Of a DNA stretch of 64,000 bases, positions 1 through 64,000 are shown piece after piece. Both the position numbers and the translations under genes were made by a program. Origin of the DNA: Isoetes taiwanensis (taxonomy: Eukaryota > Streptophyta > Lycopodiopsida > Isoetales > Isoetaceae); the NCBI GenBank assembly GCA_021234155.1, contig JAJEKV010000003.1, forward strand, positions 22,473,569 through 22,537,568, written 5' to 3'. The notes beneath the pieces are model-generated. The model did not search any database and was not told the DNA's origin. It saw nothing but the letters and a program-made list of their open reading frames with translations. The first letter of the stretch is position 1; the number at the start of each line of letters is the position of its first letter.

Positions 1-2093
1 CTACTGTCAGCTATCACTGTCTTTCTTTTTTTCATATCAACCTTGATGCACTTCTTCTGGGGCACACTATTTCCTAATGATATGGCAATTGCCATCACTA
101 GGAAACCACAAAAAGAACATGGCAGTGGAAACTATAGCACTTGTGTAGACAGAGGATCTCAAAACACTATGAAATTGTTTGGATGCTTGAAAAGTGTACC
201 ACTTTCTGATTCGAATGAAATGGCTGCAAAGATCATTGATAAGAGCATTTAAGTATACCAAGGCATCACTTCTATACCTATGCTCCATATTTCTACAGAA
301 AATGGACCCATGGAGCCACACACACATACCAAAACAAGGTGTAAATCTTGCATCCACAGAAGGGATGAGGGTTGCTCTAATGAGGGCCTAAAAGGTCAGG
401 ACTGTTCTGAAAGTTGGGTTCTGAAGTTACTGGTTTCTAATCACTGTGACGACTTCTTTACGTCAATAAAATATATATATGAAAATTGGAACAAATTACA
501 ATCACCATTCGCAACAATTGAGGGTGCCCTGCTATATGCTGTAGAGTAGTTTGCACAATTTGACCATTTGGACATCAAATGTCTATTTTCAAGCAGATAT
601 CAATGTTGTTTTAGGATACAATAACAAACCAGAATCTACAGGAAGAGTGAGCAAGTCCCTCAAGGAAATTATGCTGAGAAGAAGACAGTGAACATACAAG
701 TTCCTCAAGGAACTATGTTGAGAAGACAGTGTGAACTTATTTTGAGAAGACAGTGATTTATAAGAACATCTCAAAGTGCATCCCAGGAAAATAGTTCCTT
801 TCATTGGCTCGATGAAACAAACGGAGCCAGGCCGGGCAGGTTCCAAGTGTGCAAGGCTTCATTACATACAGCCCGGCAATAAGGAAAATGCCACATGCTA
901 TTTAACACTTGGAATGTCCTACCTCGTATACTGTTTTGATTGTGAAAAAAGGGAGGCTAAACTTTAGAACTCAATATGGCTTATTGCATACAATGTTGAA
1001 AATTAAAGCATACTAGTTATGTTGAAAATTAAAACATACTAGTTATGGTGCCCGGCGTTACTAGTAACAATTTTAAAAGGTGGTTGTTTCATTGATGCTT
1101 TTGGAAAAGGGCATGTGCAGAGTTGTGACTCACCACAAAGTTGCTAGTGTCTTTTTTCTCCTTTGAATCTTTGTGAATAAGTAGACCTAATACTCATGTC
1201 AAAGATGCACCCCATGTGATGCAAAAGTCTCGCAGAAGTTAGACACCAAATTATTTGGAACTCATGACAGCCATAAGGAGGATGAAGCAAGTCTCCTCTA
1301 GCAGTAAGAATGTCTAACATGTGTTATCCCATGGCTTCGTTATCTACAATGCAATTGCAAAACAACTGCAACTCAGATTAGAGAGTAGTGTATAGTATGA
1401 AGAAGTAAAACACATCATAGACATGCAATGCACCGTGGGGTGCTATAAAAGTATGTAACAGGAAAAAGTAAGCACATCATAGACATGCAATGTGGGCTGC
1501 TATAAAAGGTTTAACACTCTGAAACTACATATTCACGTCGTTGAACAATAATGCTGAATAGTAATGGGGGTCATAAATTATTTGTCTTGGCTCCAGCTAC
1601 CATGACAATGATAGCAAAATGGTAGAAACTTTAGAAGAAGTTGTGCACATGCTTAATATGAAAAAGCAAGAGGGAGAAAAGAGAATTATATATTTAGAAA
1701 TAAATATGTTGTTTCATACTATGTCTTTTCTAAAATTGCATCTAAATTACATGGCAAATATGTAATCTTAGAAGTTCTGAGATTAACCTGCTAATCACAT
1801 ACCTATTTCAATCGGCCAACATGCAACTGCATTGGATAAGGAATAAGGCATTCAACCCAGAACAAAAAAACCTAAAATATGGGATTGATAAAAACCTTCT
1901 AATGCTTCTTGAGCAAAGACATGCTTCTATGTCTGATTTCATTATATCCATAATTATCATTGCCCTATGGTATAAGCTTTCCCAGTTCTTGCCCTGTATA
2001 TGCCCACTTCAATGTAAGTCAATGGACCTTTCTTCATGCATTTTGATGGCAGGCCTACACATGACTATAGAACTCAAGTTGGATGCTCCTAGT
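1..2093. other. No supportable gene; short local duplications
   Basis: Only short open frames without recognisable domains occur here. Visible structure is limited to local repetition. Around 650-770 the phrases 'cctcaaggaa' and 'gagaagacagtg' recur two or three times. A duplication of about 45 bp (1403-1450 and 1465-1508) contains 'cacatcatagacatgcaatg' followed by a 'gctataaaa' sequence that could resemble a TATA box. I see no splice-consistent exon chain. Confidence 0.5.
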
Positions 2094-2690
2094 ATATCTA
2101 CTCCCTTGGATGCCATCACCTCAGTATCATTGCCACTCTATAACCCCAACCTTCCAGTTATTTGTATATTCACCTCCCCACTAGATAAACTGAGGTTGTT
2201 CCAAATATCCGAGTACATGCCTTAAAGACTTCTAATGGTAGTCCTTAAATCTCCTCAACCTAGCACGATATGAGTCAGCATAGGATTCTAGTGCTCTAGG
2301 ATTTTCCAACCTTCTGGCCATCAAATGAACAATTAACGCAGGACATTCACAAGCCATCAGGCAACTTTCATGGTAATTGGACGATCTATAAAATCAATTA
2401 ATCAACAACATTTCAATGTACTGCTTCTGCATGCCTTGGAATAATATTTGGCACAGTCGAGGAGCATAGAGATAAATCAAGGCAAGGCCCAATCCAAAGG
2501 AAATAAAAGGCATCACAAGACACGCAACAATAAAATATAAGTCCTTTTTTTTTACATTAAGTTTAAATCAACAACCTATAGCGCAAGTGCTCTGTCCCTC
2601 TTAACAGCAGGGTCCTGAGTCAAATCAACACCCCATTTTGTCTTTCGCCAAGACTACAATGGATCTCTTTAAGCACTAGCGTTTGTTTCA
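2094..2690. repeat. Interspersed repeat R1, copy 1
   Basis: About 595 bp that recur in direct orientation at 3853-4449. Both copies begin at 'tatctactcccttggatgcc' and end at 'cactagcgtttgt', with scattered substitutions. They bracket about 1.2 kb containing repeat R2. They do not begin with TG or end with CA, and no primer-binding site follows copy 1, so they are not convincing LTRs. Confidence 0.8.
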
Positions 2691-2696
2691 TTGACT

Positions 2697-3655
2697 TTTC
2701 CAGAACCTCGTGCAATGGGGACAAGTGATCCTGAAAGCTTGTTCTTAGAAATCACAAACTTTATTCCTGACTTTGGAGCCATCTTCTAGTTTTTGTTATT
2801 AATACATGATGGCAAAGATAGGTTCAAAACTCTGATCACAGAGTCTCAGTATGAAACGAAAAAATTAGAACCTCCGCTTACCTGGCTTCGAATCCATGTG
2901 TTTGTGTAATCACCAAAGTATTTCCTGCAAGGAAGAGCTGCTGAAGGGCATCAATCTTCCCTAATGGAAATGCGTCAAGAACTCCTACTATCGCCAAAAC
3001 TCTTCCTGTTTCTCGGAACGCGTAAAGAACTCCAAAAACTTTCAATAAATTTTGAGCTCAGTATGTACGTTGCACAGCATCGAAAATTCATATCGGTTAG
3101 CAGTTCGAACAGTAGCAACCGGCAACAAGGTGGCCGACATTTTACTGGAAACAACCAATTTGAAGCGATTTTTGATATATTCTAGTCATATTTCAACATA
3201 TATTTAGAATATGTCAAAAAAACCACATGAGCAAGGGTTTGCCCCTCTAAGGGCAATCCAAAAAGAGGTATTTGGCAAGGGAACAAATGAAAGATTTGCA
3301 CTGGAATTGCCAAAATCATAGATAAATTTAGAGCCAAGGCTGAGATCCTTTAGCAGTTATATACTCAACATGTGTCTATCAAGGTAGTCTTGACAAGTTT
3401 TCTTAGAGAAAACATCTGCATATTCACACGATCCTCTTCTTAATCTAGTCACATAAACATCCATAAAGAAAAAACTACTTACAACTCTGTATAAATGCAT
3501 GCAAAGTCGGATTCTTTGCTTGTCCCTCCTCCCTCCCCCCCCCCACCCCCCACCCCCAAAAAAAAAAAAAAAGAGAGAGAAAGAGATCTATACCTACAAC
3601 CATTTTGAGCCCTATCTTAATCCATTCTATCTACACAAAAAGGGCTTTGTTCTAT
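2697..3655. repeat. Interspersed repeat R2, uninterrupted copy (Helitron empty site)
   Basis: This roughly 960-bp repeat matches 32335-32833 joined to 38696-39140. At 3198/3199 the sequence runs uninterrupted through 'tttcaaca/tatatttag', which is exactly where the other copy carries a 5.86-kb Helitron. It is therefore the paralogous empty site. A short open frame at 2964-3185 lies in it but shows no domain. Confidence 0.85.
3526..3577. repeat. Low-complexity C-run then A-run
   Basis: A C-rich tract is followed directly by about 16 A residues and a GA-rich tail inside R2. The equivalent place in the other R2 copy (about 39020-39062) has the same C-run and A-run structure at a different length, as expected for slippage-prone simple sequence. 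Confidence 0.9.
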
Positions 3656-3852
3656 TCTGGCCCCAAGAAATAATTTTACTTCGTTCAAAACGAGCTCCAA
3701 TTGAGCTCTTTTTTCTCAATGAATAACGATGAAAACCAACCACAAAACTAGTTTGAGATAAATCCTCAGAGATTTGATGCTAAACTATAGCATGGACATG
3801 TAGCAGAACTAACAAGCTTGCATTATTCAATAAGCTCCCCATATCTTGTTCA

Positions 3853-4449
3853 ATATCTACTCCCTTGGATGCCATCACCTCAGTATCATTGCCACTCTAT
3901 AATCCCAACCTTCCAGTTATTTGTATATTCACCTCCCCACTAGATATACTGAGGTTGTTCCAAATATCCAAGTACAGGCCTTAAAGACTTCTAATGGCAG
4001 TCCTTAAATCTCCTCAACTTAGCACGATATGAGTCAGCATAGGATTCTAGTGCTCTAGGATTTCCCGATCTTCTGGCCATCAAATGAACAATTAACGCAG
4101 GACATTCACAAGCCATCAGGCAACTTTCATGGTAATTGGCCAATCTATAAAATCAATTAATCAACAACATTTCACTCTACTGCTTTTGCAGGCCTTGGAA
4201 TAATATTTGGCATGGACGAGGATCATAGGGATAAATCAAGGCAAGGCCCAATCCAAAGGAAATAAAAGACATCACAAGACATGCAACAATCAAATATAAG
4301 TCCTTTTTTTTTACATTAAGTTTAAATCAACAACCTATAGCGCAAGTGCTCTGCCCCTCTTGACAACAAGGTCCTGAGTCAAATCAACACCCCACTTTGT
4401 CTTTTGCCAAGACTGCAATGGATCTCCTTAAACACTAGCGTTTGTATAT
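3853..4449. repeat. Interspersed repeat R1, copy 2
   Basis: Direct repeat of 2094-2690, with the same 'tatctactcccttggatgcc' start and 'cactagcgtttgt' end. Unique flanks on both sides differ from copy 1, so this looks like a dispersed or segmentally duplicated repeat, not an LTR pair. Confidence 0.8.
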
Positions 4450-5640
4450 GAACCAAAAATTATATTTACAGAGAGAAATAAGTTTACAAATGCCATTGAC
4501 GCAACATGCAGAGGGTTAGAATGGAAGAAATTAATAAAAAGCTGAAGGCTTACATGCATCAAGAATCCAAGATCTAGGAGCTTACACATGAACTACTGCA
4601 AAGGCGTAACAATTACTTTCTATCTCTAAGAAGAAGCAACTTCAGGAGAATGTTCATAACAGATCGATTTACATAATAATTGATTTGGAAAAACCATGTC
4701 CAAGTACCACGTCTCCTCTCTCATCACAAAGACATGGTTTCCTGAAAAGACATCGCTTACAAAGTTTGGACTACTGGCATCTTGGGTTGAAAAAGATGCA
4801 TGCATGATGCGCTTGGCTAATTCTGAGCATCAGCGGAGGAGGGATCTATTAGATTGGGTTCTGAAAGTTAATCCAGACTTCCATGACAATCAGATGCAAT
4901 GGAGAGAATTAAGTAGGTCCATACCATGCCACATTCCTGCATATGCAAGATGATTTGTCTGACTTCATGCTGCTTCTAGAATTGAAGAAAATGTAATTAC
5001 CTGCAGTCCAAGACTCCATGGCTCTGCATGTACACCATGTTACATCAAGCTATGTTGATGGGTTGTCTCTGTTAGTAGGAATATGAATAAAACTAACCTT
5101 ATGGTATCTTTGATGGGATCTAGTATGCTAAAGAAGGATCAAAGCTCCTTAACCATATCCATGTTGCCTTCTCTATGCTTACACTTCATCTAAAACCCTA
5201 GAAACAAAAAATGGGCAGGTTAGGGTTTCCCTTCTTAAATAGACAAGGGGTTGGCTAGGGTTTCCAATTATCCCCTTTTGGCATGTGGGATAATTGGGAA
5301 TGGGCCCACTTGCCTTTAATGGCTAGGTGGCAAAATGTGCCCACATGGAAATGTGTGCCCACATTAATGTGTACATTGGTAAATGTGCACATTAATTGCA
5401 CACTTGGGTATGGCCCACTTGGCATAAAGTGTCCACATGGAAATGTGTGCCCACATTAATGTGTACATTGGTAAATGTGCACATTAATAAATGCACATAT
5501 TCGTTGCAAGTTGCCCCCTAGGGCTACCCACGTGGCTACACGTTAGCGTACACGTCAGTCGGGATGGCGTGTACAACGGGGCAGTACAGTATACGTTTTG
5601 GGACCGTATACTGTGCTGGAACGTCACACGTGCTGTCCTT
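4450..5640. other. No supportable gene; 56-bp direct repeat
   Basis: The frame at 4696-4953 shows no domain. A roughly 56-bp unit beginning 'ccacatggaaatgtgtgccc' occurs at 5341-5396 and again at 5433-5488, within a stretch rich in 'cccac', 'ccacatgg' and 'gtgcacatt' words. Nothing else is supportable. Confidence 0.5.
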
Positions 5641-6814
5641 AAAGAGTAAATTGGGTGTCCGCCCAATTTGGTGTCAGGGAGAAGTTCGTTCTACTGCCCT
5701 TGAGAGTAGTTAAGATACCCCTCGTGATGGAAGGGTAGCCTACTGGAGAAAAAGGCCAATGTTCTGCAAAATTAAAGCCCCTCAGGGAAGCAATGGGGTG
5801 CCCTATGAGGTTCTGCATACAGGTATGCATTTGTGGGGACCAGTGAGGCATCTAGAAGATGTTAATTTGTCAGCCACAGCCCAATTTCCTCTAAGCAAAA
5901 GTGGGATACTCAATCAGGCAGGCGCTCAAGTTTATATTTAGATAATAGTCCAGCTTACCTTTTCCTCCTGTGGTGGGGTGAGATGCCATCAACTGCTAAG
6001 ATTCCTTGGTGCACAGGGGTTCCCAGGCGATAGGACAATGAACAGAGGAAGGCGCCAACAGGATGGCGACAAGCGGCCGAGAAACACAAGGCGCCAAGTG
6101 CTCGATCCGAAGCCGACAGCTGGTTCTGGAGTATAGTGCGGCGACAGGATAGGGATGAGAATGACTTTCCTGGGTAAAAAATATGAAGGCGACAGTGTTA
6201 AGCGGAGCAGAAAGCGCCAAGGAAGCACAGAATTTTCTAAAACTGCAGTCGAGGAGAATGAGGGGCTTTTAAAGGGTTATGGACCTTTCATGAGCCGAAG
6301 ACAAGTGTCGTGCATGTGAGAGTTTGGACTTTTCAAATAAAAATGGACCGTTGATGGGTTCGAGCGTGAGGAATTAATTGTGGACCTTATTAATAATTGC
6401 ACGGAGATTTTAAATTTCAAATCCGTCATTTAACGCCCGCCCAAATTTAATTCGAGTCATGCACGTGTCGCACGTGTTTTAGTCGGGAAGTTGTGTTTAA
6501 AAGTTCCGGGCTGGACATATTACTTCGAAATTAGGGGGGACATTTAACTTTCAAAATAGGGGGGAAATTACATTCAAATTTTGGGGGGAATTTATGTTTA
6601 AATGTAAATGCGCTTCAGACCTATTGTTTTTCTGGCACTGCTCTGTTTGGCCACTATCTTTTCTTCAAGACACAAACATCTTCAGCGCTTCATACTCATA
6701 GCCACGAAATCTCCAAAGGTTTGTGCTGCTCCTCAGTTTTATTCGCCATAGCTCGATATGTAATTGCTGCAAATGTAATCTGAAGGGATATAATCATTCA
6801 CGCCTTTCCATTCA

Positions 6815-6905
6815 CGGCTGTTCATTCGCACCTATTCAAGCACGCCTGTTCATTCACACCTCTTCATTCACGCCTGTTCATTCACACCTCTTCATTCACG
6901 CCTTT
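6815..6905 (+). repeat. Short tandem repeat, about 13-15 bp unit
   Basis: Alternating units of the form 'ttcattcacgcctg' and 'ttcattcacacctc' are repeated about six times. The 96-codon frame across it (6723-7013) is a by-product of this repetition and is not treated as a gene. Confidence 0.75.
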
Positions 6906-7340
6906 TCGATGGCGCCTGTTGATTTACTCCTCATCATTCACCGGGGTGGTAGTTCGGTCACATTGTTGAAGTTTGGACTTCGACAGCTACTGTCACATTT
7001 ACATAAACTCTAAGTTTCGATGCAGTCCTTCCTTTTCCTGAAATAGGTGTGCAAGAATTGTGTGCCTGCTGTTTTCTCCATGGGGGTTTGTTTGCCCCCA
7101 TGAACTACCCTGATAAGTCCACCCTTGTTTGTAGTCAGACCCTTCTAATGCTCGATTGTATTTGTTTTGGTAGCTCAATGATGGATTCCACTTAGGTGAC
7201 CAGTCCAACCGTCCCCCTTTCAATCGAAGGGGGTTCTTTTAGTGTCTGCCTCGTTCAGTTTCATTTACAAAAAGGGACAAATTGGGCGGTCCCTTTGTGT
7301 AGATGACGAGATAGGTGAAATTGGCCGGGTGGGCAAACTG

Positions 7341-7838
7341 TATCTCAAGTTGTGCATATTGTGCCTATTCTCAAGCTGTCACTCGAAGGGGTTTTCTCTA
7401 TGGCAGCTAAATTGGGCGGCCGCCGAGTCTCTGCCTACTTTACAGCTCTTCTACAACCTCGACCAAATTGGGCGGGCGCCCAATTTGTAAGCGGTCATGG
7501 CCTGTTCAGAGCGAGAACCTTTTCTTGTACCCATTGTGAGACTGACTGCATCAATACTAACCCTTTATAAGCGCCTCATTCGGTTGAAGTATCTCAAGTT
7601 GTGCCTATTGTGCCTATTCTCAAGTTGTCACTCGAATGTGTCTTCTCTATGGCAGCTAAATTGGGTGGGCGTCGAGTCTCTGCCTTCTTTACAGTTCTTC
7701 TACAACCACGACTAAATTGGGCGGGCGCCCATTTTGTCCGCGGTCATGGCCTGTTCAGAGCGAGAACCTTTCTTTGTACCCATTGTGAGACTGACTGCAT
7801 CAATACTAACCTTATATAAGCGCCTCATTCGGTTCAAA
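7341..7838 (+). repeat. 249-bp tandem duplication with GC-rich palindromes
   Basis: Two head-to-tail copies (about 7341-7589 and 7590-7838) share the order 'gtgcctattctcaag', 'atggcagctaaattgggcgg', 'ctcttctacaacc', a GGGCG palindrome, 'ggcctgttcagagcgagaac' and 'gcgcctcattcgg'. The open frames offset by 249 here are the same repeat read twice. The palindromes are the most conserved blocks. Confidence 0.85.
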
Positions 7839-7858
7839 TTGGGCGGCCGCCCAATTTG
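7835..7858. repeat. Perfect 24-bp palindrome centred on GCGGCCGC
   Basis: The two 12-bp arms (outer part CAAATTGGGC) are exact reverse complements. Imperfect versions of the same palindrome occur at 7464-7487, about 7713-7736 and 5648-5669, and half-sites at about 7265, 7409 and 7658. A family of related palindromes scattered over 2 kb suggests ends or cores of a small foldback element. Confidence 0.85.
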
Positions 7859-8424
7859 CAACAAGGGGAATCTAAAGACCTCATATGTAAAAAAGGGCAC
7901 CCGCTCAATTTCATTGTGCGTGCAACCATTGAATGGCCATCCACACTCACCCCGGTTTTTGGTCCACTGTTGAAAACATCAGTTTTGGTAGGTGTACATG
8001 TCCTGTTTTCAAAGAATCCTACATGTGGATTTGTGGAGGTATGGTTTTGTTCGATAATGGTGTTCTTTTTTCAGTGGACTAAAACATCCACTGTTGTTTT
8101 GTAGTTTCTTCTATTGTGACATGTCATTTTATAATACAATCCGGGTAAGAGCATGTTAGGGCCTACATGTTTTGGAAACTACCTGGAAAATACTCTGGGT
8201 AGTAAAAGATGATGATATATTTGAGTTCTTAACATCTTCTTGACATCACAAAGCACCTTACAACATGTATGTACTACTACTCTTGAATATAATACAATTT
8301 CTTTTAGTCAATCTTGTAGTCTAGGTACTTTAAAATACAATTATGTACTTGCACAGAAGTACACAGAAAAGTACCTTTTTGGTAATTTTTTATGTAGGCC
8401 CTAACATGCTTTCACCCATCCACT

Positions 8425-8895
8425 GTAGGAAAGAATATTTGAATTTCTACATGTCTAATAATTCTATTGTCACATGTCTTTATAGATGTAGGAAAGAATA
8501 TTTGATTCTCTACATGTCCTATACTTCCATTCACATGTCTTTATAGTAGTAGGACAAAGTACTTTATTTGGTAAGGCATTGTAGGAAAGAATACATGAAT
8601 TACGACATGTGTAATACTTCTATTGTCACATGTCTTTATAGAAGTAGGAAAGAATACTTGATTCTCTATATGTCGTATGCTTCCATGTCACATGTCTTTA
8701 TAGTAGTAGGACAGAGTACTTTATTTGCTAACGCATTGTAGGAAAGAATACATGAATTACGACATGTGTAATACTTCTATTGTCACATGTCTTTATAGAA
8801 GTAGGAAAGAATACTTGATTCTCTACATGTCCTATCCTTCCATATCACGGGTCTTTATAGTGGTAGGACAGAGTACTTGATTTGCTACGTGCACG
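8425..8895 (+). repeat. Tandem repeat, three units of about 155-161 bp
   Basis: Units start at 'tgtaggaaagaata' near 8425, 8580 and 8741. Each contains 'tctattgtcacatgtctttatag' and 'gtaggacagagtactt'. Units two and three are the closest to each other. Non-coding. Confidence 0.85.
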
Positions 8896-8989
8896 ATTTG
8901 CTGCACATGCACGATCACATGTCCTTATACTAGTATTCCATGTAAGACAAGTTACTTCAACTACTTCAATTACTTAACACCTATTTTTG

Positions 8990-9485
8990 CATAACAAAAC
9001 CATCAAGAATTTGATTTGTATTCCTTGAGGGAGTGCAGGACCGCTGCAACAAATCCCTAAGCATTAATGTCATAGGACCACGCAAAATCCTAACAATATC
9101 CTAACATTTTGGATATTGTTAGAGAAAGACCATTAAACCACGCCTACATTTTTGCATAACAACCCATTAAGAATTGTGAGATGTATTTTTTTATGGAGGA
9201 TAGGACCATTGCAACAAATCCCCAAGCATTAAAATGGCAAGACCATGCAATATCCTAACATTATTCCCCCATTTTGGATATCGTTAGTGGAACACCATTA
9301 AACCGTTCCTACATCTTGGTATAATTTAGACCATTAAGAATTTGAGATGTAATTGTTTATGGGGAATAGGACCATTGCAACAAATCCCCAAGCATTATAA
9401 AATGGCAAGACTATGCAATATCCTAACATTATCCCCCATTTTGGATATCATTAGTGGAACACCATTAAACCATGCCTACATCTAG
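8990..9485 (+). repeat. Tandem repeat, three units of about 150-165 bp
   Basis: Three consecutive units share 'ccattaagaattt', 'ggaccattgcaacaaatcccc', 'aagcatta', 'atgcaatatcctaaca' and 'ccattttggatatc'. The family differs from the 8.4-8.9 kb array. Non-coding. Confidence 0.85.
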
Positions 9486-9644
9486 TTGGTACTAAGGTTA
9501 AGCTATAGACAGTCCAATAGTTATCCACGCCATCCAATGGTTTTAATTGTATCTAATTTATCTTATCCAATGGTTCTTTCTAAGAATGCAATGGTTCTTT
9601 GAAAAACAAGATAACTTATTGCACTTAGGCGATTTGCACTAAGA

Positions 9645-12600
9645 ACATATCAAACCGCAAAGTGTCATGCGGTCGGCCCCAGAAACCCAAGTGTTTTGTT
9701 GTTCGGGCAAAGACAAAGGCTCGAATGGAGATTTGACTTAGCCATGTTGTCCAAAACAAATGGCGAAATTACCCTAGGGACCAAGTTACCTGGGTCATTT
9801 TTTTTGCAACAAAAGAAACACAAACCCTCTACATGGCAAGATTACGCACCCTCCGCTAAGGCCAATTCACTACTGACGTGTTGGGCATGAGCTACTTTGG
9901 CGCTTCGAGGCGGGGGTGGTCTTCGCCCGCGAAACTTGGTCTCCGAGTAATGTCGATGTTTGAGTCCGTTGGCGAGTCGGATCACGCCCAGGTGGGAGAG
10001 TTGCCCGTCCGTGGCCAAAGACCTTCCGAGAGGACCTTTTGGGTCGAATCGCTACGAAAAAGGTTTTAGGGCTCTGTCTTCTGGCGTCAACGCCCTCCCA
10101 CTACCTCATGACATTATGCAAGCTCCTGGTCCAATCTGACTAGGGTATGGGCTCCAAAACGTAAACCCTGTGCCTTGCCAGCTTATTGTAGGGTTTACGT
10201 TATGGAGATCGGGCTTTGGTCCGTTGCACTTGGGATATATGGTCGGCATTGCGTTTGAAAACACGAGGCAAAGAGAAATTGCAAGAATGGGGTTTGGATT
10301 TATTCTCCTCCTAGTTTTACAATTAAAAGTGTAGAGCGCCTTATGCAGTAGCAAAATTGTTTGGGGTCACTCGGATTGGCGAATAGATCGAAACTCTGTT
10401 ATTTCAGTTCTCATGGCTCCCCATGTTTAGAAATGGTCCACCTAGTTATCAAAGAAGTCGACCACGTTTTGGCCTCCAAAACGTAAACCTTGTGCGTTGC
10501 TAGGTTATTGTAGGGTTTACGTTATGGAGGTCGAGTTTTATTCAGTTGCACTTGAGACATGGTTGAGAAGCTGCAGTTGAAAACAAGAAGCAATAAAAAC
10601 TGACGAAATGGGGTTTGGATTTATCGAGGCAGGCTTTCCTACCAGTGCTCCTCCGAGAGGGCAAATGCCAATGCATGCCTTCCCGGAGCCCGGTTTCCCT
10701 ATCCGACCGTTGAATTCTCCATTCAAGTAACTTGCTTCGAGCAGGTTCAAAAAAATTCAAGATCTGTCCAGGAGAACATATCAAACCGCAAAGTGTCCTG
10801 CAGTCGACCGTGTAGAAACCCAAGTGTTTTGTCGTTCGGGCAGTACAAAGGCTCCGGAATGGGGATTTGACTTCGCTATGTCGTCCAAAATAGCGAAATT
10901 ACCCTCGGGACCAAGTTACACGGTCATTTTTTGCAGCAAAAGAAGCACGAACCCTCTACATGGCAGTATTCTGCACCCTCTGCTAAGGCCAATTCACTAC
11001 GAACGTGTTGGACATGAGCTACTTTGGCGCTTCCTGGAGCAGGGGTGGTCTTCTGCCCACGAAACTTGGTCTCGAGGGTAATGTCGATGTTTCGAGTCCG
11101 TTGGCAGAGTCAGATCACAGTTCCGGGGTGGGAGAGTTGCCCGTCCGTGGCCAAGGACCTTCCAGAGAGGACCTTTTGGGTCGAACTGCTTCTGGAAGGT
11201 TTTAGGGCCCCGTCTTCTGGTGTCAACGCCCTCCCACTACCTCATGACATTGTGCAAGATCCTGGTCCAATCTGACTAGGGTATGGCCTCCAAAACGTAA
11301 ACCTTGTGCGTTGCTAGGCTATTGTAGGGTTTACGTTATGGAGGTCGAGTTTTATTCAGTTGCACTTGAGACATGGTTGAGAAGCTGCAGTTGAAAACAA
11401 GAAGCAATAAAAACTGACGAAATGGGGTTTGGATTTATCGAGGCAGGCTTTCCTACCAGTGCTCCTCCGAGAGGGCAAATGCCAATGCATGCCTTCCCGG
11501 AGCCCGGTTTCCCTATCCGACCGTTGAATTCTCCATTCAAGTAACTTGCTTCGAGCAGGTTCAAAAAAATTCAAGATCTGTCCAGGAGAACATATCAAAC
11601 CGCAAAGTGTCCTGCAGTCGACCGTGTAGAAACCCAAGTGTTTTGTCGTTCGGGCAATACAAAGGCTCCGGAATGGGGATTTGACTTCGCTATGTCGTCC
11701 AAAATAGCGAAATTACCCTCGGGACCAAGTTACACGGTCATTTTTTGCAGCAAAAGAAGCACGAACCCTCTACATGGCGATGTCAAAGACCCTCCGCTAA
11801 GGCCAATTCACTACTGAACGTGTTGGACATGAGCTACTTTGGCGCTTCCTCGAGGCGAGGGTGGTCTTACGCCCGCGAAACTTGGTCTCGGGGTAATGTC
11901 GATGTTTCGAGTTCGTTGGCGTCGTCGGATCACGCCCGGGGTGGGAGAGTTGCCCGTCCGTGGCGGGGACCTTCCGAGAGGACATTTTGGGTCGAACTGC
12001 TTCTGGAAGGTTTTATGGTTCCGTCTTAAAAGGTCAACGCCCTCCCACTACCTCATGACATTGTGCAAGATCCTGGTCCAATCGACTAGGGTATGGCCTC
12101 CAAAAACGTAAACCCCGTGCCTTGCCGTTATTGTAGGGTTTACGTTATGGAGGTCGAAGCTTTGGTCCGTTGCACTTGGGACATGGTCAAGCATTTGCGT
12201 TTTGAAAACACGAGGCAAGAGAGAAACCGCGGAATAGGGTTTGGATTTAATCTCCTCCTAGTTTTGCAATTAAAAATCTAGAGCGCCTTATGCAGTAGCA
12301 AAATTGTTTGGGATCACTCGGGTTGGCCAATAGATCGAAACTCTGTTATTTCAGTTCTCATGGCTCCCCATGCATGTTTAGAAATGGTCCACCTAGTTAT
12401 CAAAGAAGTCGACCACGTTTTGGCCTCCAAAACGTAAACCCTGTGTGTTGCTAGGTTATTGTAGGGTTTACGTTATGGAGGTCGAGTTTTATTCAGTTGC
12501 ACTTGAGACATGGTCGAGAAGCTGCAGTTGAAAACAAGAAGCAATAGAAACTGACGAAATGGGGTTTGGATTTACCCTCCTCCCAGTGTCGCAATTAGAG

Positions 12601-13196
12601 GTCAAGAACACATTTTGTAGTAGCAAAATTTTTTGGAATGATTCGGGATCGCCAATAGATCCAAACTCTGTTATTTCAGTTGCCATGGCTCTGCATGCAT
12701 GCTTGAAAAAGGTCACCAGGTCCCAAGTGCAATTGACCACGTTTTGGCCTCCGTAACGTAAACCCTACAATAACCTGGCAAGGCACAGGGTTTACGTTTT
12801 GGAGACCATACCCTAGCCAGATTGGACCAGGATCTTGCACAATGTCATGAGGTAGTGGGAGGGCGTTGACGCCTTAAGATCTGAGAGCCCCTAAACCTTC
12901 CGAAGTAGTTCGACCCAAAATGTCCTCTCGAAGGTCCCCTCGCCACCTTCGACGGGCAACTCTCCCGTGCGGATCCGACTCGCCAACTTAACTTCAAACA
13001 TCGACATTACCCCGGAGACCAAGTTTCGGTAGGCGTAAGACCCACCCCCCGCTCCAGAAAGCCAAAGTAGCTCATGTCCAACACGCTCAGTAGTGAAGTG
13101 GCCTTAGCGGAGGGTGCAGAATACTGCCATGTAGAGGGTTCGTGCTTCTTTTGCTGCAAAAAATGACCGTGTAACTTGGTCCCTAGGGTAATTTCG
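9645..13196. repeat. Hairpin-rich complex repeat block
   Basis: A composite unit is reiterated. A shared block begins 'catatcaaaccgcaaagtgtc' at about 9647, 10772 and 11588. A roughly 60-bp near-palindrome with arms 'ctccaaaacgtaaacc' and 'gggtttacgttatggag' lies at about 10150-10208, 10471-10531, 11285-11345, 12098-12153 and 12423-12483. A sixth, inverted copy lies at about 12747-12806. Beyond the inverted hairpin, 12807-13196 is the reverse complement of sequence also found at about 9760-10150 and 11680-12090, so the block is partly an inverted repeat. Short frames in it duplicate each other between units and are not genes. Confidence 0.85.
10471..12098 (+). repeat. 814-bp tandem duplication
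   Basis: 10471-11284 and 11285-12098 are head-to-tail copies. The stretch 10538-10823 reappears 814 bp downstream at 11352-11637 with identical translation in two frames, so the duplication is recent. Differences gather in the last 250 bp of the second copy. Confidence 0.9.
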
Positions 13197-15001
13197 CATC
13201 TTGGAGCCTAGGTGGCATGTTTGAGCCACCTTGGCATGTTGGAGCTTAGGTAGCATGTTGGAGCCCGCATGGCATGTTTGAGCCACCTTGGCATTTTTTA
13301 GCCACCTTGGCATGTTGGAGCCTAGGTGGCATGTTGGAGCCATCTTGGCATGTTTGAGACACCTTGGCATGTAGGTGGCATGTTGGTGCCTAGGTGGCAT
13401 CACCTTGGCATGTTGGAGCCTAGGTGGCATGTTGGAGCCCAAATGGCATGTTTGAGCCACCTTCAAACATGCCATGTGGGCTCCAACATGCCACCTAGGC
13501 TCCAACATGGCAAGGTGTATCAAACATGCCACCTAAGCTTGCATGCCACCTTGGCTCAAACATGCCACCTACCTAGGCTCCAACATGCCAAGGTGGCTCA
13601 AACATGCCACCTAGGCTTCAACATGCCACCTTCGTTCAAACATGCCAAAGTGGTGCAAACATGCCAAGATGGCTCAAACATGCCACATGGGCTCCAACAT
13701 GCCAAGGTGGCTCACAACATGCCACCTAGGCTCCAACATGCCAAGGTGGCTCAAACATGCCACCTAGGCTCCAACAAGCCACCTTCGCTCAAACATGCCA
13801 AGATGGCTCAAACATGCCATGCGGGCTCCAACATGCCACATAGGCTCCAACATTCCAAGTTGGCTCAAACATGCCACAGGGGTTCCAACATGCCACTGAG
13901 GCTCTAACATTCCAAGGTGGCTCAAACATGACAAGGTGGCTCATACATGCCATGCGGGCTCCAACATGCCACCTAGGCTCCAACATGCCAAGGTGACTCA
14001 AACATACCACCTAGGCCGTAACATGCCAAGGTGGCTCAACATGCCATGTGGGATCCAACATGCCACCTAGGCTCCAACATGCCAAGGTGGCTCAAACATG
14101 CCACGTGGGCTCCCAACATGCCACCTAGGCTCCAACATGCCAAGGTGGCTCAAACATGCCACTTGGCTCAAACATGCCAAGGTGGCTCAAACATGCCACG
14201 CAGACTCAAACATGCCAAGGTGGCTCAAACATGCCACGTGGGCTCCAACATGCCAAGGTGGCTCAACATGCCATCTAGGCACCAACATGCCACCATGCCA
14301 CCTAGGCTCAAACATGCCACGATGGCTCAAACATGCCAGGGCTCCAACATGCCACCTAGGCTCCAACATGCCAAGGTGGCTCAAACATGCCAAGGTGGCT
14401 CAAGCATGCCAAGGTGGCTCAAGCATGCCAAGTGGCTCAAACATGCCACCCTAGCTCCAACATGCCAAGGTGGCTCAGATCTAGGTGGCATGTTTGATCC
14501 ATCTTGGCATGTTTGAGCCACCTTGGCATGTTTGAGCCTAGGTGGCATGTTTGGGCCACCTTGGCATGTTGGAGCCTAGGTGGCATGCTTGAGACACCTT
14601 GGCATGTTGGAGCCCACGTGGCATGCTTGAGCCAACTAGGTGGCATGTTGGAGCCCACGTGGCATGTTTGAGCCACCTTGGCATGTTGGAGCCTGCGTGG
14701 CATGTTGGAGCCCACATGGGATGTCTGAGCCACCTTGGCATGTTTGAGCCTAGGTAGCATGTTGAAGCCTAGGTGGCATGTTGGAGTTTGGGTGGCATGT
14801 CAGAGCCTAGGTGGCATGTCTGAGCCACCTTGACATGTTTGAGCCTAGGCGACATGTTGGAGCCTAGGCGGCATGTTGGAGTCTAAGTGGTATGTTGGAG
14901 CCTAGGTTGCATGTTTGAGCCACCTTGGCGTGTTTGAGCTTAGGTGGCGTGCTTGAGCTACCTTGGCATGTTTGAGCCTAGGTGGCATGTTGGAGTCTAG
15001 G
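13197..15001. repeat. Minisatellite of about 20-bp units with two strand switches
   Basis: Units alternate between 'catgccacctaggctccaa' and 'catgccaaggtggctcaaa' types of about 20 bp. The array runs in the G-rich orientation at 13197-13460, flips to the C-rich orientation at 13461-14478, and flips back at 14479-15001. The large inverted blocks could fold into long hairpins. Long open frames on both strands arise only because the repeat lacks stops, so none is called. Confidence 0.93.
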
Positions 15002-18000
15002 TCTAGTCAAAACTTAACCTTGCTTATTTGGCATGCCATATCACCACTTAGAGTGCCACATCATCTTTTCCATACTATTTGTTGGTGCTACAAGGGTAAC
15101 GACAGGCACTGTCAAATCCTGGCCACTTGTGGCAAGGGGAGCAGTCCATAATATGAACACTACAGTTTTTCCATTGAGATGGAGACAAACACGCCCAAGA
15201 GTTTGCATATGGTCATTATCATGTCCACATCACCCATATCTTACCACGTCATCAAAACTTTCCCACATCACCTTATGGAAAACTAAAGTTGCACATTTTT
15301 GGATTTTTTGGGCTAGTCAAAAGTTGGCCTTGCTTATTTGGCATGACATGTCAAATGGCATGCCACATCATCATGTGCATGTCAACTGTGACTTCTCAGC
15401 CTAGTCAAAATTTGATATTGCTTAGAGAGATAAGTTTGGTCAAAATTTGGTATTGCTTAGAGAGCTAAGTTTGGTAAGTGTACGCCTAACTTAGATAAGG
15501 TTAGCTCAAATTAGCAATACTACATATATAAAGTTTCAACTTTGGTTTCGTCTTAAAATGATGGTTTAAGCAAACTTTTATCAGTTTATCAACATGATGG
15601 TTTATTTAGCCTTATTTTAATGGGATGTTTTCATCTTATTTTATGGGCCATTGATGGAGAGAATATTCGCTCTCATGTGCCACATCAATGGCCTCAGTTT
15701 TTTTTCCGCATTCAACCCATGAAAGGTTCAATGGTGCAAATCAAACGAAGAAGAAGTAATAGATCCAAGCACACATTGCACTAAAAAAATAAAGCCGAAG
15801 GTTTGAAGCGTGCTATGAAGGCTTGAAGCGCTTGAGGCGACAAACAGAGGCCGATTCCTGCTGCGACCAAACGGATTCCTCTTGCGGACAAACAGAGGCC
15901 CATCCAATTCTAATGCAATGCAATTTCATGCTATGTATTGAGATGCAGATTCAGAGCCAGAAAGAGGCAGCTTGCAGAAACATAGCGGAGATATGAAAGG
16001 AATGAAAACAGAGGCATCTTCCAAAGACATATTTCATCTCTCGGGCCTTCTTATTGAATCACAAGAATGCTAAAATTTATGGTAAAAATGCTGAAACTTA
16101 ACGAGCCAGTTTACAGTCGCTATATCACACAGATCACAATATTTCCTTCCAGCCAAAGCCTGGCACACAAATGTTTCCTTCGCAACTACAAACCCTTGGC
16201 CATATTTCTGTGTGGAATGCCCGGAATTTCCAGAAGCGAATGAAAGCAAGGCGGGAGGCAGGCATAGCCATGGCCAATCCGGCAGTCAGGCCTAACCTGT
16301 TGTACGCACAGAGATTCCGGTGCCCGCCCAGACTAAAAAAACCAGGGCTCCAAATAGAAACCACCGCGAGTTCTTATCCACGCCCATGAAATTCCGCTGC
16401 TTCCTTTTTCCAACCATGCCAAGAAAAACCAGCCACAATATACAACAATAAAAATTTTACATCTGAATGACAACAAGCTGCTCAAACATGCGAAAACATA
16501 CGGTTTTGCATACAATACGTGCCAGGAATCATAGTTCCCACCATTGCGAGAATACCCTCCCCCAATACCAAACGAATCGGGCAAACTTAATTATACATAG
16601 AAATTTTCTTTTATGCTTTGTGTTCTCTTTGTGCCAGATGATCCTTGCCATGACCTTGCTATCATATGACATGCACACGACAATGCCAAACACACATAAA
16701 CACATATAGAAAATTGTGTAAGACAAAGCCAATTAAAGAAAATACCATAGAAAATTGTGAGAAAGCCAATTAAAAAAAAAAACCCAAATAGACGGCCGAG
16801 ATGTGGTCTTATTTAACGGTTTGGATTTTGATCCAGAGCCTATTATTCTATTGGTCGGCCGAATTCCCGCCTTGCCGCTTTGCATGCCATGTCTGTTTCC
16901 CCCCTTCGACTTCCTCATCCTCCGTCATTCTTCATCCTCCTCTTCGGCCTCTGCATATCCGCCCTCTGCTGTGGTTGCTGGCTGCAAAGAATTCGGATTT
17001 TGCAAAGTAATCCGGCAGGATACTTCACAGCCGTTGGTCCTCTCTTATGATTCTTGTTTTTCACGGTAAAGCCATGCTTACCAGAAGCAAGGCCATCTTC
17101 CTGCGGTTCTTTGGCTTTTGATCTGAGTAAAAGTCCTCCTATAAGGATGCATATTATCTTGAAAGTCTTATCATGCTACCACATAAGATACAAGTTCCAT
17201 CTCAGTACATAGCATATAAAAAAAATGAAGAGAATTCGGGAAGATGGGTGGCCGGCAGAGGGTTTTTGTCAGCTGGAAAACAACCAAGCTCGGTCATTGT
17301 TGTAACTTGTTTGGAGCAAATAGAACAAGATGATTCAGGAGTAATCCGGCAGGCAAAGGTTCCAGAGTAAATCCGGCAGCTGAGCAAAGGTTCCAGGGCA
17401 TAGTGTTTGCAAAAGAAAGGCAGCTCTTCCTTCCCTTTTATTTTTTGTGATTTGCCGTCCTCCATTGTTTCTGCCTATCTAATCTAGAATGTTTTTCTTT
17501 TTTTAGGTTCTGTGGTCAAGATGAACCAATTATTCTGCCTGCTCTGCCCACAAATTTATGTTCATAGTCTGAACTCATCAAGCTTCAAAGGTAAGTGATG
17601 TTCTTGGTTGCAGACCCGATTCATTTTATTGCATTTGTTTCTTTTCTTTTACTTTGTCCTCCTTGTTTTGCGCAGAAGCATGGCGAGGCCAAGGTGTCTG
17701 TGATTCCCTTGCTGGTTTATGACACTGGTAGCGTATAATGGAGGTATTTTCCCTTAATACCTGCTGCTGGCAAAGCCACAATCGATGGGGTAGAGGTTCA
17801 TTCCTACAGGTTAAATTCCTCCTGCCATTCTTGTTTGGTGTTGCTAAAAAGCTTCTGCCAGAAGTCTTTTCCTATGTTGTACCGCATATGCAGATAGATT
17901 TATATTTAGTGTTCCAAACTTTTTATTGTATGGGGAACTGATCCTCTTCTTTCTGCAGTTCTTTATCTGATGGTTACTCTACTTTTGCTGGGAACCGAGA

Positions 18001-19378
18001 TCTACAGCAACTACCCCCTCAGCCAAAGAAGAGCTTCTTGTTTGAAGCAGATGGGCTACACAAGTTGCTGTTGCAGTAGCAGCCAAGCCTGTTCACAGAT
18101 CATTGAAGAAGTAATTTACTCTTATAAAATTGTAATTCTATATTGATTTGGAGATCCCAATCTGTGGTGAATGGAAGTATAAAATATAAATCTATGTCAT
18201 ACTATAAATCTATGTCCTCTCCTGAAGCCCGGGGACATTCTACACCAAGAGGTTTGATCAAAGCCCACACTGTCAATTATGCTACGTTGTTTTTAACCAC
18301 GACCATTAATTAATTCAATTGTTTTAAACCTTAACCATTGAATGCTATAATCTGACGTTAAAATTTAGATTGCAATCCATCAGTATTGTATAAATGAGAA
18401 TGGAGATAACATGAATATATATTATGCTTTATGGACTTGTTTGGGTTCGATTCCCAAAAGGCTTTTTTTTTAACAATTAAAAAGATCCAATGCAAAATTC
18501 ATAATATATTTAGCTTTTAAATTGTGGTTTATAGTAATTTTTTTTATTTTAATGTGTGCGATGTGTCAACATTTGATTTGATAGAAGATTTTTTTTCTAC
18601 ATGTAATAATAATGCTTTTTTTATTTCAAAAGTATGCCACGTGTCCATATTTGATTAGCTAGAATAATGTTTTTTTATTTAAAAAGTATGCCACGTGTCA
18701 ATATCTCATTAGTTAAACAACCACATTAGAAACACACAATTTTTCTACATGGTATAATATTATCTTTTACATGTCCTTATTTTAGGAAAACTATAGCTAG
18801 ATTTCAATAACACATGTAGGGTTTCGTAAATTAAAAAAAGGCCATACATGATATTTTTTTAATTTTGCAAAAACAACACTTGAAACAACATGTCCATATT
18901 GTGAAATAGAACACTTGAAAACATCAATTTTCTATTTCCTACGTGTTCTTTTCTTTGTAGTGTTTTATTTCTAGTGTTGTAATTTAGTTTTTCAGGTGTA
19001 GTAAAATTAAAATCTACACGTGCTATTTTAAAGCTAAACAATGCATGGTTCCGCCAAAAAACAACAGTGAAGGAAAAAAGTACACGTTGACAAAAATTCA
19101 CAAAAACCATGTCAATTTTTTCTACGTGTGGATTTTTCTGCCAAAAGACCACAGTGGGAAATTTCTGCCAAAAAAACCACTGTCTCTTTGTGCAAATCCG
19201 GATAAACGGGCCACGTGGACTTTTGGGGCCATTTTGGTGTTGTTTTTGGCATAAAACAACACTTCCGTACAACTAAAAAACAACTGTGGACCAAAAATTG
19301 GGGTCAGTGTGATCCCCCCATGTCCTTTGCATTGCTTTCTCGTCTTCCTTACTCGATTTTAACACTACTGAAATCCTT
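15002..19378. other. No supportable gene; small repeats and isolated splice-like sites
   Basis: A block containing 'tagtcaaaa', 'ccttgcttatttggcatg' and 'gccacatcatc' occurs near 15004 and again near 15313. About 70-bp repeats with 'atgccacgtgtc' lie at 18545-18720. At 17507-17590 a stretch has a good acceptor (pyrimidine tract then TTTAG) and donor (AAAG/gtaagt), and 17676-17742 another, but the reading phases do not join. At most this is a decayed or captured gene fragment, or a non-coding transcript. Confidence 0.45.
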
Positions 19379-22300
19379 GTGCAGGTTGTGTATCTCTTCC
19401 TTAATGAATATCTAGTAGCAAAGGGAGTTGTGGGGCAGATGACACAATGCCACTTCAAGGAGATATCGAATGGAGTAGTGAGCGTAGGTATGGAGGAAGT
19501 GTTCGAAGGCCACCATACCCTTCCTTGGCCAACTCCAGATGCAAACACAATAGCAGAAGCCAGGGGGCTCATTCGTTCTCTGGAGAAGCGAAGATGTTCG
19601 TGAGTCATCTGCTAATCACGTCCCCAGCAAAAGACAGCGGACAGAGGTGGGAAAAGAGACACAACCGCTGACTAGATATACCCTTCTTGAAAAGGATTGT
19701 GAGATATGGCACTCCTGTGACTCCATTATCGCCGGAAAGGGATTCATATCTTTCACTGGCCCCGATGATGCAGTTTGTGACCAGTTTCTGGGTTTCAAGT
19801 TTGTGGGAGTATCTGTAACTGAAGGTTTCCCTCCCCTTTCTGAAGTGAACATCCGTTGCCAGGGTTGCTTGTAGCTGCCGAAACCGGGGATGCTCGTGAG
19901 ATGAAGCAATGACCTCGTCCTTGTTGATGGAGTAAAGGTCTCGGAGATATTGACCGCAGCACCGCAACAGGAAGCAGATATTGTGTCCAGCCAGGGGAGC
20001 TCAGAGCATCAGAAGCACCCAAATTATGAGAAACGACATTACACTTTTCATTCCCGACAGCCCAGGAAGGTTGTAAGGCCACCAAAGCTTGCTCGTCTCA
20101 CCACTCAGAATGCTATCCTCAGTTACAGGAGGACCTTGTGTTGCAAGAATAGGTGTTGCGTCAAGTTCTCTACGAATCAAGTTGTTAACATGCGAAAGGA
20201 ATTCCTTGCCATGACATCAAGTGATAGGGTTACTTTTGTTTATGACATGTTCGCCAACAACATGAAAGGTCGAAGAGTGGGACGACTAGTGCTGCAAGGG
20301 AATCTCGTTTGCGAAAGGGCGTGGTACCTTGGTCTCGGGATCTCAAAGTCGGCGTATCTGAAATGGAAGGCCCAATTTCTTGAGGGTGCACGCAAGGCCG
20401 AACATGGTAACTGTGGAACCTTGAAGCCTCGCTCCTCGACGTTGGCATGTGAGGCCGTGTTTTCCATGTTTGTGAGGGAGAACGGTGAATCCTTGCCCCA
20501 CCGCAGCAGGAGAAACGAGGAGGGGATAAGAGAGAATGTCGAAGTCGCCTCGCAATGTTTACGAAGTCCAAAGATTCTAGAAGAGGTTAATGCGAGGGTT
20601 GTGGCATTGACTGGCAAGAAGGTATCACCGACAGGTTTTCATAGAACGTGGAGGCGGAGCTTCCGGGACGTCAGTATCGCAAAGAAAATTGCATTCTCCA
20701 AATGCGATACATGTGAGGTGATCCGTACGAAGTTACTGAAGACCAAAGATGAAGGAGAGAGGAGGATGTTGCATGATGAAAGAAGAGCGCATAGACTGAG
20801 AGCAGGCCTCGTGGTCGCACACACCTGCGATCTTGGTCGTGGAGATTATACTCCCACGTATCCCGGCCAATATCTTTGTATTATTCACGACAAAATGGAT
20901 CAAGCGAAACAATGATTCCAAAATTGCAACAATCTGTGAAGTCTCTCGGAGACTTGACAAGCTCAAAAACGACATTGACGGTGCATTGACTCATGGTCAT
21001 GGGAATGGATCCTATGAAAACTTTGCCCCGGACTTATGGCCGATGACTCTAACTTCCATGTAGGTTCTTTGAATAGCATCTTGAAGAGATTAGAGATAGG
21101 GCACGCAGTATGCGGGAGGCCACCGTCGATTCACCTGAATCATCTGCTCCAAAATGGGTCTTCTCATTCGAGACCACGGCGGCCTTGGAGTCAAAGTTGT
21201 CACTATCCAATACCAAAGCATACTCGCTAATTTGCCACAGGCGAGGGGACCATCATTGAAGCCTCTGCCCAAGATACTTTATTTGCAAACTGGACAACGA
21301 TCCGGACGAGAACAAGAATAGGTAATGCTTCTCCTATCTTTCTTACCTAGTATATCTTGGTGTGTTTGAAGAGATTGAGCTAGGGTTCATGATGCCCTCC
21401 ACACACACGTGATGATATCGATGCCTTGTTTGGTAACTTCTCTACATCTTTAAAGAAGGCTGAGGTGCTCACAATGCCAGAACTACTGTATGAATTCCAC
21501 AAATGCAACTTGAATACACCTATGCCCTATGTTGTTGACAAAGTTCCGGATTGGAAGGGTTTTATAGAAGGCTACATACCGGATGGGGATGATAGATTGA
21601 CAGTCATACCACCCCTCTAACTTTCCAGATTCGCTATGAATGGTGATTGGCCAGTCATGTATTACAAAACTAGACCCACTTACTTGGATTGGTTGCCTGC
21701 TGGTGGAATAAAGATGTGGAAAGAAAAAGAGGACGGGAAGCCCATGATGCCAGTTGGATATCCTAAGCTGCCTCCTCCCAAGAAATCGGTGAAGGACCTT
21801 GGCCTGCTGCGAAACAGTATCCACAAGCATATATTGCATTGGGTTGCTTGTTCAACTAGTAACAAGGGTGCTCGAACCGCCAAGTACTCTCGGCGCAGTT
21901 CACGTCCACGATTGAATATTGGATGAAACTCTTGCAAGAACTTCGGGAACATCAGCAGTGATGAAGGCACTTATAATGATGACTTAAGCCACGTACTAGG
22001 CAAGCACAAGCTCCACCTCATGTAGCTGTAGTGGTGGAGCCAATTGCTACTATCACTCCTCCTTACGTCGGCCCCTGGAAGGACAAACCTGTACTGGAAT
22101 TCAACCCATACAAAGATTTGAAGAAAGGTATGTTTATTATGGCACGCCCTGATGATGTGTTGTGCCCAACTTGGGTGGGCCTAGCTACTGAGGACCCACA
22201 AATGGATGATAAGAAGGAGAACTTTGAGACTATTCTGGTGACTTGGTGGGAGCCAATCCCAGTGAGGAACCAAGTCTACCCAGCTAATTATGCCAATTGC

Positions 22301-22471
22301 TGGAAGAAGAGATGGAGGCCAACGACTGCAAGTGACCGCATAGACGTGGAGACTATCGACTATGCTTGGGAGCCATCAAACAAGAAGAAGATACCTAATA
22401 CTATTAAGATACCCGTGCATGCTGCTAAGGCATATGCAGCACTCGCAGGGGATGTCACCTAGTGTATGAAA
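19379..22471 (+). pseudogene. Decayed DUF7869-like transposon-associated gene
   Basis: Several plus-strand frames in fixed order spell one protein broken by frameshifts. About 19379-19840 gives an N-terminal region with an NLS-like PSKRQRTE. At 19950-20915 there is a cysteine cluster (CCxxxCC), then KCDTC and a region ending in HDKMDQAK. About 20910-21430 holds the pieces HGHGNGSYENFAPDLWP, LYLQ, ENKNR, LVYLGVFEEI and THTDDIDALFGNFS in shifting frames. 21426-21620 and 22031-22462 form a C-terminal region with WVG and WWEP. The DMDQ-like motif, the ENKNR block and the HTHDDID block in this order are what I know of the DUF7869 family, whose function is unknown and which is often multicopy. At least four frame breaks make it a pseudogene. 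The methyltransferase remnant follows directly. Confidence 0.65.
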
Positions 22472-22579
22472 ATGAGTCATTCATCCAAGTGTACTAAAAA
22501 ATGGTCCACAAATTCAGGTATTGTCCATAATTAATGAAATTGTGCTTCTCCTTGCAATGCTTTTCAGTTCCCAGCTGTT

Positions 22580-23106
22580 CTGCAGAAATTAAGAGACCCA
22601 CAGTGACAAGGCGCTGTGGTGTCCCATTATCAGAAGCCACAGCGGCTTATTAATAATTTGATACAGTGGTCTCGCCCTGGAGACTGGATCTTAGATGCCT
22701 TTTCTGGATCAGGCACCACAGCAGTTTGCGCCCTTAAGCAGGGGCGCAATGTCGTGTCCGTCGACATAGACCCAGATAAAGTAAGTTTCATCAGGACCAG
22801 GATAAGCTCTTGTGAATCCTTTCCTGATGAAAATGAGGAACTGGGAGCAAAGAATGGTGCCAGCGATGTTAAAGGCACTTATACAGAAATACAGCCTCCA
22901 CTTACAGGAAGAAAAGATGAGGAGGTGGAGTTTGTCGACTTGGAGCCCCGTGGTGCCTCGAGCTGCAGAAACCGCCGTGCGGCGGTATGACTTCGAATCG
23001 AAGGGAGGCGAGCGCGCTCTGGCATTGTAAGCTCGCAAGAGCCAGATCCTAAGGGGTATGAGAGTCCTGTGGACTGGGAAGAGCCACCTCCCCCACCTCT
23101 CGTATA
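22580..23106 (+). pseudogene. C-terminal half of a beta-class DNA methyltransferase
   Basis: After a plausible acceptor (about 22567, TTTTCAG) comes a KPQRLINNLI block, then WILDAFSGSGTTAV at about 22685-22730 and a following GRNVVSVDID. This is the classic layout of the C-terminal part of N4-cytosine/N6-adenine methyltransferases of the PF01555 type: the 'KP..L...LI' block, then AdoMet-binding motif I (FxGxGT), then the acidic residue of motif II. The catalytic DPPY-type motif, which precedes motif I in this class, is not visible upstream. A further frame ends at 23106 in an acidic, proline-rich tail (EEPPPPPLV). At least one frame change near 22610 and another near 23000 are needed, so it is broken. 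It is adjacent to the DUF7869-like gene in the same orientation and may be its C-terminal fusion. Confidence 0.75.
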
Positions 23107-24243
23107 AATTTATACAGACAGAGTTCTTAACTACTTCCATTGTAAACTATGTGCTAAGTATTATTATAATTTATTTTGATGAAGATTTTTAATTTGAAAG
23201 CTTTGTCTCTTCAACAATACTTAATTAAAACAACTCTTTCTTGCTCCATGATTTCACACTCTTTGTCTTTCCAATGTTTGATTTTCTTAGTACTTATATT
23301 AAGCTTGCAAAAAGACAAACTATATTTCCTTCTGTTTTTAACAATAAATACTTACTGCGTTATCAAAATTAATGTCTCTCTCCTCAAAACAAGCATTTTT
23401 TTTTTGCCTCTTTTAAAAATGTAAAGGCTTCAAAAATGTTGTTTTTTTGGAGGGATTCCGAATGTTAATTGCTCAACAATCTATTTTGCTCCCTATTTTG
23501 TGTGTTTTTTTCAAGTTTTCCATTTTTATAAAGGAATCTTTCAAACGCACTTCTTAAATAAGTGCGTTTCATTTTAAACCTTGTTCGAGCTAGACCAAGT
23601 ACAAAAGGGTCAGAAATCATTGTTCTTTAGTTGTGGTTAGACCACATCCCAGACTGGATAACGATCAGCCTCTAGCTCAGCTATATAAGCTTTGGCAAGC
23701 AAAAGTAAGTCTCATTTCTAGGCCGCACTCTGCACCTTGCTCAGAAATTAGCTATAGTGGAATGCCCGATTACTTTGACATCATAAATAAGCATTCTGCT
23801 CGATGTCTTAAACATCGTCAATGGCCTGAAACAAAAATATTCAATTCAAGATCCTAATATAAGTGCTAGTTTTTGGGTTGCTCAAAGGGAAAATCCCAGG
23901 TGAATTTGGAATATACTTTTAATATGTATGATGAATGGCATAGATTAGGATGTAGGAAGGAATAAGGAGAGAATATCCCAAGTGAAGGGCCATAGATAGT
24001 AGAAAAGAAAAAAGATATTGTATTAGCAGTTTCCACATCGGGCTCGCCCGAATATGCATGGGAAGTCTCAAATTGCATGAGCTGACGCGGTGATCGATTG
24101 GAGAGGAGGAGTTCAGGGATGAGAACTCGCGAACCTACAAACTACTGTTCTACATCAGTTTCCGACAGCCTCTGTGTCTGTAAGGGTTTAACTTCGGTTT
24201 TTAAGTCGATCTTCTTCTTGAGTCCCTTATCTACCATGCTTTT
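23107..24243. other. No gene seen
   Basis: AT-rich sequence with T-runs and only short frames lacking domains. No repeat family from elsewhere in the window was recognised here. Confidence 0.5.
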
Positions 24244-25116
24244 GGTTAATGGAGTTCGTGAAAAGTTATACTGGTGCCTCAATATCAGAGATAGACATGG
24301 TGGAACTGTTGCAAATGTAAGACCAAAGGAATCTCAAGAGGCCAAGCAGAGGTTGCTGAATGCCTTCAAGGAATGGGAACTTGCAAATCAAATAATCCAG
24401 GTCTCTTATTCCCCACTAGTTTATTTGGTTGAACCTAATGACAATCTAACTCAATTGTCTACTAGAGTACGGAACCAAAGTTGATGCTTAAAAGGAGAGT
24501 ACTTGATGTGCTCGTGCTTCCATGGTACAAAAGTTCTGTAGTGCTTTTGGGAGGTATCAAAATATATGCTGAATGTGTTCCTTTTCTTGACAAGCAAGCA
24601 ATCAATATTCTTGCGTCTTAGATGTTGTGTATGCAATATTTCCTTCCCTTGGACAAGGAGCCAATCTTGCATTTCAAGATGGAGACGAATTTGCTTTCCA
24701 ACTTCCATCTTCAACAGACCTTAGGTTAAAAAGATAAAACAGTGATTTTTCATGTTGTATGGATAACTTGATTGAGCTTTAAAGCATTTGTTTCAGGAAT
24801 GCATTACAAAAGTTCTGTAGTGCTTTTGGGAGGTATCAAAATATATGCTGAATGTGTTCCTTTTCTTGACAAGCAAGCAGTCAATATTCTTGCGTCTTAG
24901 ATGTTGTGTATGTTATATCTCCTTCCCTTGGACAAGGAGCCTATCTTGCATTTCAAGATGGAGACGAATTTGCTTTCCAACTTCCATCTTCAACAGATCT
25001 CAGGTTAAAAAGATAAAACAATGATTTTTCATGTTGTATGGATGACTTTGATTGAGCTATAAAGCATTTGTTTCAGGAACGCATTATCTAATTACCAAGA
25101 GAAACGACTTCAATAA
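24244..25116 (+). pseudogene. FAD-dependent monooxygenase gene fragment with duplicated exon block
   Basis: Exons can be chained. About 24250-24400 has a KLYWCLN segment and ends at a CAG/gt donor. An exon ending at 24553 reads PWYKSSVVLLG. After a 68-bp intron (24554-24621), the exon 24622-24724 continues D-VVYAIFPSLGQGANLAFQDG. This is the GD(x)xH...P...GQGxNxAxxDxxxLA signature of FAD-binding monooxygenases, with the usual His replaced by Tyr. An intron (24725-24796) leads to NAL. The block from about 24525 to 24804 is tandemly repeated at 24805-25076, and the second copy continues to NALSNYQEKRLQ and a stop at 25114. The N-terminal Rossmann GxGxxG exons are absent, so this is partial and probably non-functional. 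Confidence 0.75.
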
Positions 25117-26277
25117 CTGCATGCTAAGAAGATATGGCTGGAGCAGTCATACGTCAATACCTTGTCTGGGCAGGCTGTCTCTGCATTCTTACAGTATATT
25201 ATTATAGAAGATGTAAATTATGGCACAAACAAACATTGTTCCTGCCATTCAATTTGTGCTTTTGCACACTGTTACTTGTCTCTTAGAATAAACACCTACC
25301 AGAACAACTTAAGTCCCACCAAACAGCAAAAATGGTGTATTGCAAAATAGTATATTACAACAAGTTGTAGTCCTACTTAGGCATTGAGGCATTGAGTATA
25401 CTTTGTGTCACGCACATCAAAAGTCGTTACCACAAAAAGAGTACTTGTATTACAGCTCATGGAAAAGGATCTGATAAAAAAAAAATTGAGACAACAGCTT
25501 CGCCACTGATACCAGCACTTGATGCTATGCTATAAATTCCCAAACCAATGAGGCACTTGCACTCTTTGAACCTGATATACTGGGACTTCAAGCCTCAAAC
25601 TTAAGACTATTGAAAATTCTAAATTTAATTGAAACTGTGACAAACAAGTGATTTTGTCCTCTCAAAGAATTTGTGATTACAATTTTGAGGAGCCTGGTTA
25701 CTGCTATTTTCTATTTTCTCCATTTCCAAAAAACTGAACAAGCTATCAGATAAACCACATTTTCTATCATATGCAAAGATATGAATCCTGATTACTCAAG
25801 TAGTGCATATATGGTGGGGGGTTTAAAGTAGAAATTTTCATTCCACATGGTTTGATTTAAGCCACTTTATCCTCAGGAAACTGGAGGGCAACCCTCTGTG
25901 CGTAAGCACCTTGTTTATATAGGGGCCCTGACCGTATGCAAATTTTGTAAATGTTGGCGTCGACCCATTTTCAAGCTGGTCGATTGACCATATCAAATTT
26001 TAGTAAAGACATTACGGTATAATAGATCTAAAAAGTTATAGTTACACCCCCCTTGTCTGTGTACTACCTATATTTGCTGCCTTCTACAAATGAGGAACAA
26101 GAAATACCTTCATGGTTAAAGATAACACAGATAATAAGGCTATTTGTATTGAATTGAATCTGCAACATTGGGTGAAGGCGGCAGGAGTGCTTTCCAATTT
26201 AGGGGAGTTGGATGGTTTGTGCTCCCTATATACCTTGGGTAGAACAAAGATGATTCACTTGAGGGGGGTGGTATACC
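25117..26277. other. No gene seen
   Basis: AT-rich sequence containing only short frames without domains. The frame at 26112-26321 overlaps the start of the repeat described next and has no recognisable homology. Confidence 0.45.
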
Positions 26278-26560
26278 TTCGAAAGGGGCTACTTGAAATG
26301 TGGCCCGGCCAAAAGCTGTAGAGAAAATATGATAAGAATGATAGTGTATCATCATCACACAACCACGACAGTGTATGAAATGGTCCCTCAACTATGGCAA
26401 GCTGGAATGCGATATGTTGGGGCCATTCCAAGGACTAAGCCAAACTCTAAAAGTGGAACTTTTGGGCTTCTAGCAGGAATAATGCTAAGGTCAATGGTTA
26501 AAACATATGGGCATTATGGAAAGGTTTGGATTCATAAAAATGGAACCACGTGTTGATGCG
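26278..26560 (+). repeat. Interspersed repeat, pair of 39450-39720
   Basis: About 280 bp shared with 39450-39720 in the same orientation, beginning 'aaggggctacttgaaatgtgg' and ending near 'ggtttggattcataaaaatgg'. The copies differ by substitutions spread across the unit. It precedes a LINE endonuclease fragment here, so it may derive from the 5' part of the same LINE family. Confidence 0.8.
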
Positions 26561-26589
26561 CGGAAGGGTCCTGGAAGCCAACAGATCAA

Positions 26590-26735
26590 TGAAGGCATAT
26601 ATTATGCTTTGACAGGAGCACTGACTTCCAGATTTTGCGGCAAGATGTATTGGCAATTGGGTAGATAACGACTACTCCTCATTTACCTGTGCGGCCAGGG
26701 GTACCAAAGGAGGTACCTACCATGAGTAACCTACT
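26590..26735 (+). mobile_element. LINE endonuclease fragment
   Basis: The stretch aligns by eye with 60025-60145: both contain a DI(V/M)LL segment followed by an NW-V-..-SSFT-..-AARGTKGG segment. The DIVLLQE motif of the better copy is typical of the apurinic-like endonuclease of L1-type LINEs. Stops and frame changes show this copy is dead. Confidence 0.6.
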
Positions 26736-26739
26736 AAGA

Positions 26740-28105
26740 AATAATATTTTAAGGATTTTCTATTTAACAAAAATACATTGGTATATCCCTTTTAATTAAA
26801 AGATCTTGGAGTGGGGTTCTCAAAATTACAATAATGATTTTTTCCACTATGTTGCTTCTTGGATTTTGCAAGTGCATTAACCACCTACAATCTATTAAAG
26901 AAATTCAACAATTAATGGCAGAAGTATGTTTTAGATGCAATGTTGAATATAAATGCACTATTGTATAGTCCTTCTCCATATAAAGTGGCATCGATCATGG
27001 CAACCTCATTGCCATTCCAGGGCTGTGAGAGCATGGTAGATGCATGCATTGCATGCAGTTTTGTAGTCGATAGATCTTCTAGCAGATCTGCTTACCTTAA
27101 GGTTTCTATACTAGAATCTATTGGTAGTTTCTCTTCCCTCAGCAATTCCTCTACTCTTATTTCCTTGATCTTATGGAAGGGAGAGGCTTCTTCTTGCATG
27201 CTTACCATTGTTGGCACATGTTTTTTCATTTATTTGGCCTCTTCTAGCATGGCCTTATTTGTCATGATTCAGACAATTCCTCTAGCATTTTCTTTGGACC
27301 TAGCTTGTGGATAAAACTAAAAGTTCTCTTCCTATCAAGAGTTTTTAGTTCTATTCATGAGAGCTTGTACTTCCTATCGAGAGTTTTTAATTCTATTCAT
27401 GAGAGCTTGTACTATAATGGCAACAATTCAGCTAATTGAATTGCCATTTTAGACTATTTATTGAACACAAAGTAGCGTTTAAAAGTATGTAATGCAAGTC
27501 TCACCTCATTGAGTGGATTGAGAAACATATAAAGCCAAGCATTTATGATAATGTCATGCATCTCCAATGCCAAACAATGGAAATGAAACTTGCATTCCAA
27601 AAACTCTAGTATAAAGAACTAGCTATTAATTTGAGAATATGGTTATCATGCAAGCAATTCAAGCATCTATTAGGTATATTTAATTTTGTGGCTAGAACTT
27701 ATACAGTTATAATTACCAAAAATGAAGTGTATGACATATGTATGAAGTAACAGACATGTCAATAACAGTCAACACCAAATTAGCTTGTCGTCACATCATA
27801 TGTCTTACTAGGCGAGGTAAACAAACAACAAGAATAGCAATAATTTCAAGCATCTTTTGTGGCATAAGAATATATGTCAAGGATCTTTTCTTAGGGGATA
27901 GGATAATCTCTTGGACTAAGTTGAAAAAAAAAAAAAAAGAATGATTTTTTATCGTCCATTGAGACCAATTGGCCTATGGGACCCAGAAGGAGCGCAGCAA
28001 ACGTATTACTGTCCGGGTTAAAAAAACCCCGTCCCGAAGGGTTTTCGAGGGAAAAACCATGGCAGTACATTATCATGAAATAAATATCAATGATATATTT
28101 ATAGG
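26740..28105. other. No supportable gene
   Basis: The 124-codon frame at 26940-27314 has Ser/Leu-rich low-complexity character and no domain. A roughly 45-bp repeat ('cttcctatcgagagttttta...catgagagcttgtact') occurs near 27328-27414. An A-run lies at about 27923. Confidence 0.45.
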
Positions 28106-28150
28106 TACAAGAAATTTATCGCGGCGGCCAAGGCCACCGCGAACATTTCT
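28106..28150 (+). repeat. GC-rich hairpin element, copy 1
   Basis: A compact foldback with stem GCGGCGGCC/GGCCxCCGC around AA, flanked by 'gaaatttatc' and 'gaacatttct' arms. Its reverse complement lies at 35461-35505 with only a few differences over 45 bp. It stands out in an AT-rich background. Confidence 0.85.
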
Positions 28151-28680
28151 TTTGTTCCAACCCTGCGAAATTGGATTTACCATAAGTTTCAGACCTTATT
28201 TAGTAATAGATTTGTGACAGTTCAAAATGTGCAAAACAAAAGGCATTCTTGGTAACATTGATTTGAATTGGTAATTTCTATTTGGTTAACATGTGGATTG
28301 CATATCTTTTAGCTTCTTTTCTTGAGTGTCCACATGGATACCTCCTATTATTATTGAAGAGCTTGGCATGTAAACACTTCATATTTATAATGTCGTTCTT
28401 AATTGTTGTATTACCTCTGAAACGAGGTTAAGATACTGTAAGCTATCTGCATGCTACTACTTTAAAATGAAGGTTGCCATTGTGTATTAGACTTCTCAAA
28501 GATGCTCCATCGAGAGATGGGAAATGTCACCATTATATAGCTCAAGTCGTTCTGATAATAAAAGATACAATTGCAACATTTCTCTTTACCAAAATCTTGG
28601 AGTAAAGAATTTCTCATATTCACCTCACACGATTTTGGAGAAGAGCAATTCCAATCACTACATCATACATATGTGTTAGA

Positions 28681-29575
28681 ACATGCAGGATTTGAACCTG
28701 CGTTCCTATGTTCTAGTGCCTGTACAATAGAAGGATGCTGATCATAGTGACTATATGATTCCCACTATGTAGTCCCATTTATTATTTTAACCATGTCACG
28801 CAATGATAACCAGTGGGTTTTGAACCTGGGCGGGGCACACCCGTATCCAATGGTCTAACCACTCGATTATGATCACCGTGAATAGAGATCATTCATGCCA
28901 TCCAATGATAGCCAGTGGGATTTGAGCTTGGGCGGGGCACACCCGTAACCAATAGCCTAACCACTAGACTACCAATGCGATAAGCTTTTCTTCCAAACTG
29001 CATGTAAGGGGAATCATATAGTAACCATATAGCATACCATCTATTGCACGGGCTTAGAGGATATGTACATATATATGTGCATATATTTGTTTGAATATCA
29101 AAGATAACGTACTTCAGTGAACTTTATAGTGCATGTACAACAGAAAGATACTGATCATAGTGACTATATGATTCCCACTTTGTAGTCCCATTTATTTTTT
29201 TGACCATGTCACGTAATGATAACCAGTGGGGTTTGAACCTGGGCGGGGCACACCCGTATCCAATGGTCTAACCACTCGATTATGATCACCATGAACAGAG
29301 ATCATTCATGCCATCCAATGATAGTCAGTGGGATTTGAGCATGGGCGGGGCACACCCGTAACCAATAGCCTAACCACTAGACCATCACTGCGATAAGCTT
29401 TGCTTCCAAATTGCACACGCTTAAAATGGAATAAGCCCAATGCATAAATCATGGAGAAGATTAAGACTGCAAAACAACAATTGAATTTCAAATGTTTGTA
29501 ATACCTTCATTAGTAAAGTCATCACGCAATGATAATAAGTGGGTTTCGAACCTGGACAGGGGGCACCCGTATGGA
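28681..29575 (-). repeat. tRNA-like (SINE-type) modules, tandemly duplicated
   Basis: On the minus strand several modules carry pol III box-A-like words (such as AGTCTAGTGGTTAGG at about 28960-28974) and, about 35 bp on, box-B-like words (GGTTCAAAACC or GGTTCGAAACC variants). There are two modules per unit (about 28806-28880 and 28910-28980). The whole unit 28727-29005 is repeated at about 29140-29418, and a partial module lies at about 29530-29572. Near 28685-28705 a perfect GGTTCAAATCC box B sits in a hairpin. None folds as a full canonical tRNA by eye, so these look tRNA-derived. Confidence 0.6.
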
Positions 29576-29875
29576 AATAGTACATCAAACAAAAAAAAGA
29601 AAATGGCTTATGCACACAATTGTGTCAAAAGCAAAGATAACATACCTTATCAATATATAATCGTACTGGTGGCCACACGATATCCCCTAAAGATCTTATA
29701 ATTTATTGATGTTACTTAGTGAAGTTCTATGAATCAAAGACAATGCACCTTAGCGATAAACCACATGCTATCTACTGAGGACTATTCATTTCTTTCCACA
29801 AAGAAAGGATAATGTAGCTCGACAGTACTCCCACCTAAGAGTAGATATAACATACCTATATAACATACCTTAATG

Positions 29876-31279
29876 TTAAAGCAGTTCTTTGTAGACGAGG
29901 TTCACCGTGCTTCTCGTCGTATTCTCCGGTGAGAGGAGTATCAACACGTCTTGCCTGTTTCGTACACGAGTAAAGGCTGTATACAATTGACCATGCGCAA
30001 AAACATTCGTGCGAAGATCAATAACCACTCGATCGAGTGTTAAACCTTGGCAGCTATTAAATGTGGTCGAGTATGATAGACGGAGCGGTAGTTGTCGTCT
30101 ATGAATAGTCCATGGGCGATTTTCTGGTTGATAGAAGAAATCCGTCCTCGAAATTGGGTAAGTGTTCCCTTCTGGATCACCTAAGACTCTTACCATTACA
30201 AACTTCGTATGCATCGATTCAATTACAACTCTGGCATTCTTCACAAGGCCTTTCTCCATATCTAATCGTTTCATCACGTGGCATATTGCCCCCACTTTAA
30301 GCCTAAGTTCATGGTTAGGAATCCCAGAGTATGTGAAATTGTTTAGAAAATCCGAAGTTGCATATGGATGATCATGGATAAGTTCATCTCGCTCGGTGAT
30401 ATGGTCATGGCTATAGTAGGGCTTATCTTCACTAGGAACCCTGTTTAATATACGACCATTAAAATCATCGACATGCTTGTTGATCGGAGCAAGGGAAACT
30501 CGTTTGTCACATTCAGGTGGATTGCAAAGAATCTCTGGTGGATAAAGAAAGTTGACTGTATCTGCGATGTTAGTAGTTATGTTAAATAAATCCAACGACA
30601 CCGTGGTTTGTTCCCAATTCTCCCCAATGTTATCAACAAAATGCATGAGTTCCGAATCTCCTGCATTTCGTATCGGTTGATGGAGCCTCAACACGCGAAA
30701 AACTCTCCATAACGATGATGATTTTATAGATGCATTGAATGCTGCAATTCTCCCTCCTCCCTTCACAACAGGCGCAACTTGCCTAAAATCGCCAGCGGCT
30801 ATGAAATGTTTTCCACCAAAAGGAAGGTTGTTTCCACACAACCGTTGGAGGAGGTAATTCACGCTTTCTATAACAGCCTTGTTGGCCATTGGAAACTCAT
30901 CCCAAATAATGATCTTCGCTTCAATGATGAGCTGTGCTGCTCCTGAATCATGTTCTAACATTGAATGAAGTCCGGCGTTGTTTTCGACCACAGGGATTTG
31001 GAACAGGAAATGTGTTGTTCGCCCGCCTGCATATAAGCGGGCAGCTAGAGCTGTCGTGCCACATGGAAGGACTATACCTCTATTACTGCGTATGAGAAAA
31101 CATATACAGTTCAAGAGAAACGTTTTTCCTGTACCTGCTTTTCCATCTACGAAGATAGGTTCAGTGCTTTGGGAAGATTCTAACCATTGTTGTATAACGT
31201 TGTATAATTCTAAGTTCCAAAGTACATGTTTAATACCTACATGCGAAACCCAACTTGGGACTTTTTTTGATGTTGACTT
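29876..31279 (-). pseudogene. PIF1-like DNA helicase fragment (Helitron type)
   Basis: An uninterrupted frame of about 467 codons contains the superfamily 1B helicase motifs in order. Walker A GKAGTGKT is at 31144-31121 and the Walker B-like IIIWDEFPM near 30920-30894. AAGDFRQVAPVVKGG is near 30830, and the C-terminal FNSCQGLTLDRVV and GQLYTAFTRVRNRQDV motifs lie in the last 70 codons. No Met start is evident. Upstream at 31280-31282 there is an in-frame stop or the end of an intron (a T-rich tract then AAAAG at 31281-31277). Full PIF1 proteins and Helitron Rep-helicases have large N-terminal regions, and none is seen upstream. In plants most such copies are Helitron-derived, so I call a 5'-truncated fragment. 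It lies outside, and opposite in strand to, the Helitron at 32834-38695. Confidence 0.85.
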
Positions 31280-32334
31280 TTAGAGCAAAAAAGGTATGTA
31301 CAAGACTAATAGCAAGAGGCCACATTGATGAAAACAACTAGCATATTGAGACTAAGAAAAGTTACACATAAAAATAGTAATGCAGTCTATATGATTGCAA
31401 ATTGCAATGGAAAACAGTAAAATCTCTTAAGTTTAGCTTGAAGAGAGTTTTTTACATCTATATATGACACTAAATGGTCTAAGAGGAAGAATGACTTGTA
31501 TTGAGGAAGCTCTCCATTAAAGACGTGGATAAGTGTTTTGAGTTTCCTCTAAAGCCAAAGTCATGGACTTGCAAGCAGAAGTGAAGTTGGTCGATCCACC
31601 AATTGTTACTTCTCACTAATAATTTAGTAAAACCATTCAAGGCATCCCTCGTATTGCACATATCCACACATGCACACATCAATTCTTGTAATACATAAAC
31701 AATTTTGTCATTGAATTAATTAAGTCTTCTTCCCATAAACAAGACTGCATATTCAAATGATCAACTTATGTGAACACACTAACGTGTCTATTGTAATTAA
31801 GCATATCTCTATTTGCATTTTCTTCTCTGACTTTCAATTGAATACAACCCAAGTTGCTTACGTTTAAGCCCAAGCTATTTCTAAAGTACACAAGTTGTGA
31901 TGTTTCAAAGTGCAATAAAGCATAAGAACGAAGAACTTGAGAAAGTACCCAACATGTGATGCTTGCGATGTGCAAAATGCAAGCAAGCACTTTACAAAAT
32001 TGACTACATACTTATTATTGCATTTTGGGTGCATGTAATAATCTCGATATGAAAGCCCAGTACGAGAAACCCAAATCGAAAACCAATTTTTTGGGTTGCC
32101 CCTAGGGGGGCAAACCCTTGTTTATGTGGGTTTATGGCATATCCTAGGTATATGCTAGAATATACCTAGGATATGCTGATGACTGCTAAAAACCTACTAT
32201 TCGCTGTAAATGCTCGGTCACCTGCGTTCTGAATCCAGGATGCTCCAACCGAGTAACTGGCAGGTTCCCAAACTCCCGAGCAACGCTTGTTTGCAAATCG
32301 GAAGAATCTGTCACGCTATCGAAGCATGTGCTCC
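31280..32334. other. No gene seen
   Basis: I searched the minus strand for upstream helicase or Rep (HUH) exons and found none. Short frames lack domains. A palindromic 'tatcctaggtatat' type sequence occurs at about 32140-32175. Confidence 0.45.
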
Positions 32335-32833
32335 TTTTCTTTTCTGAACCTCGTGCAATGGGGACAAGTGATCCTGATAGCTTGATCTTAGAAATCACAA
32401 ACTTTATTCCTGACTTTGGAGCCATCTTCAAGTTTTTGTTATTAATACATGATAGCAAAGATAGGTTCAAAACTTTGATCACAGAGTCTCAGTATGAAAC
32501 GAAAAAATTAGAACCCCCGCTTACCTGGCTTCAAATCCATGTGTTTGTGGAATCACCAAAGTATTTCCTGCAAGGAAGGGCTGCTGAGGGCATCAATCTT
32601 CCCTAATGGAAATGCGTCAAGAACTCCTACAACGCTCTTCCTGTTTCTCGAAAGGCATAAAGAACTCCAAAAGCTTTCAATAAATTTTGAGCCCAGTACG
32701 TACCTTGCATAGCATCGAAAATTCATATCGGTTAGCAGTTCGAACAGTAGCAACCGGCAACCAGGTGGCTGACAGTTTACTGGAAACAACCAATTTGAAC
32801 CAGTTTTTGATATATTCTAATCATATTTCGACA
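32335..32833. repeat. Repeat R2, left part, interrupted by the Helitron
   Basis: Matches 2697-3198 closely and stops exactly at 'tttcgaca', where the Helitron begins. The remainder continues at 38696. Confidence 0.88.
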
Positions 32834-35460
32834 TCTATCTATATATAGTAATAAAAGCAAAATGTAGTTTGTGCAGAGCATCTCGGCCGTCAATTTCTTT
32901 TCCCACAACTTTCATTTTGGACCGTCAGATCATGACTATTCTTATTGTTAATCTTGGCCGTTAATTTCGTTATCTCTAATATATAATTCTAATATGGAGG
33001 ATTAGGGGGCAGCTTGCATTTAGTTTGGTTAATATTTTTTCTATGTGAAGGAGTGTATACGTGTAAGCATCTAAATATTTGGGAAGAATGGAGGCCTTTC
33101 TAGAAGCTACTCTGGAACGTGCCCCGTTCGTCTCTAGAGTCATCGATTTTAGAGGTCTGGAATAATCTAGAGGGTTCGTCATGTTGGTATAAAAAGGAGC
33201 AAGCGCCAGTTGAGCGCATCGATTACTTTGGTTGACAGTTTATAAGGAGTTGAAAGTCGGAAGTCAGAAAGGATAAGTTTGATCTTTCGTAGTGCGGCGC
33301 CTGGATTCACGGCCAGATTTGGGAAGTCGGGATGTTTGGCGGCATTGGGAAGTCGCAAAGCAAAGTCCGGGTTTCAGTTTGGAGTAGCAGTATTTCTTTT
33401 TTGTGGGCGATTTGATGGAGCGTCTGTATTTTCCACTATAGGTTTTATTTTCTGCCAGAAAATCATTGGTACTCAATCTTTATTTGGTGTTTGTTTTGGT
33501 ATGCGCCTTTGGCGATTCTATTTGTTGCCAGAAGGTCTTAAAAGCTTTCTTGAATCAGGCTAAAACGACGAAGATTGTTAATAGCCTGGGAGGATTAAAT
33601 GCGCTAAGACAGGAGCAAGCCATTCATTCTCACACATATTGCAGGTTCTGAAGATTTTGGCACTTGAGGAAAAGGTTTGTGAGATAGAATAGAAGGAGCC
33701 GAAAGGCGCAGAAGAACAGCTAGCAGGTTTCCTGGCGTGTTGTTCTATGGCAACTGCGAGTTGGTTTACTTAGTGGAAGCTGCTGCAGAAGGTTTTGGAG
33801 GGTGCAAGTTTTCTTAGTTTTGCCGTCTCAGGTCTAGAAGGCCTTTGGACACATTTTCAGCATAATTTTTCTGGTGAATTTTTTTCTCTTCATTCTATAT
33901 AATTCATTCTATATAAGAAGGAAAATGCAGATCTCTCGACCATGGCATATGAGGTCACTGTCTGTTCCTGAGCACGATATGCTGAAGTACCTAGGTACTT
34001 TTTCCATTCTATACTGCAAATGCATCTGCAACAGGAGCTTGTGATGGGCCACCAAGATAACAATGTCAGATTGTTTGCCCTTTTGTAGGATTCGGTCCGT
34101 CTAGATACTTCACATCCTTCAAAAGTAGGAAAAAGGGTATTCCTCCCTGCCGGGATCATGTTTTACTAGGCTTAATTTTGCTCGTTTTTAAGCGCAGGCG
34201 GCCAGAGTTGGTTATATGTGGATTTTTTACTTGATCTTTTCTTTTGTTACTGATGTTCCATAACAAGAGGATATAAGATTCTATTGTTACTGATGTTCCA
34301 TAACAAGAGGATATGAGATATGAGATTCTTTGTTGAAACTGAACCAAAGGCCTCAAGATCGTCTATGCAGGTAGTTAGTTTTACCTCTCTTTCTTTCTTT
34401 ATGCTGTTGTATTTTCTTTCCGGGTGGCCAATTTTAGTTGTTGTTAATTAGTAGAACATTCGTTGTGAATGAGTCTACCAAGCGACTTCCAGCTTCTCTG
34501 CATTTTATTTTATTCAAATGTTTTACTGTATTGTTTATGGGTTGTTATCTTCTGCTTATGGGTTATCTTCCGCTGAAGTATAGATGTGCCACGTTAAAAT
34601 GTTGTAGTGCATTTTTACCTTAGAAAACTTTAGAGGTATAACAATGCAAAATTCAATGCAAAATGAAAGGCTAAAGGAAAAATGTTGTACCAATATCTCT
34701 TTCTTTGTTGAAACAACGAAAAATGAGTAATTAAATGCATATCATCGTGTCAAATCCTGGCACTACATGCAACAAGAAGCCATAGCTGGTTATAAATTGC
34801 TCATATGAAGATCATATAACTCAAAATGTTTTATAAGCATATAATGTCACATCCAAATAGGAATAAGATATAGATGAAGCAATATTGCTCAAACTCTTCA
34901 TTTGTGCATCACTCAAGGCTGCTAATGCCAAATAAGTATTGCTTTTCAAAGACTTTAAAAGAATTTTAAACTAGCAATGTGGCATAATGTTTATGAGATT
35001 TTTAAGCTAAGGATGGCGCATTGCACGAAGTCTTAAATCAAATGATTACTTACCCCTTTGTTTATGTGATGCACATATTGCACAAAAAATGGGACCTTGC
35101 CATTTCTCGTGCTTATGTCATTCAGTCACAAACATGCATATCAATATCCTCTATATATGCAATTTAGAACATGACATAAATTAAATATGGCATCTTGGCC
35201 CTATTATAAACCCCTTCAAGTGTGCGCTGAATGTGTAACTTCTTTAATGCGAAAGGATTATGTTGCCCCTTATTTTCTCACATTTGACATTTGTAAGAGA
35301 ATCTTGAAAGATTTTGGAAATATTAGGAATATTGTTTAAGATAATAGGAGAATCCTAAACCTAAGCAAGTCTAGAAGGGATGTTCATGGTGGAGGGTCTT
35401 AAATTAAATGCAATATTAAATGTTAGATAGTAGTGAGTTCAATCCAATGAATCACTAGAG

Positions 35461-35505
35461 AGAAATGTTTGCGGCGGCCTTGGCCGCCGCGATAAATTTC
35501 TTGTA
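35461..35505 (-). repeat. GC-rich hairpin element, copy 2
   Basis: Contains GCGGCGGCCTTGGCCGCCGC flanked by 'agaaatgttt' and 'gataaatttc'. It is the inverted counterpart of 28106-28150. This copy is inside the Helitron and copy 1 is outside, so the two are not ends of one element. Confidence 0.85.
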
Positions 35506-38485
35506 TTCTATAATTTTTATTATAATCCATTAGATTAAAAGCGGTTGGAAAAGTTGCGCCTTCCTTTTTGGCCATAGCCTCCCCTAATTTCATTTCTTCT
35601 CTGATATTGATGTGCATGTGCGTTCTGTTGATCGCATTCGATATCTTCTTCCGCCATGGTTTGCCTCGGCCCCTCTTGTAAATCCAAACGCATTCCGACG
35701 AATTTCTTTTGACGATTGCCTGCTTAACAACGGCAGACCTCTCAAGCACAACGAGATTATTCGTTTCCAGTATGCTAACTCCTTCGTATACCCTCTAAGA
35801 TTTAAATCGGCACAGTTTTGCTAGATCTGCGAAGGTCCTGATACTAAATTTTGATCTTTTACCATGTTTCGGTTTAAAAGATATTGGCATTTCGCAGAGG
35901 CAGGGCAATTCCTGAATACCATCATTTGCAAGGATTGATAAACATTTGAAGACATAATCTGGCTTCTGGATAACAGGGTAAGTCCTAAATGCTGAATATT
36001 ATCTCTGATGTAGACAAGTTGGAGAACAGATAAGTTTTCATATTGATGTGGCCTTGCAACTATGAGAGTGCAACTATGAGAGAGCCCTAGGTTTCATTAG
36101 GCATGAGTTTAACTTCTGTATATTTGCTCAGGTTTTTCTTCTCTGTTCAATTCTATTCAATCGCATAAATGTTCTTTAAGGCATCTGGAATTTTTCTTGT
36201 GGATTATCTTCATGAAAAGTGATTACATCTGCTGATAGCATCAACTTCTGCATTGTGTTTATGCAGGCGGTCAAGGCAATGCAAAACTTTGGAAAAAGAA
36301 CCCACAGAGATGAGTTTGTGTCTGATGAAACTTATATGTGTGAATCTACTTAAAATTGATTGTTTTAGCAGTTGTTCACTTAAGTAAGGCTATTGACAGA
36401 TGCTGCCTTACGAGGAAGGATGTCATAAATACTGACTGCAGACTGCAGTAGAAGCTATTTTAGCAAACAAGTTTATCTTGCTGAGCCTTGGCTGTGTGCC
36501 TTTGTGGCCTTTATATGCTAATTGACATATCTGGGTATGTATTATATGTTTCGAAGAAGCGGAGAGTAGATTTGATTACTTCACAGCTAAGAATATTGGA
36601 TTATGGAGTGCAACGATTGCAGCACATATGTAGGATTTTGAAGATTGCCTTGCACGAATAGCCATGGAAGAATGTTCACATTGCAGTATATGTACTGGCA
36701 GGAAAGTGAACTTGTCATGTCAGATAGATAGACATGTGGTTGTAGAGGAGTCGCATCCTTATATCTTCTGCTTCATTTAAATGCCTGTATGGCGAAGAGC
36801 TACTCTGGCAGTAACATGATTGATACCCAACGTATGCCATTATCTTAGAGTTTCAAACAAAAGTGCTCTCATCTGCAATAGATAAATACTGTAGGGATCG
36901 ACCTATATGTTATGTCATCCACCACAATTACAAAATTTTGCATGTTTCTAAATCATTGCACATCCTTACATCACCAGGTTGAGCATATCCTGGAACCATT
37001 GCCCCTTTTTTTGTGGATGCTTTGCTTTCTGCTATATCTCCCAGTAGTGCTACAGACCTTTTGACTTTTTCAAGCTTTATCTGATTAATTACACCTTGCA
37101 AAATATTGTCCTTATCTTGAATATTTATGCTGATGCACAATTGGAAGGGCATTGTATAAAGCATCAGACTCTAGATTTCCAGGCACCTAGGTGCATAATT
37201 GAAGATTTTCATGTTTGCCATGGAAATTTTCTTACGACCAAGAACTTGCTAATCATAGGCTTATCAGAGCGCAATTGTTGCATTTTCATTGCGAAGACTA
37301 CCAAGAGTGAATATTAGAAGGGGCTGCATCCTGTGCTATGGCTAACTTGTAAATTTTCGTTGAAAATTGATGAGCTTTTTGCAATTGCTTGATATTTTAG
37401 CGAATAAGGTGAAAGCCATTCGAATATTGAGGGAATTGCTTACTACTAAACTTTCATCAGGGACTTTTCTTGCGAAGGTATGGACTTAAAACATGATTGC
37501 CTTTTTTCTTCTGTTGGTGCAATTAAATTGTAGCTAAGATTATATGCTGTCTATGTTGAAATATAGGAACCTTTTTAGAGCTGTAATCTACATCCATTTC
37601 ATTTAATGTTTTAATCATGCTGAATGGCAGCTCAATCTTCTATTTCTCATATATTTTTGCAGCTCATTCTTTTGTTTGTCATATTGGATATTTTTCATAA
37701 TTTACCGCACCGTCGTATACTTCACAAGTTTATATTCAGGATAACTTGCACCACAGACGGTCTATTTTTGACAATTATCACTTTCTTTGAAGTTCTTTTT
37801 AAGAGAAGGTAATAATCTGATGCATTGTATATTTTTAATGTTGGACAAAAGAACAATGCACTCTTATGATTGTATCTTCTAAACTCTAATCCAATTGTAA
37901 GTGCAAGCACATGCAAATACAACATTTCTTCATAGCATTAGCCATATATAGCTTCAAAGTGACATCCCTTACCTGCAAAGTATATTCATTTTTAGACTTC
38001 TTGTAGATTACTATATGAGCTCCATAGTCATGGATTTAAGCTAGATCATTAGAATCAAAATCAAGAACATATTGGTTTCAAAAGCATTCACAAGCTTAAC
38101 TCCCTTTATAGAGAAATGTAATTCATTTGTAATGTATGGCATCTACAATCAAGGATTCTTAAACACTTTTTTTTTTTTGGAAGTCAATGCTTTGCCTGTA
38201 GGTATGGCATCTACTTGCAAAGCAATTTTTTTGAGATCAACATTAGGTTTTTATTTTTACGTTAGGGCTATTACAATATATTATTTGCATGTTGATTGAT
38301 TGTGCTAATCGTGTAAACTATCTTTGATAAAGTATATTGAGGCATTGACTTCTAAAATTCTCTATGGACAATGCAGCTTGTTCATTCACAAAAGTTTTTT
38401 TAAGCAACTCATTCACATCTTGATGTAACACCATTCACAATGTCATCCTAAATAGTTTTGATACACTTTAAACAACCATATGTCA

Positions 38486-38615
38486 TCTTTGATATATTTC
38501 TACTCTTGTTGGGGTAGACTGAAGGTCTACGAATAGGCACTAAGCAGTAATCTTTGATATATTTCTACTCTTGTTGGGGTAGACTGAAGGTCTACGAATA
38601 GGCACTAAGTAGTAC
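38486..38615 (+). repeat. 65-bp tandem duplication near the Helitron 3' end
   Basis: Two head-to-tail copies of a 65-bp unit (from 'tctttgatatatttctactc' to 'ggcactaag.agta') lie about 80 bp before the terminal hairpin. They are almost identical. Confidence 0.9.
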
Positions 38616-38695
38616 TTTCCATGCATATTCATAATGCATATTATCTTTTGAATTATGCTTAAAAAAAGCCCAGCAACGCTGGGCACTTTTTCTAG

Positions 38696-39140
38696 TATAT
38701 TTAGAATATGTCAAAAAAACCACATGAGCAAGGGTTTGTCCCTCTAAGGGTAATCCAAAAAGAGGTATTTGGCAAGGGAACAAATGAAAGATTTGCACTG
38801 GAATTGTCAAAATCATAGATAAATTTAGAGCCAAAGCTGAGATCCTTTAGCAGTTATATACTCAACATGCGTCTATCAAGGTAGTCTTGACAAGTTTTCT
38901 TAGAGCAAACATCTGCATATTCACATGGTCCTCTTCTTAATCCAGTCATATAAAATCCATAAAGAAAAAACTACTTACAACTCTGTATAAATGCATGCAA
39001 AGTCGGGTTCTTTGCTTGTCCCTCCTCCCTCCCCATCCCCCCCCCCCCAAAAAAAAAAAAAAGGAAAGAGATCTGTACCTACAACCATTTTGAGCCCTAT
39101 CTTAATCAATTCTGTCTCACAAAAAGGGCTTTGTTCTTCA
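38696..39140. repeat. Repeat R2, right part
   Basis: Continues the R2 copy broken at 32833 and matches 3199-3655, including the C-run/A-run block at about 39020-39062. Confidence 0.88.
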
Positions 39141-39449
39141 TTGACAATTGAAGATCGTCCATTTTGAGCTCTCCATTCGACCAGCATCATAATGGCTTTC
39201 AATCTGTAGATGCAGGATACAAGTTGCCAAAACTCAACCCTCTTCTAATGTCATATATATGACACAATTTATGGATATGCACAGATACGACGAGCTTTAC
39301 ACCATTGCGTCTGTGCCAGAGCTATGGCCCATGTTATGATCTGGATTTATTTGTTCACAGGTCCTTAAAAGCATCAACGATCTGGCTTAATAATTTTGCT
39401 ACTAAGATTTGCTCAACACTGGGTGGTCATAATTAATGCTATAGCAACT

Positions 39450-39720
39450 CGTAAGGGGCTACTTGAAATGTGGTCCAGCCAAAAGCTGTAGAGCAAACAT
39501 GATAAGAATGATAGTGTATCATCATCACACAACTACAACAGTGTATGAAATGGTCCTTCAAGTCCGACAAGCTAGAATGAGATATGTTGGAGCCATTCGA
39601 AGAACTAAGCCAAACTCTAAAAGTGAAACCCTTGGGCTTCTGGCAGGAATAATGCTAAGGTCATTGGTTAAAACCTATGGGCCCTAGGAAAGGTTTGGAT
39701 TCATAAAAATGGCTTCATGC
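39450..39720 (+). repeat. Interspersed repeat, pair of 26278-26560
   Basis: Same unit and orientation as 26278-26560. Here it carries on into about 500 bp (39720-40250) with several short broken frames, which may be decayed LINE sequence, though no motif is decisive. Confidence 0.75.
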
Positions 39721-40653
39721 ATTTAGAAAAGGGACTCTTTGGATGTACTATCTCAATGTGTGGGTCCCTAAGAGAGTTATGGGTCCATAAAGGGGAAAAA
39801 ATTTGGGGTGGTATGATTTGTTACAAGACAAGGTGAGGCAAAGGTACACGATGATTGGCATTCATGCTCCAGAAATGTATTTTCCAGATGCTCATTCAAA
39901 ATGGGGTGTATCCTGACATGGGACCCCTTGTCAGAAGGGATGCTGCGGTCTCTAATCATTGGAGAAAGATATTCCACCACAATAAAGCTTCTTTACTCCA
40001 ATCTTTTAGGTGGATCTGAGTGGCCCAAGTGGAGGCAAAGGACATTGACTCTTTTTGCTACATGAAGATTGCCTCTTAGAACCTTCATGGAATAAAAGGA
40101 GTGTTGAAGAGTGGAAGGATGTTGGCAGCCATCAGAATGAATTCAGACGGGGGAAACTTAGATGTGGTTTTTTTCCGAAGTGTTTTGGGTGTTTTTTTCC
40201 AAAAATTGAGATATTCCCGGCAACAAACTGGAATATTAAGTCACATTAATTCACTGGATCATTGCCGATTGGATCAATGTAGATGCAGACGAAACTGCAT
40301 GTAGACCAGTGATTCTTCACTTTTTGTTCATGATTTGTTTTAACAGTTCATGACATACAAAGTTAAAATATATTTGCAAACATTACTTGTTTTTGATAAT
40401 TTCTTTTAATAGTTCATATAACATAAAGTCTACAAATATTTGTCATTCTTTTTCTGCCTCGTCATCTACATAAATGCATCGTCTTATCCTTTTTTTTGCT
40501 GGTAACAAAATTGATGACTCCATCAGCTCCATAAGGTAGGCTGCTTGAGCTGCATAAGGTGGCAGCATGCTGTTGGCAATGGCAGATCAGTTAGTAATAT
40601 ATGTGAAAAAAAAAATATGAAAGTAATTGAAATATTTCTGAATGAAATACCAA
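39721..40653. other. No supportable gene
   Basis: Broken frames only in 39721-40310, possibly old LINE sequence downstream of the shared repeat. 40310-40650 is AT-rich and would be the 3' flank of the minus-strand methyltransferase-like gene. Confidence 0.4.
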
Positions 40654-43600
40654 CTAGTCATCTGGTTCATCCACATCCTCGGCCACAATGTCTGCTTCAT
40701 CAACATTTCCAGGAATATCTTCAAAGGCATGTTCTTTGACAATTATCTCCTCATTGTTTGCGTGTTTGTATGAAAGACGATTGTCTTTGACATCTTCATA
40801 CATGTCTCGGTCTTGCTCTAGGCCATAATAATGTCTACCACGAATGGCAGATGCCTCCATGAGTGAACCAATACCAGGCATTAGATCTAACACCAATGAA
40901 TTTGCGGGGGAAAAGCTGGATACAATGAACTCCATGAAACAGACTGATTTTTCAAGATTACACCTGTCATTTTTTTTCTTCGATACAAATAACTTCTGTT
41001 CATCTGGCAGGTAATGCACAAGTGTCGATGCATGCTGATTAAGGTCTGCACTGCTGAAGACATTCTTAGTGATCCGTGGTATTTTCAGCCCTGCCCTGGA
41101 ATACACTGTTAAGCGGAGGTGGTTATTGTTAATTGTACCAAGTTCATCTGTAGTGACACCGAAGGGTGTGGAACTGTATATATGGTACAGTCTCCTTTTC
41201 TGCAAATTTCTTTTCTTTGCATTGTAATCGATACGAGGTAGCTGATCATCCGTGCATATGACTATGAAGAAGCCATTGTCATCCATACATAGGTTGGCAA
41301 TGGCAGTGATGTTTTCAATGAAAACGGGGTTGCAGGAATTCCACTATGGAATTGTGGAATGACCACTTGTTGGTAATTGATTTGTAGGAAGATCATAAAA
41401 AACAATGTGGCAGCCCCAATCCCTGTACCATTCCTTTTGTAAGCATGTTCAGCTAATCTATTCTGTTTTCCAAATTCTCGAAGTACCTTAAAAATTGATG
41501 TCTCAGAATCTGATGTGAAACTTGATGTTAAAGCAGATGCACTTGCCCATACATAACCTATAGAGCAATCACTATAGTTTACAGAATCATGCTCAGTAGG
41601 ATTTCCGTATCCTGCTACTATAGAGACCTTACTAAATCTGTTGACGTTTACATCTAGGGTATCGTTATTATCTTCCAAATTCTCGACATTCTCTTCATCT
41701 GGAATGAGAATTTCACGTCTATTTTTTTGTTTTTTTTTTTAACTTCTCCTTGCGTTTTCTTTTTGGATTTTCCGTCTCTGGACTTGACACATCTTTAGAA
41801 TTTGATGGCTTGTTTGAGTCTATATCTGTTTGAGAACATATTGCCCATCTATCCTTCTCTTCCTTTGGATACTCACTTTCTGAAAAATCTAACGACCAGG
41901 GACACTCTTCAATTTCAAATTCTACTAACCTTGTATTGAATCTCATGTTGAGATTAGCTGAGTAGATCCATCCTTGATCATCAGTTTGCTTCCATGGCAA
42001 GACAGCACTTGGTAGTTTGTCCACGTATTTCCTCTGAATAGCATGCTTGATGTACCTGGAATTGCCAATAAATAATAACTGTTAGTGAAGCAATAAGTAT
42101 ACAATGAACACAATGAAGACCGTTCTTTTTGCACAATTAAGAAGATCATGAGCATTATCGTAATCAACAGTGTGGGACATGTGCTTTTCATTGTTCACGG
42201 ATATTTTTTTCCTGTACTCCATTTTCATGTAACGGAACCAGGTATGAACAGTTTCTGTGGTGTTCTCTAAATGAACAAATTCAGGTTCATCCTCTTGTAT
42301 GGCAGTTAGAAGTTCCTTGCTTTTTTTTAGTAAATGCTCCAACCAAGTTTCTTTTTTGATCCATTCATGGAAATCCCTGTCATTACCTGGCATTCTGTAG
42401 CTATTCAACAGGTTTGACTCAGTTGTGATTAGCAATATCCAAATGTTTCTAACATCATTGTCTACTGTTGCCTTGGCCATATCATACAACTTCTCTAGTG
42501 TCAGCTTAAAATCTTTTGTGCTCACATCTTTGGAGGTTACTGCTTTAAGCCATGTGGGTCCCAAGCTAGGGCAAACAATTGCCAAGTACTTATGCAGCTT
42601 ATTTGTCCATCTTCTTCTAACTTCCTTCTCGGATTTTTCTCGTGCTTTTAATTCTGGCATTTTCTGTGTGTGGACCTTCAGCAACAGTTCAATGTCATTT
42701 TCAATATTAGCCTGCACATAGTTGCTGTCAGTTCCCACAACAATCAATAAATTATTTCAGTATCAGATTTAACTTACTTTGTATAAGATTTGTGCTAGCA
42801 TGAATCTAGTCAGAGGGTACCAAGGTTCCTCTCCTAGGACTTTCACTTCTTTTGCTCTAGCTTTTGCTATTTCTTCTTCTGTCACTTCCTTGGTAAACAT
42901 TCTCAAGTCCCTGGTTGCCACCTTGTGCACTGCATACAAAATATCCTTAAGTGTCTCTCATACAACTCCTTTTTCGTTAAGTCTACATGGAAAAAGCATT
43001 CATTTAGTACAAGTAATGGGAAATGAATGATGACTAGTTCCAATTCTTAACTTACTCATTAATTCTTCTCATTGCGGTTACGAGTTCAGCCTCTCTTTTT
43101 CTATCGACCTCCACAAAGGTTGCCTGAGGCATATGTGTATCTCCTATGCATTGGTACGATGGTTCCCGTCTCAGCACAACTGATAGATCAGACCAATGCG
43201 GATTATTGGAAAGTTCCTGCTCAAAGTTTTCGTTCTCCACTTGCCAATTGTCATCCCAAGAACTGATCAATTCCTTGGTAACATGAGTCTCTTTACCCTT
43301 AGGTCCCTTTATAGACAATATGAATTGTCCCTTTTGCATAATATAACCATCTCTTCGTAGAGTATCACGCAGCTGTTGGCAGTTTGGTGTAACCATTCTC
43401 ACAGCCTCATATATTTGTATTCTGCACAATGGAATAAGGGGTAGAGGAGATTCCCTGTTAATCTCCAGCACCTTTAATGTCTGTGATACTTGATTAACAA
43501 TGAATGAAGCCGGTAGCTCATCATTGTCTCCTTCACATTGTTGTGTGGCCTCAACACTCTCCCCTCCCTGTTGTTGCATGACATCAATGGTTTTACCTTT

Positions 43601-43927
43601 ACCTTCATCCGAGTTTACCACATTATCATCTTCCTGAATTTCACAATTATGGGGAGTAGCCACATGAAGATGAGGTTCAGTAGCATCTACGTCATCATAG
43701 TTAGTACTATGGGAGGCCATGTCTGTGCCAACTTCAGTAGCCTCTGAAGTCATCTTTCTGTCAGTAACAATAGAATCAGACTGGGCGATAATCAGAGATT
43801 GAGAATTGTCTCCAGAGTTTGTTGTTGTTGTCTTTTGTTTTCGAGGCTTTCTTGGTGGAGTTCTCATGCGCTCAAAGACGGGACCTTTGTAATCAAGATT
43901 CTTGCGGGTGAAATACATAACCTTCAA
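40654..43927 (-). pseudogene. Multi-exon gene with DNA methyltransferase-like C-terminus
   Basis: Minus-strand exons: A 43927-43056 (acceptor CTGCAG, donor GA/gtaagt); B 42982-42778 (acceptor TGTAG, donor AAA/gtaagt); C from 42711 (acceptor GTGCAG), phases agreeing from A to C; D about 42040-41719; E about 41700-40654. Exon A has a Ser/Asp-rich linker, then a segment (..RMVTPNCQQLRDTLRRDGY..) that faintly resembles ParB/Srx-type domains. Exon E has a possible catalytic block (IVFYDLPTN), then EKSVCFMEFIV and LVLDLMPGIGSLMEA with GRHYYGLEQD. That order (motif IV, 'EK..F...I', motif I, acidic motif II) fits beta-class DNA methyltransferases, but DLPT is not the canonical DPPY and MPGIGS is an atypical motif I. 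Breaks: in-frame TGA at 42958-42960, frameshift in the A-run (T-run on plus) near 41732-41741, in-frame TAG near 41340. It diverges from the plus-strand transposase gene at 45207. Confidence 0.6.
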
Positions 43928-44018
43928 CTGCAGCAACATTAAGTCATCAGGAAAAAAAAAAAACATCAGGAATGCAGAAAAATACTCAGTCAAAACCAGA
44001 ATTTAAACTGCAAAATGT

Positions 44019-44840
44019 TGAACGGCACCATTCAAGATAATGTCGACCATAAAACTCATCAATGAAAACTTCAACGGGACCATTCAAGAATATGTCGATA
44101 CATTGGATCTGATAATTCGAACACAAAACTATAGAATGAAAACTCGAACAATACCGTTCAGGAATTTGTGGATAGATTGAATAGGCTAATTCGAACACAA
44201 GACTCTACAATGAAAACTCAAACGGTACCGTTCAGGAATTTGTGGATAGATCGAATAGGCTAATTCAAACACAAGACTCTGTAATGAAAACTCGAACGGT
44301 ACCGTTCACGAAATTGTGGACAGATTGAATAGGTTAATTCGAACACAATACTATGCAATGAAAACTCGAACGGTACCGTTCAAGAATTTGTGGACAGATT
44401 GAATAGGCTAATTCGAACACAATACTATGCAATGAAAACTCGAACGGTACCGTTCAAGAATTTGTGGACAGATTGAATAGGCTAATTCGAACACAATACT
44501 ATGCAATGAAAACTCGAACGGTACCGTTCAAGAAATTATGAACACATTGAATAGGCTAATTAGAACAGGAAACTCTGCAGCGAACAGAAATTTGGAGCGG
44601 CACCGTTCAAGAAATTGTGGACAGATTGAATAAGCTAATTAGCGCAGGAAACTCTGCATTCAAATTTGGAACGGCACCGTTCAAGAAATTGTGGACGGAT
44701 TGAATAGGCTTATTCGAACATAAATCTGTATCGTGAAAACTCGAATGGCACCGTTCGAGAAAGTGTGAATCGTTTGAATAGGCTTTCGCGAAGATAAAAC
44801 TGTATCATGTAAACTTGAACGGCACCGTTGAAGAAATGAA
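44019..44840. repeat. Array of about 12 repeats of 74 bp with palindromic core
   Basis: Units of about 72-76 bp each carry GAACGGTACCGTTC or a variant (GGCACCGTTC, GGGACCATTC) followed by 'aagaaattgtggacagattgaataggctaattcgaacac'. Cores lie near 44020, 44072, 44147, 44219, 44293, 44367, 44441, 44515, 44597, 44668, 44745 and 44817. The central four carry the perfect 14-bp palindrome and the outer ones decay. The array lies immediately 5' of exon A of the minus-strand gene, between it and a candidate first exon with donor at about 44907, and also between that gene and the divergent transposase gene. It could be a binding-site array, promoter or intron. Confidence 0.9.
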
Positions 44841-45206
44841 TGAACATGAGAAAACTTGCGAATGAAAATGTTCGCATTGCAGTAGAAAGAAAAAAAGTGA
44901 TACCAACCTGTGTTCTTGCTCTCTGGCCTTGGTGACGGATCAATCGAAGAGCACATCATCCGCTTCGGGTATAAGATTTACTGTTCAACCGATTCAAACG
45001 TTTTAATGAAAATACCCACTTATTATAATTAGGTGAGAACACTAAAATGCATTATTGCTTGGTTAGTGGGATTGAAATTCGCTAGCCGTTGGCTATGTAA
45101 CTGACAGTAGTGCACCCTTGAATTACGCAAACATAATTTGTAATTAACCGTTGGAACTGTCATATTAAAATGAGTTTAAAGGGGAGTACAAATTTTACTT
45201 TGCCAT

Positions 45207-45955
45207 ATGGCGTCTTATCTTACAGCGAAAGCTTCAGGTGTACAACAAATACTGTTGCTTCCTTTCCAAAACGGAGTATGTGAGGTTAGTACAGCAGATT
45301 TGTCTAGAACTTTCAATGTACTACCTAGCAATTTATATATGATTCAAAGTTCGACAGATGTGGAATCCAATGTAGCTAGCACTGTGGTTGTTGAATCTGT
45401 TAGTGCTTCTGGACTAGGAATTTTTAAGGTTGAGGAAAGAAATGGCACGGTTGTGGAGGTACATGGTATTCCTGCTGAAGGCAAATCTCCTCTATGTCCA
45501 GTTGTCCTTGATTCACCCACTACTACAAAAATAGGTAGAAATGGCACAAAAGTGACCTTTATGCTCCGCCTTTTTACAGAGCATAAACGTCACTTTTGTG
45601 CCATTTATGACATTTGTGCTCCCCAAATGGCACAAAAGTGACGTTTATGCTTCGTAAAAGGGCGGAGCATAAAGGTCACTTTTGTGCCATTTCTACCTAT
45701 TTTTGTAGTAGTGACCCCATTCTTCTAATGGAGCAACTACATCCCAATGCACCTCTACATACTTAAAGATAATATCATGTCCCATTAACAACAAACTTAA
45801 AAAATTGTTAATGAAAATTGGAAAACCAAGACAGGTGGATTGTTTGCCACAATATTATAATGGAAAAATTGTTTTTGAGTTGCCAGGTCAGTCCATCAGT
45901 AAAACCCCGATGGAAGATATGCAACATTCGGTTGATCCACACGTATGGATGCATG
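45207..45955 (+). pseudogene. 5' part of a Mutator-like transposase gene, split by a MITE
   Basis: An ATG at 45207 opens a frame to the MITE at 45518. Skipping 45518-45716 (MITE plus one ACC copy), the same frame stays open from 45717 to 45955, where the 9-kb CACTA-type element begins. Skipping that element plus one ATG copy, it continues in frame at 54961. The 5' part is about 183 codons. It has no named domain, but it ends in a conserved-looking region (FELPGQSISKTPMEDM) just before the zinc-binding segment of the 3' part. The open frame through both junctions is strong evidence for one ancestral coding exon, because random sequence this AT-rich would be expected to contain stops. Confidence 0.8.
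45518..45713. mobile_element. CACTA-type MITE, 196 bp
   Basis: Terminal inverted repeats start CACTACTACAAAAATAGG and extend almost to the centre, so most of the element is foldback. The 3-bp duplication ACC flanks it (45515-45517 and 45714-45716). The CAC...GTG ends and 3-bp duplication are characteristic of the CACTA (En/Spm) superfamily. It has no coding capacity and shifts the frame of the transposase gene by 199 bp. Confidence 0.95.
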
Positions 45956-45989
45956 CACATCAAAAATGATGCCCATATCCTCCTTAAAA

Positions 45990-46440
45990 TCCTCCAAAAA
46001 AAACCCCTTAAAATCCCCATTTTCGTGGAATGGACATGATTTTCAGAAACGGGGTATTTGGCCACAATCCCCCCGTTGTGATTTTGTTGATTAATATCCC
46101 CTTATTTGAATTTTTTTTATATCCCCCATTGCCATATGCAATGGTCATATCCCTTTTCTCACAAATAATGTTCATACCCCTTTCTAGAAACAATCCCCCT
46201 TTGCGATTTTGTAGTTTAATATACCCTTATTCCGTTCATACCCCTCTTCTCAACCATCCTCCTTTTATGTTTAATATCCCCTTATGTTTAATATCCTCTT
46301 ATGTTTAATATCCCTTATTCCGTTCATACTCCTTTTATGTTTATACTCCTTTACCATTCATACTCCTTTTATGTTTAATATCCCCTTATTCCGTTCATAC
46401 CCCTCTTCTCAACCATCCTCCTTTAAGCCTTAAATTGAGA
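45990..46440. repeat. Left subterminal repeats of the CACTA element
   Basis: Short T/C-rich words recur ('tttaatatccccttatt', 'ccgttcatacccctcttctc', 'aaccatcctccttt'). A longer block at about 46219-46264 recurs at about 46379-46424. These are probably transposase-binding subterminal repeats, by analogy with the superfamily. Confidence 0.75.
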
Positions 46441-47164
46441 GATATGATGCATTTTTGCAAGTAAAAAGTATAATCATACACTCAACTTTTTCAACAACAA
46501 TATAATTTCAAACGCATCTTTTCAAATTGGACATTCATATGTTTGTAGAAGAGAATTCCACACATTGTGTTCATTATATCTTGGATAAATTCTCAAACTG
46601 CTTAGATACATTTTATATGCAGATAGACTACAAGCTTGATTAAAACAAACTCCCATTCTTTACTTGCTCTGTAACCACCATCTCTAGTCATGTCGTTTGG
46701 CTTCACATGCATGTTTCTCTATAGTTTCTGCAAGACAAAAATATAACACAAACATAAAACATCAATGTTTATCATATATAACAAAATTAATTGCATCTGT
46801 GCTGTTTTTTTGCAAAAAAGGACTGCCCTGAATTGTACATAAATAGTAGCTGTTCACTTATAGCAATTCATGTCTGTGATTTCGTCCCTAGTAGACAAGG
46901 ATAAAATTGTCTCATTCCTTATTCTTTCATTCTAACCTTTTTAGAAGAAGCAGCATTCCATTGTACTCAACCTTTGAGCCATGACCGCTTCTGCAAATGC
47001 ATCCACAAGAGAGGAAGGAGACGTTGCAATCAATCATGAGATAGTATCGAGTTTGAGTAACTTGATGGAAGAGGTCATACATTGAAGTATTCATAATAAG
47101 GAAGGGCGAAAAAACCTAAACGACAGCCTGTTTCCCTTGTATGGGGTGAATGATTAAGCTTAAC

Positions 47165-47411
47165 TGAAAATAAGAGAGCTTGATATTGAAAAGCAATAGC
47201 AGAAATAACAAGGCATAAAGAAATAAGGGCCATCCCAGAACCAAGGAAGCGGCAAAGCGGCAACCAAGATATCCTGAGGTGTCCTCTTATCCTGAAGGCA
47301 TGCCAAATTTGGCTGCTGAACTTTAGGGCTCTGGAACACTAATAGGCAGATAACATCACAGACTATTTTTGTTACGTCTGTTTGTTATAACCTTTACAGC
47401 ATGTTCCAACA
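47165..47411 (-). repeat. 3' LTR of the copia element
   Basis: 247 bp, identical by eye to 51853-52099. In element orientation it begins TGTTGGAACATG and ends TCTTATTTTCA. Confidence 0.97.
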
Positions 47412-47420
47412 CTCCCCCTC
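47412..47420 (-). promoter_or_regulatory. Copia polypurine tract
   Basis: Element-strand GAGGGGGAG directly abuts the 3' LTR, the expected primer site for plus-strand DNA synthesis. A second similar purine run is at about 47477-47485. Confidence 0.85.
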
Positions 47421-47567
47421 AAATCAGACTTAACAAAACAAATCTAACAACTATCAATGACAGAACATGAAACTGCTCCCCCTCAAATGAAAGTGCAGTA
47501 TGTTTAACTTTACAACAAGAAAACTGAAACTGAACTGCTCCTCTTCATGAAATTACTTCTTGCATGG

Positions 47568-50500
47568 TTATGCGGTGGTCATGCCTAGTTCTGCAATGCA
47601 CCTGCAGAAAGGTTTTTGTCCCAAAGGCTTAGTAAACATATCAGCGGTCATTTTATCTGTCCTGAGATATTCCACAACAATCTTTCCTTCCGCTATCTTT
47701 TCCCTTGTGAAATGGTGCTGAACCTGTATGTGCTTAGCCTTGGAAAAGTTAGTAGGATTCTTTGCAAGTGACAGAGCTGCTTTATTGTCATTGAATATGA
47801 CTGTGGCTTGTGTTTGAGTGGTATTAAGCTCCTTAAGAATCCTTCGAAGCCATATAGCTTCCTTAGTTGCTGATGCTAGTGCAATATATTCTGATTCACA
47901 GCTGGACACGGCGGTTGACTTTTGCTTTTTGCTGGACCATGACACTGCTCCCCCTTGCAGCACAAAGCAAAATCCACTTCGAGATTTTCTGTCTGTATGA
48001 TCCCCTGCATGATCAGCATCAGCATACCCTTCAAGTATAAGTGAACTCCCTGCATGAAATGTGATCCCAAGACTCTGTGTGCCTTGGAGGTATCGAAGCA
48101 AGCGTTTCAACCCTTGCCAATGCTGTGGCTGGGGTTTTTCCAAATGTTGACTTAAGCTTATCACTGCTTGTGAAATATCAGGCCTTGTACAAACCATGAA
48201 GTGCATCAATGAGCCCACTATGCTTCTGTACCCAATGGCTTGCATTTCAGAATTTATGCCTTTTAAAGAGTTTACACATTGAATGGTAGCAGGGGTTGTA
48301 ACAGACTTACTTGAGTCCATGTTACATTTGTAGAGTAGGGACTGTATAGCTTTGTTTTGATGCAACGTGATGCTACAAGTGGCTGGATCCCTGCATACCT
48401 GTATTCCAAGAAAGTACCTTAGTGTCCCAAGGTCTGTCATGTGAAAGCGTTGGTTGAGGGCAGCTTGGGTGTCCTGCATCAATGTCTTACAGTTGCTGGC
48501 CAGGATCAGATCATCCACGTAAAGAACTATAAGCAACATTTTGGATCCATCAAACTTAAAGTATATGTTCCAGTCTGCTTGACTGCGAGAAAAGCCCATT
48601 TGAGTAAAGAATTGATGAATCGTGTGGTACCACTGTCGTGATGATTGCCTGAGTCCATAAATGGCCCTTTTAAGCTTGTACACTAACTGTTCTTGTCCCT
48701 TTTGAACAAACCCTGCTGCTTGCTTCATGTAGACTTCTTCCTTAAGTTTGCCATTGAGGAAGGCAGTCTTGACGTCCATTTGTTGTAAGTCTAGGCCATG
48801 GGCTACAGCTAAGGCGATGACCAATCTAACAGAGGTGAGGCGTGCAACCGGAGCAAAAGTTTCGTGAAAGTCTATGCCTGGTACTTGTGAGTATCCTTTG
48901 GCTACCAAGCGTGCCTTGAATCTATCAATGTTCCCTTGTTCATCATATTTTACCTTGTAAACCCATTTGCAAGCAACAGCCTTTCTATTAGCAGGAAGAT
49001 GGCACAAGTCCCAAGTATCATTGTCCAATAAGGACTGATATTCTTCAGTCATGGCATTGTGCCATTCTTTATGATGCATGCTGGCCATTGCCTCTCGAAA
49101 GTGGACAGGCTCATCTACTGGTGCATTACTATGAAAAGCAATGTAAGAGGCAGTTTTACCTGATCGGGATTCGATATAAGCTTGCATTCGATCTGTGATC
49201 TGCCTGCTCCTTGTGGACCTCCTTAATGGCACAGCAGAGAGCTCCTCATTGTCTTCAAGGTCAGTCTCCTCTGGTTCAGAAGGGATATCTTCCATGTCAT
49301 TAGCATCAGCTTCTTCTAGTGGGACACCATGCTTTTGGTCTGCATCTTCTTTAGCTTCATCATCTGCATTTGCCTCATACCATTCAAGCTTGCTTGATTT
49401 CTCCTTCTTTCCAAAGAAGAACGTGTGTTCATCAAACTCAACACTTCGTCTCACTATGATTTTCTTCGTGAGTGGAACATACAAGCGATATCCTTTTGTG
49501 TGATCATCATAGCCGACAAACATGCATTCTACTGCCCTCATGGAGAGTTTACCTCGAGGGCGTTCTTGCTGGCTCAAGTGTGCATACGCCCTGCAGCCGA
49601 AGATCTTCAATTCATGCACATCCGGTTTGTGGCCTGACCACATTTCTTCGGGAACCACATTTGGGTTGGCTTTAGTGGGTATGCGATTGAGCAGGTAGCA
49701 TGCCGTGTGTACCGCTTCAGCCCAAAAGATTGGATCAATTCCTCTTCCATGGATCATTGCACGAGCACATTCCAATATGGTGCGGTTTTTTCTCTCAACC
49801 ACACCGTTTTGTTGATGTTCATAGGCCACTGACTTTTGGTGGTGGATTCCAGCATCTTGTAGAAAGGTGCTGAACTTGGTATTGAGAAATTCCCTGCCCT
49901 GATCAGTTCTGATGGTTTTGACCACCTGTTCGATTTGCTTTTCCACCTCCCTCTTCCATTTGATGAAAGTATTGAAAGCCTCTGATTTGTGTTTAAGGAA
50001 GAACACCCAGTTCTTCCTACTAAAGTCATCGATCACCAGCATGAAGTATTTGGATCCTCCAAGTGATTTTACACTGGCTGGTCCCCACAAATCGATGTGC
50101 AACAGTTCCAACTGTTTGGTTGCCCTTTTTGTTTTCTCCTTCTTATAGGGTTTCCGTTTGAGCTTACCCAATACACACCCTTCACAAATGACATGAGGCT
50201 TGGAAATCTTTGGTAGACCAGTGACTAATTCCTGCGCCTTCATCTGTTTGATGAGAGGATAGTTAGCATGCCCTAATCGTTCATGCCATGTCTTGGCCTT
50301 TTGCAGTTCTACTGCTGTCAGTGCTGTGCTAGAGTTGGCAGTCCAACTAAGCTGGTATATGTTGCCGGCCCTTGTCCCTGTGGCAATGATTTCCTTCCTG
50401 TCCTTCACAATGCATCTGCCATTGCCAAAATTGATATGAAATCCCGCATCATCCATTTTTGATATGGAAAGCAAGTTCGCCTCAAGGTCAGGCACGTGAA

Positions 50501-51785
50501 GGACATTCTTTAGGTGCAACGACCCCTGTGGCAAACTGAGCTTTACACTCCCAACTCCTGCAATGTTCAGTTTTCCCTTGCCTATTCTCACTTTTCTCCC
50601 TGTCTTATTGGGCTGGTAATCCAGAAACAACTCCTTTTGTCGGGTCATGTGGTCGCTTGCACCTGAGTCTAGATACCAGACTCCCTGAATTATGTCACTT
50701 GCAATAAGACATGAGGCTGTGGCACTTGTGCATCTCCACATAATATACATTACTATGGCTTGCAGCACACTAAACAAATATGGAAATATGAACGTGAATT
50801 TGCCAAGTCTGCTAGCTGTAGATTCTGTTGTTGCAAAAAATGCCCTTCCAGCCGAAACAATTGAATCATCATCTGATGATTCTGAATTCTCTTCTTCTGA
50901 GGAGCTGCTTTTGCTTGCTTTATGTGCCCTCGGATCTTCCTTTTTCTTCTTGGATAGTCCCCTTTCTTTCTCCTGGCTGCGTTCTTTTCCTTTGTCTCGT
51001 GAAGCTTTAGGTTCAGACTTCCTCTTTCTCCTATCTGGCTCAGGACAATTCCTTCCTATATGCCCAACTTTGTTGCAATTAAAGCATTTTCTTGAATCCT
51101 CACGATTCCCCATAAATGCCTGGTTTTCCTTGTGTCCAGGTTTCTTGTTGCCTCCCTGATTTCTTTCTTCAAGAATGAGTTGTTGACATGCCCACTCTAA
51201 TTCAACCTTTTCAGCTGAGCCAATAATGTTCTTCACATTATTGTAGGTTGGAGGAAGACCTAGCAGCAATGCTCCTACAATAACATCTTCATCAAGAGTT
51301 TTCTTCATGCCCTGTAACTGCTTGGCTGCTTGGCGTATGATACCCATGTACTCTTCCATGGAGTCACAATCCTTGAGCTTGGTGGTGAACACTACACTAT
51401 ACAGATTTGCTTGGACAGAAAAATGCCCTTTAATGTATGATTTCTTGAGTTGTTCCCATGCTTCTCTTGCAGATGCAGCTTCTGCAACCTGTGGCATAAG
51501 AGTATCATCAAGATACTTGAGGATTCTACTCTTAGCTGTCCAGTCTTTCTGCAACCACTTGGCTAAAGCTTGCCTTTCAGCTTCTGTCTTTACAGAATCT
51601 TCAGCTGCAGCTTCTCCCTTAACCACTTGCGCTGTCGTTGGCACCGTGGTTGTGCCTTTTGCACGCATATGAGGTCTGGGCTCATCTCCTGATACAATCC
51701 CCCATAATCCCTTTTCACAGAGCTTCGTCTGCACCTTGAGAAACCAGTGATAGGAATTGGTGTGGTTTAGTGGCTCAATCCTCAT
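47568..51785 (-). CDS. Copia gag-pol polyprotein, 1405 aa
   Basis: One uninterrupted frame encodes, in order: Gag; a CCHC zinc knuckle (CFNCNKVGHIGRNC, about residues 234-247); aspartic protease (DSGASDHM, about 373-380); integrase with an HHCC zinc region (from about 498), catalytic-core Asp in DLWGP (about 564), Asp in RTDQGREF (about 628) and Glu in NGVVERKNRT (about 663); reverse transcriptase with YVDDLILA (about 1088); and RNase H with DADHAGD (about 1258) and SSCESEYIAL (about 1290). Integrase before reverse transcriptase defines Ty1/copia. I chose the ATG at 51785 because the upstream part of the open frame, back to 51932, runs through the 5' LTR and primer-binding site. A hydrophobic stretch between zinc knuckle and protease (near residue 335) is unusual. 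All catalytic motifs are present, so it may be competent. Confidence 0.97.
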   Translation of the reverse strand: MRIEPLNHTNSYHWFLKVQTKLCEKGLWGIVSGDEPRPHMRAKGTTTVPTTAQVVKGEAAAEDSVKTEAERQALAKWLQKDWTAKSRILKYLDDTLMPQVAEAASAREAWEQLKKSYIKGHFSVQANLYSVVFTTKLKDCDSMEEYMGIIRQAAKQLQGMKKTLDEDVIVGALLLGLPPTYNNVKNIIGSAEKVELEWACQQLILEERNQGGNKKPGHKENQAFMGNREDSRKCFNCNKVGHIGRNCPEPDRRKRKSEPKASRDKGKERSQEKERGLSKKKKEDPRAHKASKSSSSEEENSESSDDDSIVSAGRAFFATTESTASRLGKFTFIFPYLFSVLQAIVMYIMWRCTSATASCLIASDIIQGVWYLDSGASDHMTRQKELFLDYQPNKTGRKVRIGKGKLNIAGVGSVKLSLPQGSLHLKNVLHVPDLEANLLSISKMDDAGFHINFGNGRCIVKDRKEIIATGTRAGNIYQLSWTANSSTALTAVELQKAKTWHERLGHANYPLIKQMKAQELVTGLPKISKPHVICEGCVLGKLKRKPYKKEKTKRATKQLELLHIDLWGPASVKSLGGSKYFMLVIDDFSRKNWVFFLKHKSEAFNTFIKWKREVEKQIEQVVKTIRTDQGREFLNTKFSTFLQDAGIHHQKSVAYEHQQNGVVERKNRTILECARAMIHGRGIDPIFWAEAVHTACYLLNRIPTKANPNVVPEEMWSGHKPDVHELKIFGCRAYAHLSQQERPRGKLSMRAVECMFVGYDDHTKGYRLYVPLTKKIIVRRSVEFDEHTFFFGKKEKSSKLEWYEANADDEAKEDADQKHGVPLEEADANDMEDIPSEPEETDLEDNEELSAVPLRRSTRSRQITDRMQAYIESRSGKTASYIAFHSNAPVDEPVHFREAMASMHHKEWHNAMTEEYQSLLDNDTWDLCHLPANRKAVACKWVYKVKYDEQGNIDRFKARLVAKGYSQVPGIDFHETFAPVARLTSVRLVIALAVAHGLDLQQMDVKTAFLNGKLKEEVYMKQAAGFVQKGQEQLVYKLKRAIYGLRQSSRQWYHTIHQFFTQMGFSRSQADWNIYFKFDGSKMLLIVLYVDDLILASNCKTLMQDTQAALNQRFHMTDLGTLRYFLGIQVCRDPATCSITLHQNKAIQSLLYKCNMDSSKSVTTPATIQCVNSLKGINSEMQAIGYRSIVGSLMHFMVCTRPDISQAVISLSQHLEKPQPQHWQGLKRLLRYLQGTQSLGITFHAGSSLILEGYADADHAGDHTDRKSRSGFCFVLQGGAVSWSSKKQKSTAVSSCESEYIALASATKEAIWLRRILKELNTTQTQATVIFNDNKAALSLAKNPTNFSKAKHIQVQHHFTREKIAEGKIVVEYLRTDKMTADMFTKPLGQKPFCRCIAELGMTTA

Positions 51786-51840
51786 GATTAGAGCACAGCT
51801 TAGCCTGCCTTTCAACTTCCTCGGGCCCCGGATCGTGGCC

Positions 51841-51852
51841 GCTCTGATACCA
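51841..51852 (-). promoter_or_regulatory. Copia primer-binding site (initiator tRNA-Met)
   Basis: Element-strand TGGTATCAGAGC directly follows the 5' LTR. It is complementary to the 3' end of plant initiator tRNA-Met, the standard primer of plant copia elements. Confidence 0.95.
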
Positions 51853-52099
51853 TGAAAATAAGAGAGCTTGATATTGAAAAGCAATAGCAGAAATAACAAG
51901 GCATAAAGAAATAAGGGCCATCCCAGAACCAAGGAAGCGGCAAAGCGGCAACCAAGATATCCTGAGGTGTCCTCTTATCCTGAAGGCATGCCAAATTTGG
52001 CTGCTGAACTTTAGGGCTCTGGAACACTAATAGGCAGATAACATCACAGACTATTTTTGTTACGTCTGTTTGTTATAACCTTTACAGCATGTTCCAACA
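51853..52099 (-). repeat. 5' LTR of the copia element
   Basis: 247 bp, identical by eye to the 3' LTR. It should carry the element promoter; I did not identify a confident TATA box. Confidence 0.97.
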
Positions 52100-52104
52100 T
52101 TAAC

Positions 52105-54280
52105 TATGGTCAGTTATGGAGATGTTCTGCAAGGAGGAGAAGAAACCACAGACGCATCTACGGCAAAACTCAAAAAGCCACTTGTTAAGTCATATGTCCA
52201 TAGCTAGTGCATTTGGGGCTCGTTCAGGTTTTTATAAAAAACTGGATATAAGATAAGTTAATGAAATGCCGTGGACTTGTGTCCGTGATCGAACCTGAAT
52301 AGGCAAAAAATTTGGCACTAAAACAAATAGTTCTTCTTGCTTTTACGCACTGCTATATTGCATGAAAAAGGAGAGGGACAAGCTACAGGTGCCAAGTAAA
52401 AAAGCACAGAAAGGCCCTCCAAAAAAAGAGAACTGGGTACAAAATTACAGGGAACGGAAAGAAGCTGATTTGGTCTGTGTTCATAAAATGGAGATTTTGG
52501 ATGGATCTAAAAGGCCTGATTCAAAACCAAATGATAATATCTAAAAGAGATGGACTACAGGTAACTTATCTCTCCCATTCACAGAATAGCAACAAAAAAA
52601 GAAAAGTCTTCCCATATTTTCAACGCCTCAACAGACAGGCCTCAAGACAATTCACTAAACAGAAATGTGATTTACATATCTGCAGATCGATTCAAGGTCA
52701 TATACTTCGATGTAAATGTGGCATCTCTCAGAGTCCCAATGAATCTGCAATGTGATCTGTGTAAGAAAAGAAATCGACTAGATGAAGGCCAAGAAGATGA
52801 CATTCAAAAATATACAAATCAAGAAGATGAAGGCCAAGAAGATGACATTCAAGAAGATGACAAATCGGGAGCAGAGCCTTTGTGCCTTCAGAAACAACGT
52901 GCTTAGCAAGCTCACCAGGAAAGATAAACCTTACAGCATTTTTTGCAATGGCCGCATGCTTCTCCGCGGCCCTGGGTTCCTTGGCAGCTTCCGCTCTGAA
53001 TCTGCGGCAGATTTGTGCGCCACAGGGAAGCTTGAATCTCGGCGGCAACAAGAAAAAAAATGGTCGCAAAAAAGCTCGGAAAACGGAGAAGGCAACACCA
53101 GATTCGTGCAAAAGAACATTTTTCCAGCGGAAAAAAGGTAGGTCTCTTTTTTGTTTGTCTTTCTTCTCTAACAAAATAAAACATTAACTACAACATTCGA
53201 TTATCCCAATGTTTATAGATCCCATGTGTGGAGCCAAGGTGATGCACTAACGTTTTCTTGGACCTCATTCAACCATGCCCTTTATTTCTATTTAGGTAGC
53301 CAAAATGATGCTCAATGTTTTGTTTTAATGGGTCAACTTCTAGGATTCTTAGACAAGACGAGACAGCACAAATTTTATGGTTCTATAACTATAATTTGTA
53401 GTGTTTGATTCCATCACTATAATGGGGTGTCTCTTATTAAATCCCCCCACCCCCATGAAACTAAAATGAAAGCTAGTCTTATGATGGGCTTCATATAGAC
53501 GGCAAATGATGGGCTACATATAATTCACGGGCTTGAGTCCGTGAATTAAGCTTTGCATACGATCATGCCCACCCCACATAAACAGGGGAACGCCATAGCA
53601 ATTTGTAATTAAGCGACATGCCATCTAAGATTTAGGTAAAGTTCACGGACTTGAGTCCGTGGTCTGGTAGTGGGAATGCCAATTAAGCTTTGAGTTGATT
53701 CATGGGTTTGAGTTTTTCATTTTAGCTAGTTCACCCTTCATGGAATGAAACTCTAGCTTGAGGTTATGTCTAGACCTATGGTTCATATACTTGAGTCTAC
53801 ATAAGTATAGACATAAGTTACCAACCTCATGTGAATTGCTCAAGCAACTTGCTTATCTTGGTTAATGCTTATATATTATATGATTCTCATAGGGATGTGC
53901 TAGTGTTGGAGAGCTGAAGAGTTACTACAAGGCAAACTACTTCTATCGAGGTAACAAAGATCCATTTACAAAGGCATGGATCCTTTCCTTAGATATAATA
54001 TAGCCTTTGGAAAGACCAGGTTTATTAACTATTTAGTTCAAAAGTTCATCCATGTGCCATACGATGATACAAAGATTCTAGGGTATGAGCTAATTCAATC
54101 ACTTACGGACCAACATGTAATCTTTTGACTGGTATAATAAGTATTAATAAGATTATAGCAAAGGTTTAAATGTTATTATTTACATTAATGGTGTTCAGCA
54201 ACACCCACTTTCTAAAGCAAGAATCACTGAAATATCAACTTAAATATAATCCTCATCCTCCTTTTCCTTCATTCCCTTTT
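52105..54280. other. Interior of the CACTA-type element, no transposase found
   Basis: Frames at 52362-52906 and 52782-53141 are Lys/Glu-rich and low-complexity, with a roughly 45-bp repeat ('gatgaaggccaagaagatgacattcaa' and variants, about 52780-52862). 52880-53184 is open on both strands but has no domain. Around 53525-53670 the words 'cacgg(g/a)cttgagtccgtg' form small palindromes. Nothing resembles a TNP2 or TNPA protein. Confidence 0.5.
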
Positions 54281-54930
54281 TATGTGAATCCCCATTTCTC
54301 CTCGTCCCCCCATTCTAAATTGCAATTCCCCCATTAGGCCCTCATTACCCTTACTAATCGTATCCCCCATTCTAAATTGCAATTCCCCATTGTAAATTGC
54401 AATCCTCCATTGCTCCCTCATTACCCCTACTAACCCTGACTACCCCATTTCTCCTCATCCCCCATTCTTCATTTTTTTAGTAGAAATCCCCATATTCTAA
54501 ATTGCAATCCTCCTATTACTCATTCATTACCCCCAGTAGCCCTGACTACCCCATTTCTCTGCATCCCCCATTTTTCATCTCTTACAGAAAATCCCCATGT
54601 TCTAAAATTGCAATCCCCATTACTCCCTTACCCCTACTAACCCTAACTACCCCGTTTCTCCTCATCCCCTATTCTTTATTTTTGTTTTAAGGAATCCCCA
54701 TGTTCTAAATTGCAATCCCCTTATTATTCCATCATTATCCCTAGTACCCCTGACTACCCCATTTCTCCTCATCCTCCATTCTTCATTTTTTTATAGAAAA
54801 TCCCCGTGTTGTAAATTGCAATCCCCCTATTACTCCCTCAACACCCCTAACATAGAACTAAAATCCTCTTCTTCTCAAAAAATTATCCTTTGCTCGTCAA
54901 TCCCCCATTTCCAGAAGGGGGTATTTTAAG
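54280..54930. repeat. Right subterminal repeats of the CACTA element
   Basis: A unit of about 105-120 bp containing 'ccccat(gt)tctaaattgcaat', 'attactccctcattacccc', 'gactaccccatttctcctcat' and 'cccccattcttcattttttt' is repeated about five times up to the right inverted repeat. The C-rich character mirrors the left subterminal region, though the sequences differ. Confidence 0.85.
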
Positions 54931-54960
54931 GAGGATGTGGGCATCATTTTTGATGTGATG

Positions 54961-57590
54961 CCAACAGGACTGACATACCTAGTTTTGATGGGACAGTCAG
55001 GTTGTCATATTGTGGTGGTCACTTGCAATGTAAAAACATGTCTTGTGATCATTTATTGACTAAAGGCAACCACAATGAGTTGCACTGGAGAGGTGCATTG
55101 CAGAGAAGACCTGAGATTGGTGAACTAACTTCATTCCATGGATCTATAAGTTGTGAATACTGTCATCTGCCACCTACTTGTGTGGCACGTTGTTTAGTAT
55201 CCACGTACTATTGTTTGCCTAACAGAATCTCTGAAACAAGACTAGCTGTCCATACTGGTGAGCACACACATCCCATTAAAAAGGCAGAATGCAGAAGTCA
55301 AGTCAAGCGAATGAGGGACCTAGTTAACTCATACACAACCTTACATCTTGGTGGGCCTAGACATAAACAGAATGAATTAGCTATGGATGAAATTGTTCGT
55401 TCAATTATGGGCTCCTCAGATGGAGACAGTGTTGAGAAGATGGATACAGATCAAATAAACGAGTTGTTGACAAGGTTGGAACCATTATGCAATCAGAGAA
55501 GGTATGACATTGATATTACGTAATAAATTACATTAACAAGTTATTTGATAAGGAGAATATTGCTTGTGTAGGTTGAAGAGATGGATTGATGATGCGAGAA
55601 GAAGAAATAGGCAATGTTCAGATGATATTTCTGGTTTATTGGAGTTAAAGAAAAGAAGCAAATATGAATATTTCCATGGATCTAAATTCCCTTACCAGCT
55701 TCATGATCCGCTAAATGAACGCTGTTACATTTTTAAAATGTCTACAACTGGTCCTGGATCAGGGGTTGATTTGGTCAACAGGATGAGACCAACAGGTGAT
55801 CTTAGCAACAGTTGGGTGCATTTTGATCACGTCAAACGAATTCAAGGGTGGACAACCTTAGCTTGTCATGTGTATGATCACAAGTAAGCGGTTTGCGAAA
55901 ATCAAATGAAAAAAGTTCATTGATAAGTTTTTAACAATCTTGTTTTACGTGCAGAATTAAAGCCTTGTTGACAATTGCGATTTGTGACATGAAGACAGAG
56001 GATGCAGAGGTACAGAAAAAGTTTTGGAGGAAGTTTAATAAGGTCATGGTAGCAAAAGGTTATTCAAAAGCTGAGTTTTTTGCGTTCATGGCAGACGAAG
56101 CTCAACCTAATTGGATTGCAGTCAGGGAAGTTTTCTTCAATGGGGAAACTAGACCCGAAAAAGAGCATTCCTATTACTTCCATTTCGAGCAATGCATGAT
56201 CGATATACAGAAAGACACTTGCCAAAGGAATATTGGGACGCCCATAAGGATCTGTGTAGAAAATGGCATCAATCAGCAACTGAGGAGGAAGCAGATAAAA
56301 TATACCACTCCATAATGGATTGGTGGGTGGGCAAGACTACAGATAATCATATTAAAGTTTTGAGTTTTTGGCCATCATGGTGGCATCATAGGATAAGCAG
56401 ATGGGGTAGGTTTATGGTCAACAAACAGAATTGGCAGACAGCAATACATATTCCACAAACAAACTTATCAGAGACAAAGCACAGGAGTTGGTTTTCAGAA
56501 AACAAGAATAATTTTTCCTTGTATGATGCCTCCCTCTTTGATCTCACAGAAGCTGTACTTCAGAGTACCAAGTACAAATCATTTCTAGACTGCAACTATT
56601 TAGGACTGGTCCAGGTGTATCAGATCTTTTTAGTAGACTGCAAAATCGTCAAAGCAGTGGTGCCAAGGCTAAGGAGGTAACCAACATCATAAAGTTGGAA
56701 GCAGAAATGGCAGGCTTTGAAGAGCATGACAGCGGTGCAGGAGGTAACTTGAAGACTGTATACAAGAAGCAACGTTCCATAGACACAGTTGATCTCACAG
56801 CAGAATCAGGAACTCATCGTCCCGACAAACATGCAACTAATGTTAGCAGAGTACGTAAGGATGATCCTGTGGTGAGGACTCTTTTCAATGATTCTTTAGA
56901 AGAGAAGACTGTGCACAGGTCTCTTTGGGCTATTCGAAGAACAGAAGCAAGTAGTAAGGTCAGGTGTCAAGGGAGGAAGTCAGAACATGGAAAAAAATGT
57001 AATAATCCAATTAACGTGGGTATACAACCAACAGTTGCTTCTTGCTTTTATGGGTTAAGAGAATTCCGGGGACAACGAGTGTCATAAATGATGTGGTTCT
57101 GTCCTACTACAGTTGAATGCACATGGTTTCCAGATAAGTCTTTGGTGTGTCCCCCACAAAGACCACCATTGTGGCCTGTGGATAAAGATACTGACTTGAC
57201 GAATGAAGAGATTGAGAAACTCAGAGCAGCGAGGTTTTTGTTGGGTGGTAGATCTCAATCTAGCTTGACTGCAGCCAATGCAGCCTCGAGTATGCAAGCA
57301 CGTAGATCCACCATGGCAGGGTCTGCTAGCTCTGTAAGGAGCAGAACTAAAATGACAAGGAAGGGGAAGGTTGTGAATTATAGGAAGGAAATGAATGGAG
57401 AGACGAAGGTCAGATTTGAGCATCAAAGAGAATGAAGGTGGATTTTGTGCAAGAGAAGACCTACTCAAAAAATAAACATGTGGACTATGTAGTCAAACGT
57501 GAAGATAGCACATACATTGTATCCATTAAGGATGAGCCAGAATGCAGTTGTCCGGATTTCATCCACATGGAAAGGTGTTGATCCAAGATT
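54961..57590 (+). pseudogene. 3' part of a Mutator-like transposase gene
   Basis: Continues the exon cut at 45955. A zinc-binding segment (YCGGHLQCKNMSC... then CEYC, C, H) is followed by HTGEHTHP. Two short introns are supported by phase: 55502-55571 and 55884-55954. The core has HFDHVKRIQGWTTLACHVYDHK (first Asp at 55825), then DMKTED and FMADEAQPNW (second Asp at 56094), a spacing and motif set typical of MULE-type DDE transposases. A later HWWV/DWWVGK-like helical region follows, then at 57543 a SWIM-like CSCPDFIHME..C, the usual C-terminal zinc finger of MULE/FAR1 proteins. Breaks: frameshift near 56190, another near 56600, in-frame TAA at 57085-57087, frameshift near 57430, and the second half of the SWIM finger lost. 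No terminal inverted repeats were found for the parent element. Confidence 0.75.
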
Positions 57591-57790
57591 TGCATCTTGA
57601 TCAACACCCAGATATAAATACTTGTGGTCTGGACCTCCAGAGTTGTTTGATGGCACAACTCAGCCTTTCAAAAGACAACTCAACCGTAAACGAACAATTC
57701 AAGCTCCTTGCACAGCTTGTTTGCAAGGAGATCAGTTTGATGCGGATGAAGGAAAATAATAATAAAATAGATGAAAATGCTCAATAAGTT

Positions 57791-59225
57791 TTGAGCTAGA
57801 TTTAGGCTTTAAAAGGATTGAAGAAACAAACAACCGATCTTTTATATTCCATACAAAAATAATGGGATTATCAAAGCACTGGATCAACAATAATTTTTAT
57901 AGACCAAGGCAACTGAATTTCAAAAAAGGATGGATAATAACAAAGTATTTATTCTCCGACAAAGCTACAATGCAAGACCTCTTGCAGAATGGCCCGTGAG
58001 TTTTTCTTTCTCATCAACCTGCTTTATGCGTTTTCAAGCACCGTAAACGAAACCGAAACCGACCTCATCTTACGCCGTTCAATCTTGCCCCTTGTTTGGA
58101 TATACCTAAATTTGGACATCTCATTCTAGGCTTTCCCCAAATAAATAGCATTTTTTCTTGGCACGGAACATGGCTAAATGCATTTGTCTCTACGCTTTCT
58201 CAAACATCTTCATTTCGCGAGCGTAGTTGCATGGACAAGTTCTTGTAGGTCTTGGGGAGAGAAATGGAGAAAGAAATATGAATAGAACTAGAAAAAATTT
58301 GTGCAATAGTGGAAACCGAATTTGCCAACAATGGGTCCAATTGAAGAAAAATGTGAGGCAACGCACAATTGAAAAAACAGAGGATGTTGGCCACGAAAGT
58401 AGGCCAACAAAAGGATAAGAGGATTCATACCTTGCAAGCACTTGTTGTACGTATACAATCAAGTGCTTAGAATCGATCCAGTATCCGACCCTGCAGTGAT
58501 CCAGCCAATGCTAACTGAAGCTTTGTTAGAGCGTATACTCCCGAAGTAGTTGTCAGTAGTAGATAAGTATATGCATTGTTATTCTTTATTCACTTTGGTT
58601 TACAGTTCGAGAACAGTTGTGACGTAAGTTGGCTGAGTTTATAAGTGTCATGTTATGATGTCTTATTAATGAAAAGTAGTGACCATGTGAATCAATTTAA
58701 CAATTGCAAAGACGTCTGTCATTTTCTCTGCAGCATTTTTTTTACTTAAAACATTCTGGTTGTTTCATGTACAATTCTGGTACAGCAAATAACCAATCAT
58801 AAAATTGCATACTCCCATACAATTCAAATCCATTCATAAAATTTATACAATTGCCTACATTCATCCAATTTTAATCCATTCACACAATTACCTGCACTAG
58901 CTGCCCTTGTCATATACACAAATCCTATAAGCGCCAAAACATGTACAGTAAAAAAATAAGTTAGGTATTAAAATGGAAGTAGAAGCAAAAACTTTTTTAC
59001 ATTCAAAATATTTTCGTGGCCGTTTGGCCTTACATCATAACATCCTTTTGGAAATTTCAATGCCCGGAGGCTTCAACTATTCACAATAAAAAAGCCCGAA
59101 GGCTTGCAGTCATATGGTAAAAAAAAAGCCCGTAGGCATGTACATTCCGGAGGCAAGTTGGTATGAAGCTGGAGGCTAAGCAAGAAAAAAAAAAAAAAAA
59201 AAAACGTGCTCTGCCCTAACAAATT
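57791..59225. other. No supportable gene
   Basis: AT-rich. A basic 63-codon frame at 58227-58418 is open, but no domain or splice chain supports it. At 59040-59165 the phrase 'gcccg.aggc' recurs four times, and an A-run lies at about 59187-59204. Confidence 0.45.
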
Positions 59226-59601
59226 TCATTCATTTGCATCACCATCTGCAACACAAAGAATCAAGAAGTAACTGTTAGTTGATTGTTTAAGAAAACAAAT
59301 AAAACATGCATGTACCATTTATCAGCACCATGAACTCTTCAAAATCAGCGGATTCGTCTTCAATTTCTTCATCTTCTTCCTAGCCTTCAAGAACACCTGT
59401 GACAAACTCCTGCTCCGAAATTTCCTCTGATTCCTCATTTTCTGATTCCTCATCAGAGGAATCAGAGGTATCAGACGAATCGGAAGCATTCCTAGCAAGT
59501 AAAGTGGGCAGCGGAGGGAACAGCGGAGGGAACACCTCTTCCATGCCTAGTAGGCGCCTCTTGGAGGACACCTCCGGCTCCTCACTAGCTGCTCGCTTCA
59601 T
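59226..59601 (-). CDS. Small acidic Ser/Glu-rich protein gene with one intron
   Basis: The ATG at 59601 opens a frame with a basic start (MKRAASEEPEVSSKRRLLG), a Pro-rich LFPPLP segment, then an Asp/Ser/Glu-rich stretch. Exon 1 (59601-59316) has donor ATG/gtacat and exon 2 (59245-59226) follows acceptor TTGCAG. The 70-bp intron keeps phase and the frame ends at TGA. An in-frame TAG at 59380-59382 interrupts exon 1, so either translation stops there (73 aa) or the gene is a pseudogene of an about 101-aa protein. Acidic frame on both sides of the TAG favours a mutated stop. A TATA-like element lies about 100 bp upstream. Function unknown; nuclear location is only a guess from the KR-rich and acidic character. 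Confidence 0.5.
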
Positions 59602-59700
59602 GGCGAAGGAATTGGGCGAAGGAATTGAAATTGGACGGAGGAATTGGGTGAAGGATTAGGCGGACAATGGGCAGAGAATGGGTGCCAAAATAGGGTGGAA

Positions 59701-59708
59701 TAGATATA
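59701..59708 (-). promoter_or_regulatory. Possible TATA box of the small acidic gene
   Basis: Minus-strand TATATCTA lies about 100 bp upstream of the ATG at 59601, a normal distance for a plant core promoter with a short leader. Confidence 0.4.
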
Positions 59709-59955
59709 GGCTGGATTAGACGTGAAAATCGTAGGAATGATTCGAATTCCAGTCCTATCAACCGTCATTAAATGCCATTATGTGCATGTCTCGAAATTTG
59801 AGCCATGCATAATGCCATAAATATCCAATATCTTCCTTTTTTAACCTTATTCCTAAACCTATATGATTTGAGTTTAACCTAAAAATGAACACTGATATAA
59901 TTCGAATTGAACATACAATTTAATACCACAATGCTACGTCACACTATGTCGATAA

Positions 59956-60830
59956 TTGGGATTTAATAAAAAAACACTCCAAACCCTCCTCGAGAAAAAC
60001 CACGTAAGTGCCGACCTCAATTCAGACATTGTGCTTTTACAGGAGCCCCGACTTCAAGATTTTGAGGCAAGATCTATTAGCAATTGGGTAGGTAACAATT
60101 TATCCTCATTTACCTCTGCAGCCAGGGGTACCAAAGGAGGTACCCCTCCTGGGACATCCCCAGTAATGACAAGGATTCTTCAGGCCTGGAAGGAAGTACA
60201 ACACATATTTATCCCTATGAATCCTCCTAGATGAGTTGGAGGATTTAGTATTTTCTGGAACACAAAGATTTGGGAAAGGGGAGGGCTTCCCTTAGCACTC
60301 TCCCATCTTCGCATCTTGATTAAGTGGAAGAATGCAGGTATCATACGGTTACAACACCTGTGGTTAAATGGCAGATGGACTAGTTGGACGAAGCACAAGC
60401 AGAGAATTCCCTCCGCCGAGGAAGGTGACAGGATAATGTTATGGAGATCCTGGAGAATGTCACTTATGTGTCAGGAGTTGTTGGGCCGCAAGAAAGGTGG
60501 CTACTCAATGGATATCAACATTATAGTGTGTCAAAGATATGTTAATCTCTAGGTCAAGACGTTCCTTAAAAGCGGAGATAAGACTAGGAATGAGTAACGT
60601 CGTGGCTAAAGCAGTTTTAGCCAATTCTTGGAAATCCATATGTTCCAAGAAATTTCAATTCTTCAGATGGCTGGCCCTTGAAGGGGGGCTAAGTACAAAT
60701 GGGAGTTTATATAACAAGGGTATAACAGATGTAGACAGATGTTCACATGGATGTTCGATTGGATGCCCAATGGATCATGTTCTTTTGCCCCATGATCATG
60801 GAGTACTGGCATTGGGTTAGCCCCATCATT
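59956..60830 (+). mobile_element. LINE ORF2 fragments
   Basis: 59956-60150 encodes a start resembling an L1-type endonuclease (GFNKKT..., DIVLLQEPRL, then SNWVGNN and AARGTKGG). 60316-60820, in changing frames, resembles the region after the reverse transcriptase (WKNAGIIRLQHLW...), including a zf-RVT-like part (FRWLALEGGLSTNGSL...C..GC...DHVLL). The reverse transcriptase core is missing between them, so this is an internally deleted, dead copy. Its endonuclease part is related to 26590-26735. Confidence 0.65.
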
Positions 60831-61100
60831 CGTTTGTCTGTCCTCGAATTAGAATGGTCAGGACTGATATCAGATAGAAGTTGTATTGATGCCTCACTGG
60901 TGAACATTGCTCTTTGGGTGGTCTAGAAATACCGTTGTGATTTATGCATTGGAGGACTTGAGCTTTCTATTGCAAAACTGAAAACCATGTTTAATCTGGA
61001 AGTAGCATTGATGGATTTATCGCACCATAGGTAGAAGGGTAGGAGATATAATAAAACACTTGATAGACTAGATGCTTTGGAAGGATTATATTCCTTCTTC

Positions 61101-61647
61101 ATTAGGGTTTTTTTGAGATTAAAAAGGGGCCTTCAAAACATGCCAACTAAGCCAAATGAAGATAAATGAACCACCAATCCGAAATCAGAGCCTGAAGGGT
61201 CCAGTCAGCAAAACAGTTATAACTAACTGACTGGATCACATTTTCTAGCATAAGTGTTGATAGAAAAGTCCAAATGAACTCTCGTTTAGTGAAATAGATA
61301 GATCTCATTGAGATCTTTCAATCTTAGGTGTTTTGCACATATTTTAACCACTTATGATTGTTAAAATTCCAAAAAAATATAGTTTTTACCATTTTTTACT
61401 ATCCTACGGGCTAAAAGATATGCAAACCACCCAAGGTTGGAAAGATCTCAATGAGATCTATCTATTGCACCAAACAAGAGCTCATTTGGACTTTTCTATC
61501 AACACTTATGCTAGAAAATGTGATCCAGTCAGTTAGTTATAACTGTTTTGCTGACTGGATTACCAGTTCTGTTTTCTTATTGGTAGTTCATATAGCTTAG
61601 TCAGGAGTTCTTAGAAGGCCCTTTTATGATCTCAAAAAATCCCTAAT
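61101..61647. repeat. Foldback (MITE-like) element, about 550 bp
   Basis: Left and right halves are imperfect inverted repeats of over 200 bp. The outer ends read TTAGGG(T/A)TTTTTTGAGAT, the middle has CCAGTCAGCAAAACAGTTAT and 'aactgactggatcacattttctagc', and the inner part has 'agatctcattgagatct'. About 110 bp of loop separates them. Target duplications are not clear, so the superfamily is undecided. Confidence 0.8.
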
Positions 61648-64000
61648 GTTAGATGCCATTTGCTCAATAAGGATGGGATAGAGGAAAATGATGCCGATAA
61701 TGTTGCTGCAAATGTGGTAATTATTTAATATTAACTATATCGAGTATCAAGTGGGGTTCTAGGTGTGGAAACGGAGTTGCCTCTCTCTATAGTACCTACC
61801 CTTTGGAGAAGATTCGTGATCCCCATATAGTACCCACATTGTGGGGGAGAAAAGATGATGCTCTCTTGAGTACTGCATTGGTAAAACCCTCCATATTTAG
61901 CCGCAATTCGTTCTATCTTCCTCTACAAGGGGACCATGTATTTTATATTATAATTTAATCTAATCTCTTACCCTCAAAAAGAAAAAACAAAAAAGGAAAA
62001 ATTAACGCAAACTATGCTCGCAAAGATTTAATACAAACTGAAACTATCCTTCAGATTGTGAAGATCCTAGGGCATATATTATTACAGAAAAAAATGTTTT
62101 ATAGTTGACTAATTACACAAAGGTTTACGTTAAGTCTGTAGTCAACCTTTTGGTCATATGTCTGTCTTCGTGGTTACTTATAGGTAGCCAACAGTTGTGT
62201 ATGATTTACCCAAGCAAGAAAAACACTTAAATGTATGATTTACCCCTGCAAGAAAAACACTTTTTGCACACACTAAAAATACTTACAACAAAGATTTTTC
62301 CCACAGGTTAAAATTCCTGGTCGGAAGCACATTCCGAGGCAAATAGATATGCACTGTACACCCGCTTCGGCTTGTATACTGGGAAAGCTTTGCAAACATT
62401 TGAAGGTAAAAGATCTTGCCAAAAGAATCATTTTCACTCTCCAGTACGCACATATGTTGTTTTAATATCTTCTTGCTATTGTTTTGATACCTTTTGCCCT
62501 GTAAAAACTAAAGGTGAATCTAGAACAAGAAACCATATATTGCAACTCATTTTGCTATGTGGATGAACCAAAAACAAATGATGGTGTTCAAAAGATCACA
62601 GAAGAGCATGCATCAACAAGCAATGTATCATTTTGATATCTGAAAATCTATCAAGCCTGTCTTCCATTCTAGATACATGCATGTGCAATGTGAAGGGCAT
62701 ATTTTTCATGCCCATTGAGGCCTATCAAAGGTAATGCTTCACTAGACTTGCAAGAAAACTACTGCTTTCAAGCTAATTTCCAAGATCTCAGTACCATGGC
62801 TAAACGAGATGGTTTTGTTTCTAAGTTTACATTGCAGCCGAGGAATAGACATGGGTAAAGAGGTTTCAAATACATTCGTGGCATAGATGTTCACAAGCAA
62901 TGCATCAGTTCCACGTCCTATCATATGTTAACTGAATTCGTAAGTTTGCACTTGCAAAACACATCATTTTAAAGTGGCAACTCTTATGCACAGGTTGCAG
63001 CAATTAGGGGCATTGCAGCAATGCCAGAAAAGGCTTCCTTGAATAGCCCTTAAGTTTTGGAGAGGCCTATATATGAAAGGCACCAAAACAATAACTTCAT
63101 ATTAGATCTGACTTGTTTTGGTTTCAAAACATGAATGCTAGAGAAAATAATAAATTAGTGTGGAATGGAGATTCTGACATGTATTATAGCTATTATGTGA
63201 AATAACTAATCATGTTGATTTCTCTATGCACTTGGTCTTCACAAAAGCCAAGTTTTTATTATTGAATTATAATATTAAAAGGAGCCTCATTGTTGTTAGG
63301 CTAAAGGTGGTTACATATCAAAGTAGCCCATTCATTCCAATGTTGCTTGATTGGCAAAGGTTTTCCTTTTAGCTGAGATATAAAGCCTTTAGCAAGTCCA
63401 CAGGGAACATCCATTTGTTCAAGTCCTCGTTGTTCAGATTATCATGGTACTTGCGGAGCTATAGGGGTATGTTTTTTATTGTAATATGCATCTTGCTTCT
63501 TTTGACAAGTATCAAGATGCACATCCTATCAGTGTAACTCAATCCGTAGCTTTTCCCTTGCACACGAGCACAATCTTTCAAGTGATACCTCTTATGCATA
63601 TGCTGCAACAACGAGAGGCATAGCAGAAATACCAGAAAAGTTCGAATGGTACCTCTTATGTACAGCTTGCAGCAATTAGGGACATAGCAGAAAGACCAGA
63701 AAACACTTCCTTGGCTAGCCTTTAAGTGCAAAGAATCGGATGTGTAACTACTGAAATCTTTTCACACCCATCTGCTTCTAGCAATAGACCATGATTCTAT
63801 TGAAAGTCAAAGAATTGCTGATTACGCTTATTGCAAGCATAAACAACTCAAAGAGCGAAAGGGACTTTGCTGAGACCAGTCTCGTTATGGCAACGAAAGT
63901 GCAAGTTTGTACCTTTATCCACATCATTTGCATTTGCAAAAAAGCCAAAGTAAGAGATAGTTAACTTAAATGGGTTGTTTTACAGTGCACACTTGATTTA
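61648..64000. other. No supportable gene; small repeats
   Basis: A 35-bp unit ('tgtatgatttaccc..gcaagaaaaacactt') is duplicated at about 62198-62262. A unit of about 70 bp ('cttatg.ac.gcttgcagcaatta...ggcat.gcag.aat.ccagaaaa') recurs near 62984, 63590 and 63655. Short frames have no domains. Confidence 0.45.

Follow-up and report, generated by a model that had tools for sequence, protein, structure and literature searches.

A methyltransferase-like accessory gene divergent from the transposase in Mutator-like elements of Isoetes taiwanensis

Introduction

Why should a plant mobile element carry a gene whose product resembles a bacterial-type DNA methyltransferase? The question is raised by a 64,000-nucleotide stretch of DNA from the lycophyte Isoetes taiwanensis, called here the window, in which an earlier note had described a chain of exons beside a transposon, beginning with a part faintly reminiscent of a ParB/Srx fold and ending in a permuted beta-class amino-methyltransferase-like domain. 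We followed this gene through the genome assembly (1,658,258,908 bases in 1110 contigs); the relatives given L numbers below (L003, L017-L030 and others) are loci cut from that same assembly.

Results

A Mutator-like element with two divergent genes

The gene does not lie next to a transposon, as had been supposed, but inside one. Positions 40149-60018 of the window constitute a whole Mutator-like element (MULE) of 19.87 kb, three nested insertions included, which is flanked by a perfect 9-bp target-site duplication (TSD), AATTCAGAC, the left copy at 40140-40148 being exactly matched by the right copy at 60019-60027. The assignment of these boundaries also relies on homology to the copy assembled from L021 and L017, which has its own 9-bp TSD, ACAGACCTC. 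The left terminal region (40149-40230, plus strand) begins with GGGGGAAACTTAGATGTGG, an end that is identical in all five copies compared (the window and L017-L020), and the right terminal region (59950-60018, minus strand) is loosely inverted relative to it, as judged by eye. Better-preserved termini were found in L026, a member of a family only about 31% identical, where inverted repeats of 30 bp at 90% identity and the TSD GACCAGAGA delimit a 6665-bp element; those of the window element are only loose. The TSD thus measured 9 bp in each of the three copies that retain both ends (window, L017 with L021, and L026), and MULEs are expected to produce duplications of about 9 bp (8-11).

The transposase gene is read from the plus strand in three parts: a 5' part at 45207-45956, a long part at 54958-57575 that is 95% identical to L017/L021, and a 3' end at 58410-58549. 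The 5' part is split by an insertion at 45517-45713 with CACTACTACAAAAATAGG-type, CACTA-like ends, which is missing in L017. A second insertion (45957-54957), about 9 kb long, has inverted ends and contains a Copia polyprotein frame on the minus strand (47568-51974); it separates the first two parts, and a third insertion (57576-58409), recognized by alignment to relatives, interrupts the SWIM region, for which a match is retained in L021. A limit of the element at 45956 was considered and rejected, because a transposase piece is present at 54945-55520 and homology resumes at 54958; in the aligned close copies it continues past the nested insertions up to 60018. Near the right end, a small acidic frame (59240-59603, minus strand) is a remnant of a frame that is longer in L021 (4257-4733).

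At the protein level, the middle of the L024 transposase was matched by the NCBIfam IS256 transposase model (E=2.1e-7; 30.3 bits for a curated cut-off of 150), and the SWIM domain exceeded its Pfam threshold by 0.1 bit in L024 and was also above it in L021 (23.4 bits, cut-off 19.6). The L025 transposase frame had no NCBIfam match, and the Pfam MULE models matched none of the ten transposase pieces scanned.

The second, accessory gene runs in the opposite direction, from about 43927 to 40654 on the minus strand, and a 74-bp repeat array (43969-44885) separates it from the transposase. Its N-terminal exon (43052-43927), the part first read as ParB-like, is followed by a small middle exon with a coding frame (42769-42957), by middle coding frames (41719-42756) without meaningful family match, and by the methyltransferase-domain exon (40654-41738). 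That the window holds a MULE with two divergent genes, one of them accessory, is as good as certain. The window copy of the accessory gene is itself a broken relic: the WDGNHRT segment of the L017 N-terminal exon is gone, the frame is lost ahead of motif IV, and a TAG stop lies in the methyltransferase exon.

The divergent layout recurs across the genome

The layout was examined using 128 of the 163 matches of the methyltransferase search (a partial list), 101 of 110 transposase matches and 97 of 108 matches of the N-terminal exon, second pieces of copies already kept being removed by hand. A methyltransferase or N-terminal-exon match lay within 8 kb of 48 of the 101 transposase matches, and the two were divergent in all 48, compared to 0.24 expected by chance. 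With wider spacing, divergence was observed in 53 of 54 cases at 15 kb and in 55 of 57 at 25 kb. The remaining transposase matches, about half, had no partner among the matches listed, which may reflect decay or the limited length of the match lists.

Within 8 kb, the 128 methyltransferase matches formed 45 pairs with an N-terminal exon, and in all 45 the N-terminal exon lay upstream of the methyltransferase exon on the same strand. Splice borders were found at corresponding places in six of six relatives, with a GT donor (GTAAGT in five, GTGAGT in L025) behind the N-terminal exon and an AG acceptor ahead of the next large exon; since a small exon possibly lies between, these borders need not bound one intron. 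The exon chain proposed from the window alone is therefore real, both in its frames and in its splice borders.

The accessory gene is under purifying selection

Ratios of dN/dS were estimated by simple counting between copies. In the families near 31% and 40% identity they amounted to 0.08-0.27 for the N-terminal exon and to 0.12-0.31 for the methyltransferase exon, and the transposase gave 0.11-0.25. Within the window family the last exon gave 0.16-0.27, except for the pair formed by the window and L017 (0.61). Among 20 further MULE-type copies, 29 of the 190 pairs had a usable dS (0.05-1.5) and gave a median of 0.23, 79 pairs being saturated and the rest of those unused falling outside this interval; the three pairs at 0.8-1.0 (highest 1.01) all involve the frame-shifted L086. 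These results demonstrate that the accessory gene is under purifying selection in relatives down to about 31% identity.

The C-terminal domain resembles permuted amino-methyltransferases with an altered motif IV

The last frame of the window copy (40654-41343, 229 codons, minus strand) contains VLDLMPGIGS, GRHYYGLEQD and the EK..F...I segment. FYDLPTN lies about 35-60 bases upstream of it, out of frame with the preceding coding frame and separated from the last frame by the TAG stop. All four motifs are thus present on the minus strand where the earlier note had placed them. This frame alone matched PF01555 with 29.3 bits, above the cut-off of 26.7 (E=1e-6), and the match extends from position 42 to 219 of the 221-position profile. 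When the frame was used to search the genome, at least 163 matches were obtained, 150 of 509 candidates being scored; they comprise a close family, 73-95% identical where the match is long, and groups at about 40% and about 31%, and many are free of stops over frames of 300-780 codons. The PF01555 E-value, together with same-genome relatives ranging from 95% to about 30% identity, shows that the methyltransferase-like resemblance is not due to chance.

Two alignments of the domain were built, one of eight members (A4) and a deeper one (A10) that includes 14 copies chosen from 20 new ones. PF01555 was matched at E≤0.01 by seven of the eight members of the first and by 17 of 17 in the second (best 1.1e-9), not all of the PF01555 matches reaching the curated cut-off (L025, for instance, scored 16.6 bits). 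Against the PDB, the best E-value of the shallower alignment was 0.2; the deeper one retrieved the amino-methyltransferases 9c3u, 8urk, DpnA (5hek/5hfj) and 2zie at E=0.0012-0.0076, other methyltransferases following at 0.16 and above. It also aligned to three phage enzymes with E=2.7e-8 (hhalign). It should be noted that both the PDB and the phage matches span the motif X/I half, and that motif IV was assigned by order and position and by the conserved D-x-P, rather than by significant alignment. The structure predicted for the window frame folded alone had a pLDDT of 31, too low for use.

Motif IV precedes motif I, which is the permuted order. Motif IV reads D[LF]PTN in 23 of 23 copies (the 20 newly fetched ones with L023, L025 and L019), as DLPTN in 19 and DFPTN in four, and DPPY, the type of motif that intact copies might have been expected to keep, occurs in none. 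Motif I is more variable in these 23 copies: DLLTGTGS (6), DLFAGSAP (5), DLFAGTGS (4), DLLAGTGS (3) and five single forms. Judged from profile matches and motif order, the C-terminal domain is homologous to permuted beta-class amino-methyltransferases (PF01555), and the reading of such a domain in a plant mobile element holds. The MULE-type gene lacks the canonical catalytic motif (D/N/S)PP(Y/F/W), which D[LF]PTN replaces; it is therefore not classed as an active amino-methyltransferase, and its predicted product is at most a putative methylating enzyme.

A second carrier is linked to a DUF7869-type gene

The best matches of PF01555 in the genome (150 of 1444 candidates scored) belong to a different gene in all eight loci that were cut out. 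Its N-terminal exon, which carries GGNHSFKA, is followed by D[LI]PYGF (six of six aligned copies) and, in most cases, by DAFSGSGTT. In L028-L030 this methyltransferase gene is divergent to a DUF7869-type gene, which matches PF25273, a domain of unknown function, at E=9.8e-52 in L030 and is only a remnant, judged by eye, in L028. AACA-type inverted ends were observed in L028 and L029, with apparent 4-bp duplications (ATCC and ATAT, respectively) seen by eye, which is weak evidence.

A DUF7869 match was found within 10 kb of 18 of 90 N-terminal matches, divergent in all 18 (0.16 expected), and of 18 of 150 methyltransferase matches, divergent in 17; at 15 kb the latter figures were 24 and 22. 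Where a methyltransferase match had an N-terminal match (32 of 150), it was on the same strand and downstream in all 32. As only 150 of 9908 candidates were scored in the DUF7869 search, these layout counts are lower bounds. For this type, dN/dS was 0.06-0.23 in five of 13 pairs, the other eight being saturated.

The methyltransferase domains of the MULE type and the DUF7869 type align to each other at E=1.7e-8 (hhalign), a value that fits one capture or two. The DUF7869 type would be a more plausible source of genuine 6mA or 4mC than the MULE type. A pattern scan of genome contigs and viral contigs, carried out for the DUF7869-linked type only, revealed no bacterial or viral relative. Among the 15 records listed out of 120, phage enzymes match a portion of the domain at about 27-36% identity; the N-terminal exon is absent from the phage enzymes found, and ParB models had no match in the three phage proteins scanned.

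The N-terminal domain and the ParB question

The N-terminal alignments of the two types were compared with each other (A1 with A2, then the deeper A7, MULE type, with A8, DUF7869-linked type) and each was searched against the PDB; A7 and A8, from which L039 and L055 were omitted as they contain a stop, were also searched against PHROGs. The MULE-type domain yielded no ParB match in the library or profile tests (Pfam, NCBIfam, PDB and PHROGs), its best PHROG (E=0.0079, matched by 5 of 22 members) having no known function. The ParB/Srx resemblance claimed for the window gene was thus not confirmed in its own type. The DUF7869-linked cousin did give weak ParB matches, with ParB PHROGs at E≤0.1 in 7 of 20 members for phrog_723 (best 0.0024) and 5 of 20 for phrog_1033 (best 0.0011), and the ParB model TIGR03764 at E=0.039; a PHROG of unknown function ranks ahead of them (16 of 20 members, best 0.00033). 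A genome search with PF02195 returned one match, below the cut-off and elsewhere (E=1.49), and none at the DUF7869-linked type.

Between the N-termini of the two types, hhalign pairs the GNH segment only (E=0.2). In a control with E. coli YbdM, phage P1 ParB and 13 decoy proteins, neither YbdM nor P1 ParB stood out among the 15 with A7. With A8, YbdM came first (E=0.0084, the next at 0.013); this match was discounted because it covers 9 residues only, away from the GNH segment. On these comparisons, "ParB-like" is a working name only for the N-terminal domain. ParB proteins load on palindromic parS sites, for which reason the palindromes described below are suggestive for the ParB idea.

Palindromes in the repeat arrays

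In the window family, several of the 74-bp intergenic repeats carry the palindrome GAACGGTACCGTTC or a near form, the window array containing GAACGGT(A/G)CCGTTC in several repeats and four exact copies of GAACGGTACCGTTC. The exact 14-mer has 33 sites in the 1.66-Gb assembly, 31 of them within 8 kb of a window-family copy. Its reversed control has 36 sites genome-wide, so that the signal is one of location and not of number. Clustered palindromes beat all 20 shuffles in five of 15 sequences (window, L017, L029, L030 and L003); L018, with four near forms, does not. The 40% and 31% MULE families have no comparable palindrome array: none beats the shuffles, and their repeats are short and dissimilar, which weakens any general palindrome rule.

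In the DUF7869 type, GTGTATTCCGGAATACAC recurs every 41-42 bp in the intergenic space of L029 and L030. In L029 it is also present in a gap, probably an intron, that separates two of the accessory gene's coding frames, and L028 has two copies 26 bp apart. Genome-wide, 2585 sites were counted, where about 0.02 would be expected and the reversed control has none. Among the 50 sites listed, 17 are at most 10 kb from at least one of nine typed methyltransferase or DUF7869 gene matches, and 40 have a further site at most 5 kb away.

Discussion

A host gene or bacterial contamination is ruled out as the source of the window gene by the same-genome copies, the splice borders and the TSDs. What the gene does for its element is best explained, by analogy with VANC, as the work of a self-targeting, VANC-like MULE accessory protein with an anti-silencing effect, a reading to which we assign a probability of about 0.6. 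The protein would return to its own element, probably guided in the window family by the palindromic intergenic array, and would modify or occupy the element DNA there; silencing by host cytosine methylation would thereby be kept off or reversed, as VANC does on the VANDAL elements of Arabidopsis. The parts of this reading are not equally firm: that the accessory protein is a self-targeted regulatory protein of some kind is rather likely, and that anti-silencing is its main effect is tentative, at slightly less than an even chance. With D[LF]PTN at the catalytic site, the MULE-type protein may or may not still methylate.

The main rival takes this last point further and holds that the protein is a DNA-binding regulator with a methyltransferase fold that no longer methylates and that, for example, binds the array and controls the two divergent promoters. 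The replacement of DPPY by D[LF]PTN in all 23 copies speaks for it, as do the altered motif I of several families (DLLTGTGS, DLFAGSAP and, in the window, DLMPGIGS) and the persistence of purifying selection despite these changes. However, some family members keep DLFAGTGS, the resemblance to known enzymes persists in the cofactor-binding half, and the DUF7869-linked cousins retain D[LI]PYGF in six of six aligned copies; we consider this regulator somewhat unlikely. Methylation of element DNA for transposition itself, timing or directing the cut rather than opposing silencing, would agree with the tight coupling to the transposase gene and the similar constraint on both, but the palindromes found are intergenic or lie within the accessory gene and none is terminal, which makes a role of this kind quite improbable. 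MULEs tend to acquire host gene fragments, according to the excerpted text of a survey (PMC6446971), but dN/dS values mostly far below 1, a layout shared by several families and conserved splice borders make it very improbable that the gene is a captured passenger of no use to the element.

Beyond the self-targeting, anti-silencing protein that we prefer for the MULE lies a wider scheme, which we regard as unlikely. Two unrelated transposon types would each have a private marking system acting on their own palindromes (GAACGGTACCGTTC in the MULE, GTGTATTCCGGAATACAC in the DUF7869 type), with 6mA/4mC or a new D[LF]PTN chemistry set against 5mC silencing. Should these proteins indeed mark the elements that encode them, or unmask them, DNA modification of a bacterial type would serve as a weapon in the arms race of a land plant's transposons, with numerous copies and two element types involved simultaneously. 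The excerpts of the paper on the published I. taiwanensis assembly state that nanopore reads were used (PMC8566536); the nanopore signals, if kept, could show 6mA, 4mC and 5mC at the palindromes. The invariant D[LF]PTN also offers a natural experiment on the limits of active-site change in an amino-methyltransferase under selection.

The earlier note had called a ParB-like and methyltransferase protein in a plant mobile element unusual. Algal transposon proteins of this kind have been reported, Iyer and colleagues (2011) reportedly being one source cited for them, so that ParB-methyltransferase transposon genes are known as a kind. The excerpted text of PMC12477816 describes such an accessory protein in Sola1-1_Ec32 of Ectocarpus and cites green and red algal cases alongside; likewise, the gene is on the strand opposite to the transposase and has an N4C/N6A-type methyltransferase domain. 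The hosts there are brown, red and green algae, with Sola1 in the brown one (PMC12477816), whereas I. taiwanensis is a lycophyte with MULE and DUF7869 carriers and D[LF]PTN in the MULE type, a comparison made by description only. The word "unusual" stands for land plants, as no land-plant or MULE case of a methyltransferase transposon gene was found in the open-licence literature searched, where the name DUF7869 was not found either. By term search, the word methyltransferase is absent from the MULE survey, which tables a SET domain for some members (PMC6446971), and from a review on plant gene capture published in 2026 (PMC13317346).

The nearest functional parallel, VANC of the VANDAL MULEs, is described in the excerpts consulted as binding tandem-repeat motifs in the introns and upstream parts of its own elements and as causing methylation loss (PMC5735166, PMC10398659). 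It is likewise a MULE accessory gene with family-specific repeats in noncoding element DNA, but VANC has DUF1985 and DUF287, neither of which was found by the Pfam scan of six window frames, and the window gene has a methyltransferase-like domain instead. Fungal TET/JBP genes also place a DNA-modifying enzyme in unrelated DNA transposon superfamilies, according to the portion of PMC12730594 consulted, but that enzyme is a dioxygenase and not an amino-methyltransferase. Retrotransposon methyltransferases are transposon-borne as well, and their Dnmt domains are reported to be under purifying selection, but as excerpted from PMC5890265 their carriers are retrotransposons and the enzymes are of C5 (Dnmt types) or Dam-like (DIRS) kinds. 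The bdelloid N4CMT, a PF01555 protein, and the Marchantia 4mC enzyme are bacterial-type amino-methyltransferases in eukaryotes, but they are described, in the excerpts of PMC8885841, as host genes, and the Marchantia enzyme is without extra N- or C-terminal domains. Set beside these systems, what appears to be new here is the combination of a land-plant host, MULE and DUF7869 carriers, the DxPTN motif and the palindromes.

Nested insertion in the transposase gene

The insertion of about 9 kb that splits the transposase gene of the MULE-type transposon (window 45957-54957) is bordered by inverted ends of the ACATCAAAAATGATGCCCAYATCCTCCTTAAAAT type and, because of these ends, looks like a separate DNA transposon within which a Copia element would be nested. 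The Copia polyprotein frame (window 47568-51974, minus strand) runs uninterrupted over 1468 codons and contains gag, integrase and reverse-transcriptase domains; the Copia element is possibly young. At window 46214-46433 the insertion also contains short, roughly 17-bp direct repeats of the GTTTAATATCCCCTTAT type.

Additional frames and a repeated palindrome

The sequence GTGTATTCCGGAATACAC is a perfect 18-bp palindrome with 2585 occurrences genome-wide, for instance in the region 3171-3527, in gene orientation, of L030, a stretch carrying the DUF7869-linked transposon type. No more than about 1 kb from a methyltransferase copy, in the stretch L002, lies a SET-domain frame (2495-3445, plus strand; PF00856, E=2.2e-6) that may be part of another element.

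Within the window MULE family, the same-genome copies in L018 (1526-1996, plus strand) and L019 have an additional frame close to the methyltransferase end, in the orientation of the transposase gene. This frame is absent from the window copy and gave no informative family match. At the other end of the element, a small acidic frame is found between the transposase end and the terminus, both in the window (59240-59603, minus strand) and in another copy of the family, L021 (4257-4733, plus strand); in L026, a member of the 31% MULE family, only about 260 bp separate the transposase end from the terminus.
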